Origin: Apostichopus japonicus
Lineage: Eukaryota > Echinodermata > Holothuroidea > Aspidochirotida > Stichopodidae
Direction of reading: 5' to 3'
DNA length: 64,000 nt
NCBI RefSeq assembly: GCF_037975245.1
Contig: NC_092566.1
Coordinates: 9,919,501 to 9,983,500, forward strand
Numbering within the stretch: the first letter of the stretch is position 1; each line of letters starts with the position of its first letter. Of this stretch, positions 1 to 64,000 are shown in pieces. The notes beneath the pieces are model-generated. The model worked only from the letters and a program-made list of their open reading frames with translations, ran no database searches and had not been told where the DNA came from. The position numbers and the translations under genes are program-made.

Positions 1-97
1 GGGTGCAAACCTGCCAGCAAGACTATCTTAGCGGAGCGCCACCACCGGTTGGCGCGTAGCGCACAAGAAATTTTTGGGCTTTACAAACCCTCCAGAT

Positions 98-1058
98 CAG
101 CGGCGTAACGTCTATGGGCTCGGACGGGGCAAACCCAGGGGCCCCCGACCAAAGGGGGCCCCCGCTGCACTGATGTACAGAACTTAGAAGAGGGGTACCC
201 TTTGTTTTGTTTTTTGTTTTTTATTAATCGGCACGTTTTCGTTGGAAAAGAAACTATAAACGAGACAATGGACATATTTTTCTGTGCGTGAATACGTTCG
301 TCATAAATCATATGCCCCTGCAACTGCAAATCTCGTATCCTTCTTTCCGCACGACTGACTCAAGAGCCTGAGGTACACACTGGAACTTGATAGGCTACGC
401 TGGTACATATTATAGCGAAATAGCGCCTCTAATTTCAATGAATTCGCTCTCGGTCAGGGTTGCCGCATGCATGACATTGGCTGATAACTGGCCAAATGAC
501 ACAAATTGGGCATATTTTGAACCCCTTTGGCTGATGCTTTCCTCAGCTATCGGCCAAATCGCCGATGCCTAAGATTTGTGTGTGGATTTGTATGTTTCCG
601 TATCAGACAGTAAATCGAATTTGGCATATTTTCCACCGTTTTGCTGATATTTTGCCACGGGTGGAAATATACATGTTTATGTTAATTGGACATTGGTCAT
701 TTGGTCTTATTGTCCTTTCAATCTCTTAATGTATTCTAGCTTTGCAACACATTTTTTCATGTTCCCAGTATGACAGACAAGGCGGACCAAAATGTGTCTA
801 TGAACGCAGATTTTCCCCAAAATCTCAGTCGATAAAATCACCACGAAATGTTCCATATACGGCTTAGATTGCACCAGAGAGCTTGTAGAACACCAGAGCT
901 TCCAGGGCCCTAAGGCGGGCCCTGGACCCACGCCTTTGGGACTTCGCGCTCCGCGCTCGTGATGTGCGCGCAGCGCACATCGGTTGATTCTCCGCAGCAG
1001 CCAGGGGGCCCTTCCTTCCCTGGACCCAGGGGCCCTCAGACTCATCGCTACGCAGCTG
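98..1058. mobile_element. Non-autonomous hAT element, 961 bp
   Basis: Flanked by the 8-bp direct repeat CTCCAGAT (90-97 and 1059-1066). Its ends are imperfect inverted repeats, CAGCGGCGTAACG on the left and CAGCTGCGTAGCG (reverse complement) on the right. The related repeat at 22500-22550 has uninterrupted sequence at this point, i.e. an empty site. An 8-bp duplication with CAG-starting termini is the hAT pattern. The inside has GGGCCC-rich subterminal blocks and no transposase frame. Confidence 0.8.
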
Positions 1059-1719
1059 CTCCAGATGGCCGGAAACGGCGCTTCCCGAGTGCTCTAAGCT
1101 GCATATACCCATCCTTGAAATATGGATCTCATGTCTGCAATTGTATCTAGATAGTTAATTATCGTTTAAAAATTTGAAGAGGATTGATAGTAGAACATAA
1201 TGGTCAGATGGTGATGTACAAGTTTTGTTATACGTCACTATCTAAGCGGAGCGCCATCACCGGTTGGCAAGGAGCGTCGAAATTTTTCGATGAAAGGTAC
1301 CCTTAGATCGGTAAAATTAACACCCATATAGGCTTTAAATTGCATCTAAACAATTAATGAACGTGTGTAAATTTAGGAAGGACGGATAGAAGAACTTATA
1401 TGGTGATGTACAACTGAAGCTTATACATCACTATTTAGGCGGTGCACCACCATCAGTTGGCGCGGCGCGTCGAAATTTAAGCAAACGGGAAATCCTAGAT
1501 CAGCAAAAATGACACCTCTGGTAACAATAAATCGCATCTAGACAGTTCTTTTCCCCCTAAAATTATTAATATATTGTGCATTGGACCGATCAAGAATATG
1601 TTTAGCACCCCACTTCGAAATTCTCCCCACGGTCCCCACTTCTTGGAGCACTTGGCAAATATCGGGGGCTGAACATACCTTTACACCCCCCCCCCCCTCC
1701 TACCGAAACTGCCGAGTGC

Positions 1720-2189
1720 CAGTGGCGGAGCTAGGGGTATTGGTCAGAGGGGGTGAGAATGGTCTGTAGGGGCGCTTTCGACACTATCTAAGCGGAGCGC
1801 CGCCACAGGTTGGCGCGGAGCGTACAGAAATTTTTTGAGTCAAGATACTCCTTAGATCGCCGGAAATGACCCTTTCCGGGCCTTGCTAATTTGCAGATAA
1901 ACGAAGAATAAATAGATGTCATCGCCATTTTTGACAACTCTGAAGTTTATATGGGTGTTGAAAGTACATGCGCTTCATCACAAGACCGCCGTTAGAGCAT
2001 TTTGTCAGAAAATTACACCAACAAAATGTAACAAATGTCAATAAGTAGATGAGAGCGCAATAATAAAGTCAATAATCGCGAATAAGTAAAAAATGGTAAA
2101 AAGCTGAAAAGGGCGCCAGCAGTCCATTTGAGTCCGTCAGGGGGGCATTCGCCCCCCCCCCCCCTGACTGTATGGACGCTCCGCCACTG
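1720..2189. mobile_element. Non-autonomous hAT element, 470 bp
   Basis: Termini CAGTGGCGGAGC and GCTCCGCCACTG are inverted repeats. Flanking 8-mers are CCGAGTGC (1712-1719) and CCGAATGC (2190-2197), one mismatch. The inverted repeat copy near 21860-21880 carries a single CCGAGTGC with no insert. A C-run sits just inside the right end. It also contains one copy of the shared ~100-bp module (near 1785-1865). No coding capacity seen. Confidence 0.82.
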
Positions 2190-2320
2190 CCGAATGCTGT
2201 ATACTGTAACAATGGATTTAATGTGTTACTGTGTTAGTGCCAATTTTTAATTTACATTATTTGATTTGCATGCATCATTCCAGGATTTCGAGCAGTAAAG
2301 AAATTACATCGGCATTGCCA

Positions 2321-3064
2321 TTGCATATTGTTGAATGACACGGAGTGTTGGGGGGGGGGGGTGTCATGTGTCAGTGTATTGAATTTAATTATTGATTTAC
2401 CCAATATGCAAATCTGTCTTTCGTAATTAGTTTCTCTGGATTTAGTTATTCAACGCATTCAGTAGAGCAGCAACGTTGAAAATCAATTCCTGAAGCTAGC
2501 ACTGTAGGGCATGCCGCGGATTCATCACATGCAGAATTGAGTCGCTAGTTTGTTAGCTCCAGGATTCGTAACCTGTGCTGCGAACCATGTGCTAGCTCCA
2601 GCTCCAGTAACACACGGGTGTTAGGGTAACGTTATATCTGTTTTGATTTCCTTAGTAAACCTCTCGACCAGTTGAAGTAGATTCCTATCATACGTTGGAT
2701 ATCTATCATATGTACTGTGGGTGCGTTGGCATCAGAGAAAAAGAGAGAGTTGCAACGACAACATGAGCGTAGAAAACACAGCGAGCCACGTATTTGTACC
2801 TTTCTTTATGTCTTGAGTCTACACTCTTGTTTTACCATTTTCTAGCTGCCCTTACTAATATACAACAAGATCTCTTTGGTGGCTATCACATAGGCGAAAG
2901 GTTCGATGTTTTGGAAGATGCTTATGAAATCTGGAATGAATGAATCTGGAAAGTTTATTGGACATTTCATTGCCTAACGTTAAGACTCTACGTAAATAGT
3001 AGTGTTGAATGGCGCTTTTGGGTGAGCTGTTGGTCTTCAAATTGCTGCAAGCGACAAGCCCCAA
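2321..3064. other. Non-coding stretch, no gene seen
   Basis: I see no supportable coding exon here. A G-run lies at about 2350-2361. The remainder is unremarkable single-copy-looking sequence running up to the (TAG)n tail. Confidence 0.5.
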
Positions 3065-3074
3065 GTGGCTTAGT

Positions 3075-3075
3075 A

Positions 3076-3117
<42 letters not shown>
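3075..3117. repeat. (TAG)n microsatellite, left part
   Basis: TAG trinucleotide run, interrupted by the hAT element at 3118 and resuming at 6584. Read on the minus strand, the two halves form the 3' tail of the LINE at 6700-8440. Confidence 0.9.
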
Positions 3118-3277
3118 CATGGGCGTCAATCCAGGGGGGACGGGGGGACACGTCCCCCTCCACATTTCGATGGGTGGGGAAAACAATATCAAATGTCCCC
3201 CCCCCCCACACATTTGGAAAAAGAGTAGTGTCTATTTGGTTAGGGCTTACACATCTCAGGATTCATATCATCGAATA

Positions 3278-3562
3278 TGTAGGCGGAGTGTATAGCCTAG
3301 TGGTTAACGCCGGCGTCTCCCAGTCATGAGATCCCCGGTTCGATTCCCCGCCGACAGCAATGTGTGTCGTCTGGCAAGGGTGTTGTTCAATAACAACTTC
3401 CCGACATGGACGTTAAATGGATGTGTGCCGAGAGATTGGCTTCGGTCAGCTTGCGAGTCTAAAAGCCTCCGTGGCTTCTTTCGCGAGTTCCTGCTTGCGG
3501 GAAGATCACATATACATACATACATAGACCCATACATACATACACGCATACATACATACAAT
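3278..3562 (+). mobile_element. tRNA-derived SINE
   Basis: The head resembles a tRNA: an A box TAGCCTAGTGG at 3293-3303, a B box GGTTCGATTCC at 3337-3347, and a 7-bp acceptor-like pairing (6 of 7) between 3282-3288 and the bases just after the B box. A tRNA-unrelated body of about 160 bp follows, then a CATA/ATAC microsatellite tail (about 3511-3560). Flanking AATAT could be a short target duplication. Pol III would transcribe it from the A/B boxes. The long anticodon-loop region and fused body argue against a functional tRNA gene. Confidence 0.82.
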
Positions 3563-3566
3563 ATCA

Positions 3567-3990
3567 CTCAATGTTGCTGAATGGAGAATTCCACCCAGAT
3601 CTCGTGAGTTGCTACCCTGAGCTCTCCGACAATCTTAAACTTAGTATGTCTTTCTTTCGAGGCCAGTTCCAGCCGTCGTCGGTTGAAGGGTATAGATAAA
3701 TATTCAAGTCGATGAATCCAGCGGTACGGGGTATGTTTGGTGAAGTCGAGGCTCTCTTGCGGTTGCTCCTCGTCTCCTCCGCCAGTTCGACGGAAGCCGA
3801 GAGATCTTCTACTGCTTTGAGGTGTTTGGAGACATGGCTACGGAGCACCATGACTCAACAGAGGCTGAACCATGTGATGGTGTGCCATATTCACCGCGAA
3901 CGTCTAGCCCAGTTGAAGCCTGAGGAGTTAGCAGAGAAGTTCGTTGGTTCCTTGGATTACAGACGCCGCATCTTCAGGCGATTCCAGTAG
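3567..3990 (+). pseudogene. hAT transposase C-terminal dimerisation region, broken
   Basis: Codons from 3712 encode a segment typical of the hAT C-terminal dimerisation (hATC) domain: a short helix, then SSASSTEAERS, a TWLRSTMTQQRLN stretch and an IHRERL ending, stopping at 3990 after about 92 residues. In the same frame just upstream there is a TAA within the sequence before ATGAATCCAG, and the identical stop is present in the second copy at 18371-18788. The RNase-H-like catalytic part of the transposase is absent. This is a remnant without transposition activity of its own. Confidence 0.8.
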
Positions 3991-4215
3991 AAAACTAGTG
4001 CGCTTCTTCAATATCACAAGAGATAGCACTTCATAGCTAGAGCCAAAGCTTGTACATAGTTGTTGTTTAGTTGTAGATGGTGTTTCAAAGACGGTGCCCG
4101 TTCCCTAATATTGGGGAAATGAAATAGGGAGCATATTCCGTGGCAGCGCATCCCATGTTACCTTGTTGTTGAGTGATACCGGAGTTTACTCCACAGTGAG
4201 AACACTGGGTACACG

Positions 4216-5131
4216 CAGGGACGTCGATAGAGGGGGTGTGGGGGTGGCTCACCCCCAAACTTGGTAAAACTGACCATAGTTGGAAAATTGGAGTGCGACA
4301 GTCGGAATTTCCGACTGTCGCACTCTTGTTTATCTAGGCCTATTCATTTATTCCTGTGATTGTGCATGACCTAAAAATTGAAAAATATCGGTCAAAATTG
4401 ACCTTTAATCTGTCATATTTACCACGTTTTCCTTGCCACATTGAGAAATTGTATCTCGCGATTCTTATACTCCACTGTACAAAACTTCGTATGATTTTGA
4501 AAACTCCAACAAAAAAAGGCCTAATAGAACTACCGTAATAGGCGTAGGAGCCCAATTTGATTGGGGGGGGGGGGGGGTTGTAACGACTTGCCCGAAAAAT
4601 ACAACCCAAATTTTTCGCGCGCGCGTTCCACATGTAAATGTGCATATTATATAGACATGCATCGGTTTTTACATCGCATGCAAATAACATACAATAATTT
4701 TCCGTCTTATTACCCTTCCATATTAGTTAGATTTATTGGGGAAGTCGTTACAATATTAATGGAAATATTTATATAAGTTTAACCACTGAAAAACACATTG
4801 CAAATAATCTTTCTTTCAGTAGGTGCCCGAAAAGTTATCAGCATATTGCCCGAATTTCACAAAAATATTTGGTTGGGGTGGGGGGGGGGCTAATAAGTTT
4901 GTGAAATGAGTGCCAGGTGGGTACAAATGTATCGAAAAAAAGTTACAGAACAAAAGTGCAGTCGCGAAAGATTGGGTGTCTGACACTGACCGTATCGTTC
5001 ACGAGTAGCGCGAGGGTGGGGGGGGGGGTACAAAGCAGCAGTCGGAATTTTCTGGCTTCAAAACCCATCTAGTTGGATTTTCAGCCACTACACCCCCCCC
5101 CCCCAATCTTCAAGCCTTAGCTACGTCCCTG
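4216..5131. mobile_element. Non-autonomous hAT element, 916 bp
   Basis: Flanked by the 8-bp direct repeat GGTACACG (4208-4215 and 5132-5139). Ends are CAGGGACGTC and, reverse complemented, CAGGGACGTAGC. It carries a perfect 15-bp-arm palindrome at 4291-4325 and long G/C homopolymers near each end. Partial copies occur at 19013-19400 (same host position) and, reversed, at about 12615-12742. No coding frame is supported. Confidence 0.85.
4291..4325. repeat. Perfect palindrome within the hAT element
   Basis: Two 15-bp arms, GAGTGCGACAGTCGG and its exact complement, separated by AATTT. The palindrome recurs, diverged, at about 19085-19115 and, partly duplicated, at about 12615-12662. Confidence 0.9.
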
Positions 5132-5711
5132 GGTACACGGTGGTTACATAGTACGCTCCGACCAGAATTCACCCGATTACCAGATGCAGATCCACCTAGC
5201 AACCGAGGTAACTTGCTTGAGGACTCCAACGAACAACCACTGATTTATTTTGATGCCTTCATCACTTTAGCCACCACTCACATGGGACCTGTTCTAAGTC
5301 TGACGATACATGCGCATGTGTGAGGTCCTGAAAACATAATTAAAGTGGTTTGTCTTGCCATCCTTGTTTCAAATTTCATAGAAATGTATTCTTGTAGACC
5401 TAGCAAAATATTTAAACTGACATAGTCACATTGGAAGTGTGTCACGGGTGGCATTAAAAGTCATTGGTGGTTTAACATGCTGGCGTATGACGACATTTGG
5501 TCAAATTTGCGATAAGCTCAATATACGAACTCGGATCTTGGCTGTTCCTAATTAGTTAGTTATTTAAATTATTAATAATTGGGTATGAGAAATGCACCAT
5601 TTTGTGGTATGACTTCCAGGACGGCAAGTCGAGAAACTCACATGCAGTCGCGGCGGATAGCTTCCTTCGCCTATATGCCCGGGGACATTTTGGGACATCG
5701 TTCCTATAGGC

Positions 5712-6077
5712 GAGGGGTGGGCAACCTACGGCCCACGGGCCACATGCGGCCCGCCAGTGATTTTTTGCGGCCCGTGAGATGTCTCAAGAAAAAGAAAAAA
5801 TCAATCTATTTTAGATCTTCACAAAAAATGAACTAGCTGCTTAGAATTTATCTGCACTAATGATGCTGTCAGGTAGGTCAATTATCACCATTAATTATCA
5901 ATTGGACTATATTGACATTATGTTTTTGTGAATACAGATTAGTACACACACCTATTGCTTGAACGTCCTCGGAAGCAACGGTTTGAAATCAACAGCAGGT
6001 CGTTGGTGAGGTGCGGCCCTGTCAATCTTTCACTCCTAAAATCTGGCCCATTCATTCAAAAAGGTTGCCCACCCCTG
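5712..6077. mobile_element. Short hAT element, 366 bp
   Basis: Flanked by the exact 8-bp repeat CTATAGGC (5704-5711 and 6078-6085). The right end read outward is CAGGGGTGGGCAACC; the left end is GAGGGGTGGGCAACC, so the first base has probably mutated. Just inside the left end are GGCCC/GGGCC blocks. This resembles the widespread animal short hAT repeats that begin AGGGGTGGGCAACC. Non-coding. Confidence 0.85.
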
Positions 6078-6581
6078 CTATAGGCCTATATCTGAGGTCC
6101 TGGGGTCATTCCTTTACCGACTTGGTGCAATATAATGTGCCCATTTTAAAGTAAATTTATTCAGAGATTGTTAGTTGTCATGGGTTCGAACACATGACGG
6201 GTATTCTATCCTGAAACATAGGCAAAATGAGGCTGGGGTTCCACTTCGCCACATCATTTGTCAACTAGCACTGGGTTCTAATGTTCATGTCAATTGGAAT
6301 CACTAATAAATGAAATAATCCACCAAAAATGTAGGTCGCATGAACTTTCTTGCAGATTTCCTGAGTGACGAATTTGTATTTTTCTCCCGAAATCACGCAA
6401 CTTAATGGCTGCTATCCAGCCTGGCAAGTGCCATCTCCAGCGATCTGGCAGGTATTCAAATCTGAAATTGTCTTGGTACGCTGCGCGCCAACCGATGGTG
6501 GCGCTCCGCTTAGATAGTACTTACGGCCTAAATACTCGAATCGATTACGTCCCCCCACGTTTCAAATCGGATTGACGCCCC

Positions 6582-6583
<2 letters not shown>

Positions 6584-6670
<87 letters not shown>
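6584..6670. repeat. (TAG)n microsatellite, LINE tail
   Basis: About 29 TAG units with one TTAG interruption, directly abutting the minus-strand 3' end of the LINE at 6700-8440. The resulting poly-serine, poly-valine or poly-threonine frames are not genes. Confidence 0.9.
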
Positions 6671-6671
<1 letters not shown>

Positions 6672-6699
6672 AGTTGAGTCTCGTCTATCTGACATGCTC

Positions 6700-8440
6700 A
6701 GTGATTATAACCTCCGCCACGTATCACGATCTTGCCCAAGGTTTATTGCTTCCTCGAAATTGTTAATATTAACGTCCTTAAATTGCGACTTTATTTTTCC
6801 AAGCAAGGTAATCACGGGCCTTCCTTCTGAGTTAGTAGTATGTCTTAGTGCTTATCTTAAAGCAACCTTTGCTGGAGCGTCCTCCTGGAGTCTTGCTACA
6901 TGACCGAAAAATCTCAATCTTCTATGTGCGACTATGGATGACCAAGGTGTTTGGTTGGTTTCATTGTAGAGCTCATCGTTTGATAACCAATTGTTATTGG
7001 TCCATCTAATGTTGAGAATATTACGAAGTAGTTTCCTTTGAAAAGTTTCAAGTTTGCGATCAAGATCCTTCGTTGTGCCACACAGTTCGCAATTGTACAA
7101 AAAAATAATCTTTAATAAAGCCTCAAAAATCCTAAGCTTAATGTTCCGGCTTATGTTTTTGCTTTTGAAAATACTTGACAGTGTGTTGAAAGCACCGTTG
7201 GTTATTCCAATTCTTCGGTTAAAATCTTCTTCGGTCCCCAGCAAGCTTTCAACATATTTACACTTCTTCCAACTTTCATTTCCTTTTCTTGTGATTTAAA
7301 ATTTCTCAGTTTTTGTGCAATTGATTTTCAGATTCCTTCCTGCCAGTTTCTCAGAAACTCGTTTTTCGATATCTTGCAGTATATGCTGACCAGTTGATGC
7401 CCAAGATATATCATCAGCGTATTGTTGGTCTACTGTGCAAAAAAGAATTAGTGGTGGTAGTGCTGTAATCATGATCAACTAACTGAGATGGCAGGATAAC
7501 TGCATCGATATCATTATCAACTTATTTCAAAAAGTTGGCTACATAAGTTATAAAAAATAGTGCGCTTGCACTATCTCCTTGTGGTGAACCAATGTTAGTG
7601 TTAAAAGGAAGTCCGAGTTTGCCCTCTAGTTTGACGGTGTAGGAGACGATTAGCAGTGATATCAGGTGAAGTTCGTCGTTGTCAAGAACCTGTTCTAGGT
7701 CAGTTAGCAAGGATCGTCTTTGAATTTTGTCGAACGCCTTGCTCATATCTAGCATCAATAGATTTATAGTGTAACCTGTGGATGTTATAGCTTTTTCTGC
7801 TAGCACTTTAAAAGCGAAGACCAGTTCAGCTGTGCAACGTCCTGAAGTGTAGGCAGTTTGGGTAATGGGGAGAATATCGCTCATCAATTGACGGACGAAT
7901 CCTCCTGGCCACAAAAACTGCAAGAATTTTCCTCAGTGTTTATATAAAATGACTGGTCTTAAGTTTTCTGGTGGACCTTAAGTCTTTCCAGGTTTTTGGA
8001 TAGGAGTTAGTATTCCTTGTTTAATTTCAATTGGGAAATCTCCTGATTCGGCTATACTATTTAAGATATTTGCTATGTGTTTGTGTGTGCATGGGGCATA
8101 TTTGAGATGTTCGGCTGTGACCTTGTCACAACCTTGGTTTTTATTATATTTTAAGGATGAGACTGCTTGTTTAATTTCATCTTCATCAAAGGGCGTGTTT
8201 AGTTTTTCTATAGAAACACGTTTGGTTTGGGGTCTGGGATATTGCAGTTAAAAGTCTTTTCGAAATGTTTGCTGATTTCTTTAATTTTTGCGTCGGTATC
8301 TCCTATGTGTTTATCGCCAATTTTAATTGTAATGGGGTCTCTCTTACCTTTTTATTGTACTACTCTTATTGCTTTAAAGAAACGGTGGGAGCTATCCTTA
8401 CAATTTTCAAGTGGCTCCTATGTATAAATTTCTGTAATAT
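6700..8440 (-). pseudogene. Decayed LINE reverse transcriptase
   Basis: On the minus strand, pieces of a non-LTR reverse transcriptase lie in order but with stops and frame changes. 8.43-7.93 kb encodes the early palm region, including a KYNKNQGCDKVTAEHLK-like stretch. 7923-7522 encodes an LDMSKAFDKI motif and a GSPQGDSASALF motif. 7478-7296 carries the catalytic YADD. 7244-6852 encodes the post-palm region ending in an RRLRFFGHVARL motif, followed after a stop by a DRDTWRRL ending near 6705. The 3' end runs into the (TAG)n tail. No endonuclease domain is visible, so the copy is 5'-truncated as well as mutated. LINE clade not assigned. Confidence 0.85.
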
Positions 8441-8444
8441 CAAC

Positions 8445-8740
8445 AGTAACAGTGTGACGCTCATGGGCGCAGATCAGCCTTGGAGAATGGTGGGGACGTA
8501 GCGCACAAAAAAATTTGGGCAAATATACCTCCCAGATCGCCGGAAATATTTTTTCCCAGATGATGCTCCCTAACCTCCTTAAGTTTAGGATCTCATGGCT
8601 TTGAAATTTAGTTTGGGGAAATACATGGGCGTCTGCAGAAAACAAAATCAGGGGACAAATAATCCAAGTAGACTTTTGTATATGATGGGTCTGTGTCAGT
8701 GTCAGTAGTAATAATTCTCGTCTTTTATAGCATGTCATTT
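8445..8740. other. Repeat fragments, no gene
   Basis: The segment 8450-8560 is another diverged copy of the ~100-bp module found in several hAT elements (CGTAGCGCACAAA, CAGATCGCCGGAAA). The rest has no recognised content. Confidence 0.5.
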
Positions 8741-8989
8741 ACACAATGGTGGATCAAACTGTGCCAAAGTTCAATACAGGGGAATTTGAAATGCAGCATT
8801 TGGTCAAGACGAACTGGTGGGGACACGGTATATCATGTCCCCACCACTGAAGAAGTTGGTGGGGACGCGTCAATTCAGTCCGACAAAAGTCGACGACTTG
8901 AATATTTTAACAATATTTACCTAAGAAATCACCTACGTGTCAATTTTTTATTAGTATTTTGTTTACATTAGTTTCGGCGATGACGTCAT

Positions 8990-9640
8990 TCATGAGTGTT
9001 ATAATATTAGCCTATATGGTTTAGCTACACATAAACTTCGATTGTACATAGGTCAAGTACGTGAGTCAATGGGACATATCACACAAAACGTGTGTGTATA
9101 TCTTATACGTACATCATACGTACATCATACATTATAGCGACGTTCGTTCTAGGAAGTGCATGGAGTGCAATTCGGAAAACGCCCACCACACAATTCTCAA
9201 GAAAAACTATAGTCCTGTAGAAACGAATCTGTAACAAGAACGCCTATTCGATCAACTATAAGAAGGTAAGTTTTCACCGTAGTCTTGTTTTAGCATTTCA
9301 TGTTCGATAACAGTGACATTCACCGGCTTTTTGCATATAGTCCACTGTGCATGTACATCGTATCATAGCTTCATACTACATGGTTTTTGATAGATCGATT
9401 GCGAGTCAATAATACATATCGAACAAAAACATTTGTGTATACTTAGTACGTACATCATACACGATTACAGCCGTGTTAATTCTAGGCAGTGCATGTAGAA
9501 TTCAGACAACACCAACCTCATTCTTAATAAAGACTAGTCCTGTAGGAACGAAACTGTATCAAGAAAGCCTGTTTGATCAACTTAGTAGGCAAGTTTTAAC
9601 CATAGTCTTGTTTTATAATTTCCTGTTCGTTGACAGTGTG
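8990..9640 (+). repeat. Two diverged tandem units upstream of Death-domain copy A
   Basis: Two ~330-bp units (about 8990-9350 and 9390-9640) share the order GTGAGTCAAT-like start, ACGTACATCATAC, AGTGCATG, ACTAGTCCTGTAG and a donor-like TAGTCTTGTTTTA end. Unit 1 has the strong donor AAG/GTAAGT at 9266; unit 2 has GCAAGT at the equivalent place. Copy B keeps the same pair (about 22790-23090 and 23140-23400). They could be alternative 5' leader exons of the Death-domain gene. Confidence 0.6.
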
Positions 9641-9779
9641 GTATGGTATAATACGCATGTGATATGACAGATTTTTAATAATATATATATACATATCTTA
9701 ATATATATATAATATTAGGCGTATTGAAAATGAGGGGCTATCTTTTTTCTTCGCAATCTAGCTCATTCAGCGAAGACAA

Positions 9780-10176
9780 ATGGCGGATTCCACTGATATG
9801 AACACCACTGATAGCATACCTGACCAAAACCGGGGAGTTGTCACTGATAAAGATTTACAGGTTTGTAAACAAGATTTAATTCTGGACATAGTAAACAATC
9901 ATAAAGACAATAAAATCAACAAGGGTAGATCTTTTTCTTCTTCTTCTACTCTTTCAGACTCTTTCGAAAAAGGTACCCAGAGAATGGAAAGATTTAGGTC
10001 TCGCGCTTGGGTTTGAGTCGGCTGAATTGGATGCAATTGAAATAGACCACCACGGCCACAAGGAAAGAGTCTACAATATGTTGTTGAAATGGAAGAGAAA
10101 GCATGCCGGAAATGCCACAATATACGCATTAAAACAGGCTCTGACTGAAGCAGATATGGGTGGCATCATACTATAG
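9780..10176 (+). pseudogene. Death-domain gene, copy A, splice donor shifted
   Basis: First part 9780-9923 (48 codons) and second part 9958-10176 (72 codons plus stop) together would encode a small Death-domain protein very like the one at 23689-24091. The second part shows the expected W, LGLALGF, ELDAIEID, YNMLLKWKRKH and NATIYALKQAL pattern. At the intron border the partner reads AAG/GTAAGA; here it reads AAGGGTAGA, so the GT sits one base later. Splicing there would shift the Death domain out of frame, and without splicing the frame ends about 29 codons past the border. I call it a probable pseudogene; a non-canonical splice or a different upstream exon could rescue it. Confidence 0.6.
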
Positions 10177-10689
10177 TAAATCGAGCAAACGGTACATTGC
10201 TAAAAAAATTGTATAGACAATTTGTTCTCTTCGCTTTTTTAGGGGTGGGGGTGGGGGTTTATATCATGTTACTTGTGGTTTAATTAAATAGCTGAAGGTT
10301 GATATGTTACTAAGCTTGGAGTTTATTCATCATTGGTTCACACCATTGCACTGAAGTGGACTATATCACATACAAATATGCAGGTCTATGTTAAAAACAA
10401 AACAATTTGAGGGTTAACCGATTTAATCACTGATTTAGATACAAAACTTCAATGATTTTTTTTTAATGGAATCAATATGAAAAGAAACCATGAAAACTTT
10501 GCTAAGCCATTTATTTTACATAAAAATGTTCAATCAATTTACATTGGCAGTACTTACCTGGACTTTATCTAACAGAATAAGAAAAGTGTAAAAAAAACAA
10601 AAGAAAAACAGGCAGCAACGCCAAAATACAAAATGGGACTGAGCACTATACCAATTGTTGTGTTGACTTTATTATGTCTCACCTTATAT

Positions 10690-11340
10690 TGTCAGAACTG
10701 TTCCTACTCGCAACGGTGTGTGCACTCAGGTGTCGAGAACTAGACGTTCAAAGGTCGGTCGGTGGTTCAGTTCTGTTCATGAAATGACTGTAGTGTGCCT
10801 GTACATACCACAAAACCAATACACCAGCCAAAATTTAAGTGTTGCATATACATGTCATTAATGTTACAAAAACTGCTTCATAGTTTGGGAAAGTTTATCA
10901 CTTGTCAATAAAAACATCAAATTTAGCTCTGACCAGGTTTACAAGTTCATATAGCCTAGTATAGATATACCCACACGGTAGATTAATTCTAGAAATAGAC
11001 AGTACTGTTCGAATGCAATGTTTGTAAACTTTATAGCTTTATAAGTGAATCTGATGGTAAGTGGAATATGCTGATGTATTTTGGTACTGAACTTGTATTG
11101 TAAGCACCTACTTTTATAAAAGTTACGACTCATAGGCTATGCAGTGGTTTGTTATCTTGAAGCAAGGGGTCTTGGAATACTACTGTTACTACATGTTAGT
11201 AAAATTGTCAGAACTGTTCCTATACTCGCAACAGTGCATGCATGCACTGTGTTGAGAAACTGGAGCGTCAAAGGTCGATCGGTGGTTCAGATCTGTTCAT
11301 GAAATGACTGTAGTGTGCCCTGTATATGACACAAAACCAA
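10690..11340. repeat. Internal ~115-bp repeat pair in copy A
   Basis: About 10693-10800 and 11206-11325 are diverged direct repeats sharing GTCAGAACTGTTCCTA, TCAAAGGTCG(G/A)TCGGTGG and ATGAAATGACTGTAGTGTGC. Copy B keeps parts of both. Non-coding; function unknown. Confidence 0.7.
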
Positions 11341-11708
11341 ATTAAAGTCAACATAATAATATTCGAGCTTTGATGTATTCATTCTCACTGTAAACTGTAT
11401 TTATCATATCTGGTATTTTTGCACGCTGTGCTAATGAATATATAACCTGTCACGTGATAAACAACAACGTGCACAAGAGTTCAAAGGTGGTGGCCAAATT
11501 CTAAATATCCCGACTGATTAAGGTTAGGACAGGAATATTTATGGAAGAGCCAGAGACGAATCAATGAGTTCATGATGGGCGTGAATGGAGGTGTCCTCTC
11601 CCAGAAAAAGAAAATCAGACGTCAAATAGCGCATTCTGAGGCATACGGTATTTAGCTATAAATTAGTTCTATAATTAGGTTGAGCTAATAAATATCACTG
11701 TAATGTGT

Positions 11709-11733
11709 ATTGTGTGCGTGTGTGTGTGTGTGT
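11709..11733. repeat. (GT)n microsatellite
   Basis: Short TG/GT run, absent from the equivalent place in copy B. Confidence 0.8.
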
Positions 11734-12432
11734 GCATACGACAAGGAGTATTTTTACCCCCGTAGCAGTGGTCTAATTTTCTCCGGCGAAATTCCCCCCG
11801 AATGACGATGGGGTGGGATGGTCTCCCTCCCCACCCCACCCAGGCCTCTCCCAACCCCAACCCAACCCACCCCTTGCGCTCACCACTGGCCAGAAGTAAT
11901 ATTCATTCTCTAAGTTAAATTACCCAAAGTTACTATATTTTTCTCCAGAAATGTACCTATGTTTTCCAATATCATATTAGTGCTATAATCCACCTGATTG
12001 ACAAAATCATTGGGCTCTGTATGGCTTTGACTAAGCAATTGTTTCTGTTATAATGATACTCCTACACTGAACAATTCATCCGGTGTCGTGTTCTGTAAAT
12101 AAACTTTCGTATAATGTACGACAAGTGAAAAACCCCTATATTTCGTAATATTGAATCCTTCTATTATCAGCGCGAACTAACCAAAAAGAAGGCCTATATA
12201 AAGATTGCCTGAGTCGTGGTTTTGATTGGAAAACCCCTATGTTTAGAAAGTATAAAGAAACACGATAATCGATATACAACATGTCTCCCGCACATTGCAC
12301 ATAGGTAAGAACGAAACAAAATATTGGTATACGTGCATACTCAAACGGCGCCAGATCAAAGCATCTAACATGAGGAAAACGGTATTTTACAAGTTTGATG
12401 TCCGCGTGTCATTGCTTAAGCCTTATATAGGG

Positions 12433-12742
12433 TGTTTCGAAAGTTCGTTCCGCCCTATCCGTATTTCTTTTTAAAAAGATGTTTAAAGCTACACTAAACA
12501 CCATTCATACGGTAATTGTTATTATTTTATGTAGGCTACATATATATGTATTGATGTAGTAGAGTCAGTTTCCTTATTTGTTTTCCCTTTCTTCCGAATT
12601 ACGAATTGAAGCTGGCGACAGTCGGAAATTCTGACAGTCGGAAATTCCGACTGTCGCACTCAAATTTTCCAACTATCGTCATTTTTACCAAGATTGGGGG
12701 GTGAAACACCCCCACACCCCCCCCCCCCTCTAGCGACGTCCC
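12433..12742 (-). mobile_element. Insertion present only in duplicated copy A
   Basis: Copy B (about 25838-25870) lacks this block. The right end is the reverse complement of the hAT terminus at 4216 (CAGGGACGTC) including a duplicated palindrome; the left end (AGGGTGTTTCGAAAGTTCG) does not match it and is mariner-like in flavour. GCTTAAGCC plus a near-identical TATAT extension lies on both sides, longer than an 8-bp hAT duplication. It may be a chimeric or composite insertion. Confidence 0.6.
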
Positions 12743-14270
12743 TGGCTTAAGCCATATATTAATTGAAAATGTGCTTATTCTGTGCGAACGGAATAAATCA
12801 TATGAACTAAACAGAGCCTTGTAATTGTTTGATTGTAGACATGGTTAAGACATCAGGATCGATAGATATAACGGATAGTTACATTTTATATAATTAAACG
12901 TAGAATCAGGTTTTGAAATTTGTTCCATTAGCAAAGTTCCAATTCTTCGGCATAATCGTTTTATTTACTGTATTCTTGAGAGATCAATTAAGGGAGGACA
13001 TTCTACGACGAGAATAATTACCCTTAATACAGGCGACGACGAATGCTGCGATAAACTGCAGATATTTCAAAGTTCGGCTACGAGACGTTTATCTCCGGCA
13101 CCACCCCATTCCTAAGTTTTATATTATTTTATATACTTCTGAAAGAAGATAAACGAATGGGGTTATTCAAAATATTTAAATGACGTAATATTCCGGTGGC
13201 CCAATTTGATTGACATGTTTGTGATGTGTAAGTATGTGTGTGTGTGGGGGGGGGGGGGTGGGAACATAAACTACTGTACTTTTCTACACAGGGGGAGGAG
13301 CATAAAACTACTGTATTTTTCTACACTTTCTGTTCTTTTGTAATTTGGTCTCTAAGTCCTAGCAGAAGTTATCAAGAGGTAAACGCTACCAGATACTTAA
13401 GGATTTATATATACTCTCGTGAAATGGTAATATTATATTATGTGTTATATATTGTGTTATATTATGTGTAAAATATGTGTGAAATATCCGACTACAAGCA
13501 AGAGCTATAAGCCTCCGTGTGTCTATAAACCATCACAATATATACATTCTTATGTGTGTTTTTATTTGGTGGGGGTTGAGAGGGGGAAGGTTGTTTGTCA
13601 TAAGGTTCTCATGGTCGTATCATGTATATAGGGTTTGAACATCTTCTCACGGATCGCATGGTGGCCCCTTTATGTGGTCTAAAACGACCATAGAAAGTGC
13701 ACGGAATGTTCATTTTCAGTATACATAATACAAGTATATATGTTTAAAGTTTCTTATCCATACGAAACTAAATTTAGCGATCCGTTGAAAATTTTGGTAC
13801 GTTACGTTAAATTGCAGTTCAGGTTAACAATTACCGGTACGAAAACTAGCACTCTGTATAGCCTTTGTAAAATATGAGTCAGGCCTGGGTATATGGGAGG
13901 CCATCGCCGCCAAAAAAACAGACAAAAATTATTATTAAACGTAAAAAACAACACAAAAGAAAGGTTTAAAACAAACTTTCATGAAAAAAAAAAGTTTAAA
14001 ACGAAAAGAGGTAAATTAAGAAGACAAAGAATTACAGAAACTTTCAACTGACCAAACGTGATGTAAATAAACACAAAACAAATAAACACAAGAAAAGTTT
14101 AATCTTACAAAGGTAAAAAGCGTACACATCAGACCTTTAAAAAAAAAAGCACAAAAAAATGCAAATAATATATTGCAATTAAACGAAATACAAATACAAG
14201 TTAATAATGTAAAATATTACAAAGAACTAAAATATTGTAACGCTGTTACTGTAAAGTTGTGGTGCAATGG

Positions 14271-15944
14271 GATATCTGAAATCTAAAATACATACATGAT
14301 CATTTCCACATGTAGGATATATACGAACGTGGTGGAGGGTGTGTGTGTGGTGGGTGCGGGTGGAGGAGGGTTCCCTTTGTAGTGTTGAAACGATGCTACA
14401 TTTTACGTCTATCTTCGTGTATCACATGTATATATTAAAAAATAAAAACTGTCGACACGATCAATCAGTCCTGTCTCTCACCTCCTCTCATGCACTGGTG
14501 TATTTCCTTCCCTCTGTTTACCCTGTATTTTTTAATTTGCCGACTCCCCTCCCCCCTCCCATCCCCCCAAAAATATATGTTCACAAGGTTAACAAGTCTA
14601 TAGTCCCAAGCTAAACACACATGTCGTGGTGAACGCTCACTATACTTGCGGATCAAGACGGATCCTCCCCCCCCCCCCCCACACTGTACTTCCCAGTTTC
14701 AGGAATCGGCATATGGAAGATTATTCGGAGTTTTCCCAAAAGCTAAAAAAAAAAATAGTTGTTCGTGATGGTTCAATGATCTTATAGTCAGACATAGGCC
14801 TTTATATGGTTCTCTTTGTCCTTCATTGACGTCGAAGTTTGAAATGAATTAATCGTGCTAGGAACGTTCGGACAATTTTTTAAATTTCTCTGGAAAGAAA
14901 AATAGCTTCCCCAGTGTTCCTTCAGGTTGAGTAGAGCCCTTACGCCTATATGGTCACACAATAGTATAGAGTATGATCCATGCAGACAGCTCGTATTTTT
15001 TTTTATTATATTCCATCCAATTTCAGTTCAACTTTCGAAGGACAATTTTTGGTTGACTAGTATCAAGTTGAGGGTTGTAATTCGAGTCAGTCGTGATGAG
15101 GTGCAGGGGTAGCCCCATGGTGGGGATGGGTACCCCCACCCCCACCCTCATCCCGTTGCCGACTTTTTGGCATTTCGTTGGGAGCCTTTCGGAACAAGAA
15201 GCAGGATATAACTGTTAATTTATTATTCATTTCTTATCCCCTCTTTGCCAATCCTTTCTGAAGAGGGTGGAGCCGCCCCTTATGGCAACGTCTTTTACTT
15301 CCCTTTTGCCGTTCAAGTTTCGTTATTTTTAATTCGGTGCACCGGTTAGGAGGATGGGGTGCAGCTAAGGCAAGTGCTCTGTGATCGCTTAAAGGGCCCG
15401 TGGCCAGGAGCCCAAATATAAGTCAATATACATATTTATCTATATATGATATATGACAAAAATGCTTTGTCTTTCCCTCCTGATATAGAACTAAAATGCA
15501 TATATATAAAAGAAATTAAACAGACTGTGTCTATATATAAATAAATTGAATGAAATAACAATTGTTCACAAATGACGGACTTGACCATACGTTTGATACC
15601 CAATGTTGTAATCACTTCAGAAAAAAAATTCACTTTGTATTTGCGTTTTTATTTTTGTGACACGAGCCAGTGTGTATCGGACTTATATTCACTATTAGTT
15701 TCGTGAGCTGTAAAAAAATGTCGAGTCGCGACTTCGGTTACAATATTTGCAAATACTTTACTCCAGTTAGTACAAGACTGGTGCATCTGGAAAAGTTTGA
15801 AATACACTGGTTTGTTACATTAAAATAGCATTAGACTACTTCACTTCTATAGGCTAAACTTTTGATATTCGATAAAGCATGGACAGCTTTCCTAATGGGT
15901 GAATCAACTACGAAACCAGGGCACCCAAACCGGTCAGACTTCGA
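14271..15944. other. Non-coding stretch, no gene seen
   Basis: No supportable exon. A C-run lies near 14667-14680 and AT-rich sequence near 15420-15560. A 22-bp stretch near 14297 (CATGATCATTTCCACATGTA) recurs at about 30710. Confidence 0.45.
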
Positions 15945-15983
15945 CTGCCCCCCCCCCCCCCCAACACATTTGGAAAAGGGGTA

Positions 15984-18143
15984 GTGTCTATTTGGTTAGG
16001 GCTTACACATCTCAGGATTCATATCATCGAATATTCAGCTTTTTCAGCTTACTCAGCTAATTACTCAGCTAAATACTCAGCTAATTCAGCTTACAACTCA
16101 TTTTTTAACACTTTTTATTTAACTTATAATAAGTGTTTTCCTCATCTATTAATTACTAAAGGAAATAGGCGCAAGAGAAAACATCCATGGATTACTAAGG
16201 GTATACTAAAATCTATTAAAAGAAAAAACCATCTCTACAGACTTTACTCAAAAGCTCCTACAAATAGCAATAGAGAAATTTATGTTGCTTACCGAAACAA
16301 GTTAAACCACATAATAAGATTTTCTAAAAGGTTATATTTTTATAACAAATTCAAAGATAGTAACAATAATGTAAATGATACCTGGGGCGTAATCAATGAG
16401 GTTCTTAAGAAAGACCGTAAGAAATCATCGTACCCATCTGTTTTCAAAGACGGCGATCACGAAACCAGCGACGATCAAGACATTGCAAACGGTTTTAACG
16501 ACTTCTTCATTAACCTTGGACCCTCACTTGCCAGCAAAATCAGTCATACTGCAAAATCAAACAACCATATGTATAGCAATAATAGTACGCGAAACTCTAT
16601 TTTCACCTACCCTGTCAGGGAGGAGGAACTCTTACGTGTTGCGAATCATTGCTTAAAGCCAAAGAAGGCAGCTGGGTATGATGATTTCAAGCCAGATATT
16701 GTTAAGCAGGTATTACCTTTCATTGTCACCCCTCTTACTCATATCTGTAACATATCGTTCACCACTGGGGTATTCCCAGACAAGCTGAAGATTGCTAAGG
16801 TCTTGCCCATTTTTAAGAAAGGAGAATCCAATATCTACGAGAACTACCGACCAATCTCTATTCTATCATGCTTTTCCAAAATTCTCGAACGTCTCATGTC
16901 CAACAGAATAATAAATTTTCTAGATGCTAATGACATACTTTGCAAGGAACAATATGGATTCCGCCCTGGTCACTCAACTGAGCTTGCCCTGGCAGATGCC
17001 ATTGATAAATTATACGATAGCCTTGATAAGAAGAAAACATGTATTGGAATATTCTTAGATCTATCAAAAGCATTTGATACCATTGACCATCGTATTCTGC
17101 TAAACAAGTTATCATTCTACGGTATTAGAGGACCAACCCTTAACTGGATGGACAGCTACTTATCAAAACGTTTACAGTATACTTCGTATAAGAAGACCAT
17201 GTCTGACTATGCTGAAATCCGCTGTGGTGTTCCTCAAGGTTCAATATTAGGACCACTTCTTTTCATTATATATATCAATGACATCTGTCATATCTCTAAT
17301 ATTGCAAAAACTATTTTATTTGCAGATGACACTAGTATATTTTTCGAATCCAATAACTTGAATACTTTACATGACATAGTATCCATGGAGTTGAATCAAT
17401 TTAACGACTGGTTTGCAACTAATAAGCTTTCACTTAATCTTGATAAAACCAGCTACATTGTGTTCAATAAAAGCAAATCTTTTTCTTGGAAAAAAGACAT
17501 TTTAATGGATGGTAAGCCTATCAAGCATGTACATAGCATAAAGTTTCTCGGAGTTTATATTGATAGTAAACTTACTTGGTGTGAACATATATCAAATATT
17601 GCAAACACTGTGGCGAAAAATGTTGGTATCATTTCTAAGTTGAAACACTATTTTCCTCAGAATATTCTTAGAATGCTTTACCAAACATTAGTGTTCCCCC
17701 ATTTTTCATATTGCTCTATAATCTGGTCTGGCACCCATAATGTTTATCTTCATCCTCTTGAAATCCTACAAAAGAAAGTCATTCGTCACATAACTCATTC
17801 TGAATATCGTGAACACACCAGCTCACTTTTCAAATTGCTCAACTTATTAAAATTTAACGATATTGTTAGGCTGAATGTAGCCACATTCTTTTACAAGGCT
17901 TGGAATGGCTTACTTCCTGCAGCCTTTCATGACTTATTTACTATTAACAGCGCCATACATAGTCACCGCACTAGAAGTGCCGGTCAAGCACACCACAACT
18001 TATGTAATACAACATTTGGTACGTTAAGTTTAAAGAATCGTGCTATGAGGACATGGAATGATCTAACTGCTACTATAAAATCTAAACCATCTAAAGAAAC
18101 ATTTAGAAAAGCACTAAAAAAAGAAGTAATTTCTCAGTATTGA
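15984..18143 (+). CDS. LINE reverse transcriptase, long open frame, 5'-truncated
   Basis: An uninterrupted 719-codon frame. Residues from about 280 to 460 form a reverse-transcriptase domain: YRPIS near 286, FRPGHST near 327, LDLSKAFDTIDH from 358, GVPQGSILGPLLF from 415 and the catalytic FADD at 446-449. A thumb and C-terminal region follow, with a TRSAG...LSLKNRAMRTWNDL pattern near the end as in CR1/L2/Jockey-like LINEs. There is no endonuclease domain. The first ~17 codons come from the flanking hAT sequence, so the real LINE part starts at about 16035 and the ATG at 15984 is accidental. The intact frame suggests recent insertion. Without an endonuclease or 5' promoter the copy is probably immobile. 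Confidence 0.85.
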   Translation: MSIWLGLTHLRIHIIEYSAFSAYSANYSAKYSANSAYNSFFNTFYLTYNKCFPHLLITKGNRRKRKHPWITKGILKSIKRKNHLYRLYSKAPTNSNREIYVAYRNKLNHIIRFSKRLYFYNKFKDSNNNVNDTWGVINEVLKKDRKKSSYPSVFKDGDHETSDDQDIANGFNDFFINLGPSLASKISHTAKSNNHMYSNNSTRNSIFTYPVREEELLRVANHCLKPKKAAGYDDFKPDIVKQVLPFIVTPLTHICNISFTTGVFPDKLKIAKVLPIFKKGESNIYENYRPISILSCFSKILERLMSNRIINFLDANDILCKEQYGFRPGHSTELALADAIDKLYDSLDKKKTCIGIFLDLSKAFDTIDHRILLNKLSFYGIRGPTLNWMDSYLSKRLQYTSYKKTMSDYAEIRCGVPQGSILGPLLFIIYINDICHISNIAKTILFADDTSIFFESNNLNTLHDIVSMELNQFNDWFATNKLSLNLDKTSYIVFNKSKSFSWKKDILMDGKPIKHVHSIKFLGVYIDSKLTWCEHISNIANTVAKNVGIISKLKHYFPQNILRMLYQTLVFPHFSYCSIIWSGTHNVYLHPLEILQKKVIRHITHSEYREHTSSLFKLLNLLKFNDIVRLNVATFFYKAWNGLLPAAFHDLFTINSAIHSHRTRSAGQAHHNLCNTTFGTLSLKNRAMRTWNDLTATIKSKPSKETFRKALKKEVISQY

Positions 18144-18370
18144 TACATCGTTTATATTGTATGTTATTAATTATTCTTTATTAAGAAACTAGTTATATTT
18201 TCATTTATGTATATATGCTTTTTGTTTGTTTTTTGTTTTCCCTTTCTTTCTTTCTTTCTTTCCTGGGAGTCCTTTACCTTGTTAAGCCTGAATTGGCTTT
18301 TTAGAGGACTTCCCTCCACATGTATATATCCAGTGGAAAATCAAATAAATCAAATCAAATCAAATCAAAT
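16035..18370 (+). mobile_element. 5'-truncated CR1/L2-like LINE insertion
   Basis: Starts with short repeats of ACTCAGCTAA-like sequence, contains the reverse-transcriptase frame, a (TTTC)n run at about 18243-18262 and ends in an (AAATC)n tail (about 18346-18370). Flanking AATAT may be a short target duplication. It sits at exactly the point in the hAT element where copy 1 carries its SINE. Confidence 0.8.
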
Positions 18371-18788
18371 ATCACTCAAGGTTGCTGAATGGAGAATCAT
18401 CCATCCAGATCTCGTGATTTGGTACCCTGAGCTCTCCGACAATTTTAAGCTTAGTCTGCCTTTCTTTCGAGGCCAGTTGCAGTCGTCGTCAGTTGAAGGG
18501 TATAGATAAATATTCAATTCGATGAATCCAGAGGTACGGGCTATGTTTGGTGAAGTCGAAGCTCTCTTACGGTTGCTCCTCATCTCCTCCGCCAGTTCGA
18601 CGGAAGCCGAGAGATCTTTTAGTGCTTTGAGGCGTTTGAAGACATGGTTACGGAGCACCATGACTCAACAGAGGCTGAACCATGTGATGGTGTGCTGTAT
18701 TCACCGCGAACGTCTAGCCCAGTTGAAGCCTGATGAGTTAGCAGAGAAGTTCGTTGGTTCCTTGGATTACAGACGCCGATTCCAGTAG
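18371..18788 (+). pseudogene. hAT transposase C-terminal remnant, copy 2
   Basis: The frame from 18522 encodes the same hATC-type segment as copy 1, slightly better preserved here (EAERSFSALRRLKTWLRST). Upstream in the same frame are residues WRIIHPDLVIWYPELSDNFK and then a TAA before ATGAATCCAGAGG, the same stop as in copy 1. The shared stop means the copies descend from an already inactive element. No catalytic core is present. Confidence 0.8.
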
Positions 18789-19012
18789 AAACTAGTGCGC
18801 TCCGTCAATATCATAATAGATAGCACTTCATAGCCAGAGCCAAAGCTTGTACATAGTTGTTGTTTAGTTGTAGATGGTGTTTCAAAGACGATGCCCGTTC
18901 CCTGATATTGGGGAAATGAAATAGGGAGCATAATCGGTGGCAGCGCATCCCTTTACCTTGTTGTTGAGTGATACCGGAGTCTACTCCACAGTGAGAACAC
19001 TGGGTACACGCA

Positions 19013-19400
19013 GGGACGTCTCTAGAGGGGTGTGGGGGTGTCTCACCCCAAACTTGGTAAAACTGACGATAGTTGGAAAATTGGAATGCGACAGTCGGAG
19101 TTTCCGACTGTCACACTGTAGTTTATCTAGGCATATTCATTTGTTCCTGTGATTGTGCATGACGTAAAAATTGAAAATTTTCGATCAAAATTAACCTTAA
19201 ATCTGTCATGTTTACCACGTTTTCCTTGCCACTTTGAAAAATTGTATCTCGCGATTCTTATACTCCACCGTACAAAACTTCGTATGATTTTGAATACTCC
19301 AAAAGAAAAAAAAAGCCTAATAGAACTACCGTCATAGGCATAGGAGCCCAATTTGATTTGGGGAGGGGGGGGGGGGGTTGTAACGACTTGCCCGAAAAAT
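19013..19400. mobile_element. Left part of the 4216-type hAT element, truncated
   Basis: Begins with CAGGGACGTC directly after GGTACACG, exactly as in copy 1, and follows 4216-4595 closely, including the palindrome and a G-run. The match stops after GACTTGCCCGAAAAATGTAA; the rest of the element and its right end are missing. Confidence 0.8.
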
Positions 19401-20044
19401 GTAACTAAAAATAAATAAATAAATTAACTGTGTCTGAATTTTCAAAAATTCCCTAACCAAAACTCTTCATCACACTTCCCTCTACTCGTGAATTTTGACC
19501 GGTCTGTTAGGGGTTGAAGGGGGTTTTTCTATATTGGTTGTCCATAGATAAAATTTTGTGCAACATTATGGGTATGTTTTGAAATAAATTTATTATTCAA
19601 ATTCTAAACAAACAATGGGCTTAAAACCTTGAAAAGTGGGGCTGACGGGTATTGTGGGCCGTAGTATTACCTACAAAAGCAATGATCCACAGGAGATGCG
19701 ATGAGGTCGAACACGATGTGTGACTGGTGATAATCTTGAAAAAGGTTATGGATGAAAAAAAAAAGTATTGGGAAAAACTTGGTTCTCAGGCAACAGTGTA
19801 CATCTGGTTGGTCATTTTCAAGCCCGAGAAGTGCCATTTCCAGTGATCTGGGGGATATGAAAACCAGAAATGTTCTTGTATGCTGCGCGCCAACCAATGG
19901 TGGCGCTCCGCTTTGATAGTAATTCGCGCCCACCCCCTACCTCGGGTTAAAAAATCCTGAAGTTGCTACGCGCCTGCACCCAAGCAAATGCCCCCGCCCC
20001 CAATATTTGAAACAAATCGCCGCCCCTGCTCAAGGATCACACCA

Positions 20045-20310
20045 CCACCACCGGCTGTAACTCTAATTCAGAACACGCTCATATATTTTGTCATCGACAC
20101 AGGCGCAGGTGTTAACATTCTTGACAAACTAGCACACGACAGTCTCCCTAATCCCGGCCCCGACACTGAAACAGTCTCACAGTAATGTGTTTGCATTCGG
20201 ATCGAAAACGGCAATACCTATCACTGGAGCATTTGAGTGTGTTGCAGAATCCAAAGCAAAACTCGCGCTCGCAGTTTTCCACGTTCCCGCTGATACGCAA
20301 AATAAACATC
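20045..20310 (+). pseudogene. Gypsy-type LTR retrotransposon protease fragment
   Basis: The frame before 20183 encodes IYFVIDTGAGVNILDK, a retropepsin active-site motif (DTGA) in its usual hydrophobic context. After a frame change near 20180 the sequence continues NVFAFGSKTAIPITGAFEC, which is how Ty3/Gypsy proteases proceed after the active site. It then breaks off. No reverse transcriptase, integrase or LTR is visible nearby, so this is a short dead fragment. Confidence 0.75.
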
Positions 20311-21737
20311 CATGTTAAGCCACTCCACAGCATCTTAACTTAGTATTGTGAAAATCATCCACGCTGTGATGAAGCTAGTACACAGTCCCAACCCGGCAAA
20401 GTCATGTTGAGGTAAAACTTTTTTTTTTTTTTTTTTTGGGGGGGGGGGTGTAATGTAGTAAAGATGAAGTAGTATACCGCCACCTTTTGTTATTAACTTT
20501 ATATACCGTATCGGACGACCACGGACATATTTGAAGAGGAGAATATAGTATACGTAGGAGCATCATAACACACTTGTCTCTTGTTTAATCTCTGCCTCTT
20601 TGTTCATTCTATATACATGCCCTTAACTAACACCGAAGGATATTACAGGGGGTGGGGGAGGGTGGGGTGGAGAATAGTTTATGGCAATAAGTCTACTTAG
20701 CTGATGCACAGTAAAAGATCTTCTGCTGCATTATTTGACTGAATTAAGGTACCGCACAGTAATGAAACAGCCGAGATGTCATTCTTGCTGTTTATAAGTT
20801 GATGATGCAGGTGCTTGGAAAATAGGTCAAAACGCAACACAATTTTGGATAGAACTTCCCAAAATATATTTCTCTGTACTTGCTGACTTTATTTTCAATG
20901 GACGTATCAGATCGTCGAAGTGGAAACTGGTATACACATTCTTGCAAAATAAAATTCAAGATGGAAGAAGAAATAGACAAAAAAATCCCCCCCCCCCCCG
21001 ACCGACAAAATAAGGTGAATACATTCACCAAACACATTTAATCTTCATTTGCTTGGAAAGTACAACCAGGACTCATTCATGCTTAGGCTTCTTCAATTTA
21101 TTATTTAGCAGTTAGGCCTACCCAGGCATACTTGACAAACAGCAAAAGCAGATGTCATCTCAGTCCCGGCCAGCAAAGTTTGTATCACCATTACTTGAGT
21201 GAATTCTACTTTCCTATCCTAGCAATTGGATACAGCCTAGGCTTAATTACCTCTGTAGCTTTAATACAACGATTACTTTATAGTTATACTAGTAGTAGTC
21301 AGTAGTAGTTAACTTGTAGCTAGGCTAGGCAAACCACATGCTATCGCACGCACTAGTGTCACTACCGGTGAAATGCCAAAGGACAGACCCACTGTCTGGC
21401 GGTAATCTACTATTGATCGATGGAAACTTCGGTTACATCCTAGAGTTGAATATTTGTCCAGTTAAAAGCCGCATTTCAATTTCTTGGCATATTGAAAACG
21501 CCGATAAACATGCAAAATGCTTCCGTGTATAGGTACTTACACGGTGTTGTGACGTCTCACCAGTAGCCTACACTGTACATATCACGCAGAACCATAAACT
21601 GATTCGTGGAACCCAGTGTTTAATTTTTTTTATGATAGAAACATGATAAAAATTCCATTTCGTTTTCCATGCCGCATACATATGCCCGTAGAAGGACCTT
21701 ACATTATTATGTGTATTTATTTTAAGAATTTATGAGT
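20311..21737. other. Non-coding stretch, no gene seen
   Basis: Contains a T-run followed by a G-run (about 20420-20448), a G-rich patch near 20650, a C-run near 20989-20999 and short GTAGTAGT repeats near 21290. No supportable exon. Confidence 0.5.
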
Positions 21738-22620
21738 GGTAATGCCGATGAAATTTCTTTACTGCTCGAAATCCTGGAATGATGCATACAAATCGAATAA
21801 TGTAAATTAAAAATTGGCACTAACACAGTAACACATTAAATCCATTGTTACAGTATAGGCCTACAGCACTCGGCAGTTTCGGTAGGAGAGGGGAGGGGGT
21901 GTGAAGGTATGTTCAGCCCCCGATACTTGCCAAGTGCTCCAAGAAGTGGGGATCGGGGGGAGAATTTCGAAGTGGGTGCTGAACATATTCTTGATCGGTC
22001 CAATGCACAATATACTAATAATTTTAGGGGGAAGAACTGTCCAGATGAGATTTACTGTTACCAGAGGAGTCATTTTTGATGATCTAGGATTTCCTTTTTG
22101 CTTAAATTTCGACGCGCCGCGCCAACTGGTGCACCGGCTAAATAGTGACGTATATAGCTTCAGTTGTACATCACCTTATAAGTTCTTCTATCCGTCCTCC
22201 CTACATTTACACACGTTCGTTAATTGTTTTAAAAGGCCCAGATGCAATTTAAAGCCTATATGGGTGTTAATTTTACCGATCTAAGGGTACCTTTCATCAA
22301 AAATTAAGACGCTCCTTGCCAACTGATGATGGCGCTCCGCTTAGATAGTGACGTTTAACAAAAGTTGTACATCACCATCCGACCATATGTTCTACTATCA
22401 ATCCTCTTCAATTTTTTAAACGATAATTAACTATCTAGATACAATTGCAGACATGAGATCTATGCATATTTCTAGGATGGGTACATGCAGCTTAGAGCAC
22501 TCGGGAAGTGCCGTTTCCGGCCATCTGGAGGGTTTGTAAAGCCCAAAAAATTCTTGTACGCTACGCGCCAACTGATGGTGGCGCTCTGCTTAGATAGTCT
22601 TGCTGGCAGGTTTGCTCCCC
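21738..22620 (-). repeat. Inverted copy of the 1-2320 interspersed repeat
   Basis: Reverse complement of the left-edge repeat without its two hAT insertions, and therefore the empty-site reference for both. It contains the tandem ~200-bp units with cores near 22120, 22320 and 22580. Homology stops in a C-run at about 22616. Confidence 0.8.
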
Positions 22621-23436
22621 CCCCCCCACCTCCCCACTTTCACAACTCAAATCCCGCCCCAGCACTTGCACAATGATGGATCAAATTGTGCCAAAGTTCA
22701 AACGCAGGGGAATGTGTTTACATTAGTATCGGCGATGACGCCATTATTGATTATACTAATATTATATAGTTTAGCTGCACATAAACGTTGATTGTACATT
22801 GCGAGTCAATAGGTCATATCACACAAAACGTGTGTGTAGCCTATATCTACGTACATCATACTATATTATTGCGACTTTCATTTTATAGGAAGTGCATGGA
22901 GTGTAATTGAGACAACGCCTACCACACAATTCTCAAGAAAAACTATAGTCCTGTAGAAACGAATCTGTAACAAGAACGCTTATTCGATCATCTATAAGAA
23001 GGTAAGTTTTCACCGTAGTCTTGTTTTATCATCTCATGTTCGATAACAGTGACATTCACCGGCTTTTTGCATATAGTCCATTGTACATGATTATATACAT
23101 CGTATCATAGCTTCACACTACATGGTTTTTGATAGATCGATTGCCAGTCAATAATACATATCAAACAAAAACGTGTGTGTATATTCAATACGTACATCAT
23201 ACACGATTATTGCAGTGTTAATTCTAGGCAGTGCATGTAGAATTCAGGCAACGCCAACCTCATTCTTACTAAAGACTGGTCCTGTAGGAACGAAACTGTA
23301 ACAAGAAAGCCTGTTTGATCAACTTAGTAGGCAAGTTTTAACCATAGTCTTGTTTTATAAGTTTCTGTTCGTTGACAGCGACACTCACCAGATTTTTGCG
23401 TATAGTCCTTTACATATATAGTCCTGTATATCCTGT

Positions 23437-23538
<102 letters not shown>

Positions 23539-23688
23539 TATACGCATGTGGTATATATACGCATGTGATATGACAGATTGTAATAATATATATATACATA
23601 TCTTAATACATATATATGTAATATTAGGCGTATTGAAAATGAGGGGCTATCTTTGTTTTTCGCAATTTAGCTCATTCAGCGAAGACAA

Positions 23689-24091
23689 ATGGCGGCTGAT
23701 ATGAACATCCCTGATGGCATACCTGATCAAGACAGCCTAGTTGTCACTGATGAAGATTTACAGGTTTGTAAACAAGATTTAATTCTGGACATAGTAAACA
23801 ATCATAAAGACAAAAAAATCAACAAGGTAAGATCTTTTTCTTCTTCTTCTTCTATTTCAGTTTCTTTCGGGAAATGTACCTAGCGGATGGAAAGTTTTAG
23901 GTCGCGCGCTTGGGTTTCAGCCTGCTGAATTGGATGCAATTGAAATAGACAATCACGGACCGACAGGAGGCCACAGGGAAACAGTCTACAATATGTTGTT
24001 GAAATGGAAGAGAAGGCATGGGGGCAATGCCACAGTATACGCATTAAAACAGGCTCTGAAAAAGGCAGAGATGGAGGGCATCTTACTATAG
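23689..24091 (+). CDS. Small Death-domain protein, copy B (2 coding exons)
   Basis: Exons 23689-23826 and 23861-24091 join in phase to 122 residues. The first 46 residues are acidic and end in a helix-like QDLILDIVNNHKDKKINK. The second exon is a Death domain: W56, LGRALGF (59-65), ELDAIEID, YNMLLKWKRRHGGNAT (89-104) and YALKQALKKAEMEGILL to the stop. Death domains mediate homotypic assembly in apoptosis and innate-immune signalling; no partner domain is present, so an adaptor-like or inhibitory role is only inference. The intron is just 34 nt, with GTAAGA, a long pyrimidine tract and TTTCAG. The start is the first ATG after a possible acceptor CTCATTCAG. A possible leader donor GTAAGT is at 23002 and an AATAAA at 24398. 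Upstream exons may be missing. Confidence 0.62.
23827..23860 (+). other. Very short (34-nt) intron
   Basis: GTAAGA donor, CT-rich tract, TTTCAG acceptor. Removing it keeps the Death-domain frame; leaving it in reaches a stop at 23881. The equivalent interval in copy A has a displaced donor. Confidence 0.6.
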
Positions 24092-24397
24092 AAATCGAGC
24101 AAAACATTCTTTAACCGGTATACATTGCTTAAAAAATTGTATAGACAATTTGTTCTTTTCGCTTTTGGAGGTGGAGGAAGGAGGGGGTTGTATAATGTTA
24201 CTTGTGGTTTAATTAAATAGCTGAACGTTGATATGTTATTAAGCTTAGAGTATATTAATCATTGGTTCACACCATTGCACTGAAGTGGACTATATCACAT
24301 ACAAATATGCAGTTCTATGTTAGAAACAAAACACATTGAGGGTTAAACGATTTAACCACTGATTTAGATACAAACCTTCAATGATTTTTTTTAATGG

Positions 24398-24403
24398 AAT
24401 AAA
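24398..24403 (+). promoter_or_regulatory. Possible polyadenylation signal of Death-domain copy B
   Basis: AATAAA about 305 bp after the stop codon. Copy A has AATCAA at the same place, so the signal is intact only in B. A second AATAAA lies further on in both copies (GTCAATAAAAACATC). Confidence 0.4.
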
Positions 24404-27362
24404 TATGAAAATCAACCATGAAAACTTTGCTAAGCCATTTATTTTACATAAAAATGTTCAATCAATTTACATTGGCAGTACTTACCTGGACTTTATATAA
24501 CATAATAAGAAAAGTGTAAAAAAAAAATGACATGCAGTAACCCCAAACATGAAAATGGGACTGAGCACTATACCAATTGTTGTGTTGACCTTATTATGTC
24601 TCACCTTATATTGTCAGAACTGTTCCTACTTGCAACGGTGTGTGCACTCAGGTGTTGAGAACTAGAAGGTCAAAGGTCGGTCGGTGGTTCCTATCTGTTC
24701 ATAAAAGTTTATCACTTGTCAATAAAAACATCAAATTTAGTTCTGACCAGGTTTACAAGTTCATATAGCCTAGCATAGATATACCCACACCTTAGATTAA
24801 TTCTAGAAATAGACAGTACTGTTCGAATGCAATGTTTGTAAACTTTATAGCTTTATAAGTGAATCTGATGGTAAGTGGATTATGCTGGTGCATTTTGGTA
24901 CTGAACTTGTATTGTAAGCACCTACTTTTATAAAAAGTTACGACTCATAGGCTATGCAGTGGTTTGTTATCTTGAAGCAAGGGGTCTTGGAATACTACTA
25001 TTACATGTAAGTAAAATTGTCAGAACTGTTCTTCCTCGCAACGGTACGTATGCACTGTGTTGAGAACTAGATTTAAGGCCATTTTTTTATTAGATAAATA
25101 TACGGCTCTGGGTTGAGCTAATAAATACCACTGAAAAGTGTAAATTATGTGCGTGAGTGTGCGTACGAAAAGGAGTATTTTCACCCCCGTAGCAGTAGTC
25201 TAATTTGCTCCGGCGAAATTCCCCCCGAATAACGATGTGGTGGGATGGTCTCCCTCCCCACCCCACCCAGGCCTCTCCCCACCCCAACCCAACCCACCCC
25301 TTGCGCTCGCCACTGGCCAGAAGTAATATTCATTCTCTAAGTTAAATTACCCAAAGTTACTATATTTTTCGCCAGAAATGTACCTATGTTTTCCAATATC
25401 ATATTAGTGTTATAATCCACCTGATTGACAAAATCTTTGGGCTCTGTATGGCTGTGACCCAGCAATTGTTTCCTTATAATGATACTCCTACACTGAACAA
25501 TTCATCCGGTGTCGTGTTCTGTAAATAAACTTTCGTATAATGTACGACAAGTGGAAAACCCCTATATTTCGTAATATTGAATCATTCTATTATCAGCGCG
25601 AACTAACCAAAAAGAAAGCCTTTATAAAGATTGCCTGAGTCGTGGTTTTGATTGGAAAACCCCAATGTTTCGAAAGTATATAGAAACAGTATAATCGATA
25701 TACAACATGTCTCCCGCACATTGTACATATAGGTAAGAACGAAACAAAATTATGGTATTCGTGCATATTCAGCGCCAGATCAAAGCATCTAACATGAGGA
25801 AAACTGTATTTTACAAGTTTGATGTCCGCGTGTCATTGCTTATGCCTTATATGTAAATATATTAATTGGAAATTGGCTTATTCTGTGCGAAGGGAATAAC
25901 TAAACAGAGCCTTATCATAATTTGATTGTAGGGGTGGTTAAGGCTATCCGATATAACGGATAGTTACATTTTATATAATGAAACGTATATAGAATCAGGT
26001 TTTGAAATTTGTTCCGTTAGCAAAGTTCCAATTCTTCGGCATAATCGTTTTATTTACTTTATTCTTAAGAGATCAATTAAGGGAGGACATTCTACGACGA
26101 GAATAATTACCCTTAATAAAGGCGACGACGAATGCGGCGATAAACTGCAGATATTTCAAAGTTCGGCTACGAGACGTTTATCTCCGGCACCACCCCATTC
26201 CTAAGTTTTATATTATTGTATATACTTCTGAAAGAAGATAAACGAATGGGGTTATTCAAAATATTTAAATGACGTAATATTCCGGTGGCCCAATTTGATT
26301 GACATGTTTGTGTACGGTGTGTATGTGTGTGTGTGTGTGGGGGGGGTGTGGGGGGGGTAGGAGCATAACCTACTGTATTTTTCTACACTTTCTGTTCCTT
26401 TGTAATTTGGTCTCTAAGTCCTAGCAGAAGTTATCAAGAGGTAAACGCTACCAGATACTTAAGGATTTATAACTCCCGTGAAAATGGTTATATTATATTA
26501 TGTGTTATATTTTGTGTTATATTATGTGTAAAATATGTGTGAAATATCCGACTACAAGCAAGAGCTATAAGCCTCCGTGTGTCTATAAACCATCACAATG
26601 TATACATTCTTATGTGTGTTTTTATTTGGTGGGGGTTGGGGGGGGGGATTTGTTTGTCCTAAGGTTCTCATGGTCGTATCATGTATATAGGGTTTGAACA
26701 TGTTCTCACGGATCGCATGGTGGCCCCTTTATGTAGTCTAAAACGACCATAGAAAGTGCACGGAATGTTCATTTTCAGTATACATAATACAAGTATGTTT
26801 AAAGTTTCTTATCCATACGAATCTAAATTTAGCGATCCGCTGAAAATATTGTTAGGTTACGTTAAATTGCAGATCTGGTTAACAATTACGACAAATAGCA
26901 CTTTGTATAGCCTTTGTAAAATATGAGTCAGGCCTGGGTATATGTGAGGCCATTGCCGCAACAACAAAAAAACAACAACAGACAAAAATTATAATTAAAC
27001 GTAAAAAACAACACAAAAGAAAGGTTACAAACAAACTTTCATGAAAACAAAAATAAAGAAAATAGAAACCAAGTTTAAGACGACAAAAGGGTAAATTAAA
27101 AAGACAAAGAATTACAGAAACTTTCAACTGACCAAACGTTAGGTAAAGAAACGCAAAACGAATAAACACAAGAAAAGTTTAATCTTAAAAAGGTAAGAAG
27201 CGTACACATCACACCTTTAAAAAAAATAATTAAGCACAAAAAAACAATTGCAAATAATATATTGCAATTAAACGAAATACAAATACAAGTTAATAATGTA
27301 AAATATTACAAAGAACTAATTGATGTAAACGCTGTTGCTGTAAAGTTGTGATGCAATAGGAG

Positions 27363-27933
27363 TTCTGTGTGGACGGTGTGGAACCATTGTGGTAGTTTAA
27401 ATCCCCTTGGCTTTTGGGGCTTTTCCTATGGATCGGCATGTGGTATCAGGCTTATCCTACGATTGTGATGTAACACATGTGATATTTTCCACGGGCACTC
27501 ATGTGATCACATTCATCTCTGTAAAGGAGTACAATTGTTTGGGAATGGTAGGAATGCACTGTAGTATTTGTGTATTATGTCTTAAGCTAAGTTGTAGGGT
27601 AAAGTTCATCATTTGTATACATGTGGTATTTCCACGTATTGTTAAGGGATTTATATAAAATTCATTACCTGGGAGGGACAGACCAGTCTACTCTGGTTGC
27701 TGTTGGACGAAACACTCTTGATGGTATAGGCTTCAGGGCCACGTAGCCTCAAGTTTGTACCACATATCCAGCACAAGACACTTAACCTTATACTGTAAGA
27801 AGTTCTTTTCAATATATCGCTGTTGAAAATACCATCGCCTCTCTGGATTTATTTTGTGTTCATCTTCACTCTCTCTGGCCAATTACTATACTACATCTTA
27901 GGCCAAGAACCCTGAATCGGCTGGCCGGCTCGA
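27363..27933. other. Non-coding stretch, no gene seen
   Basis: Unique-looking sequence after the end of copy B homology. One 83-codon frame (27407-27658) shows no recognisable family features. Confidence 0.45.
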
Positions 27934-29426
27934 GAATATTTTTTCCCAAACAGGTTTGCAATTATGTGTAAATAGTCGCTCATGGTTGGTCGGAAAGTTA
28001 CGTCATCACCATAGAAACCTTCACTTTGAGGCTACCAAAATGTCCGCATCCATTCGTTTCAACAAAGATATACCCGTTCAAAGTTACCCGAAGCTTTTTG
28101 TATCTTTGGAATTGGTTTAGACATATTTAGCACACTAGTTTGTTATGATTGTATGAGCTACTATCTATGCTTGGTCGAAGATTTCTGTGAAGGCATTAAT
28201 CGACAACATCGCACAGTGAAAGTTTCGTACAGAGTGGTTCAAACGTGCTGTAGGCCGCCTATATGTATTATAATTGTGTACACAGTGCAGTGACGGAAAT
28301 ATCATACGCCAGACTACAATGTTTTGCGTATATTCATTCAAGACACAGTCAATCTCGATGCAATGGGGTTGAGAGCGGATCAGTCGTTCGGTTGTTTGGT
28401 TTTCGTGCCCAGGTTCTTTCCTGGGTGACTTTTCTTAAAAAGTTTTCATTCAAGACTCGTGAACTGGCGTCATGAAGTTAATTTTAGCGTACCCATTCCA
28501 CGAAACGACTTCCGATTTCAATAGAGCGGCTCACGAATCTTAGATAACGTAAACACAATGGAATGTAGCGCATGTATCATAAGTAAGGTCAACATGTGAT
28601 CCAAGCATTAAAAGTAAAGTTATACGTTTGAAGGGACACCCCATAACTAGACTAAATTAATTGTCGGTGTGTTATTCTACGGAAGCGTAGAAGGGACATT
28701 GCATTGACGAGTTACCAACTTGACAAAACGACAATTATCTGCAAATTGACGAGATAACGGATCTCGTCAAAACGTCAATTTCCTGAATTTTGTCATCTTG
28801 TCGAGATGGTAGTAAGTGTGCAACTCGTCAATTTGCAGAAAATTGATACATTGACGAGATCAGTTATCTCGTCAACTCGTCAATTTTCTGAATTTTTTCA
28901 TCTTGTCGAGATGTTAGTAAGTGTGCAACTCGTCAATCTGCAGAAAATTGTTGCATTGACGAGATCAGTTATCTCGTCAACTCGTCAATTTTCTGAATTT
29001 TGTCATCTTGTCGAGATGGTAGTAAGTGTGCAACTCGTCAATATGCAGAAAATTGTTGCATTGACGAGATCCGTTATCTCGTCAAAACGTCAATTTTCTC
29101 AATTTTGTCATTTTGTCGAGATGGTAGTAAGTGTGCAACTCGTCAATTTGCAGAAATTTGTTGCATTGACGAGATCCGTTATCTCGTCAAAACGTCAATT
29201 TTCTGAATTTTGTCACGTTACCATCTCGTCAACTCGTCAATTTGCAGATAATTGTCGTTTTGTCAAGTTGGTAACTCGTCAATGTAATGTTCCTTCTACG
29301 CTTCCGTAGTTATTCAGTGTATGTCTTCGAACTTCCAGGCGATGGTCATTATAAGTGCTGATGTAACGAGCAATCTGATCGGCTGAAAACTCTGTAATTG
29401 CAAACCTGTTTGGGAAAAAAATATTC
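27934..29426. mobile_element. Possible 1.5-kb TIR element of unknown class
   Basis: 27934-27964 and 29395-29426 are ~31-bp inverted repeats (AATATTTTTTCCCAAACAGG outward to inward). Weaker complementarity extends further inwards. I found no clear target duplication. The 631-bp foldback element lies inside. Apart from that, the interior has no supported gene. Confidence 0.45.
28678..29308. mobile_element. Foldback element with 105-bp tandem core
   Basis: Terminal inverted repeats of about 80 bp begin TACGGAAGCGTAGAAGGG; with the adjoining base the very end folds on itself (CTACG...CGTAG). A 7-bp direct repeat GTTATTC flanks it (28671-28677 and 29309-29315). The middle holds four 105-bp tandem units starting at 28803, 28908, 29013 and 29118. 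The whole element is saturated with CTCGTCAA and its complement. The period is a multiple of three, so a 167-codon frame runs through it without evidence of coding. Superfamily unknown. Confidence 0.82.
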
Positions 29427-29429
29427 GCG

Positions 29430-31509
29430 GCGGGCGCTACTCACAGAGGAAAGTGTTACAATATAAATACATAAATAATGTTTAACCTAGAAATCTTAAA
29501 AAAGTATATAATAAAATAAAAAATTGTATAAAGTAACAAGAGCATAAAGAAAAATTCAAATTAACTTTGAAGAAAACATCCTCAAAATCACATATTACGT
29601 TATGCAAAATAAAACTCGAATTATTCATTTTGATACACTAAAATACAAACGGACGACGTTAAACGAACAACGAACAAACGAAAACTGACTATGTGGCGCA
29701 CTTCAAAAATTAAAACCAATTCGAACTAAAAGGACATGTCTCTTGCAATAATTTAAAAACAAAACACGAAAAAGAATACAGCGATCTTAAAAAGAACCGA
29801 CGAAAAGGTCCTGTGAAAACTTCAGGTGGCGGTAATAACTGTGAATAACGTCGTGTAACTTTTTCGCCTCTCTTAAGCGCCATTTACCTGGCATTGCATG
29901 CACTGTATTAATGATACACAGTACTGTATGTTGATACAATGTCAAATCAGCATTACTAAAATCCTGATTACTTCGGTTGACGTTCACTATGCGAAAGTTA
30001 CTCTCTTTCCATAACATTATTTGTCCTCCAAGCGTTAGATACCTATGCTTTCAGTCATTTCTGTGATAGCCCATGCAGCATACTCAAGATGCTTACAACA
30101 TGATGAATTAGTATAAGCACTGTATGTGGCAGCTAATAGACCGAGAGTCCAGAAGAAGTACAGGAAAAAGTTGCTGTCATTAGCATTTTTGTGTATCCTA
30201 ATGTGTAATACCTCGAACGCAAAAAGAATCATGGTTTTCTCCCTTCGGCTAAATAAATGAACTTTAATTGGTCCTTTGGGGATGCTGTCTGGCGCCCGCG
30301 TACAGGAAAAAGTTGCTGTCATTGCCATTGTAACTAAACATACCCGATGCTCATCCGAGTGATTTCCAGCAATTTTTGTCATTGTCTCTCTTCGGCTAAA
30401 TAAAAGCATTTTGCAACCCCCCCCCCCCCCCCATGATCAAGTAACTTCATAAAAGTTAAGCAGTGATTTTATTTGTAGAATACTGCCACTAACCGACTGC
30501 ACCAAATGAAACCCAAACAAACAATGACTGTTGGATTTGCTGCCATATATTCATGACTCATACAATATGGGTATTAATCTAAACTAAAATAAATAACTTT
30601 CACAATAACTCGGCGATGGACCCCAACAAGCAATAAAGATGTGGTTGTCATCCAACTAGTTTTTGTCGTTGTTGTTATTGCTTGCTCCGTGTTTGTAATT
30701 CCAGACTCACATGATCATTTCCACATGTAGGCTATAAAGGAACACCCTCTATCCAATCCGTTTCCCTTCTCCACCCTATGGATATAAATCAGCGATATGC
30801 CACTCGAAATGAAGCTTTTGGCTACCTGCTCCCACAAGATGAGAAATACTTCACCTGATACGATCACCAAGTTTTACCTGCATTATCCATTTGTTTATGT
30901 TGAAATGTAGCCTAGGCTATAATGGCCTATATCAAGTAGGTCAATGACCTTGACATAAACTCCCCATCATTTAAGTTGTTTTCCTCCCTCTTTTCTTGCA
31001 ATGTTTTCCCCCGGTTCTTTGGACTGCCTTTACTTGGGGTTTGAACACCTCGCGGGCCGCACTTCCCCACCAGTGTAGTAAGTGTACTATAGAACAGCAG
31101 TCCGCAAAAGATTATGCCCACGACGTAGCATCTTCCATGAGGACCGATCAACGACCCAGACTCCCTTCCACGAATGCATGATAGCTAGCATGGAATATGG
31201 CATGATGTGAAGAAAATACTGCGTAATTACGTTAATCTATCTACGGAAGATAAGCTTTTCCGACGAGTGGAAAATCCAGCTAACCCCGGTGGGAATTCTT
31301 GCGAGTTCTTTTCAGTTAACTTGACAACGTTGTTCTTCGTCATCATAACTCTTGACCAAGTCGTTTGTAATACTTTTCCCGCGTGCAAACTGTACATGCA
31401 TCAGAGTCCGTTTCTGCCTAACACGAATGTGCTTGCCCACTGTAGTTTACATGCCCGAGGATCTGTCCGATACAAAAGAAAATGAGGAAATTGGGGGCGC
31501 ACTATAATC
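29430..31509. other. Non-coding stretch, no gene seen
   Basis: AT-rich. Contains a short direct duplication (ACAGGAAAAAGTTGCTGTCAT near 30152 and 30302), two CTTCGGCTAAATAAA words and a C-run at about 30417-30432. No supportable exon on either strand. Confidence 0.45.
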
Positions 31510-31556
31510 ATACACCACAGAGCCGTATATAGAGAGAGTTTGGCCAACTGGCGATT

Positions 31557-31564
31557 TGTGACGT
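31557..31564. promoter_or_regulatory. CRE/ATF-type palindrome TGACGTCA
   Basis: A consensus CRE octamer lies 40 bp inside the left end of the hAT-like element. The right end has diverged here and lacks it. Promoter activity is only a possibility. Confidence 0.35.
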
Positions 31565-32932
31565 CACACGCAAACCATGGGCATCAAAATAGGTCCAGTT
31601 GTCGTTACCAGTTGCGCGAAACACGAAAAACACCACACACAATATATAGCAGCTTTGCACACTGTGCTCGTTGCGAACAAACGAAGCGACTCAGAATGTC
31701 AGATTTTGACAGGCATACGAGGAACAAAATGGATATCAGGTAATGAATTAGAGTATGCGTTAGTTAATGACATTTACGTTTATCTTCACACCTGAAATGC
31801 ATAGAAAACTAGCTGAAAACCTGTCATTACACTTGTTTTATTTTACGCCTCATACTACTAGTCCTACTTTAGTCATACAAACGAAAAGCACACATCACAG
31901 TCCTGGCTAGGCTAGATTACAGACGCACAACTATAGCATCAGGCCTACATTAATAGATCCTTCAATTAAATAAAGTAGGCCTACACATAAAATGACAATT
32001 TATGCTTCACTGATCTTTCAGGTTTGCCAAAAAGTAGTTGTACCAGAGGTCATTGTATTAAACTCCAGAAGTTACATAGTAGGATTAATATTCGGCATAA
32101 CTTTTTCTCTAAAGTCTAATACAACTTATACAAGGGTTGTGAATGGATTGAATGGTTTGCCTGAGAAGGTTGAATTGCAAGTAGTGTGTATGGGTTTAAG
32201 AATACTTTGGATGAGTACATTAAGCATTGTAATTGGGTATGACATTTGATGTCCTCGGTTTTATTCCTCTCATATAGCCTTAGGGTCCTTAATGGGGACT
32301 TGGAATGTCTCTCCTGGTCATTTTTTCTACTAAACTAAACTATATACTTGAGTGTAGGAGTTAGCAATAGTTGGGAGTCTGTGGGCAAACCTAAGACTGA
32401 TATTGTGGTGTTAATTTCTCAGGAATGTAGTACTAGGCTATAGTAGGTGCAACAGATTGAATGGGTCTGTCGAGAAAAAAAAAACCTGCAACAACTGAAT
32501 ACTGGTGTATGTTGTAGCTTATGTATTTTCCATTAACATATATACTATACGGTCATGTCCTTAATGAGGTTTCATTGATCACACTGACATAGTGTGCCTA
32601 CTTGTCAGTGTTGTCAACTGAGCATAGGGCTGATGACATCATTCAGTTTGTTTTTATGCAGACAGCAAATGGCCATAATGATAATTATTAATTGTTACTT
32701 ATTCTTCATACTGCCCTTACTGGCCTTACCTGAACAATGTATAAAAATGCAAGAAGTCGTTAAGCTTTTCATTTAAGAATCGTTTCAGCCTGTCCTATTT
32801 CAAACATATGATTGGCAGGTTTACACGTTACATAGCTTATCAAAATGGAGCTGTTCTGTAAAGCAAGAAAATCATGCATATGCATGCATACAAGCACACT
32901 CATATATAACAATTTCTGAATATCTTTTCAGC

Positions 32933-33720
32933 TGCCCAATGGTACTGGAATGCAAGCTCTGTTGGGTGAAGTAAAAAACCCTCATTGTACTCTTTTATCA
33001 TGGTCAGCGTAGCTGGAACCAGCAATGATGGTGATGTGGATTTGACAGTACCTAGACAAGAATTCAATAGCTGCTTTGTGTTGAAGTGGGTTCAACTTGC
33101 TCAAGGCCATGACAGGATGACGACTAGACATTAGGATGAATTATCTGTTGTAGAGCTCTATAAACCAGGCAGTTGTTAAAACATCCATTGGGTGACCCTC
33201 ACAGTCTACCAGGCACTGCATCGCAGAAGCAAAATGAAGTGTGTGTGATACCTTCATCTTATGAGAGTGGAATGGTATCAGTGTGGCCTCTGTCAATTTG
33301 GCTTCAAGTCTTTGTTTTCTTGAAAGCTGAGAAGATCTCTCAGTGGTTTCACACTGACCTCTGTACTTGACAATTCATGTGTATTTGCCAGCTCAGGAGG
33401 AAGCCAGATTTTAATTACATTAACCAATGCTGACTTTTTTTTGGACATGTGGTACATCTGCAAGGAGGTGAAGGAAGCAGTTGGAGTTGCATGGATGTGG
33501 AATCTTGTTGATAGTCTGGCAGTCTTATCCACAGATTATCCCAAAGCTTCTCCACATTGCCACATTCAGAACTTATTACATTGATAAACTTGAAAATTGC
33601 AGGAATCTAACGAAGCACCCATCAAGGGAATTTGTTTGTATAATTATTGAAAGCTGTGACCTTCTGATGTGACAGACTAATGTGAAATAAAGGGCAGTAG
33701 ATTACCTTGTAAATGAACCT
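32933..33720 (+). other. Possible decayed exon or non-coding transcript
   Basis: Preceded by the acceptor-like TATCTTTTCAG and containing an AATAAA near 33686. One frame near 33370-33570 reads without stops through residues such as TNADFFLDMWYICKEVKEAV and has a protein-like composition, but it does not connect to an open frame upstream, which has several stops. I do not recognise a family. It may be a dead gene captured inside the 31518-35972 element. Confidence 0.3.
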
Positions 33721-35005
33721 TGTTATTGTTTGATTGTATCTAATGTTTGCAAAATTTTAAGTTGCATGCTACCAATTGAAACATAATTCTTTCTCTATTA
33801 ATGGGATATAAATACTTCTCCTTAAAGGGTGTGGAGACTCCCGCACAAAGAAACGTCTCATGCCGGTTATCTGACCTAGATTCGAATGCGGTGTAACAGA
33901 AGTGTTAGACACCACCATTGATCCCAGAAAATACACATACAGCTTGCTACCATCTGTAAATAGACATTAGTGTACAGTCAATACAAACATCACAGTCAAT
34001 ACCCACAACACAGTGCACATAGCAGCGTGGACATCTCAGGTCTAGATAAAAGATAACAAGGTATCGGGTTTCATTACTGTCTGCATTTTGTAGCGACACA
34101 AAAAAAACTTCACTTGCAAGCAACGGAAAGTAAACTTTTTCAGAGCGCGGCATGGGGTTTAGGGCAAGTCTTCAATACCTTTAAATATACTGCATCGGTT
34201 GTTATCACTTGATCATTTGCTTGTGTGTGAGCTAAACAGCTTAAATAATATGTAAAAAAATAATACAAACTTTCAAATTGCCAGATATTTACTTGCTCAA
34301 AATCATTATCCAATCATGATTTGTTGCTATCCTTGAGTCCATTATTCAGATGATGAGGCAGATTCCCTTCGACTCTCCATGATGAAGGTAAAACCTTATA
34401 TCTTAACCAACTGCCATTGAGTGTCCATTTGAAAGTTTCAAACACACAAGTGCATTGATTAAAACAAAGACTTTATTGCTGTGGTTGCAGGAACTGGATT
34501 TCAGTCTAGAAGTCACTCACCAGGTTTGTCATTATCACAGTCTGCTAACTGTGGCTTTTTATGTTAGGAGTTTTTCTTCAGAGCACATGTCACCTTTGAT
34601 TTGTAAAAAAAGTCCTGAAATTCAGGGAAATAAAATTTACTGTCTAAAGATAATTTAAAAAGGTTTTTTTTAACTTCAATCATCAATGTGGGTGTCAATT
34701 AAGGGAATAAGGAGGTACTGATGCAACTTTGATAAATGATAGTTGACTGCATCCAAATTAAACCAAGGCCTAGGCTATACTTTTGAAGAAGAAAAAATTA
34801 GGCTGAATTCATGTTAGCCTAAAAAGGCTAGGCCAGTGCTGACAATTAACACAAACCAAGATCATTTAACCATTTGGGCACTTGTTTATGACATACTAAA
34901 AGGGTCTATATAATTAGGCCTGTATGTGTACACAACCCAGAAGTTGCCAATGAGTATAGACCTAGCCTAACTAGTTTAGGCCTAGGCTACTTTGTTTTCC
35001 TTAGA

Positions 35006-35449
35006 CCTAGTTTAATTGGGCCTTATACTGTGCCATATTATGTAATGTGCTATAACAGTTGTAGTAATAGCAAGAATGGTCCAGGTCTAACTAAGCCCAG
35101 GCTTAACTTATGCTTCGGGCTTAACTAAGGATTAGGGCTTTACGTGATGCCTTGAGGCTAGCCCACCCTTTTACATAGAACTAAAAGTGACACTTTTTTA
35201 GGCTAGGCATAGCCTAGGCATACAATACCTAGTTTAATTGGGCCTTATACTGTGCCATATTATGTAATGTGCTATAACAGTTGTAGTAATAGCAAGAATG
35301 GTCCAGGTCTAACTAAGCCCAGGCTTAACTTATGCTTCGGGCTTAACTAAGGATTAGGGCTTTACGTGATGCCTTGAGGCTAGCCCACCCTTTTACATAG
35401 AACTAAAAGTGATACTTTTTTAGGCTAGGCATAGCCTAGGCATACAATA
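35006..35449. repeat. 222-bp tandem duplication
   Basis: Two consecutive units (35006-35227 and 35228-35449) are nearly identical, with few differences such as GTGACAC versus GTGATAC. Each is rich in TAGGCCTA/TAGGCTAGGC words. It is either a very recent duplication or an assembly duplication. Confidence 0.9.
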
Positions 35450-36017
35450 ACTAGGAATTAGGATAACTATATGTGCGACTGAAACTGCCATGCCTATGAT
35501 TAGGAGAGCTGGCATAATGAAATCGAATTTGTGGATCGTAAAACGAGAGAGAATAGCCATGCATGTAATTACAGAAACCAGTCTGAACGTAAAATTCTCG
35601 CATTGCTTGTACATTACTCGTATTACACTAGGGCATATGGCTAGTATGGGCCTAGGCTACACAGACTTTTTTTCATTAGATCTCCATCTTGTTCTTTCTA
35701 CTTCCAAAAAATTCCTCTTCTTTTATGGTCAGTCGGATAATCGAACAACAATATCCATGTTCTGACCGATTGCAGCATCCCCAGCACCATTTCTTTCATA
35801 ATTTCGTACTTTTTTCGTGTACAAAACGATAGTCTATACACTGTGAGTATGCGTGTCGTCTGCTATAAAGTTTTCAAGTGGACCTATTTTACCACCCTGT
35901 GTGGGCGTTTTCCCTCTCGACCAATCCAAATCGGTTACATGGTTGGCCAAACTCTCTCTATATACGGCTCTGATACACCACAGAGCTAACATAAGAGACG
36001 CTTTCGGCTGGCTTATA

Positions 36018-36043
36018 CAGGGAGTTGTTATGAAAACTCCCTG
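36018..36043. repeat. 26-bp hairpin flanked by direct repeats
   Basis: CAGGGAGTT and AACTCCCTG form 9-bp arms around an 8-nt loop. CTTATA lies directly on both sides (36012-36017 and 36044-36049). Confidence 0.75.
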
Positions 36044-36067
36044 CTTATACTGAAGCAGTTGCCTAAC

Positions 36068-36096
36068 CAGGGAGCTGTTAGAGTAGCAGCTCCCTG
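36068..36096. repeat. 29-bp hairpin flanked by direct repeats
   Basis: CAGGGAGCTG and CAGCTCCCTG form 10-bp arms around a 9-nt loop, with GCCTAAC on both sides (36061-36067 and 36097-36103). It shares the CAGGGAG end and a GTTA core with the hairpin 24 bp upstream. Confidence 0.8.
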
Positions 36097-36115
36097 GCCT
36101 AACTAGGGTCAAGAC

Positions 36116-38564
36116 TATGGCGGGCCATCAGTCTCAAATCATGGGAGATCGACTTATACCGATTTAAATCGACATATACCAGTTTCCCTCGACATATCAT
36201 CGATTTATTTTACTTATCATCGAATTAAATCGACATATACCAGTTTACTTCGACATATCATCGATTTAAATCGACATATACCAGTTTCATTCTACATATC
36301 ATCGATTTATTTTACTTATCATCGATTTAAATCGATGATAAGTAAAATAAATCGATGATATGTCGAAGTTAACTGGTATATGTCGATTTAAATCGATGAT
36401 ATGTAGAATGAAACTGGTATAGGTCGATTTAAATCGACATATCATCGATTTATTCTACATATCATCGATTTATTTTACTTATCATCGATTTAAATCGATG
36501 ATATGTAAAATAAATCGATGATATGTCCATTTAAATCGACATCTACCAGTTTAAATCGATGATATGTCGAATTAAATCGGTAGAAGTCAATTTCCGTGGA
36601 CTTATACCAGTTTCTAGCGTCTCAAATTGACATATACCTATTTAAATCGACATATCATCGATTTAGCTCATTAACATATTCCAAATCCCGATTTCGGTGA
36701 TGATTGACATGTGGAGATACATCACGTGTAGTCACCTGACAAGGCGGGCGAGTAATTTAATAGTTCCAAAATTACGAAGCTAGCAAGGGTGTTCATCATG
36801 GTTATATGTCAATGGTAATTATGAACAATTACTTGCAAAAAGATTTCGGTGTAACAATAAGGCTGAAATAACTGATATGTCAATGACGTGCAATTATCTC
36901 AATGCAAACTGGGCTTGTCTACTCGAACACGTGGCGCTATAGTATAGGAATACACATGCAACTGAATAGGCCCACAGTACGTACACAGATGCAATTACCT
37001 ACACCAGTTACACCATAAACAAAGATGATATTGTTCTGCAGTGAGGCCTACTGTAAGGTTACGTTTTAATGTAGCTAAGTATATACCCATGGGGTTTAAC
37101 GGTTACAGTATTCAAGCTCAAATCATGCATTCCACTGTGCTCGTGTTCAAGGGCGGCGGAACCGGGGGGGCACAGGGGGCACGTGCCCCCCCACTTTTCC
37201 TCAGGTTAAAAATGTGCCCTTTTTCTACATAAAAATTGAGGTGTCTCAAGTTAGCAAGAGGCTAGGGAACCACAATGAACACTCGGGAAGGGCCGTTTCC
37301 GGCCATCTTAGGGGTTTGTAAAACCAAAAATTTTCTTGTACGCTCCGCGCCAACCGATGGTGGCGCTCCGCTCAGATAGTCGTGCATACAACTTTGCAAA
37401 TCTTTACTACGCCCCTGACTTTTAATGAATAACTGTGGGTCAAACTCAAAGCTATTTCGAATGGAAAAATATTGTTAAGATATAAACAAGAAATAATGTC
37501 TAATTTGGAAGATTCCTACACTAGCAACAAGCATGATATCACCTCATTTTGTCTCAAAACTTGTTTCCCAATTTGCACATTGGATATTGCAGTACTAGTA
37601 TGCATATTTTCTTTGAGGGGGGGGGGGGGGGGCCTTGATGGAGTGATGTGTATACGCATATAAGATAATACAATAAGAGTTATAAAGGGTACTAAATATA
37701 AGGCTGCATCAGTGCAATCGAATTTCTGCAAAGTGCCCTTTGATGTCGGTGCCCCCCCAGATTAAAAGTGCTTCCGCCGCCCTTGCTCGTGTTTATTTTC
37801 AATTATTCGCCCGCCTTGTCAGGTGACTACACGTGATGTATCTCCACATGTCAATCATCACCGAAATCGGGATTTGGAAAATGTTAATGAGCTAAATCGA
37901 TGATATGTCGATTTAAATAGGTAAATGTCGATTTGAGACCCTAGAAACTGGTATAAGTCCACGGAAATTGACTTCTACCGATTTAATTCGACATATCATC
38001 GATTTAAATCGACATATACCAGTTTACTTCGACATATCATCGATTTATTTTACTTATCATCGATTTAAATCGATGATAAGTAAAATAAATCGATGATATG
38101 TAGAATAAATCGATGATATGTTGATTTAAATCGACATATACCAGTTTCATTCTACATATCATCGATTTAAATCGACATATACCAGTTTACTTCGACATAT
38201 CATCGATTTATTTTACTTATCATCGATTTAAATCGATGATAAGTAAAATAAATCGATGATATGTAGAATGAAACTGGTATATGTCGGTTTAAATCGATGA
38301 TATGTAGAATGAAACTGGTATAAGTCGAATGAAACTGGTATAAGTCGAAGAAAACTGGTATATGTCGAAGGAAACTGGTATATGTCGATTTAAATCGGTA
38401 TAAGTCGATCTCCCATGATTTGAGACTGATGGCCCGCCATAGATATGTAGAATGAAACTGGTATAAGTCGAAGGAAACTGGTATATGTCGAAGGAAACTG
38501 GTATATGTCGATTTAAATCGGTATAAGTCGATCTCCCATGATTTGAGACTGATGGCCCGCCATA
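36116..38564. mobile_element. Large foldback element with palindromic-word arms
   Basis: Terminal inverted repeats begin TATGGCGGGCCATCAGTCTC and extend about 640 bp on each side (36116-36755 and about 37800-38564). A 6-bp repeat CAAGAC flanks it (36110-36115 and 38565-38570), 7 bp if the border T is counted as flank. The arms are permuted runs of ATCGATGATATGTCGA, ATTTAAATCGAC, ACTGGTATAAGTCGA and ATTTTACTTATC plus complements. The right end is duplicated (a second terminus at about 38427-38444). A unique ~390-bp centre is interrupted by a hAT element at 37148-37785. No coding capacity. Confidence 0.85.
37148..37785. mobile_element. hAT element nested in the foldback element, 638 bp
   Basis: Exact 8-bp flanking repeat CTCGTGTT (37140-37147 and 37786-37793) and inverted ends CAAGGGCGGCGGAA. 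G-runs and C-runs lie near both ends. It contains the shared ~100-bp module at about 37280-37385 in minus orientation. No transposase. Confidence 0.88.
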
Positions 38565-39429
38565 CAAGACTACTATACTTCATCATAGGCAGTACGTACA
38601 TATGTTTTTCAACACGCGGTCGGAGCCAAAACCACTCTCTATATTTAGGCATAGCGCCACTACACCATTATCTTTTTTTTTTCATTTTCGTAAACCGTCT
38701 GCTCCTAGCTCCTAAAGCAACTGCACCATTGTATTCGATCGTACGATAATTTGTACTTGAAACAGCTGCATCCTCGATATCCACAGTGTTATTCGTAAGG
38801 GCTTATTTTTACCGGTAATTGATGTGATTTAGAAGAAAACCAAAGCAGGAAGCTCATCTGATTCAAAGCTACTTGTGATTTACATCTCATAATTTGATGG
38901 ACAGACGACGAAGTTTGTGAAATCCTTTAACGCTGTCTTCCCAAAGTGCCTGAATTTACTTGAATTTACTTAAGTTTAGACTGAACGTTAACATTACATG
39001 TTGCCTATGCCACAGGAATGTCTGTGGCCTAGGCCTATGCTCGATAGTATCATTCCTAATTTATCCAGGTCCGTAATGTTTTGAGTGCAGCACGTTAGCC
39101 TGAGTGTTTAGCACACGAGCCTAGGCTGTAGCCTAACTTAGCAGTTAACTGCAATTTTAGAAAGCAACACAAAGTTACGTTAGGTCTAAACTAAGTAGAT
39201 TTTTGCCAAGTTTTTGCATAGACTTCCAGTTCCAACTGTTTGCCTATGCTACTCAATGTGATATTACCATTGGAAAGCCACCGTTGGGTGTCAGCCACAT
39301 AACCAACATCAGACTTAACAACTAGTAATGATTAATATTGAGGCAGTTTGTTAATGTTAGGCTAACAACATTCTTGTTGTTCAACTGAACATAACAATTC
39401 TTCCCAAAGTCCTCGAACCCTGTGCAATA
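38565..39429 (+). promoter_or_regulatory. 5' flank / leader region of the CDP-DAG synthase gene
   Basis: The 865 bp between the foldback element and the start codon must hold the leader and probably the promoter, unless an upstream non-coding exon exists. I see no clear TATA box. An in-frame TAG at 39358-39360 precedes the ATG with no ATG between them, which supports the chosen start. Confidence 0.4.
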
Positions 39430-39534
39430 ATGAGTGAAATCAGACATCGTGATGTTGGTAAGCAAGAACATACATCAGAGGCATCCAGCCCTCCTGCTGA
39501 AGAACCAGAAAAAAGCAAACCAGCAGATGAACAA
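39430..39534 (+). CDS. CDS2: CDP-DAG synthase exon 1
   Basis: Residues 1-35, charged and proline-rich ([15 protein letters not shown]...). Ends in CAA/GTGAGT, phase 0. This is the least conserved part of the family; the start has an upstream in-frame stop. Intron 1 is the longest before exon 6 (about 3.0 kb). Confidence 0.88.
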
Positions 39535-42500
39535 GTGAGTAGTTTAAGAAGTAACTAAGAGTTCTTAAGGCCTGATCATGTTTCTATCCTACTTTCCAAG
39601 GCTAGCAGGGTCTTTAAATTCAGATCAAAGAGTGAGGTGAGATACTGTCATGGCCTTTAAACAATTGTCAAATGTAATTTGGAAGCTGGTGGTAAACTTG
39701 CAAAAACCATTGCTGAACACTTGTCACACATACTCCCAAGTCCATGCAATGACTCATGTTATATGTTTGGATATTTACAGTTTTCAAATTATTGGGTTCT
39801 AACAACTGTCCCCCCCCCCCCTTCTGTCTGTCTAAGTTCCATTTCAGTCTACAACCAATTGATAGAGATATATATTTGATTTGATTTTGATGACATTTTT
39901 TTATGCCAAATGCTATCTAACTAAATCCCATAGCATTGAATTATGTAGGCCTAGTTCATGAATATCAATAGCTTCAAAAATGTGCATATTTGCATGTGAT
40001 TAATTGATACCTTGTGCAAAATCTTGTGGGGATGGAAATGCTGAGAATCCAAATAATAGTCTTTATTCAATTACTCATTAAGATTAAGGATGTTGTACCA
40101 TAACTTTGCATGGCCACGCAAAGTCTTTATTTGTAACGGTCAAAGGTAAAGATATATACTTATGCTCTGTTGTTTAGTTTTTCTCCTCAAGTACAGTACA
40201 TGATTCCACCATTATTTTGGACTTTCCAATCACATACAGGCCTACCAGGTCAAGCCTGCACAACTTGCAGATGACAGTATCAGATCCTAAAGTCAACTGA
40301 CTAATAATAAGGATAATTTTTATCTGGTATCTCATTGCAAAATGCTATGCAAAATGGGGGTAATTGCTAAACACGTGCTAAGATGTATGAGCAGTTTTTA
40401 CATAGAAACCACAGCATTTTATGAGAGACTAAGCGTCGTCTGAACACAACAGTAAATTATTTCCCAGTAATAGATTAAAAGCTGGATTATCTGGACCTTT
40501 AAATCAAGATCCTGGAATTTCTCAACCGATATCCGACTATTGAAGTTTGTTTAATACTGCACACGTACCATGTTGTACACTTTGTACAGTATATGTTTGC
40601 CTATAGCTACAGAATAACACAAATTTACACCATACAACACCAGTAGGCTAAGTGTATTTAAAAGGCACTTGATTCTCAGGAATTGCTGCAACTTATAACA
40701 CTTCACCCATTCTTGACATGTACGAATTTATAACAATGTATTTTCCTATATATTACACAACACAGTCATCAGAAAAGTTAGAACAAAGGTCATTAAGCCA
40801 TTGTTAGATCAATACTAACTAACTTAAAAAACTAACTTAAATCATTGTTCTATACATGTTTGTCCATACTTTTATAACATTGTATTTCCATGCTCTGGTA
40901 TAGTACATTAGGGAAGTATACAATACATTACAGTACATTGTTATATAACCTTTGATTCATTTAGAACTACACAAGTTCACATGTATACATAGTGGCATTG
41001 TAGGCTGTTACATTCAGTAGAGAACAGTTTGAGTGCGGTGGCATTAATACAGAGTATTCAATTTAGTTATCATTTGTGCAATATTTTGGGTTACAATTGG
41101 AACCTTTTACCCCATTGTTAACTAACTGTCTGTAGTTTATTCAGGGAGTCATTTACAAAATTTCAGCTCATACTGTAACTTTAATATGATGAGTGATTCA
41201 GATTGCCAACCTCTGTTCATAATGCATGACAAAGTGTACTATAGTTTAGTATGTCCAGTAGATTCTTTAAGTTCATTATAATGGTGGTTAAACTTAGAGA
41301 GACTGCTGGAAAATGTTAAGTCCTCTGCCTTACTAGGAAAATCCAAATATAAAAAATAATAATAATAATAATAAAATAAAATAAACAGGATTTGAAATGA
41401 CTGTAACAGCTCTGGTATTAACTACAGTGCTTACATTACAGTAGTGACCTAATACATACAAATACACATATACTGTATAGTTTGCGTTGTGTGATTTTAC
41501 TATATACGTAGGTCTGCAGTAAACCGTAAAGCATGCTGCAGTGCAGTTCAAAATTTGCAGTTTTTCTAAATGTTGTGCTATGTACCAATAGTACCATATT
41601 AGATAGTTTTTAAATATTAATTAGAAATAAATTATTGACTACTTGTGATTCTAATGATTTTTATTGCTGAGTCACTTTTTCATCAAATATTGAGCACAAT
41701 ACACACAGTTCTATTGCATCTGAGTTAAACCTTTGTCTTCATGAATTCAAAGGTAGAAATGAAAAGATTGACTTTGAAATGACACCTGTTTAATAAAGCT
41801 AGTGAAAACTGCATGGTTATTTGATTTCAATATTGAATCCTGCCCAAGTTCAGTGCCAAAAAATTGCTTCAGCAAATTTGATCAATACCTCCTCACAAAA
41901 TTGATCACAAATCTGTAGATCAAACATTCTTGTTTTGACTTCAATGTGGCTTATTGTACTATCAGCTTTGAGCTCTGAAATCCAATATTTAAGATGCATA
42001 AATTTCAGTAGTATTTATGTGCTGATATGAACGGTACAGTTCCATCTATATATATCTGTATATTCATAGATTTGTTGACTTACTGTATATAGTAGTCAAT
42101 TTATGGTAGTATTTTGCCTGATTGTGACTAGACATATACTTTAGTAAAATGCTTCATCCAGGTACATTCAGTGAATATTAATGTACAGTACTGTAGAAGG
42201 TCTGTTTACAATTTGAACAGCTATTTTGAGGTCTGTAAAGGTGTGTTGATCATAAAATGCTCAGCTCAGCTATAAAATGTAATTGGACAACAATTCAACC
42301 TTTTTTTCCCCCCTGTGTTGTTATTTGAAATGTAACAAATTTTGTACAGTCTCTACAGTATATATATACAGTTTTATTGACCCATTTAAAGCTGTGCTGT
42401 ATTACTTAGCTAATATACAGAATTTCTTTCTTGATGTCAAACTCCAGTTTATACAGAGTATAGACCTCTTTTCGTTGTACGGTTTCATTACCTGGTTTGT

Positions 42501-45500
42501 TTATCTCTCTACTCGTCTTGTATTTAAGCATCATTGACCCTCAAATGTAAAGTCCATTTGGCGTTCTCTTTTCCCAGCCCTCCAGTACAGACGAAGGTGG
42601 CATACCTTTACCAGACATTACAGAGCCACCAATCCCACCTCAGAAAGTCACTGTTCCATTCTTTTTGAGAGGACTTCCACCAAGGTAAGGATGTTGTCTG
42701 CTGCTTATTTATTAATCTAATTAAAAACAGCCTTTTTCTGTCAAATTTTCCAAGGGTAGCAAGTATTACTTAAAGTACAGTATAGATTTTTTTTTTTAAA
42801 TCAGAATGTAAGCTAATTAAGTTACTAAATGTTTCCATGAAATTCCAAACATATCATCACCCAGAAACTATTTCAGATTAAGTATTTAGAATTACACATA
42901 GGAAATGAAAGAAGATTTGACAAATCATTGATGTAATACCCAAATCTTTGGATATCGCATATTGTGTAGGTAAGCCTATTGTTTTATAATGAAGTCAACT
43001 GTCAAAGGTCATCTGAGGTCAACATAGCTACGTTGATGACATTGTAAGCACAATATATCCCAGTAAGGGGACTTAGATGGAACTCACGCTTTCTGTGTGG
43101 ATGCACCATAATGAGAAGATGTCTAGTGCTTGATGGAGCCCAGAAGTTATCAGAGTTCAAAGTCTGAAAAATCTGCTGACACAATATGAAGCCAGAACTT
43201 TCAGTTGTAGTTTGGCGATGCCACATATTCAATAGATGCACCCGATTGTTTTATCATTTGGTCAAAGATCAGCAGAGGTCAGAATGTCAAACCTTGTAAA
43301 CACATTATGGGGGGGGGGGTGGTTTGGCCTTAGGATGCTTCGTGAAAATAACATAAACCTTATGTTTTGCAGTTGAGGTCATCTTATGTCAGCAGCTGTC
43401 GAAGAAAAGTAGAAACCTTGTTAGCATGGTATCTTAAGAAGGGAATCTTCAAGTGTATCTGATTCCTAAAAAGTGACCTAATTATCTCACATCCAAATTG
43501 CAATGTATTTTAGCACTTGTGGTTAATTTCATCAATGTCCGCTCACCTGAAGTAACTCCCACATTTCAAGAATGTTTTCCAGGAGTGTGAGCTACCCTGC
43601 ACACATGAATATGACAGGAAATACAGCTCCTTCCAGCTGTTGTCTAAAATCTGAAAGTTGCACATAAAAATATCCTGTTTTTAACAGATCTCAGTATGTG
43701 TAACTCCCTTTTAAGTTACCCTAGAGTCTCTTTAATATGTATGCTGTATTATAGAGCTCTTCACGATTGGGAATGCTGCAATTAGTATATCCTCATACGT
43801 CTGCTTCTGTGTGGAAGTACGTTTTCATCTGTCATAATTACGACTGAGAGGGTTCTAGTCCACTGATTGCAATCCATAGACTTATATGTCATCAATTATA
43901 TTCCTCTCTGGCTGGGTGTGATGGACGCTTGAGAAGTCATGTGCTCCATTCGAGGCTATATTACTGTATGAAACATGTCCAATCAATCACCAACTAAAAA
44001 CTTTGTCCAGAGACAAAGTTTTTAGGCAGAGCTGCCTACTTCCGTACTTAGAAGCAAGAAACCCAGAGAGGGAAAGATTACTCTTTTGCTTAACTTGTTG
44101 TTTTGTGGGGTTTCAAAGTAATCGTATTCATTTATTTATTTGTTCATTTTTATCCTCAGATGGCAGAACTGGGTGATACGTGGATTCATGTCTACTGTGC
44201 TATTACTGGGGTTTCTGCTCCTCTTGTATCTCGGACCTGTGGCGTTAGTCTTTGTGGTAGGTGCCCTGGATGTACAGACATACTGTTAACAAAAATATAC
44301 AGACCCACTGGATAGGGGGAGCCTGTTCTCTCCAGAAATTTTAGTCTCGATATGTTATATAGTCCGAGGAGAAAGAACATTTTTGGTGCTTGTAATGTTT
44401 TCACATCTAGTCTGGTTTTCAGGATATTGACCTCTAAAGTATGCCGAATCTCTGGAATCAGAATGCTCCTTTAAAGCTAAATAGAATGCTCCTTTAAAGC
44501 TAAATTGATGATGATGTCGGCTTCTCGGTGCCTGGAACAAGTTTCATGTTAATTCATTCTTTAATCATTTCTAATAAAGTAGCCAAAACATGTTGTTTTA
44601 CCTTCATATAATGTACAAGTTTGTACTGCATTTTAAACACAACATTTGAGGCCATACTGTGAATGTCTTAAGTATCATGTTTTCCAACCGAGTTTTGTGT
44701 TGCATCTGTGGAACAGACCTAAAGGTCTCTGTTATTGGACAATATCATGATCCAGTCATGTGAATTGATTAACCTCAGCTGTTTAAAGGGCCATTTCTCA
44801 AGAATTGAAAATGCTTTATAAAAACAACATGGGACTTATAGTGCTCAGTGGCTTTTCGTAACTGAAATTTCTGTGCTTAAAATCATGGTATAATCAAGGT
44901 TAACTTTATTTTCCATCTACAAGGGCTATCCCAGAAATATGGACCTCACTTCAAGAAGAGATAGGACACTCATGGTTTTTAAGAAAGAGAGACACACAAG
45001 GAAGGAATAGAAAACAGGATATTGTTATGAGTGGTTCTTCTATGTCCTTCTATTTCATAGCTTTTTTTTTTTAAAATGCTCTCACTATTTCACAACTATT
45101 TGAAAAACATTCACACTGAATTAATTAACCAATTACTCTTCATTTCTCCTAGGTTTTGCTGATAGAGGTCATGTGTTTTCGAGAGATTATTACTATAGGT
45201 CACGCAGTCTACAGGTCCCAAGACTTACCTTGGTTCAGAACACTCAGCTGGTACTTCCTACTCTCTGCAAATTATTTCGTCTATGGGCGCAGTCTCAAGG
45301 ATTACTTTGGCATAGTACTTAAGCGGGAACTTGTGAGTAGCCTCCATTTAGTTTGGGATGCAGGGGGGTGGCTGAGAGGTGGAGTGGGGTGATGTGGAGG
45401 GAGCAAATATCTATATTGGTATTTGGGGGGGAGGTGGCTGAGAGGTGGAGTGGGGTGATGTGGAGGGAGCAAATGTCTAAATTGGTATTTGGGGGGGGGG

Positions 45501-48500
45501 GGAGGTGGCTGAGAGGTGGAGTGGGGTGATGTGTGGAGAGAGCCAATGTCTATATTGGTATTTATATTGCAGTGTATGCTCATATATTAAAAATTTTGCA
45601 AAAATTAAATTAGCTGGAATAAAAATTTAAATATTAATTTTTAGCATCATGTTACTCTAATGAAGTCAGAAAGCTGCTTAAGTTCTCTAGTTTTTACACT
45701 CTCTAAGTTGACAGCTATGCCTTGAATGCATGAGAACATTCTATCATGAAATGTAGGTTAAGATCTTGATAAATAAATTTGTTCTATGTTTATCCAAATA
45801 CTCTTTAAAGTGTGACAACCAAAACAAAACAAAAAAATTAGCAAGCAAGCACTTTTTGACTCTGACTCAGTTCCCAGTAATATTTGGACAATGACCATGT
45901 GAACAGTTTTAAATACATCAAATTGATGTTTAGTCTTTGCATTTCAGTCACTTCTTGTGACAGATTTTGGTCACGAAACTTTGGAATAACTGAAGTTTTA
46001 ATCAACTTTACTGTCAAGGGTGGGTGGCATATATCTCTTTTTATTAATTTATTTGTACATAAATGGTTCATCCTTCATTTCTCTAAAGATTTTGCTTTTT
46101 CTCTCTCTTCATCAGGAATTTCTATGGCCCTTCATTGAATATTACAAATTTATTTCCTTTTGGCTATACACCATTGGTGAGTACATTAACAATATCAATA
46201 TTTTTTTCTTTGTAGTACTAATAGGCTTTATAATACATCTCTTTATTTATTTGAATATTCAATAACTTGCATTTGCATAGTCATGAAACTGTATGTTTAT
46301 CTATAATCATGAACTACACATGTGCATGCATGAGGTTCATAGGCATTAACCTTTAAAATGCATATTCATATTGACAAATCTATATGCATATTTACTCTCC
46401 ATGGACTTCAAAGTAAAGGGTACTATTTATTTCTAACTTGATTTAATGTTCCTACATTCCAAATGGTGGTTTGGAAGTCAATATTAGTTAGTAATCTAAT
46501 GCTAGACAACTGCATAAGGTTTAGTTGCTGGTATGGCTCGTGTTTAAGTCATTTCTGATGAGAAATCTGTACAGTTACCATTAAGATTCCACAGGTCTTA
46601 AGTTTTATTTCCAAATGGATTACATTTTGTGTTAGATCTGGCCAAATCTGGTTCCAGCCAGATTTTTTAGCTCATACCAGCATGCTGGTGTGAGCTATTG
46701 TTACAGTGCAGCGTCTAACACTCTATCACTCTATCCGTCAACAATTGGTAAGACCGCTCCCACTCACACAGTGTTAGATGGAATTTCATGAAACTTGGAC
46801 ACAAGGACCATTGGGTATAGGGCCATCAGAGATGGTCCGAAATTTGGGGTCAATGGTCACCTGTGGGCCGTAATGGGCCATTTTGTGGAAATACGCAAAA
46901 TGCTTCTTCTCCTACAGATTCCATGGTACAATGTTGAGGGTTTGTCACGATAGTACTATGGAAGTTTTACCTTCAGGGTGTTCATGAATTTGAGATCAAA
47001 GATCAACTAGGGGTCTTTTGTGGCCCGGGCCGCGGCCCTATATTTTCAAATTGCTCCTGTTCGTACAGTGTATGGCCAGCTATACTGAAACTTGGTCACA
47101 ACGTTCCTCGGGATGAGGGTTATGAGGGGTGTTCGGAAAATTGAGGTCAAATGTCATTTAGGGGGTCATCAGGGGTCATTTGTAGTATTTTCAAATACCT
47201 CAATCTCCTCAAGATTTTGATGGATCATATTCAAAGTTGAACTGATGATTGTTGGATTGTGTATGAACAAGATGATGCCTAATAAATTTTGGTCAAAAGT
47301 TAATTAATTACAATTAATCCCCATTGTTTAAAAAAATCTGAGCCTTCACCTTTTGCCAAAGCTCCTTTAATTTGGCTCCCAGTCTCTGCAGTGTTTGTTT
47401 ACATTTGTGGTTAAGCTCTGCAGAGGCTGTTAGTGGAATTAAAGCAGGACTGGGAGTTGTTATTAACTGTTGAACTGTAAGCATGAGAGCCCTATAGCCA
47501 ATCAGCACTTGCCGATCCTTAGAAGTCTTTGAGCCTGAGGTATGTAGGCAGCCAGCCAAAATTTTGGCAAGGAGTGCTTCAGGTCTGCTCAGGTAGAGGA
47601 GAGAAAGTTTAATAGGGTAGGTCAGTGGTATTGTTTGAGAGAGTGGGTAAAACAGGATTTAAGGGGGAAAATAGGAATTATAGCCAGTGTTTTGTGGCCA
47701 GTATTCTGCTAACAGAGGAGGGGGGGTTATCCCTCATGGGCCCAAAATTGGTGGAATCTGAAAAATGGCCTGAAATTTGGTGGGCCATAAAGTTTTGTGG
47801 GCCCTACATTTTTAAGCTCGAAAAGGTATGAGCTTCTGCACCATTGGTGCTCTAGTTTATTTTCTCTGGTGGATCCTTGGTTTCTGCTTCTTAGTTGGTT
47901 TGCTAGGTATTTAAGCTGTGTGGTTGCAATGCCAAGTTCCAACAAGTTGCCTAACATGAATGGAAAAAAATCAATATTAAACATCAGTCATAACATGAAC
48001 AGTGTGCACTATGTTGAACAATAGTTATAGTTGCATGTTCATCAGCTTGGCATTATGGGAATGCAGAGTTGCTGGTTTTACATAAGAGGACTCCCACATT
48101 TGCATATATTTACATAATCTTTCTTAGAAGACTTTTACACCCTGTGTGGACACGTTATTTGCTGTAGGGATCTGTCTGTATTTAGGTCTCAAGTTTAACC
48201 CTCCAAGTGCACTTGTCTTTGTCTTCACGTCTTTACATTGCTATCTTTAGGCCATTGCACAGTTCCTATTGACGTAGTGTGAACATATACTGTTTATGTC
48301 CTACACAATATTTACTGATATCCACAAAACAGTGAGAAATCTATCAAGCCAGCATTCAAGTGTGGAAATTCTCTTTCTTTGTGAAATATGCTATTGATTA
48401 TCCAGGCTATCCTATGCTAGCATTATTCTATTGTTCTTTTTTAAATTAATATTAATATTACTATTATTATTATTATTTTTATTTTTATTATTATTATTGT

Positions 48501-51500
48501 TATTATAACTATTATTACTATTGTGATTATTATTACTACTACTATTACTATTATGATTATTATTGTTATTTATTTGGAGGGTTTGTTTGTTTATGTAGTT
48601 ATAATGATTACAGTTTTCCGTTAATGTTTGGACAAGGTTTTGCTTATTGTTCCGGTAACCCACAGTACTATTCTTCTCTGAATAGCAAGTTGCTTCTCCA
48701 AGATTAGTTTTATAATAGATGGCTAAGGGCTGTACTTAAAGGAGATGGTATTTAACTGACACCCCTTCTACCCCCCCCCCCCCCCCTCTTCATCCCATTC
48801 TCACTCCACTCAAACTCTATGTCAGGTATTAATAATCTCAAGTTTTTCAGCAATTGTTTTCATTGTCAACTATTTTGCTGTATATGTTGTGATATATGGT
48901 ATCTTAGAGATATTACTTCTAGGGACCATATTGGAATGCACAAACTGCTAGATGTGCTGAAATTGCCCAGTGCAGGCTATCACAAACTTTTAAGCATTAT
49001 ATCGTATTCAATATTTATTTTTATGATATTAATAATTGTATGGCATTCTCACAAGTTTTCTCTATTTATGCCATACTTTCTCTTCCATTTTTTCACTCAA
49101 AACATTTTTTATTTTAGCACCGGTTCATACCCGAACAACTGCCAAGTTAATTGATTGTAACTTAAAGTATCTATGGATAAATTCATCTGTAATATATACT
49201 ATTATATATGCAATGTTGATTTTATTGCAAAATTTCCTTCATGATATTTCCTTGTTGTCAAAATTTCAAAAGATTCATTTCCCATCTTTTTCTTCTTTGT
49301 CTTAGGTTTCATCATGTTTGTTTTGACGTTGAGGAAATCCCATTACCTGGTGCAGTTTACCTTGGTGAGTGACAGAATTTGTAGTGTAACATCAACAGTT
49401 TTGAAAGGTCATTTCATCGTTTTCTTACTAAGCCATGTACACTGCTGCAGTATTATTAACACATTGTATGCACTTCTGTTAATATAAATCTCGTTTAAAT
49501 TTGTAATAGGGAAATGCCTACAGTAGATACATTGCCACATCCCTAGTATTGATATATAGTTGAGAGTTGTAAACAGCTTTGAAAGCTGTGTGAACTGCTG
49601 CAGTACATTAACACATTGTACACACTTCTGTTATTATAAATCTCGTTTAAATTTGTAATAGGGAAATTCCTAGATACATTGTCGCATCCCTAGTATTGAT
49701 GTAGAGTTGAGAATTGTAAACGTCCTGCTTGAGAAGGTTCAAAGAACTTTGTTTATTTTATCATTTGGATTACTACAGTAGATATTTCTTACAAGCCAGG
49801 TACTATAGATCAGAAGGTGTACGTATAGATTATTGTTTTTTTGCGATATTAAGGTTATCCAAATGAATTTTTGCTTCCAGTATTGTTTGCCAAACTAAGA
49901 TCATCCAACGTAAAGCAAACGTTTGAATCATTTTTTGCAAGGTTATACTGTACACTTATTTCAATATTAAAAGAAAAATGAAAGTACTCGATGCTTTTGT
50001 CCGTGTATGACATCACAGATTATTTGCTAATGCACGTAATCAAAACAAAGGAAATGAATTGCAATGCTGTACGTCACAGTGAAGGGAGTAAGCTATGTAG
50101 TTAGAAGCCCAATCAATGTGCTTCTTTTCACAAGCTCTGGACGCAATTGAAAACCCTCAGACTTTATCATACCTTAGCACACAAATTAGACGACATATAC
50201 TAGTAATTTCTGCATGGCCACTGAAATAATTGTGCATGCATGGAAGTAAATGATCTTCTTTCTTTAATAACATAATAATAATAAAAATTTTCATCTTCTA
50301 AGTAATGAAATCAGATATGAATGTGAGGGTTGAACCAGTAGTATGCATGTGCATGTTTTTTTGGTCATATTATATGAAAATGAAAATTCATGTGTGCCTT
50401 CAATTTGCTTTCTTCCTCTACTTCAATTAGTATTGTCAATACTTAACAGAACTTTATTTTTCATAGGTATGTGTAGAACCCAAAGATTGTCAACATTAGT
50501 TATATTGACTTAACACTTTGATAACATATGCAGGCATGGATCCAAACACACACACACACATCCCTCCCCCCCCCCCTTCCCTCTGAACACCTTTTCAACC
50601 CCACACATAAGCTTATAAGTAGTTATTACTGCAGCACAACCTTGCTTGTAGATCCAACTAAGGATGTAATTTACAACCTAAATCTGCCCCAGAATGCACA
50701 ATTTCATGTCTACAATGTTAATTTTCTTACCAGGAGAGGACACCCAGGGCTACATTTCCTTTTTAAAATTCAACACATATGTGGACATTTCCATTTTTCT
50801 TTTAAAGCTCCAATTGAAGGTGGAATATTTGTTACAAATATAGTGAAATTTATGAAGTCATTTTTTTCGTATTAAATCTGCTATTTTTGTCAACCTTTTA
50901 CCATGTGTATGACATCGATTGATATCAACTTATATAAATGTTTCTGTTAAAAGTAATCTAATTATTTGACTTAGTAATAAGCTTTGATGAACTAGCTATA
51001 GAATCTGCAAAAGGTTAATATTTGGGGGGAAAAGAGCCCTTAGGTTGTAAATCTCAGATAACAGTGTTGTTTTTGCTCTAAGAGTTAGAAATATTCCTTC
51101 AATCGCTACTCTGATTTGACAATGCTGACACAAGGTGGTGGCTTTTATTAAATGAAAAAATGACCTTCATATGACCTTCATATGAAATTTGGTGAATATT
51201 TCAAAGGTCACCTTTTTACATTAGTTGGTTACAGTGAAAGTATGTGTCATTGTAATATTTGGTTTTGGAGTGATTATTTTACACTATGTAATAAAACCGT
51301 CAAAAAAATACAGATTCATTGGAATTCACTTACACTTACGCTATTTGTATTAATTTCTTCATAATTTTCACTGGTTTTTATGACTGGACTGGTCTTCATG
51401 ATGAGAAAAGTGTTTGGGCACTGGAATGTATGAACAATTAGTGTTGTAATTGTTTGGAAGGTCTTCTCTAGTGTAGAGGGTCTTAACCATGTAAATTACC

Positions 51501-54500
51501 AAGCATCTGGTATCAAGTACTTGCAAACTGTACCAAGTATCCTTAGAGGCACTAAAGCCATTCATATGGATGTATAGAAAATGTCCATTGAATACAAGAA
51601 CCCCCCACCTGAAGTGAAATGCTATGAAAACGTAGGTGAACAAACTTAAAGGCAACAAAGGAACTTTGAAACAGATATGCTGCAAAACTGTGGTTTAAAT
51701 GTATTTCAGAAAAACAAAATAAACTATTTGACTTTATTGTATCTTTACAAAATGATTCTCCTTTTTTCTGTTAGTTTGGTTGGACCCACGTTGCGCTTCT
51801 CATCGTGGTTTCGCAGTCGAACATCATCTGCCATAGCATATTCGAGGGACTAATATGGTTTCTGATTTCAACATCCTCGGTCATCTGCAATGACATCATG
51901 GCTTACATGTTTGGTGAGTGGAAGCATTGAGGCCGCATTGGTCTGTCAATATCCAAGTGTAAATGGGTTTTTTATTTTTGTAAATAGGTCAAGAAAATCT
52001 GGTTTAGGTTTGAACTTGAAACCTAGTGCCTGTGCGATAGACATTCTAGGGCTGTTTCATACTCAAATACATTAAACGGACCGTGATATATGTAACAGAA
52101 CCATATATGGACAAAATATAATAGCTTGAGATGAAGATGTTATTTATATTTATGGTTTCTTTACATCAATTACCGTCAGTTTTTAGTTGGGAGTACGAAC
52201 TGGCATTGACCGCTACACCACACCTTCACGCAGACTTATTGTAAACTTTCGAGTTAAACCTAATGTTTAAATTTTAAAGATGCTGGCTATGTTCTACAAC
52301 ATAATGACTGGTATATGTAGATGAAAATACAATTGACCACACATGAAATGTTTATAATCTTGCATTAATTATGATAACAGTTGATTATATCCTGATTTAT
52401 CTGGGTCTTTCATGTGCACTTATCCTAGTGAGCTCTACAGTCGGGCTTGTAGTATCAGTAAAACATCTTGTAAATGATTACGATGCTGTCGTCCTCACTG
52501 ATTTTGCTCAGTGGTTTAGTTTTATCCTTTAGCTGTGTGATTTCTTTGATGGTTTGAACAGATTCCACCAGAAATAGAAAGAATTATACTTGTAAAGGTC
52601 AGAAGTAAAATCGCTCGAAGCAAGCAAAAAACTAGGGTGGAATAATCCAAGGAAAGTGTCTTGAAATACAAAATTGAAATTTCCCTTGATTCACCATGGG
52701 AATTTTGGCCGTTTTCATTCAGGCTTTGTAGATTGTGAATTCCGATTGAAAAAGTGCCTACAAATTTGACTTACGAACACGGCAAGTTTACAGTGTCTAT
52801 TAGTGCAACTACATATGCATAACACAGAGTACACAAATTTAGGAGACTTGAAGTTACCCTACACCAACCACCATACAAGTACAATTGCCCTTGGCATGAG
52901 TATAAGTACAGGGCTCTTGGGGCTGGTAGGAATACTTAATCTTGCACTGGTAATGATATAGACTTCCAATATGAACTGAGGATGAGTACTAATCTTTGAG
53001 TACAATTATGAATACATACTACTATGGTAGCATACAAGGACAGGACTCAACTTCAAGTCTGCTTGCAGCAACACTGTCATAACAAGTAAACATAACATAC
53101 TAAAGAAAGAAGTGCAATATATTTATCAATATACATATTTTGATATATTTATATCTGTTTAAATAACCAACTGGTATTAGGATAATTACCAGCTACATGC
53201 ACTTTTTTTTTTTGGGGGGGGGGGGAGGGGGGTGAGAAGAGATGACTTCATTAATGTATATGTAATGCAGATTGAACTGGTCAATGTGAAGCTTTTGAGC
53301 AGTGAATAATAATTTTATTGAAACTCCAGCCGAGGCTCTGTTTCCATAACGTTTTCTTCTCCATCTCTAGGTTTTTTCTTTGGAAGGACATCATTGATAA
53401 AGCTATCCCCAAAGAAGACATGGGAAGGATTCATAGGTGCTCTGTTTTCAACCGTTGCATACGGTGTTCTGGTAAGTGATTGCGAACGAGCGGAGATGCA
53501 TCTTGTAAATTTTGTACATTTCTAGGGAATCCTCTTTGTAGTCTCTCAGTCCACAGTCCGCTTACAGGTGTGATGATACCCGGTTTTTGGAAAACAGGCT
53601 CCTGTTATTGTCATCGGTCGTGCAGTATAAAGCATATGTACAACATTGTGTTATTTATGATTGCCTATTCATCATTCTGTGTATGCGATAAGGCATGTTT
53701 GCAATTCACTTAGCATCAAGGTAATTTAAGGTTTAAGCTAGTTGGTTTCCCTACTGTAACTTCTCACAACTAGCATTGTAGCTCTGACTTTGCTGTACAT
53801 TTTCTGTTGGATCCCAAGGTGACATTGGCTTGTCAATAGTTTTACAGCTAACAGGTGAACCTGAACAAACCCAACTGAGTATGAGTATGTGTTTGCCTAA
53901 TGTTATGTAGAAGTACATGGCTTTGAGCCTAGGCAAGGTTATTACATTGTGTAAGGTCATTACACTGTTAGTTGTTCACATGACTTGTTCAGGTTTTGTA
54001 ACTTTGTTGCTCAGAAGGTAGATTCGAGTAGGGATCGCTGGTTGGAGTCTCAACACTTGTTTACAGACAAAACAATTCTTATATATCACAAATCTCCTCA
54101 GTCTGTAAATAAATCCTAAAAGTCACTTTGAGGTAGAAGCTCAGTGTCCCTGTCATTGCACATCTAAATATAACTGGGGGGAACATGTCTGGTGTTTAAA
54201 CAATAAATAGGGTAAAGTAATCAAATATAGACCTTGTACTCACTAAATAGCTAATACATTTGTTGTGTGTATCACCCGAGCATTTTAACATAACAAAATA
54301 TCTAAAAGTTGCCATAAGGAAATTCCCTAAAGGTCCTTGGCATCCCAGGCTTATTTAGATATGAAAAGCTGTTCAAAATGAAGGATAATTTATATCATCA
54401 AAAACAAAAAGCAATGAAAATTTGATGCAAAAGAGGTGAATAGTTGTCAATATTTTCATGTTTCTCAAGCAGGTTTCTTATTTAATAAAAATTGAAAGTT

Positions 54501-57500
54501 CTAAAATCAAATATGACTGAATTTTTTTCTCTCTCGTAGCTGAGTAGATAGTTCAGTTTGACTGCTGTCATTATTAATCCTTCCAATATCTGTGATGTAA
54601 TCTCTGTAGATATTTATTGTCTTTCTTCTAATTAGTGCGGTGTGCTAACGAATGACACAAAAGCATTCCTTTCATTCTTTTGTATTTCTTTTTCCTCTCC
54701 CACAGCTAGCCAAGTATCTGGCTCCATATAAAATGTTTACATGTCCCGCTGAGGTAAGAATTTTTGTCCAATTTTCTTGTATTAACTGGAATCGTGGTAC
54801 TTGCATATAATCACAGTTTAGCCGTATTATTATCATTATTAATATTATGACACAGCAGAGCCTGTGTCTGTTGACCTATTTATGAACAAAACTGTAACTT
54901 GTTGATTGTTTGGAAAAGGGTCAAGTCCTGTGGTACAGAAGTACCTTATTATGATATTGTGATTGTAGGAGTAACTGACAAGTGTGAAAGAGATCTGATA
55001 TCGGTTCATGTTATGATATGCATTGGTATTAGGGTTGGGCGATATATCAAAAATTATTATATCGCGATAATTTTTTTTCAAGACGATATTTATTGAGGAT
55101 TGAACAAATGACGATAATTTCCTTTAAAGAAATTATAAATAAATGTGGAAATAAAATGCGATTATCCTTTCTCCGTTTTATGTGTAAATGTTATTCTAGC
55201 ATTCCATGGTTAACAAAGTTGAAAAGAAATAAAGTTTATCAACTTCATTACTAACTTTTGAACTTACCTGTCCTTTACAACATGTTCGCTACGTACACAT
55301 ACACACAATGAGAAGTTTGGTATGTGTGTAATTGTAATGGGATCTCTAACACAGGCTTTAAATTGTACAGGGATGAAAACTATTTGAAAAGTTGATAGTT
55401 GACTTTCATATTCCATATATAACCAAATTTCGCTCTCAAGTTATATCTTTTCTCTTTTCTTTGTCTTTGTTTAATTTATATTTATATACAGTATAATGAA
55501 GAGTCGATGACCTTTGAGCTTGATTGCGAACCATCTTCTACTTTCCAATATCAAGAGTACATGATACCAGCATTTATCCAGCAAATTACATCTCTGGTAT
55601 GTTTCCTTGGTGACCAGTTGCCATAGTTACAACTTACAGTTTTTTAGCCAGATTTTTTTTTTTGTATTTTAAAAAAAAAAATTTTAAGTAGAAGACACAT
55701 TAAAGCAGCTTTGTGATTTTTGTAAACAGTTTTACTAAAACTAATCGGGTGTGACTAAAAATGAGATTGCAGTTTATGAAAAGAAAAAAAAAAGAGTTAA
55801 GGTTAATGAGCAAGTAATAACTAAAGTTGATTAGATTTTCAACATTTTGTCCCTCAGATAGTCCTCATGTGTATCATATATTGATCAAATTCAAATAGTT
55901 ATATTGTGAAATGTTTCAATGTTTTGACATTCTTTCATGATTTGAAATCAATTTTTTGACATGTGAAGGTAATATACTATATTGTTATGCGGTTGTTCAA
56001 TGGAATAGTCCAAAAAAAAGAACCATCAAAATTGAATGAGAATGCTGCTTTAATCTAACTATGACTTTTTGTTTTATTATAACTGTTTAATTTTCTAAAA
56101 CAAGTAAATTCATCGACCCGTCCTTGCGTGACCTTCAGAATGGTTTCATGGCAAACACACCTTGAAGCAGGCATTTAATTGTGGATGATAAAATGGAGTC
56201 ATATGAAAAGCTCTATGCAAAAATGTAATACCAGCAGCTGGATTTCATGGAACTATGTGAAAGGAAAGTGAAATGAATTAAATTTCTGCACTTTGTCAAA
56301 TGATTTAAGAAAAAGGGGGGGGGCGGAGGGGTAGATGTCGGTGCGTTTGAGGGAGACCAATATTTGTTTTAAGGATCTTGTTACATTGAATTAAGTGACA
56401 AGCTTAATAGCAAACTTAAGCTTCACCCGTTGGATTGCTTGTAAATTCTCTTTCAAAATCACACAAAGGTTTCAAGCTATGAAATATAGAATGTGCAGAA
56501 AGAAAAATCAAATTATTTTTGTGAGTTGGGTGGAGGTGTTTTAAAGAGGAAAACAAAAATGCAAGATTTGTAGTATGATTTTAATTGATACATTAATGTC
56601 TTTTTTCTTAGTTTGGACTTCATTGGGAGAGTATAGAGGTGATGCCCATACAGCTGCATGCATTTGTTTTGTCTCTCTTTGCGTCGGTCATCGCTCCCTT
56701 CAGCGGTTTCTTTGCGAGTGGATTCAAGAGAGCATACAAAATCAAAGTGAGTAGTAAATACCATCTCTGAGAATATTCTTAAATTCTGATCCAATCAAAT
56801 CTTGACTTTGTATCAACACTTGGCACTATATTCAACAGTTTTGAACACGGGTAATGTCTTTGCAAACATTGGGTCATGTGAGTCCACAGATATCATCACG
56901 CCAGACCGATTAAACTCATGATTTCAAATTTCAAAGGTGTGATGGATGAAAGACAGCTCTCTGGATTTAATTAGACTGTTCAACTTATCTGTTAACGATG
57001 ATGTCAAATTTGATGTTAGCACATTTAGTCTGAATGACAACAAAATTCTTACACCAAGTAAAAATTTAACTGAAGTTATTAAAATGGTAATAACGTTTGA
57101 CTTCAACTTTCATGTTTTTCAAAAGAAGCAAATTTCTGGGGAGTGGATTTGAAAAGAACTTTCGTACTAATAAGGAGATTGCAAATTTCTGTGGATTGGA
57201 GTGGACTGTTAATCACTTACTAATTAGGGAGATGGCAAATGGTTGTTAACACGTTTGGTCTGAGTGACACAAATTGTTGCAAAATCACAGCTGTAAAGAA
57301 GAGTTTATTCTTAGCAAATTAAGTATATTCTGCAATCAAGTAATGAAGACTTTACATAATTAATATTTTTTCCCCCTTATCAGCAGTGTTGTTATTAGGG
57401 GCTGGTAACATTTTCTTTAATGAATTCAGTCTCATTATTAAAAATCAAGGATTTCTAAGATGATGTTATCTTTCATTTCTCTTATAATTTTGTTGGAAAT

Positions 57501-59491
57501 TAGTCTCTTCAGTCTCTGATACCACATTGGAGGGTATGTATAGAGAATAAACTGCAACTGAAGTTTCGTAAAAAATATAGACAATTGGGAAAGTGAGGAA
57601 GAACAAGATGGCGTCATGTCTCACATGATATATTTAAAAGAATGGTAACAAGATGGCATCATGTCTCACATGATATATTTAAAAGAATGGTAACAAGATG
57701 GCGTCATGTCTCACATGATATATTTAAAAGAATGGTAACAAGATGGCGTCATGTCTCACATGATTTATTTAAAAGATTGGTAACAAGATGGCGTCATGTC
57801 TCACATGATATAATTAAAAGAATGGTAACAAGATGGGGTCATGTCTCACATGATATATTTAAAAGAATGGTAACAAGATGGTGTCATGTCTCACATGATA
57901 TATTTAACAGAATGGTAACAAGATGGTGTCATGTCTCACATGATATATTTAAAAGAATGGTAACAAGATGGTGTCATGTCTCACATGATATATTTAAAAG
58001 ATTGGTAACAAGATGGCATCATGTCTCACGTGATATATTTAACAGAATGGTAACAAGATGGTGTCATGTCTCACATGATATATTTAAAAGAATGGTAACA
58101 AGATGGTGTCATGTCTCACATGATATATTTAACAGAATGGTAACAAGATGGTGTCATGTCTCACATGATATATTTAAAAGAATGGTAACAAGATGGCATC
58201 ATGTCTCACATGATATATTTAAAAGAATGGTAACAAGATGGCATCATGTCTCACATGATATATTTAACAGAATGGTAACAAGATGGTGTCATGTCTCACA
58301 TGATATATTTTAAAGAATGGTAACAAGATGGTGTCATGTCTCACATGATATATTTATATTCCCAATAGCTCATTTTTCCCAACCTTTTCTCTGGACACTG
58401 CATCCCTGATAGTAGACTTACGTGCAGAGAAGATAAGGTGACCAATTACTTTGTGAGGTGAACTGAACTTAGGATTGATCTTACAGTGTTCATGTTTTCC
58501 TTCATTAAGGAATGATGTGAGACAAAAACGACATTTTCAGCTACAACCGGGTGCAATGTCATGAAAATCGTCCGTCTGTAAATAATTTTCTTCCAAAACC
58601 TGTGCAAACACCTCGAATCTGTGAACATGTTGAAAACTATTTTTTTCCTTCTCTTTCTCTGTTTAGGATTTTGGGGATGTCTTCCCAGGTCATGGTGGTA
58701 TCATGGATAGGTTTGACTGTCAGCTGATGATGGCTTCTTTCCACTATGTGTATATGGCAACGTTCATCAGGTGAATATTCAACCTATGTTATATCTTAGC
58801 AACGGACCATTCCATTAACCCAGGAGGTGGACCAGCATGTGTCTGTCTTTATTGTTTGTATTATATACTTTTCCAACTGAAATTTAATTCTTTTAAGTTT
58901 TACCCCATTGTGTACTATGGCTTGTTCATAAATTGTGTAAGTTAGAACTCAGTCATATCTTTGATTTCACTGAATTTCTTTTCTATGAACCTTTCAATTC
59001 AAGTTGTATATTGCATAAATTTGACACAGGTTGGTGATCCAATAGTCCACCTTTAACTGTATGATCAGGTACCTGATAACCATCCTTCACTTCAGCTCAC
59101 CAAAATCCTCAAGGCAAGGTGAAAATTAGGCATACAGTCTCAAGTTTTTGAGTGAACCTTTTAATCAGTTACTAATTAGAAGTATTTCAAGTCATTGCAA
59201 ACACATAAATCTCTTACTTCATTTGAGATGTATCGATTTGGACTTTTGTTTCAGAAAGACTTCAAGTTCCTCAACAATGCAAAATACAGCTTGATTAAAC
59301 CAAATTTACTTTTTTTGTTTTTTATATATTTGTTTTATGTATTTTTTGTTTTCAACAGATCCCCAAATCCATTGAGGGTATTGCAGCAAGTTTTCCAGTT
59401 GCCCGGAGATTCTCAGCTTCTCATCTACAACGAACTTCAAAAGTCTCTCATTAATGACGGCCTCTTAGATCCGCCAGCGATAGAACCCTAA
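39430..59491 (+). CDS. CDS2: CDP-diacylglycerol synthase (phosphatidate cytidylyltransferase), 13 exons
   Basis: Converts phosphatidic acid and CTP to CDP-diacylglycerol, the precursor of phosphatidylinositol and related lipids, in the endoplasmic reticulum membrane. Exons: 39430-39534, 42578-42684, 44160-44256, 45153-45332, 46116-46176, 49306-49364, 51775-51913, 53371-53471, 54706-54753, 55492-55596, 56612-56746, 58667-58770, 59359-59491. They sum to 1374 nt (457 residues), close to human CDS1 and CDS2 (about 445-461), every junction in phase with GT-AG borders. The acidic N-terminus (1-70) is cytosolic. Hydrophobic segments lie near 80-103, 133-150, 174-195, 204-222, 228-249, 268-288 and 351-370. 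The family signature S-x-F-K-R-x4-K-D-x-G...H-G-G-x-x-D-R-x-D is complete at residues 370-396, with the catalytic acidic residues present. The start is the first ATG after an in-frame stop. Invertebrates usually have a single gene ancestral to both human paralogues, so the symbol is by similarity. Confidence 0.97.
41355..41373. repeat. (AAT)n microsatellite in intron 1
   Basis: Short AAT run. The rest of intron 1 holds only a C-run near 39810 and no other recognised feature. Confidence 0.85.
42578..42684 (+). CDS. CDS2: CDP-DAG synthase exon 2
   Basis: Residues 36-71 (start of R71), with [20 protein letters not shown]; acceptor TTCCCAG, donor GTAAGG. The exon is the cytosolic linker to the first membrane helix. 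Confidence 0.93.
43006..43021 (+). promoter_or_regulatory. DR4-type nuclear-receptor half-site pair in intron 2
   Basis: Two AGGTCA words separated by TCTG. This is the consensus spacing for thyroid-hormone/LXR-type heterodimers. A single chance match in 64 kb is possible. Confidence 0.25.
44160..44256 (+). CDS. CDS2: CDP-DAG synthase exon 3
   Basis: Completes R71 and covers residues 72-103: [12 protein letters not shown] followed by a strongly hydrophobic first membrane segment. Acceptor TCCTCAG, donor GTAGGT. Confidence 0.95.
44461..44505. repeat. 23-bp tandem duplication in intron 3
   Basis: GAATGCTCCTTTAAAGCTAA plus ATA repeated twice without change until the last base. Confidence 0.9.
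45153..45332 (+). CDS. CDS2: CDP-DAG synthase exon 4
   Basis: Residues 104-163, the longest exon. It includes the highly conserved [14 protein letters not shown] stretch and ends KRE-L. Acceptor TCTCCTAG, donor GTGAGT. Confidence 0.97.
45355..45565. repeat. G-rich minisatellite in intron 4
   Basis: Three units of 66-72 bp (starting near 45367, 45433 and 45504), each GGTGGCTGAGAGGTGGAGTG...ATTGGTATTT followed by a G-run of growing length. Confidence 0.9.
46116..46176 (+). CDS. CDS2: CDP-DAG synthase exon 5
   Basis: Residues 164-183 and the first base of G184; [11 protein letters not shown] corresponds to a conserved membrane segment. Phase 1 junction. Confidence 0.94.
46655..47290. repeat. 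Probable interspersed repeat in intron 5
   Basis: A block unlike its AT-rich surroundings. It starts with the hairpin-forming CATACCAGCATGCTGGTGTG and contains several GGGTCA/AGGTCAAA words and a GC-rich core (GGCCCGGGCCGCGGCCC). No coding frame. Confidence 0.4.
48440..48560. repeat. ATT-rich simple repeat in intron 5
   Basis: Imperfect (TTA)n/(ATT)n run. The Asn-rich frame on the minus strand is an artefact of it. Confidence 0.85.
49306..49364 (+). CDS. CDS2: CDP-DAG synthase exon 6
   Basis: Residues 184-203: [20 protein letters not shown]. Acceptor TTGTCTTAG, donor GTGAGT. The preceding intron 5 is the longest in the gene (3129 bp). Confidence 0.95.
49441..49725. repeat. 153-bp tandem duplication in intron 6
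   Basis: Units start at 49441 and 49594 with ACTGCTGCAGTA and share TATAAATCTCGTTTAAATTT and CATCCCTAGTATTGAT. Several substitutions separate them. Confidence 0.85.
51775..51913 (+). CDS. CDS2: CDP-DAG synthase exon 7
   Basis: Residues 204-249 and the first base of G250. Contains [12 protein letters not shown] and FEGLIWFL...SSVICNDI, both diagnostic of eukaryotic CDP-DAG synthases. Confidence 0.97.
53371..53471 (+). CDS. CDS2: CDP-DAG synthase exon 8
   Basis: Residues 250-283, with the near-invariant [20 protein letters not shown], a functional core segment. Acceptor CATCTCTAG, donor GTAAGT. Confidence 0.98.
54706..54753 (+). CDS. CDS2: CDP-DAG synthase exon 9
   Basis: A 48-nt exon for residues 284-299, [16 protein letters not shown]. 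Acceptor TCTCCCACAG, donor GTAAGA. Confidence 0.93.
55028..55140. mobile_element. Short hAT-like fragment in intron 9
   Basis: Starts AGGGTTGGGCGATATATC and continues with ATCGCGATAATTTT and GACGATATTTAT. The AGGGTTGGGCGATAT terminus is typical of a short repeat common in animals. The other end and a target duplication are not identified. Confidence 0.4.
55492..55596 (+). CDS. CDS2: CDP-DAG synthase exon 10
   Basis: Residues 300-334, a luminal-type loop with [19 protein letters not shown]. The acceptor TATATACAG is weak in pyrimidines. Donor GTATGT. Confidence 0.94.
56612..56746 (+). CDS. CDS2: CDP-DAG synthase exon 11
   Basis: Residues 335-379: the last hydrophobic segment and the first half of the signature, ending [10 protein letters not shown]. 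Acceptor TTTTCTTAG, donor GTGAGT. Confidence 0.97.
57602..58356. repeat. 45-bp minisatellite, 17 units, in intron 11
   Basis: Units of AACAAGATGGCGTCATGTC-TCACATGATATATTTAAAAGAATGGT, starting every 45 bp from 57602. The GGCGTC core is intact in 4 units and appears as GTGTC, GCATC or, once, GGGTC in the others. A period divisible by three keeps a 223-codon frame open across it; nothing indicates translation. Confidence 0.95.
58667..58770 (+). CDS. CDS2: CDP-DAG synthase exon 12
   Basis: Residues 380-413 and two bases of R414. Begins with the second half of the signature, [17 protein letters not shown], which supplies the metal-binding acidic residues. Confidence 0.98.
59359..59491 (+). CDS. 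CDS2: CDP-DAG synthase exon 13 with stop
   Basis: Completes R414 and covers residues 415-457 ([20 protein letters not shown]...), ending in TAA at 59489-59491. The C-terminal tail is cytosolic. Confidence 0.95.
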
Positions 59492-59506
59492 AAGGAGAAC
59501 GTGCGT

Positions 59507-59512
59507 AATAAA
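59507..59512 (+). promoter_or_regulatory. AATAAA 15 nt after the CDP-DAG synthase stop
   Basis: A canonical hexamer very close to the stop codon. If used, the 3' UTR would be only about 35-45 nt. More likely the message extends downstream. Confidence 0.3.
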
Positions 59513-60113
59513 CCATTGTTTTGTGGTGCGGTGGACCTTTCGTCTCGGTAGATACTGGTGCATATAAAATCCACATTGTGTTCTGTTGTTTCCATAGTTG
59601 AAGATAATACACATAGTGCTGCCAACCTGTGCACATTTGCTGTATTTAGTTCCAACAGGTTGATGTTCAAAATATGAGATTATGAATGTGCTCTGCAACA
59701 GTATGGTGTCCTTCGTAAAGTTTACATCTTATACAAGCGCATGATAACAGCAACAGTGTGTCCTTGAATATAGAATAGCTGGGAGGAAGAGTTATGTCAC
59801 CTGACCTGACTTGTATTTTTTGGGGGGTATGCTGTACTATACTTAACAAGTGAAGAATGTAGGTTACATTGAAAAACAGGTTGGATTTCTCTTTGATGTC
59901 ATTTCCCAGCCGCAGTATGGGTTGTAAATTGGGGGGTGAAATTTGTGATCCTGGTAATAACCCTGTACGGCACTGTCGGTTATGACTGGCAACCTGTGTT
60001 ACATTTGTACTTCCAAAGAGTTATTAGTGGTGTGTGTATATATATATATATATAAAAGTTGTTCACTTCCTGTATCAAAAGTGCTCAATACATAGCAGTA
60101 GAGCAAGTACATA

Positions 60114-60237
60114 ATATAGTATGCCTATACGATAACTTACAGCATGTTGTTACTCAAGTTTCACATGATCGCTGCACAATGCAGGCGTGAAACTCTAGTA
60201 ACAAAATGCTGTAAGTTACAGTAAAGGTATACTATAT
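60114..60237. repeat. Long hairpin downstream of the CDP-DAG synthase gene
   Basis: About 50-bp arms (60114-60163 and 60187-60237) pair with few mismatches around a ~23-nt loop: ATATAGTATGCC...GTTTCAC against GTGAAAC...GGTATACTATAT. Flanking TA dinucleotides fit a small mariner-type MITE. It may lie in the transcript. Confidence 0.8.
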
Positions 60238-63200
60238 TACATATATATATTTATACACACTCTCAACCAGATCTTTCATTGTTTCTTTCAATCACCTTTT
60301 GTCGTATTTATCCTTCCTTTTGATCTCTTCGTAAACCAGTACACTTTAGGTCACAGGAATTGTTTTGTGTCTCAATTAGTTGATGATGTGATGTTGTTAT
60401 GTTCTATGACTGTTTAGAATAGAGATTACAGCTTTATTAGGGTACTATTAAATATTTTTATATTATAGGGTAGCTAATAGCAGAGTCAAGCCATGCCTCA
60501 AATAATTACGACAAACACTATCGAATGACTGGTTGATACTGCAAGGTTTTATGGAAACCTGGAATTGATCAAGCAGTTAATTTAACATCCATAATTTGAA
60601 GTTTCAGACTTTCTTTCTTTTTTTTTCCTGTGAGAATTTTTTGCAAAACTTTTTCTGGTAAAGATGTATGTTGGGGGGAGGGGGGATGCATTGGTTGTGG
60701 GATGCAGTATTCTGTTAACTAAATGCTGGTTATCTTTATGTGTGTATACAGACCTGTTCATATTGTAGAGTTGCACAGTAATTTATAAAGCAGTTTACTC
60801 AACTAATTACCTATATATATATAGCAAATTCTTCAAGTGTTGCATAACTTTACAAAATATTATCATTAGAGGTTACACCGAATTGTTTGTGAATTTTTTT
60901 AATTTTTTTTTATCCATGTCAAATTATTTCATAAGCTAGCACAATTGGTCGGGTATATGGGTAACGTGGAAATACTGTTAACTCCTTCCAACCAAAGATC
61001 TCTATATTGGTCTTGTTTTGCAAGGCTATCACATTAAAAAAAAATTCTTTAAAATTGACCTGCATATTATAAAATTGCTTTGTTGGAAAATACATTTTCT
61101 CTCCAAGCAAAGAAGTGAGCACATTTGGATAGATGATTATGGGAGCGTGATATTTTTTACTGCTGTATCTTACAGTTTTATAACTTACATTTAATAATTT
61201 TGCAATAATTCAAAGGGTTCATTTTTTTTTAAAGCAATCTCAGCGATAACGACCCTTTCCACAACTGATTTATCTGTTTTGCATATAAGATTTGGGATGA
61301 CTATTATAGTCATCAATGTTAAGAGTAATTACTTGCTAAGTGTACCTCAGTAGACAAGTAGAAGTACTATACAGGGTTTCTACAGAATCACTTTAGCAGG
61401 GGAAGTGGGGGAGGGGGGATGGGAATTCAAATTTGATGAAATACTCTGCAACTCAGGTTATGTTAAGTAATGAAACTGAGCCAGTTTAATGCTCAGATAC
61501 ATTTGTATCCTTAAAGTCTTTAAGCTCCTGGAAACCATTAAACATTCTAACATTCAGATATAAAGCTGTTCATAAGATGACACTAAAGGGATAAAGTAAT
61601 GTATCGCCTCGCAAAATACCCTTTGGAAGTCGACACTAAATGATTAACTTGGAAACTTCCTTGGTCTTTTGGCTAAAAATAATGTGACCGTTTGTGCACA
61701 GAACACAGTAAATCGCTTTACCAACCTTTAACATGAAGATGTGTGGTATTCCCCTCCCTAAGGACTGGTGACACTCATCTGACGTAACATGGTCGTAATC
61801 ATACGGTTATAGTCTTAAAATATAAGTGACTGGGGTTGAGAGTCTATTAAGTTGTATGGTTTTCCTGCCCAGGCTGTATCGTGAGTGACTCTCTTTAAAA
61901 GTACTTGAAAGTGGTATGTCTGCTTTTCATATGGATACACCACACACACACAAACCAAAATAACCAGACATTGCCAGCGAATCATTTATCCAGTATGGCA
62001 TCGCAAAATGCCAAACTAGTCAAGTTACTCACGATGCCAGTTCAAAGATGTATAGCTGTTTTGTACACGGTAAACCATAGTACTCTATACTGTAAGAGAG
62101 CCTCCAAAATGCTACACAATATATGTACATTGCTGTTACAATGACGATCGAAACAAAATCGTATTTCTGTTGCAACCTTCAAAAGGATGAAACTGCCTAC
62201 AGTTTGCCATAAAAATATAAAAAAAGGCTTTGTATTTTATTGATCTGTTTCTTGCATAGGTTTTATGCTGTCAAATGCGTTGTACTTTTAATGCAGAGTT
62301 CTAGGTGTAAAATTATAAACTCTATCGTGGTAGACATAAAGTGAGTTTATTAGATGGATGGAAACTGCAGCTGCTTTCAAATTTAACACAGCTAGTATGA
62401 ACCCATATCAAAAGCAAGATAAGGCCAATTATGTGAGACTGCGTAGCACAACTGATTATATCCTCTGCAGCCTGACTACAGTGCGGCTGCAGCCCCCTCA
62501 GCATCTGACTTTTGACACAGGGTGGAGCCCAGTGTACTGTGTGCTCATTATTGTAGTTAATTACATACAAAATATTCTCTCTTAACTTTTTTGGCAACAT
62601 TATTATTGTATTCTTTTTCATAGGCTTGCCAAATTTATGCTGGAAATAAGTTTGTTAGATTGAGAGATATAAAAAAAAAAAAAAAATTAAAATAATAATT
62701 GGATGTTAAGGTTGTTTTGGTTAGTGGATTAACCTGGAAGCGTACTCGATGGCCGTTATTAATTCCTTCGGGAAATTATGCAAATGAGCCGTTATCAACT
62801 TGGTTGTAAGTTTTAGTCAAATGTTCCTCAACTTCAATATATGAAATGAACTGATTTATTCTGTCGAACCTCATTGGGAGAAGACATATAAAGATAGAAT
62901 CAAATATAAATAACAACATTTCAAAACAGCAGAGGTGCAACAGATGATGTATCGAATGAATCAAGGTTTAATAGTATTTGAAACAGTCAAGAAATGTACC
63001 TGTGTTACATTTCCATTTTGTGATTTTCCTGTTATTTTGTTGATGCTTTTGATAAGGGTCACTAGTATAATAAAAAGAAAACCGTTAGAAACAATGAACA
63101 TGGCACACTGGCAGTGTACACTATGTAAGACTAAATTTAGCATGCTGAGGTTAAACAGATGTTATGATATAAAAACAAAACTTATTAAAAATGATTTTAT

Positions 63201-64000
63201 TTCTGAGAAATAAGTATAAAAAGTTGATGAATAGTAGATAAAACAGTATTGTATACTGTTAAGAGTGACCATGTTGAAGTTATGAAACTTTTTATGTAGA
63301 GTAAAAATTGTGTTAAGTGTTTATGTACATGTAAAGGCAGAACATAAGACACTTGCCAGAGGAGGTGGATGTTGAAATAGTCCATTTGGGAGTGAAATTA
63401 GATTGGTTGTTTATGACAAGTAATTTGTCTCTTGACAACTAAGAAACATTTTGTATTTAAGTCTAATCTAAAGTCTAATTAAAACTCTAATTAAGAAGTT
63501 ATTTGAAAAAGTGTAGCATATTTTAAGCATTTTGGTTTCAAAGTGAAAAGGAATTTCTTCAATCCAAAATGGAAAATAGATCAGTTTGTTTCAAGTTCTA
63601 TGAAGCAGCTTAAATTCAAAATGGTGTCTTTTAAAGCTGTATTGGCCCCAAATATGCTACATATTCAAATATGATCACCTTTGGTCAAAATTCTTAAACT
63701 GTTTTCATTCCAACCTTCAAGGAAATTTTCCTCACTGGGACATTCAGTCATCTTGTGTGTTCCTTAAAAATGTCTGAGAACAATTTGGAGAGTAAAGACC
63801 TCCAGGAAAGTACTTTTTGACAACTTCTAGCAATTATAGCATGCCATAATTTGGGGCCTTTACTGACTAACTTTAAGTTATAGGTTGGGATGTCAGCTGG
63901 TCTGTATATCTTTGTTGCTATGTCTATAATATCAATCAATAGATAATGTGTGCTTTCAAAAAACTTGTCAACTTTTAGTATTGACCTACTTTACAAACCA

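What the first reader, a model, noticed from the sequence alone, without database searches (positions are those of the whole stretch)
36116..38564. 2.45-kb foldback element whose arms are permuted arrays of short palindromic words
Both ~640-bp arms consist almost only of a handful of words (ATCGATGATATGTCGA, ATTTAAATCGAC, ACTGGTATAAGTCGA, ATTTTACTTATC) and complements, so each arm can also fold on itself. A 6-7-bp flanking duplication shows it moved as a unit. This architecture matches no transposon family I can name; the duplication length alone would fit IS3EU- or Dada-like elements.
Basis: partly seen in the sequence, partly recalled or inferred. Interest (0 to 1): 0.75.

Follow-up and report, generated by a model that had tools for sequence, protein, structure and literature searches.

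The report
Palindromic foldback transposon of IS3EU type
This is a real, recently mobile, non-coding jumping gene that fits a little-studied transposon superfamily; its long arms are made of one 20-letter word repeated in both directions, and some copies look as if it had jumped into its own arms and then moved on as a bigger composite.

Summary
Window 36116-38564 is a 2,449-bp foldback transposon flanked by an exact 6-bp duplication (CAAGAC). Its genome (671.6 Mb, 35 contigs) holds 611 matches to the 25-nt end, reversed-pattern control 0. Of 37 two-ended elements examined, 33 have an exact 6-bp duplication. Ends TATGG..CCATA plus 6-bp duplications match the published IS3EU signature. An integrase-bearing (Pfam rva_4) family in the same genome starts TATGGTTGGCC in four copies looked at, against TATGGCGGGCC here: similar, not identical. 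No coding partner with identical ends was found.

Arms are arrays of 20-21-bp units in both directions, flipping at TTTAAA palindromes, and vary between copies; 9 of 28 copies lack the core. Seven internal ends sit inside arrays; four lie exactly beside the word CATATC, as expected if the element inserts into its own arms. In this window the composite (inner left end, outer right end) then moved as a unit. Foldback architecture is known (FB, TU, Galileo, Tetris); I found no IS3EU foldback in the papers searched. A self-targeting landing-pad role for the arms is only weakly supported.

The parts
36110..36115 (.). left target-site duplication CAAGAC
36116..38564 (.). complete foldback element (2,449 bp)
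36116..36148 (+). left 33-bp end cap TATGGCGGGCCATCAGTCTCAAATCATGGGAGA
   Evidence: same end at other copies; 611 matches genome-wide to its first 25 nt with up to 2 mismatches; letters checked
36149..36665 (+). left array of 20-21-bp units (types A, B, C, D in both directions)
36666..37892 (.). non-coding core (about 600 bp in other copies) carrying a later insertion
37148..37784 (.). unrelated nested element, inverted ends AAGGGCGGCGGAA, flanked by GCTCGTGTT (37139-37147 and 37785-37793); absent from the core of L014 and of the other copies that align to it over the whole core
37893..38408 (-). right array of 20-21-bp units
38409..38441 (-). internal (inner) right end cap
38442..38564 (-). 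123-bp fragment beginning GATATG (CATATC on the other strand) and ending in the outer right end cap (38532-38564); read as the remainder of an outer element after self-insertion
38565..38570 (.). right target-site duplication CAAGAC

Best explanation
It is a non-autonomous foldback DNA transposon of IS3EU type. Shown by sequence: a 33-bp inverted end cap starting TATGG defines the element; copies sit at unrelated sites with 6-bp duplications; the core is not needed for mobility, because copies made only of end caps and array have duplications of their own; arms vary between copies; internal ends lie inside arrays, four of seven exactly beside the word CATATC. Best reading of that last fact: the element inserts into arrays of its own kind, and in this window the piece from the inner left end to the outer right end then moved as one unit. 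Inferred: the enzyme is supplied in trans by an IS3EU-type DDE transposase (Pfam rva_4 class); the 20-bp units are reiterated subterminal binding sites for it, as shown for the arm repeats of Galileo; arms grow by self-insertion with swapped ends plus slippage or unequal exchange, and shrink by deletion.
For: Ends and duplications: 25 of 28 first-set elements and 8 of 9 new pairs have an exact 6-bp duplication; matches at shifted offsets 2 of 2,184. IS3EU signature: TA..TA ends, usually 6-bp TSDs (PMC10045372, passages); TAYGG..CCRTA, TIRs over 30 bp and 6-bp TSDs for TET-bearing IS3EU of rust fungi (PMC12730594, passages). Same-genome integrase family: 143 rva_4 matches; the C3 and C12 copies start matching the C6 copy at the same base, and the four copies looked at, of five listed, begin TATGGTTGGCC after different flanks. 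Recency: 11 cores alignable over all 600 bases are 94.9-99.5% identical to that of L014. Core-less copies with exact duplications: L010, L013, L016, L017, L020, L038, L040. Change after insertion: L033 (793 bp) and L034 (374 bp) share one insertion site, left side 99.15% identical, right side 96.5%. Self-insertion: ends beside CATATC in WIN, L011, L015 and, on the other side, L024; six CATATC-TATGG junctions genome-wide, five in array context.
Against: No transposase gene with the same end cap was found. The same-genome integrase family agrees at 13 of 20 terminal bases, 8 of 15 beyond TATGG (p about 0.017); its right end was not located, and no inverted ends with a duplication were found in 11.4 kb around its C6 copy. 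That rva_4 is the IS3EU transposase domain is my recollection, not a result. Binding of any protein to the units is untested. Three of seven internal ends (L026, L044, L073) do not abut CATATC. L028 has no duplication.
Confidence: 0.8

Rival explanations
1. A foldback element of another superfamily (Mutator-like, P/Galileo-like or Dada) that resembles IS3EU by chance.
For: [quoted passage not shown] no identical-end transposase of any kind was found here.
Against: Duplication length is 6 bp in 33 of 37 and 7 bp in 2 of 37 elements, not 8-10 bp as in Tetris; ends TATGG..CCATA fit IS3EU; 24 independent sites show no common target.
Confidence: 0.12
2. The arms are a satellite-like array that expanded in place by unequal exchange and slippage; internal ends are by-products of exchange and self-insertion plays no part.
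For: L033/L034 show rearrangement after insertion; 163-bp supermodules are repeated a variable number of times; Galileo arms expand by tandem repeats, recombination and gene conversion (PMC3573991, passages); three of seven internal ends are not beside CATATC; using only the validated target position the arms are not enriched in target sites (137 against 146 per kb).
Against: Four of seven internal ends lie exactly beside CATATC or its complement, which make up 1.7% of array positions: p about 2.6e-6, or 9e-5 if WIN and L011 are one event. Both further ends found by that word (L092, L093) are also inside arrays.
Confidence: 0.25
3. Assembly artefact or chance palindrome.
For: Long palindromes are hard to assemble.
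Against: Copies on many contigs with clean 6-bp duplications and different flanks; 0 of 100 shuffles fold as well as the left arm.
Confidence: 0.02

Closest known systems
IS3EU / GingerRoot superfamily
   Same: TA..TA (TAYGG..CCRTA) ends, 6-bp duplications, inverted ends over 30 bp (PMC10045372 and PMC12730594, passages)
   Different: no transposase; arms of hundreds of bp built of 20-bp words; no foldback of this superfamily seen in the listings or in the passages opened
Galileo (P superfamily foldback, Drosophila)
   Same: long, internally repetitive inverted arms that expand and contract, the two arms independently (PMC3573991, passages); arm repeats contain extra transposase-binding sites (PMC3688188, abstract); copies reduced to two arms
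   Different: different superfamily; about 210-bp repeats in direct tandem, against 20-bp units in both directions here
Tetris (Drosophila virilis foldback)
   Same: arms with tandem repeats of variable number, non-coding middle, repeats thought to derive from the terminal domain, satellite by-products, no autonomous partner found (PMC4079207, passages)
   Different: 220-bp repeats, 8-10-bp duplications
TU elements of sea urchin (recalled, not read)
   Same: arms with an outer domain of short (about 15-bp) tandem repeats, as recalled
   Different: 8-bp duplications, as recalled

Membership tests
IS3EU / GingerRoot | ends TA..TA, in fungal families TAYGG..CCRTA | tested here: met
   TATGG at the left end of 28 of 28 and CCATA at the right end of 27 of 28 elements (L042 differs); all 25 end bases exact at both ends in 25 of 28 (not L028, L037, L042). 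The elements were chosen by a match to this end
IS3EU / GingerRoot | 6-bp target-site duplication | tested here: met
   25 of 28 and 8 of 9 exact; two are 7 bp (L039; L082/L083)
IS3EU / GingerRoot | inverted ends longer than 30 bp (stated for TET-bearing families of rust fungi) | tested here: met
   33-bp cap plus array
IS3EU / GingerRoot | mobilised by an IS3EU-class DDE transposase | tested here: inconclusive
   rva_4 (PF24764) families present; one has TATGGTTGGCC at its start; none with the same end cap found; that rva_4 equals the IS3EU transposase is recalled
Mutator-like foldback (Tetris) | 8-10-bp duplications (value of the Tetris paper) | tested here: not met
   6 bp in 33 of 37
P superfamily / Galileo | 7-bp duplication (recalled) | tested here: not met
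   7 bp in 2 of 37 elements
Dada | insertion into particular multicopy RNA genes (recalled) | tested here: not met
   24 independent sites show no shared flank beyond single-position preferences; only 18 bases per site were compared, and no site was annotated
Foldback elements (structural class) | long internally repetitive inverted arms, variable middle, no coding capacity | tested here: met

The most novel reading that the evidence does not exclude
The arms are self-made landing pads: the 20-bp word TCTA-CATATC-ATC is a favoured insertion site for the element itself, so it repeatedly inserts into its own arms, and transposition with swapped (inner plus outer) ends carries the enlarged, permuted arm to a new place. 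Arm growth, permutation and sparing of host genes would then be one process.
Probability: 0.25. Interest if true: 0.75.

Novelty: new variant of a known kind. Interest (0 to 1): 0.52.

Why it matters
How foldback transposons acquire long, repetitive, palindromic arms is not settled. This family offers many recent copies in one genome with what look like frozen intermediates (nested ends, end-swapped composites, core-less palindromes, a paired long and short version of one insertion), so the question can be read directly. It would also extend foldback architecture to the IS3EU superfamily.

Tried and rejected
Rejected: Mutator, P and Dada membership (duplication length, no common target). Rejected: coding capacity of the core (six-frame translation of the L014 core full of stops). 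One-ended loci seen in 9.9-kb views (L043-L049) gave no coding partner: arms break off, and of seven open frames from L045, L046 and L048 given to Pfam the only clear hit was a cytochrome P450; the remaining frames were looked at by eye only. One of these loci (L043) lies in a 2.97-kb tandem repeat. Among rva_4 loci, L072 showed no inverted ends with duplication. L073, the widest listed exact end pair short of a 16.5-kb one on C7 that I did not inspect, holds a reverse-transcriptase-like stretch and no integrase-like frame, by eye; its left end is an internal end inside array (after GACTTA, not CATATC), and its right flank equals that of L085, so it is a duplicate of the L084/L085 insertion.

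Overturned part of my own target model: of the target positions seen in 24 sites, only G/C at the third base outside the duplication held in new material (16 of 18 paired half-sites, one pair with a 7-bp duplication counted without shifting it; 15 of 20 single ends, or 8 of 13 when near-identical flanks are dropped). The inner positions did not: G/C at the first duplicated base 9 of 18 and 9 of 20, T just outside 5 of 18 and 9 of 20, A second 4 of 18 and 11 of 20. With the validated position alone the arms are not enriched.

One search timed out and was replaced; one search failed for a term too short; one search was this report in a wrong format.

Full report
What is there. Element 36116-38564 begins TATGGCGGGCCATCAGTCTC, ends in its complement, and is flanked by CAAGAC on both sides. 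Its arms are 93.7% identical inverted repeats of about 645 bp, and the left arm alone folds better than any of 100 shuffles (z -25).

Copies. A 201-base probe gave 284 matches, with 40 of 632 candidates scored. The first 25 nt of the end have 318 forward and 293 reverse matches with up to 2 mismatches, and 0 for the reversed control; only 100 of these 611 places were listed, all exact and on C1-C7. I fetched 34 loci. 27 of the 34, plus the window copy, were two-ended by my scan; 7 were one-ended. In 25 of these 28 the six bases on either side are identical. Of the other three, L039 has a 7-bp duplication, L026 becomes a 6-bp case (GACCAC) if its outer end at locus position 1884, which lacks one base, is taken, and L028 has none. 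L033 and L034 share one site, so 24 sites are independent. Nine further end pairs from the list, fetched as 85-base snippets, gave 8 exact 6-bp duplications and one of 7 bp. Matches at shifted offsets: 2 of 2,184.

Anatomy. From outside inward: a 33-bp cap, a first unit (type C), then 20-21-bp units. Across the 28 elements 1,249 units were recognised; neighbours in the same direction are 20 bp (706) or 21 bp (167) apart, and direction flips mostly at distances of 16 bp (104) or 26 bp (58). My word pattern misses some units, and I did not measure how many. Units share the half TCGACWTAT and differ in the other half. A 163-bp supermodule is repeated a variable number of times. By eye, a stretch like cap-plus-unit (GTCTCAAATTGACATATACC, 36619-36638; letters) recurs at the inner edge of the arm, which suggests that arms were built from copies of the end; suggestive only. 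Core-bearing copies hold about 600 bp of non-coding core in either orientation; 11 cores alignable over all 600 bases are 94.9-99.5% identical to L014, and shorter alignments go down to 93.3%. Nine of 28 elements lack the core edge: eight of 374-732 bp, 97-100% covered by the window's array words, and L026 (901 bp to its inner end). L034 is a shorter version of the L033 insertion.

Class. Complete IS3EU families are said always to have TA..TA ends and usually 6-bp duplications (PMC10045372, passages); TET-bearing IS3EU of rust fungi end TAYGG..CCRTA, with TIRs over 30 bp and 6-bp duplications (PMC12730594, passages). All of this is met here. The genome has 143 matches to Pfam rva_4, an integrase core domain; I chose that model from memory as a likely IS3EU transposase domain. 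One family (C6, C3 and C12 copies, about 99% alike; two C17 copies at 85-92%) was followed outward. The C3 and C12 copies both start matching at the same base, 3 bases outside TATGG, and the four copies looked at (C6, C3, C12 and one on C17) begin TATGGTTGGCC after four different flanks. So an integrase-bearing family with a TATGG end and the shared core TATGGNNGGCC lives in the same genome. Its subterminal region also holds repeated and inverted words (ACGCGTAA four times, TTACGCGT twice, within positions 2153-2221). It agrees with the foldback end at 13 of 20 bases: a possible relative, not the proven source of the enzyme.

Self-insertion and end swapping. Six internal ends were found among the 34 loci and the window copy: WIN, L011, L015, L024, L026 and L025/L044. 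A seventh came with L073, fetched later for its width. Four of the seven abut CATATC or its complement, in register with the word TCTACATATCATC; these two 6-mers make up 1.7% of array positions, which gives p about 2.6e-6, or 9e-5 if WIN and L011 (same 123-bp fragment) are one event. L026, L044 and L073 do not fit. Genome-wide, CATATC directly precedes an end six times: WIN, L011, L015, the two new places L092 and L093, which both lie in array, and L009, an ordinary genomic duplication. Because CATATC is also an acceptable genomic target, six of about 611 is not by itself an excess; the array context is what counts. In the window copy the order is: complete inner element, complement of CATATC, then 117 bp of an outer arm with its end; the duplication CAAGAC pairs the inner left end with the outer right end. 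The simplest reading is that the element inserted into another copy's arm and the transposase then used the inner left and outer right ends, moving the composite. L011 carries the same kind of fragment at a different site (GCGGTC), so the composite moved again or arose twice. L015 is the mirror case (outer left, inner right, TGAGGG).

Target preference. In 24 sites G or C occupies the third base outside the duplication in 47 of 48 positions. This was found after the fact; in new material it is 16 of 18 and 15 of 20 (8 of 13 after dropping near-identical flanks), pooled 24 of 31 with p 1.2e-5 against a 38.5% G+C background. The inner positions did not repeat. The arms are six-fold enriched in the full motif (18.2 against 2.9 per kb) but not in the validated part (137 against 146 per kb). 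The landing-pad idea is therefore a hypothesis.

How it may work. As in Galileo, whose arm repeats hold binding sites for the transposase (PMC3688188, abstract), the 20-bp units, spaced about two helical turns, are most simply extra transposase-binding sites. Not tested here. Galileo arms are also known to expand and contract independently (PMC3573991, passages), so variable arms as such are not new.

Limits. The genome search was often busy; the right end of the rva_4 family was never obtained, and most of the 611 ends were not inspected. Not having found an IS3EU foldback in print rests on the listings of searches of an open-access library and on passages of four papers that name IS3EU; two of these report satellite repeats with similarity to IS3EU (oyster CgiSat35 and 47; beetle TCAST10), none a foldback in the passages seen. 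Repbase and Dfam were not available.

Noticed in passing
window 37148-37784: A separate small element nested in the core, inverted ends AAGGGCGGCGGAA, flanked by a 9-bp repeat GCTCGTGTT; absent from the core of L014.
   Followed up: partly
window 8960-14272 and 22715-27361: Two stretches that align in pieces in the same order, larger pieces at about 88-94% identity: a segmental duplication.
   Followed up: no
window 15903-18143: 746-codon open frame with a reverse transcriptase domain: a LINE-type element.
   Followed up: no
L043 (C19:9769000-9778900): A truncated foldback copy is carried in each of three units of a 2.97-kb tandem repeat, about 99% alike: the transposon has become part of a large tandem repeat.
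   Followed up: partly
window 57602-58356; 28745-29215; 35005-35454: Tandem arrays of 45-bp, 105-bp (with inverted flanks 28677-28762 and 29223-29309) and 222-bp units.
   Followed up: no
G000 contig C17: Many of the listed rva_4 integrase matches lie on this one contig; not counted.
   Followed up: no
L033 and L034 (C10, about 0.5 Mb apart): The same insertion site twice, left side 99.15% alike, with 793-bp and 374-bp versions: a natural pair for arm change after insertion.
   Followed up: partly
L093 (C15:845470-845610): Two end caps 29 bp apart in tandem, the second preceded by the remains of the first.
   Followed up: no
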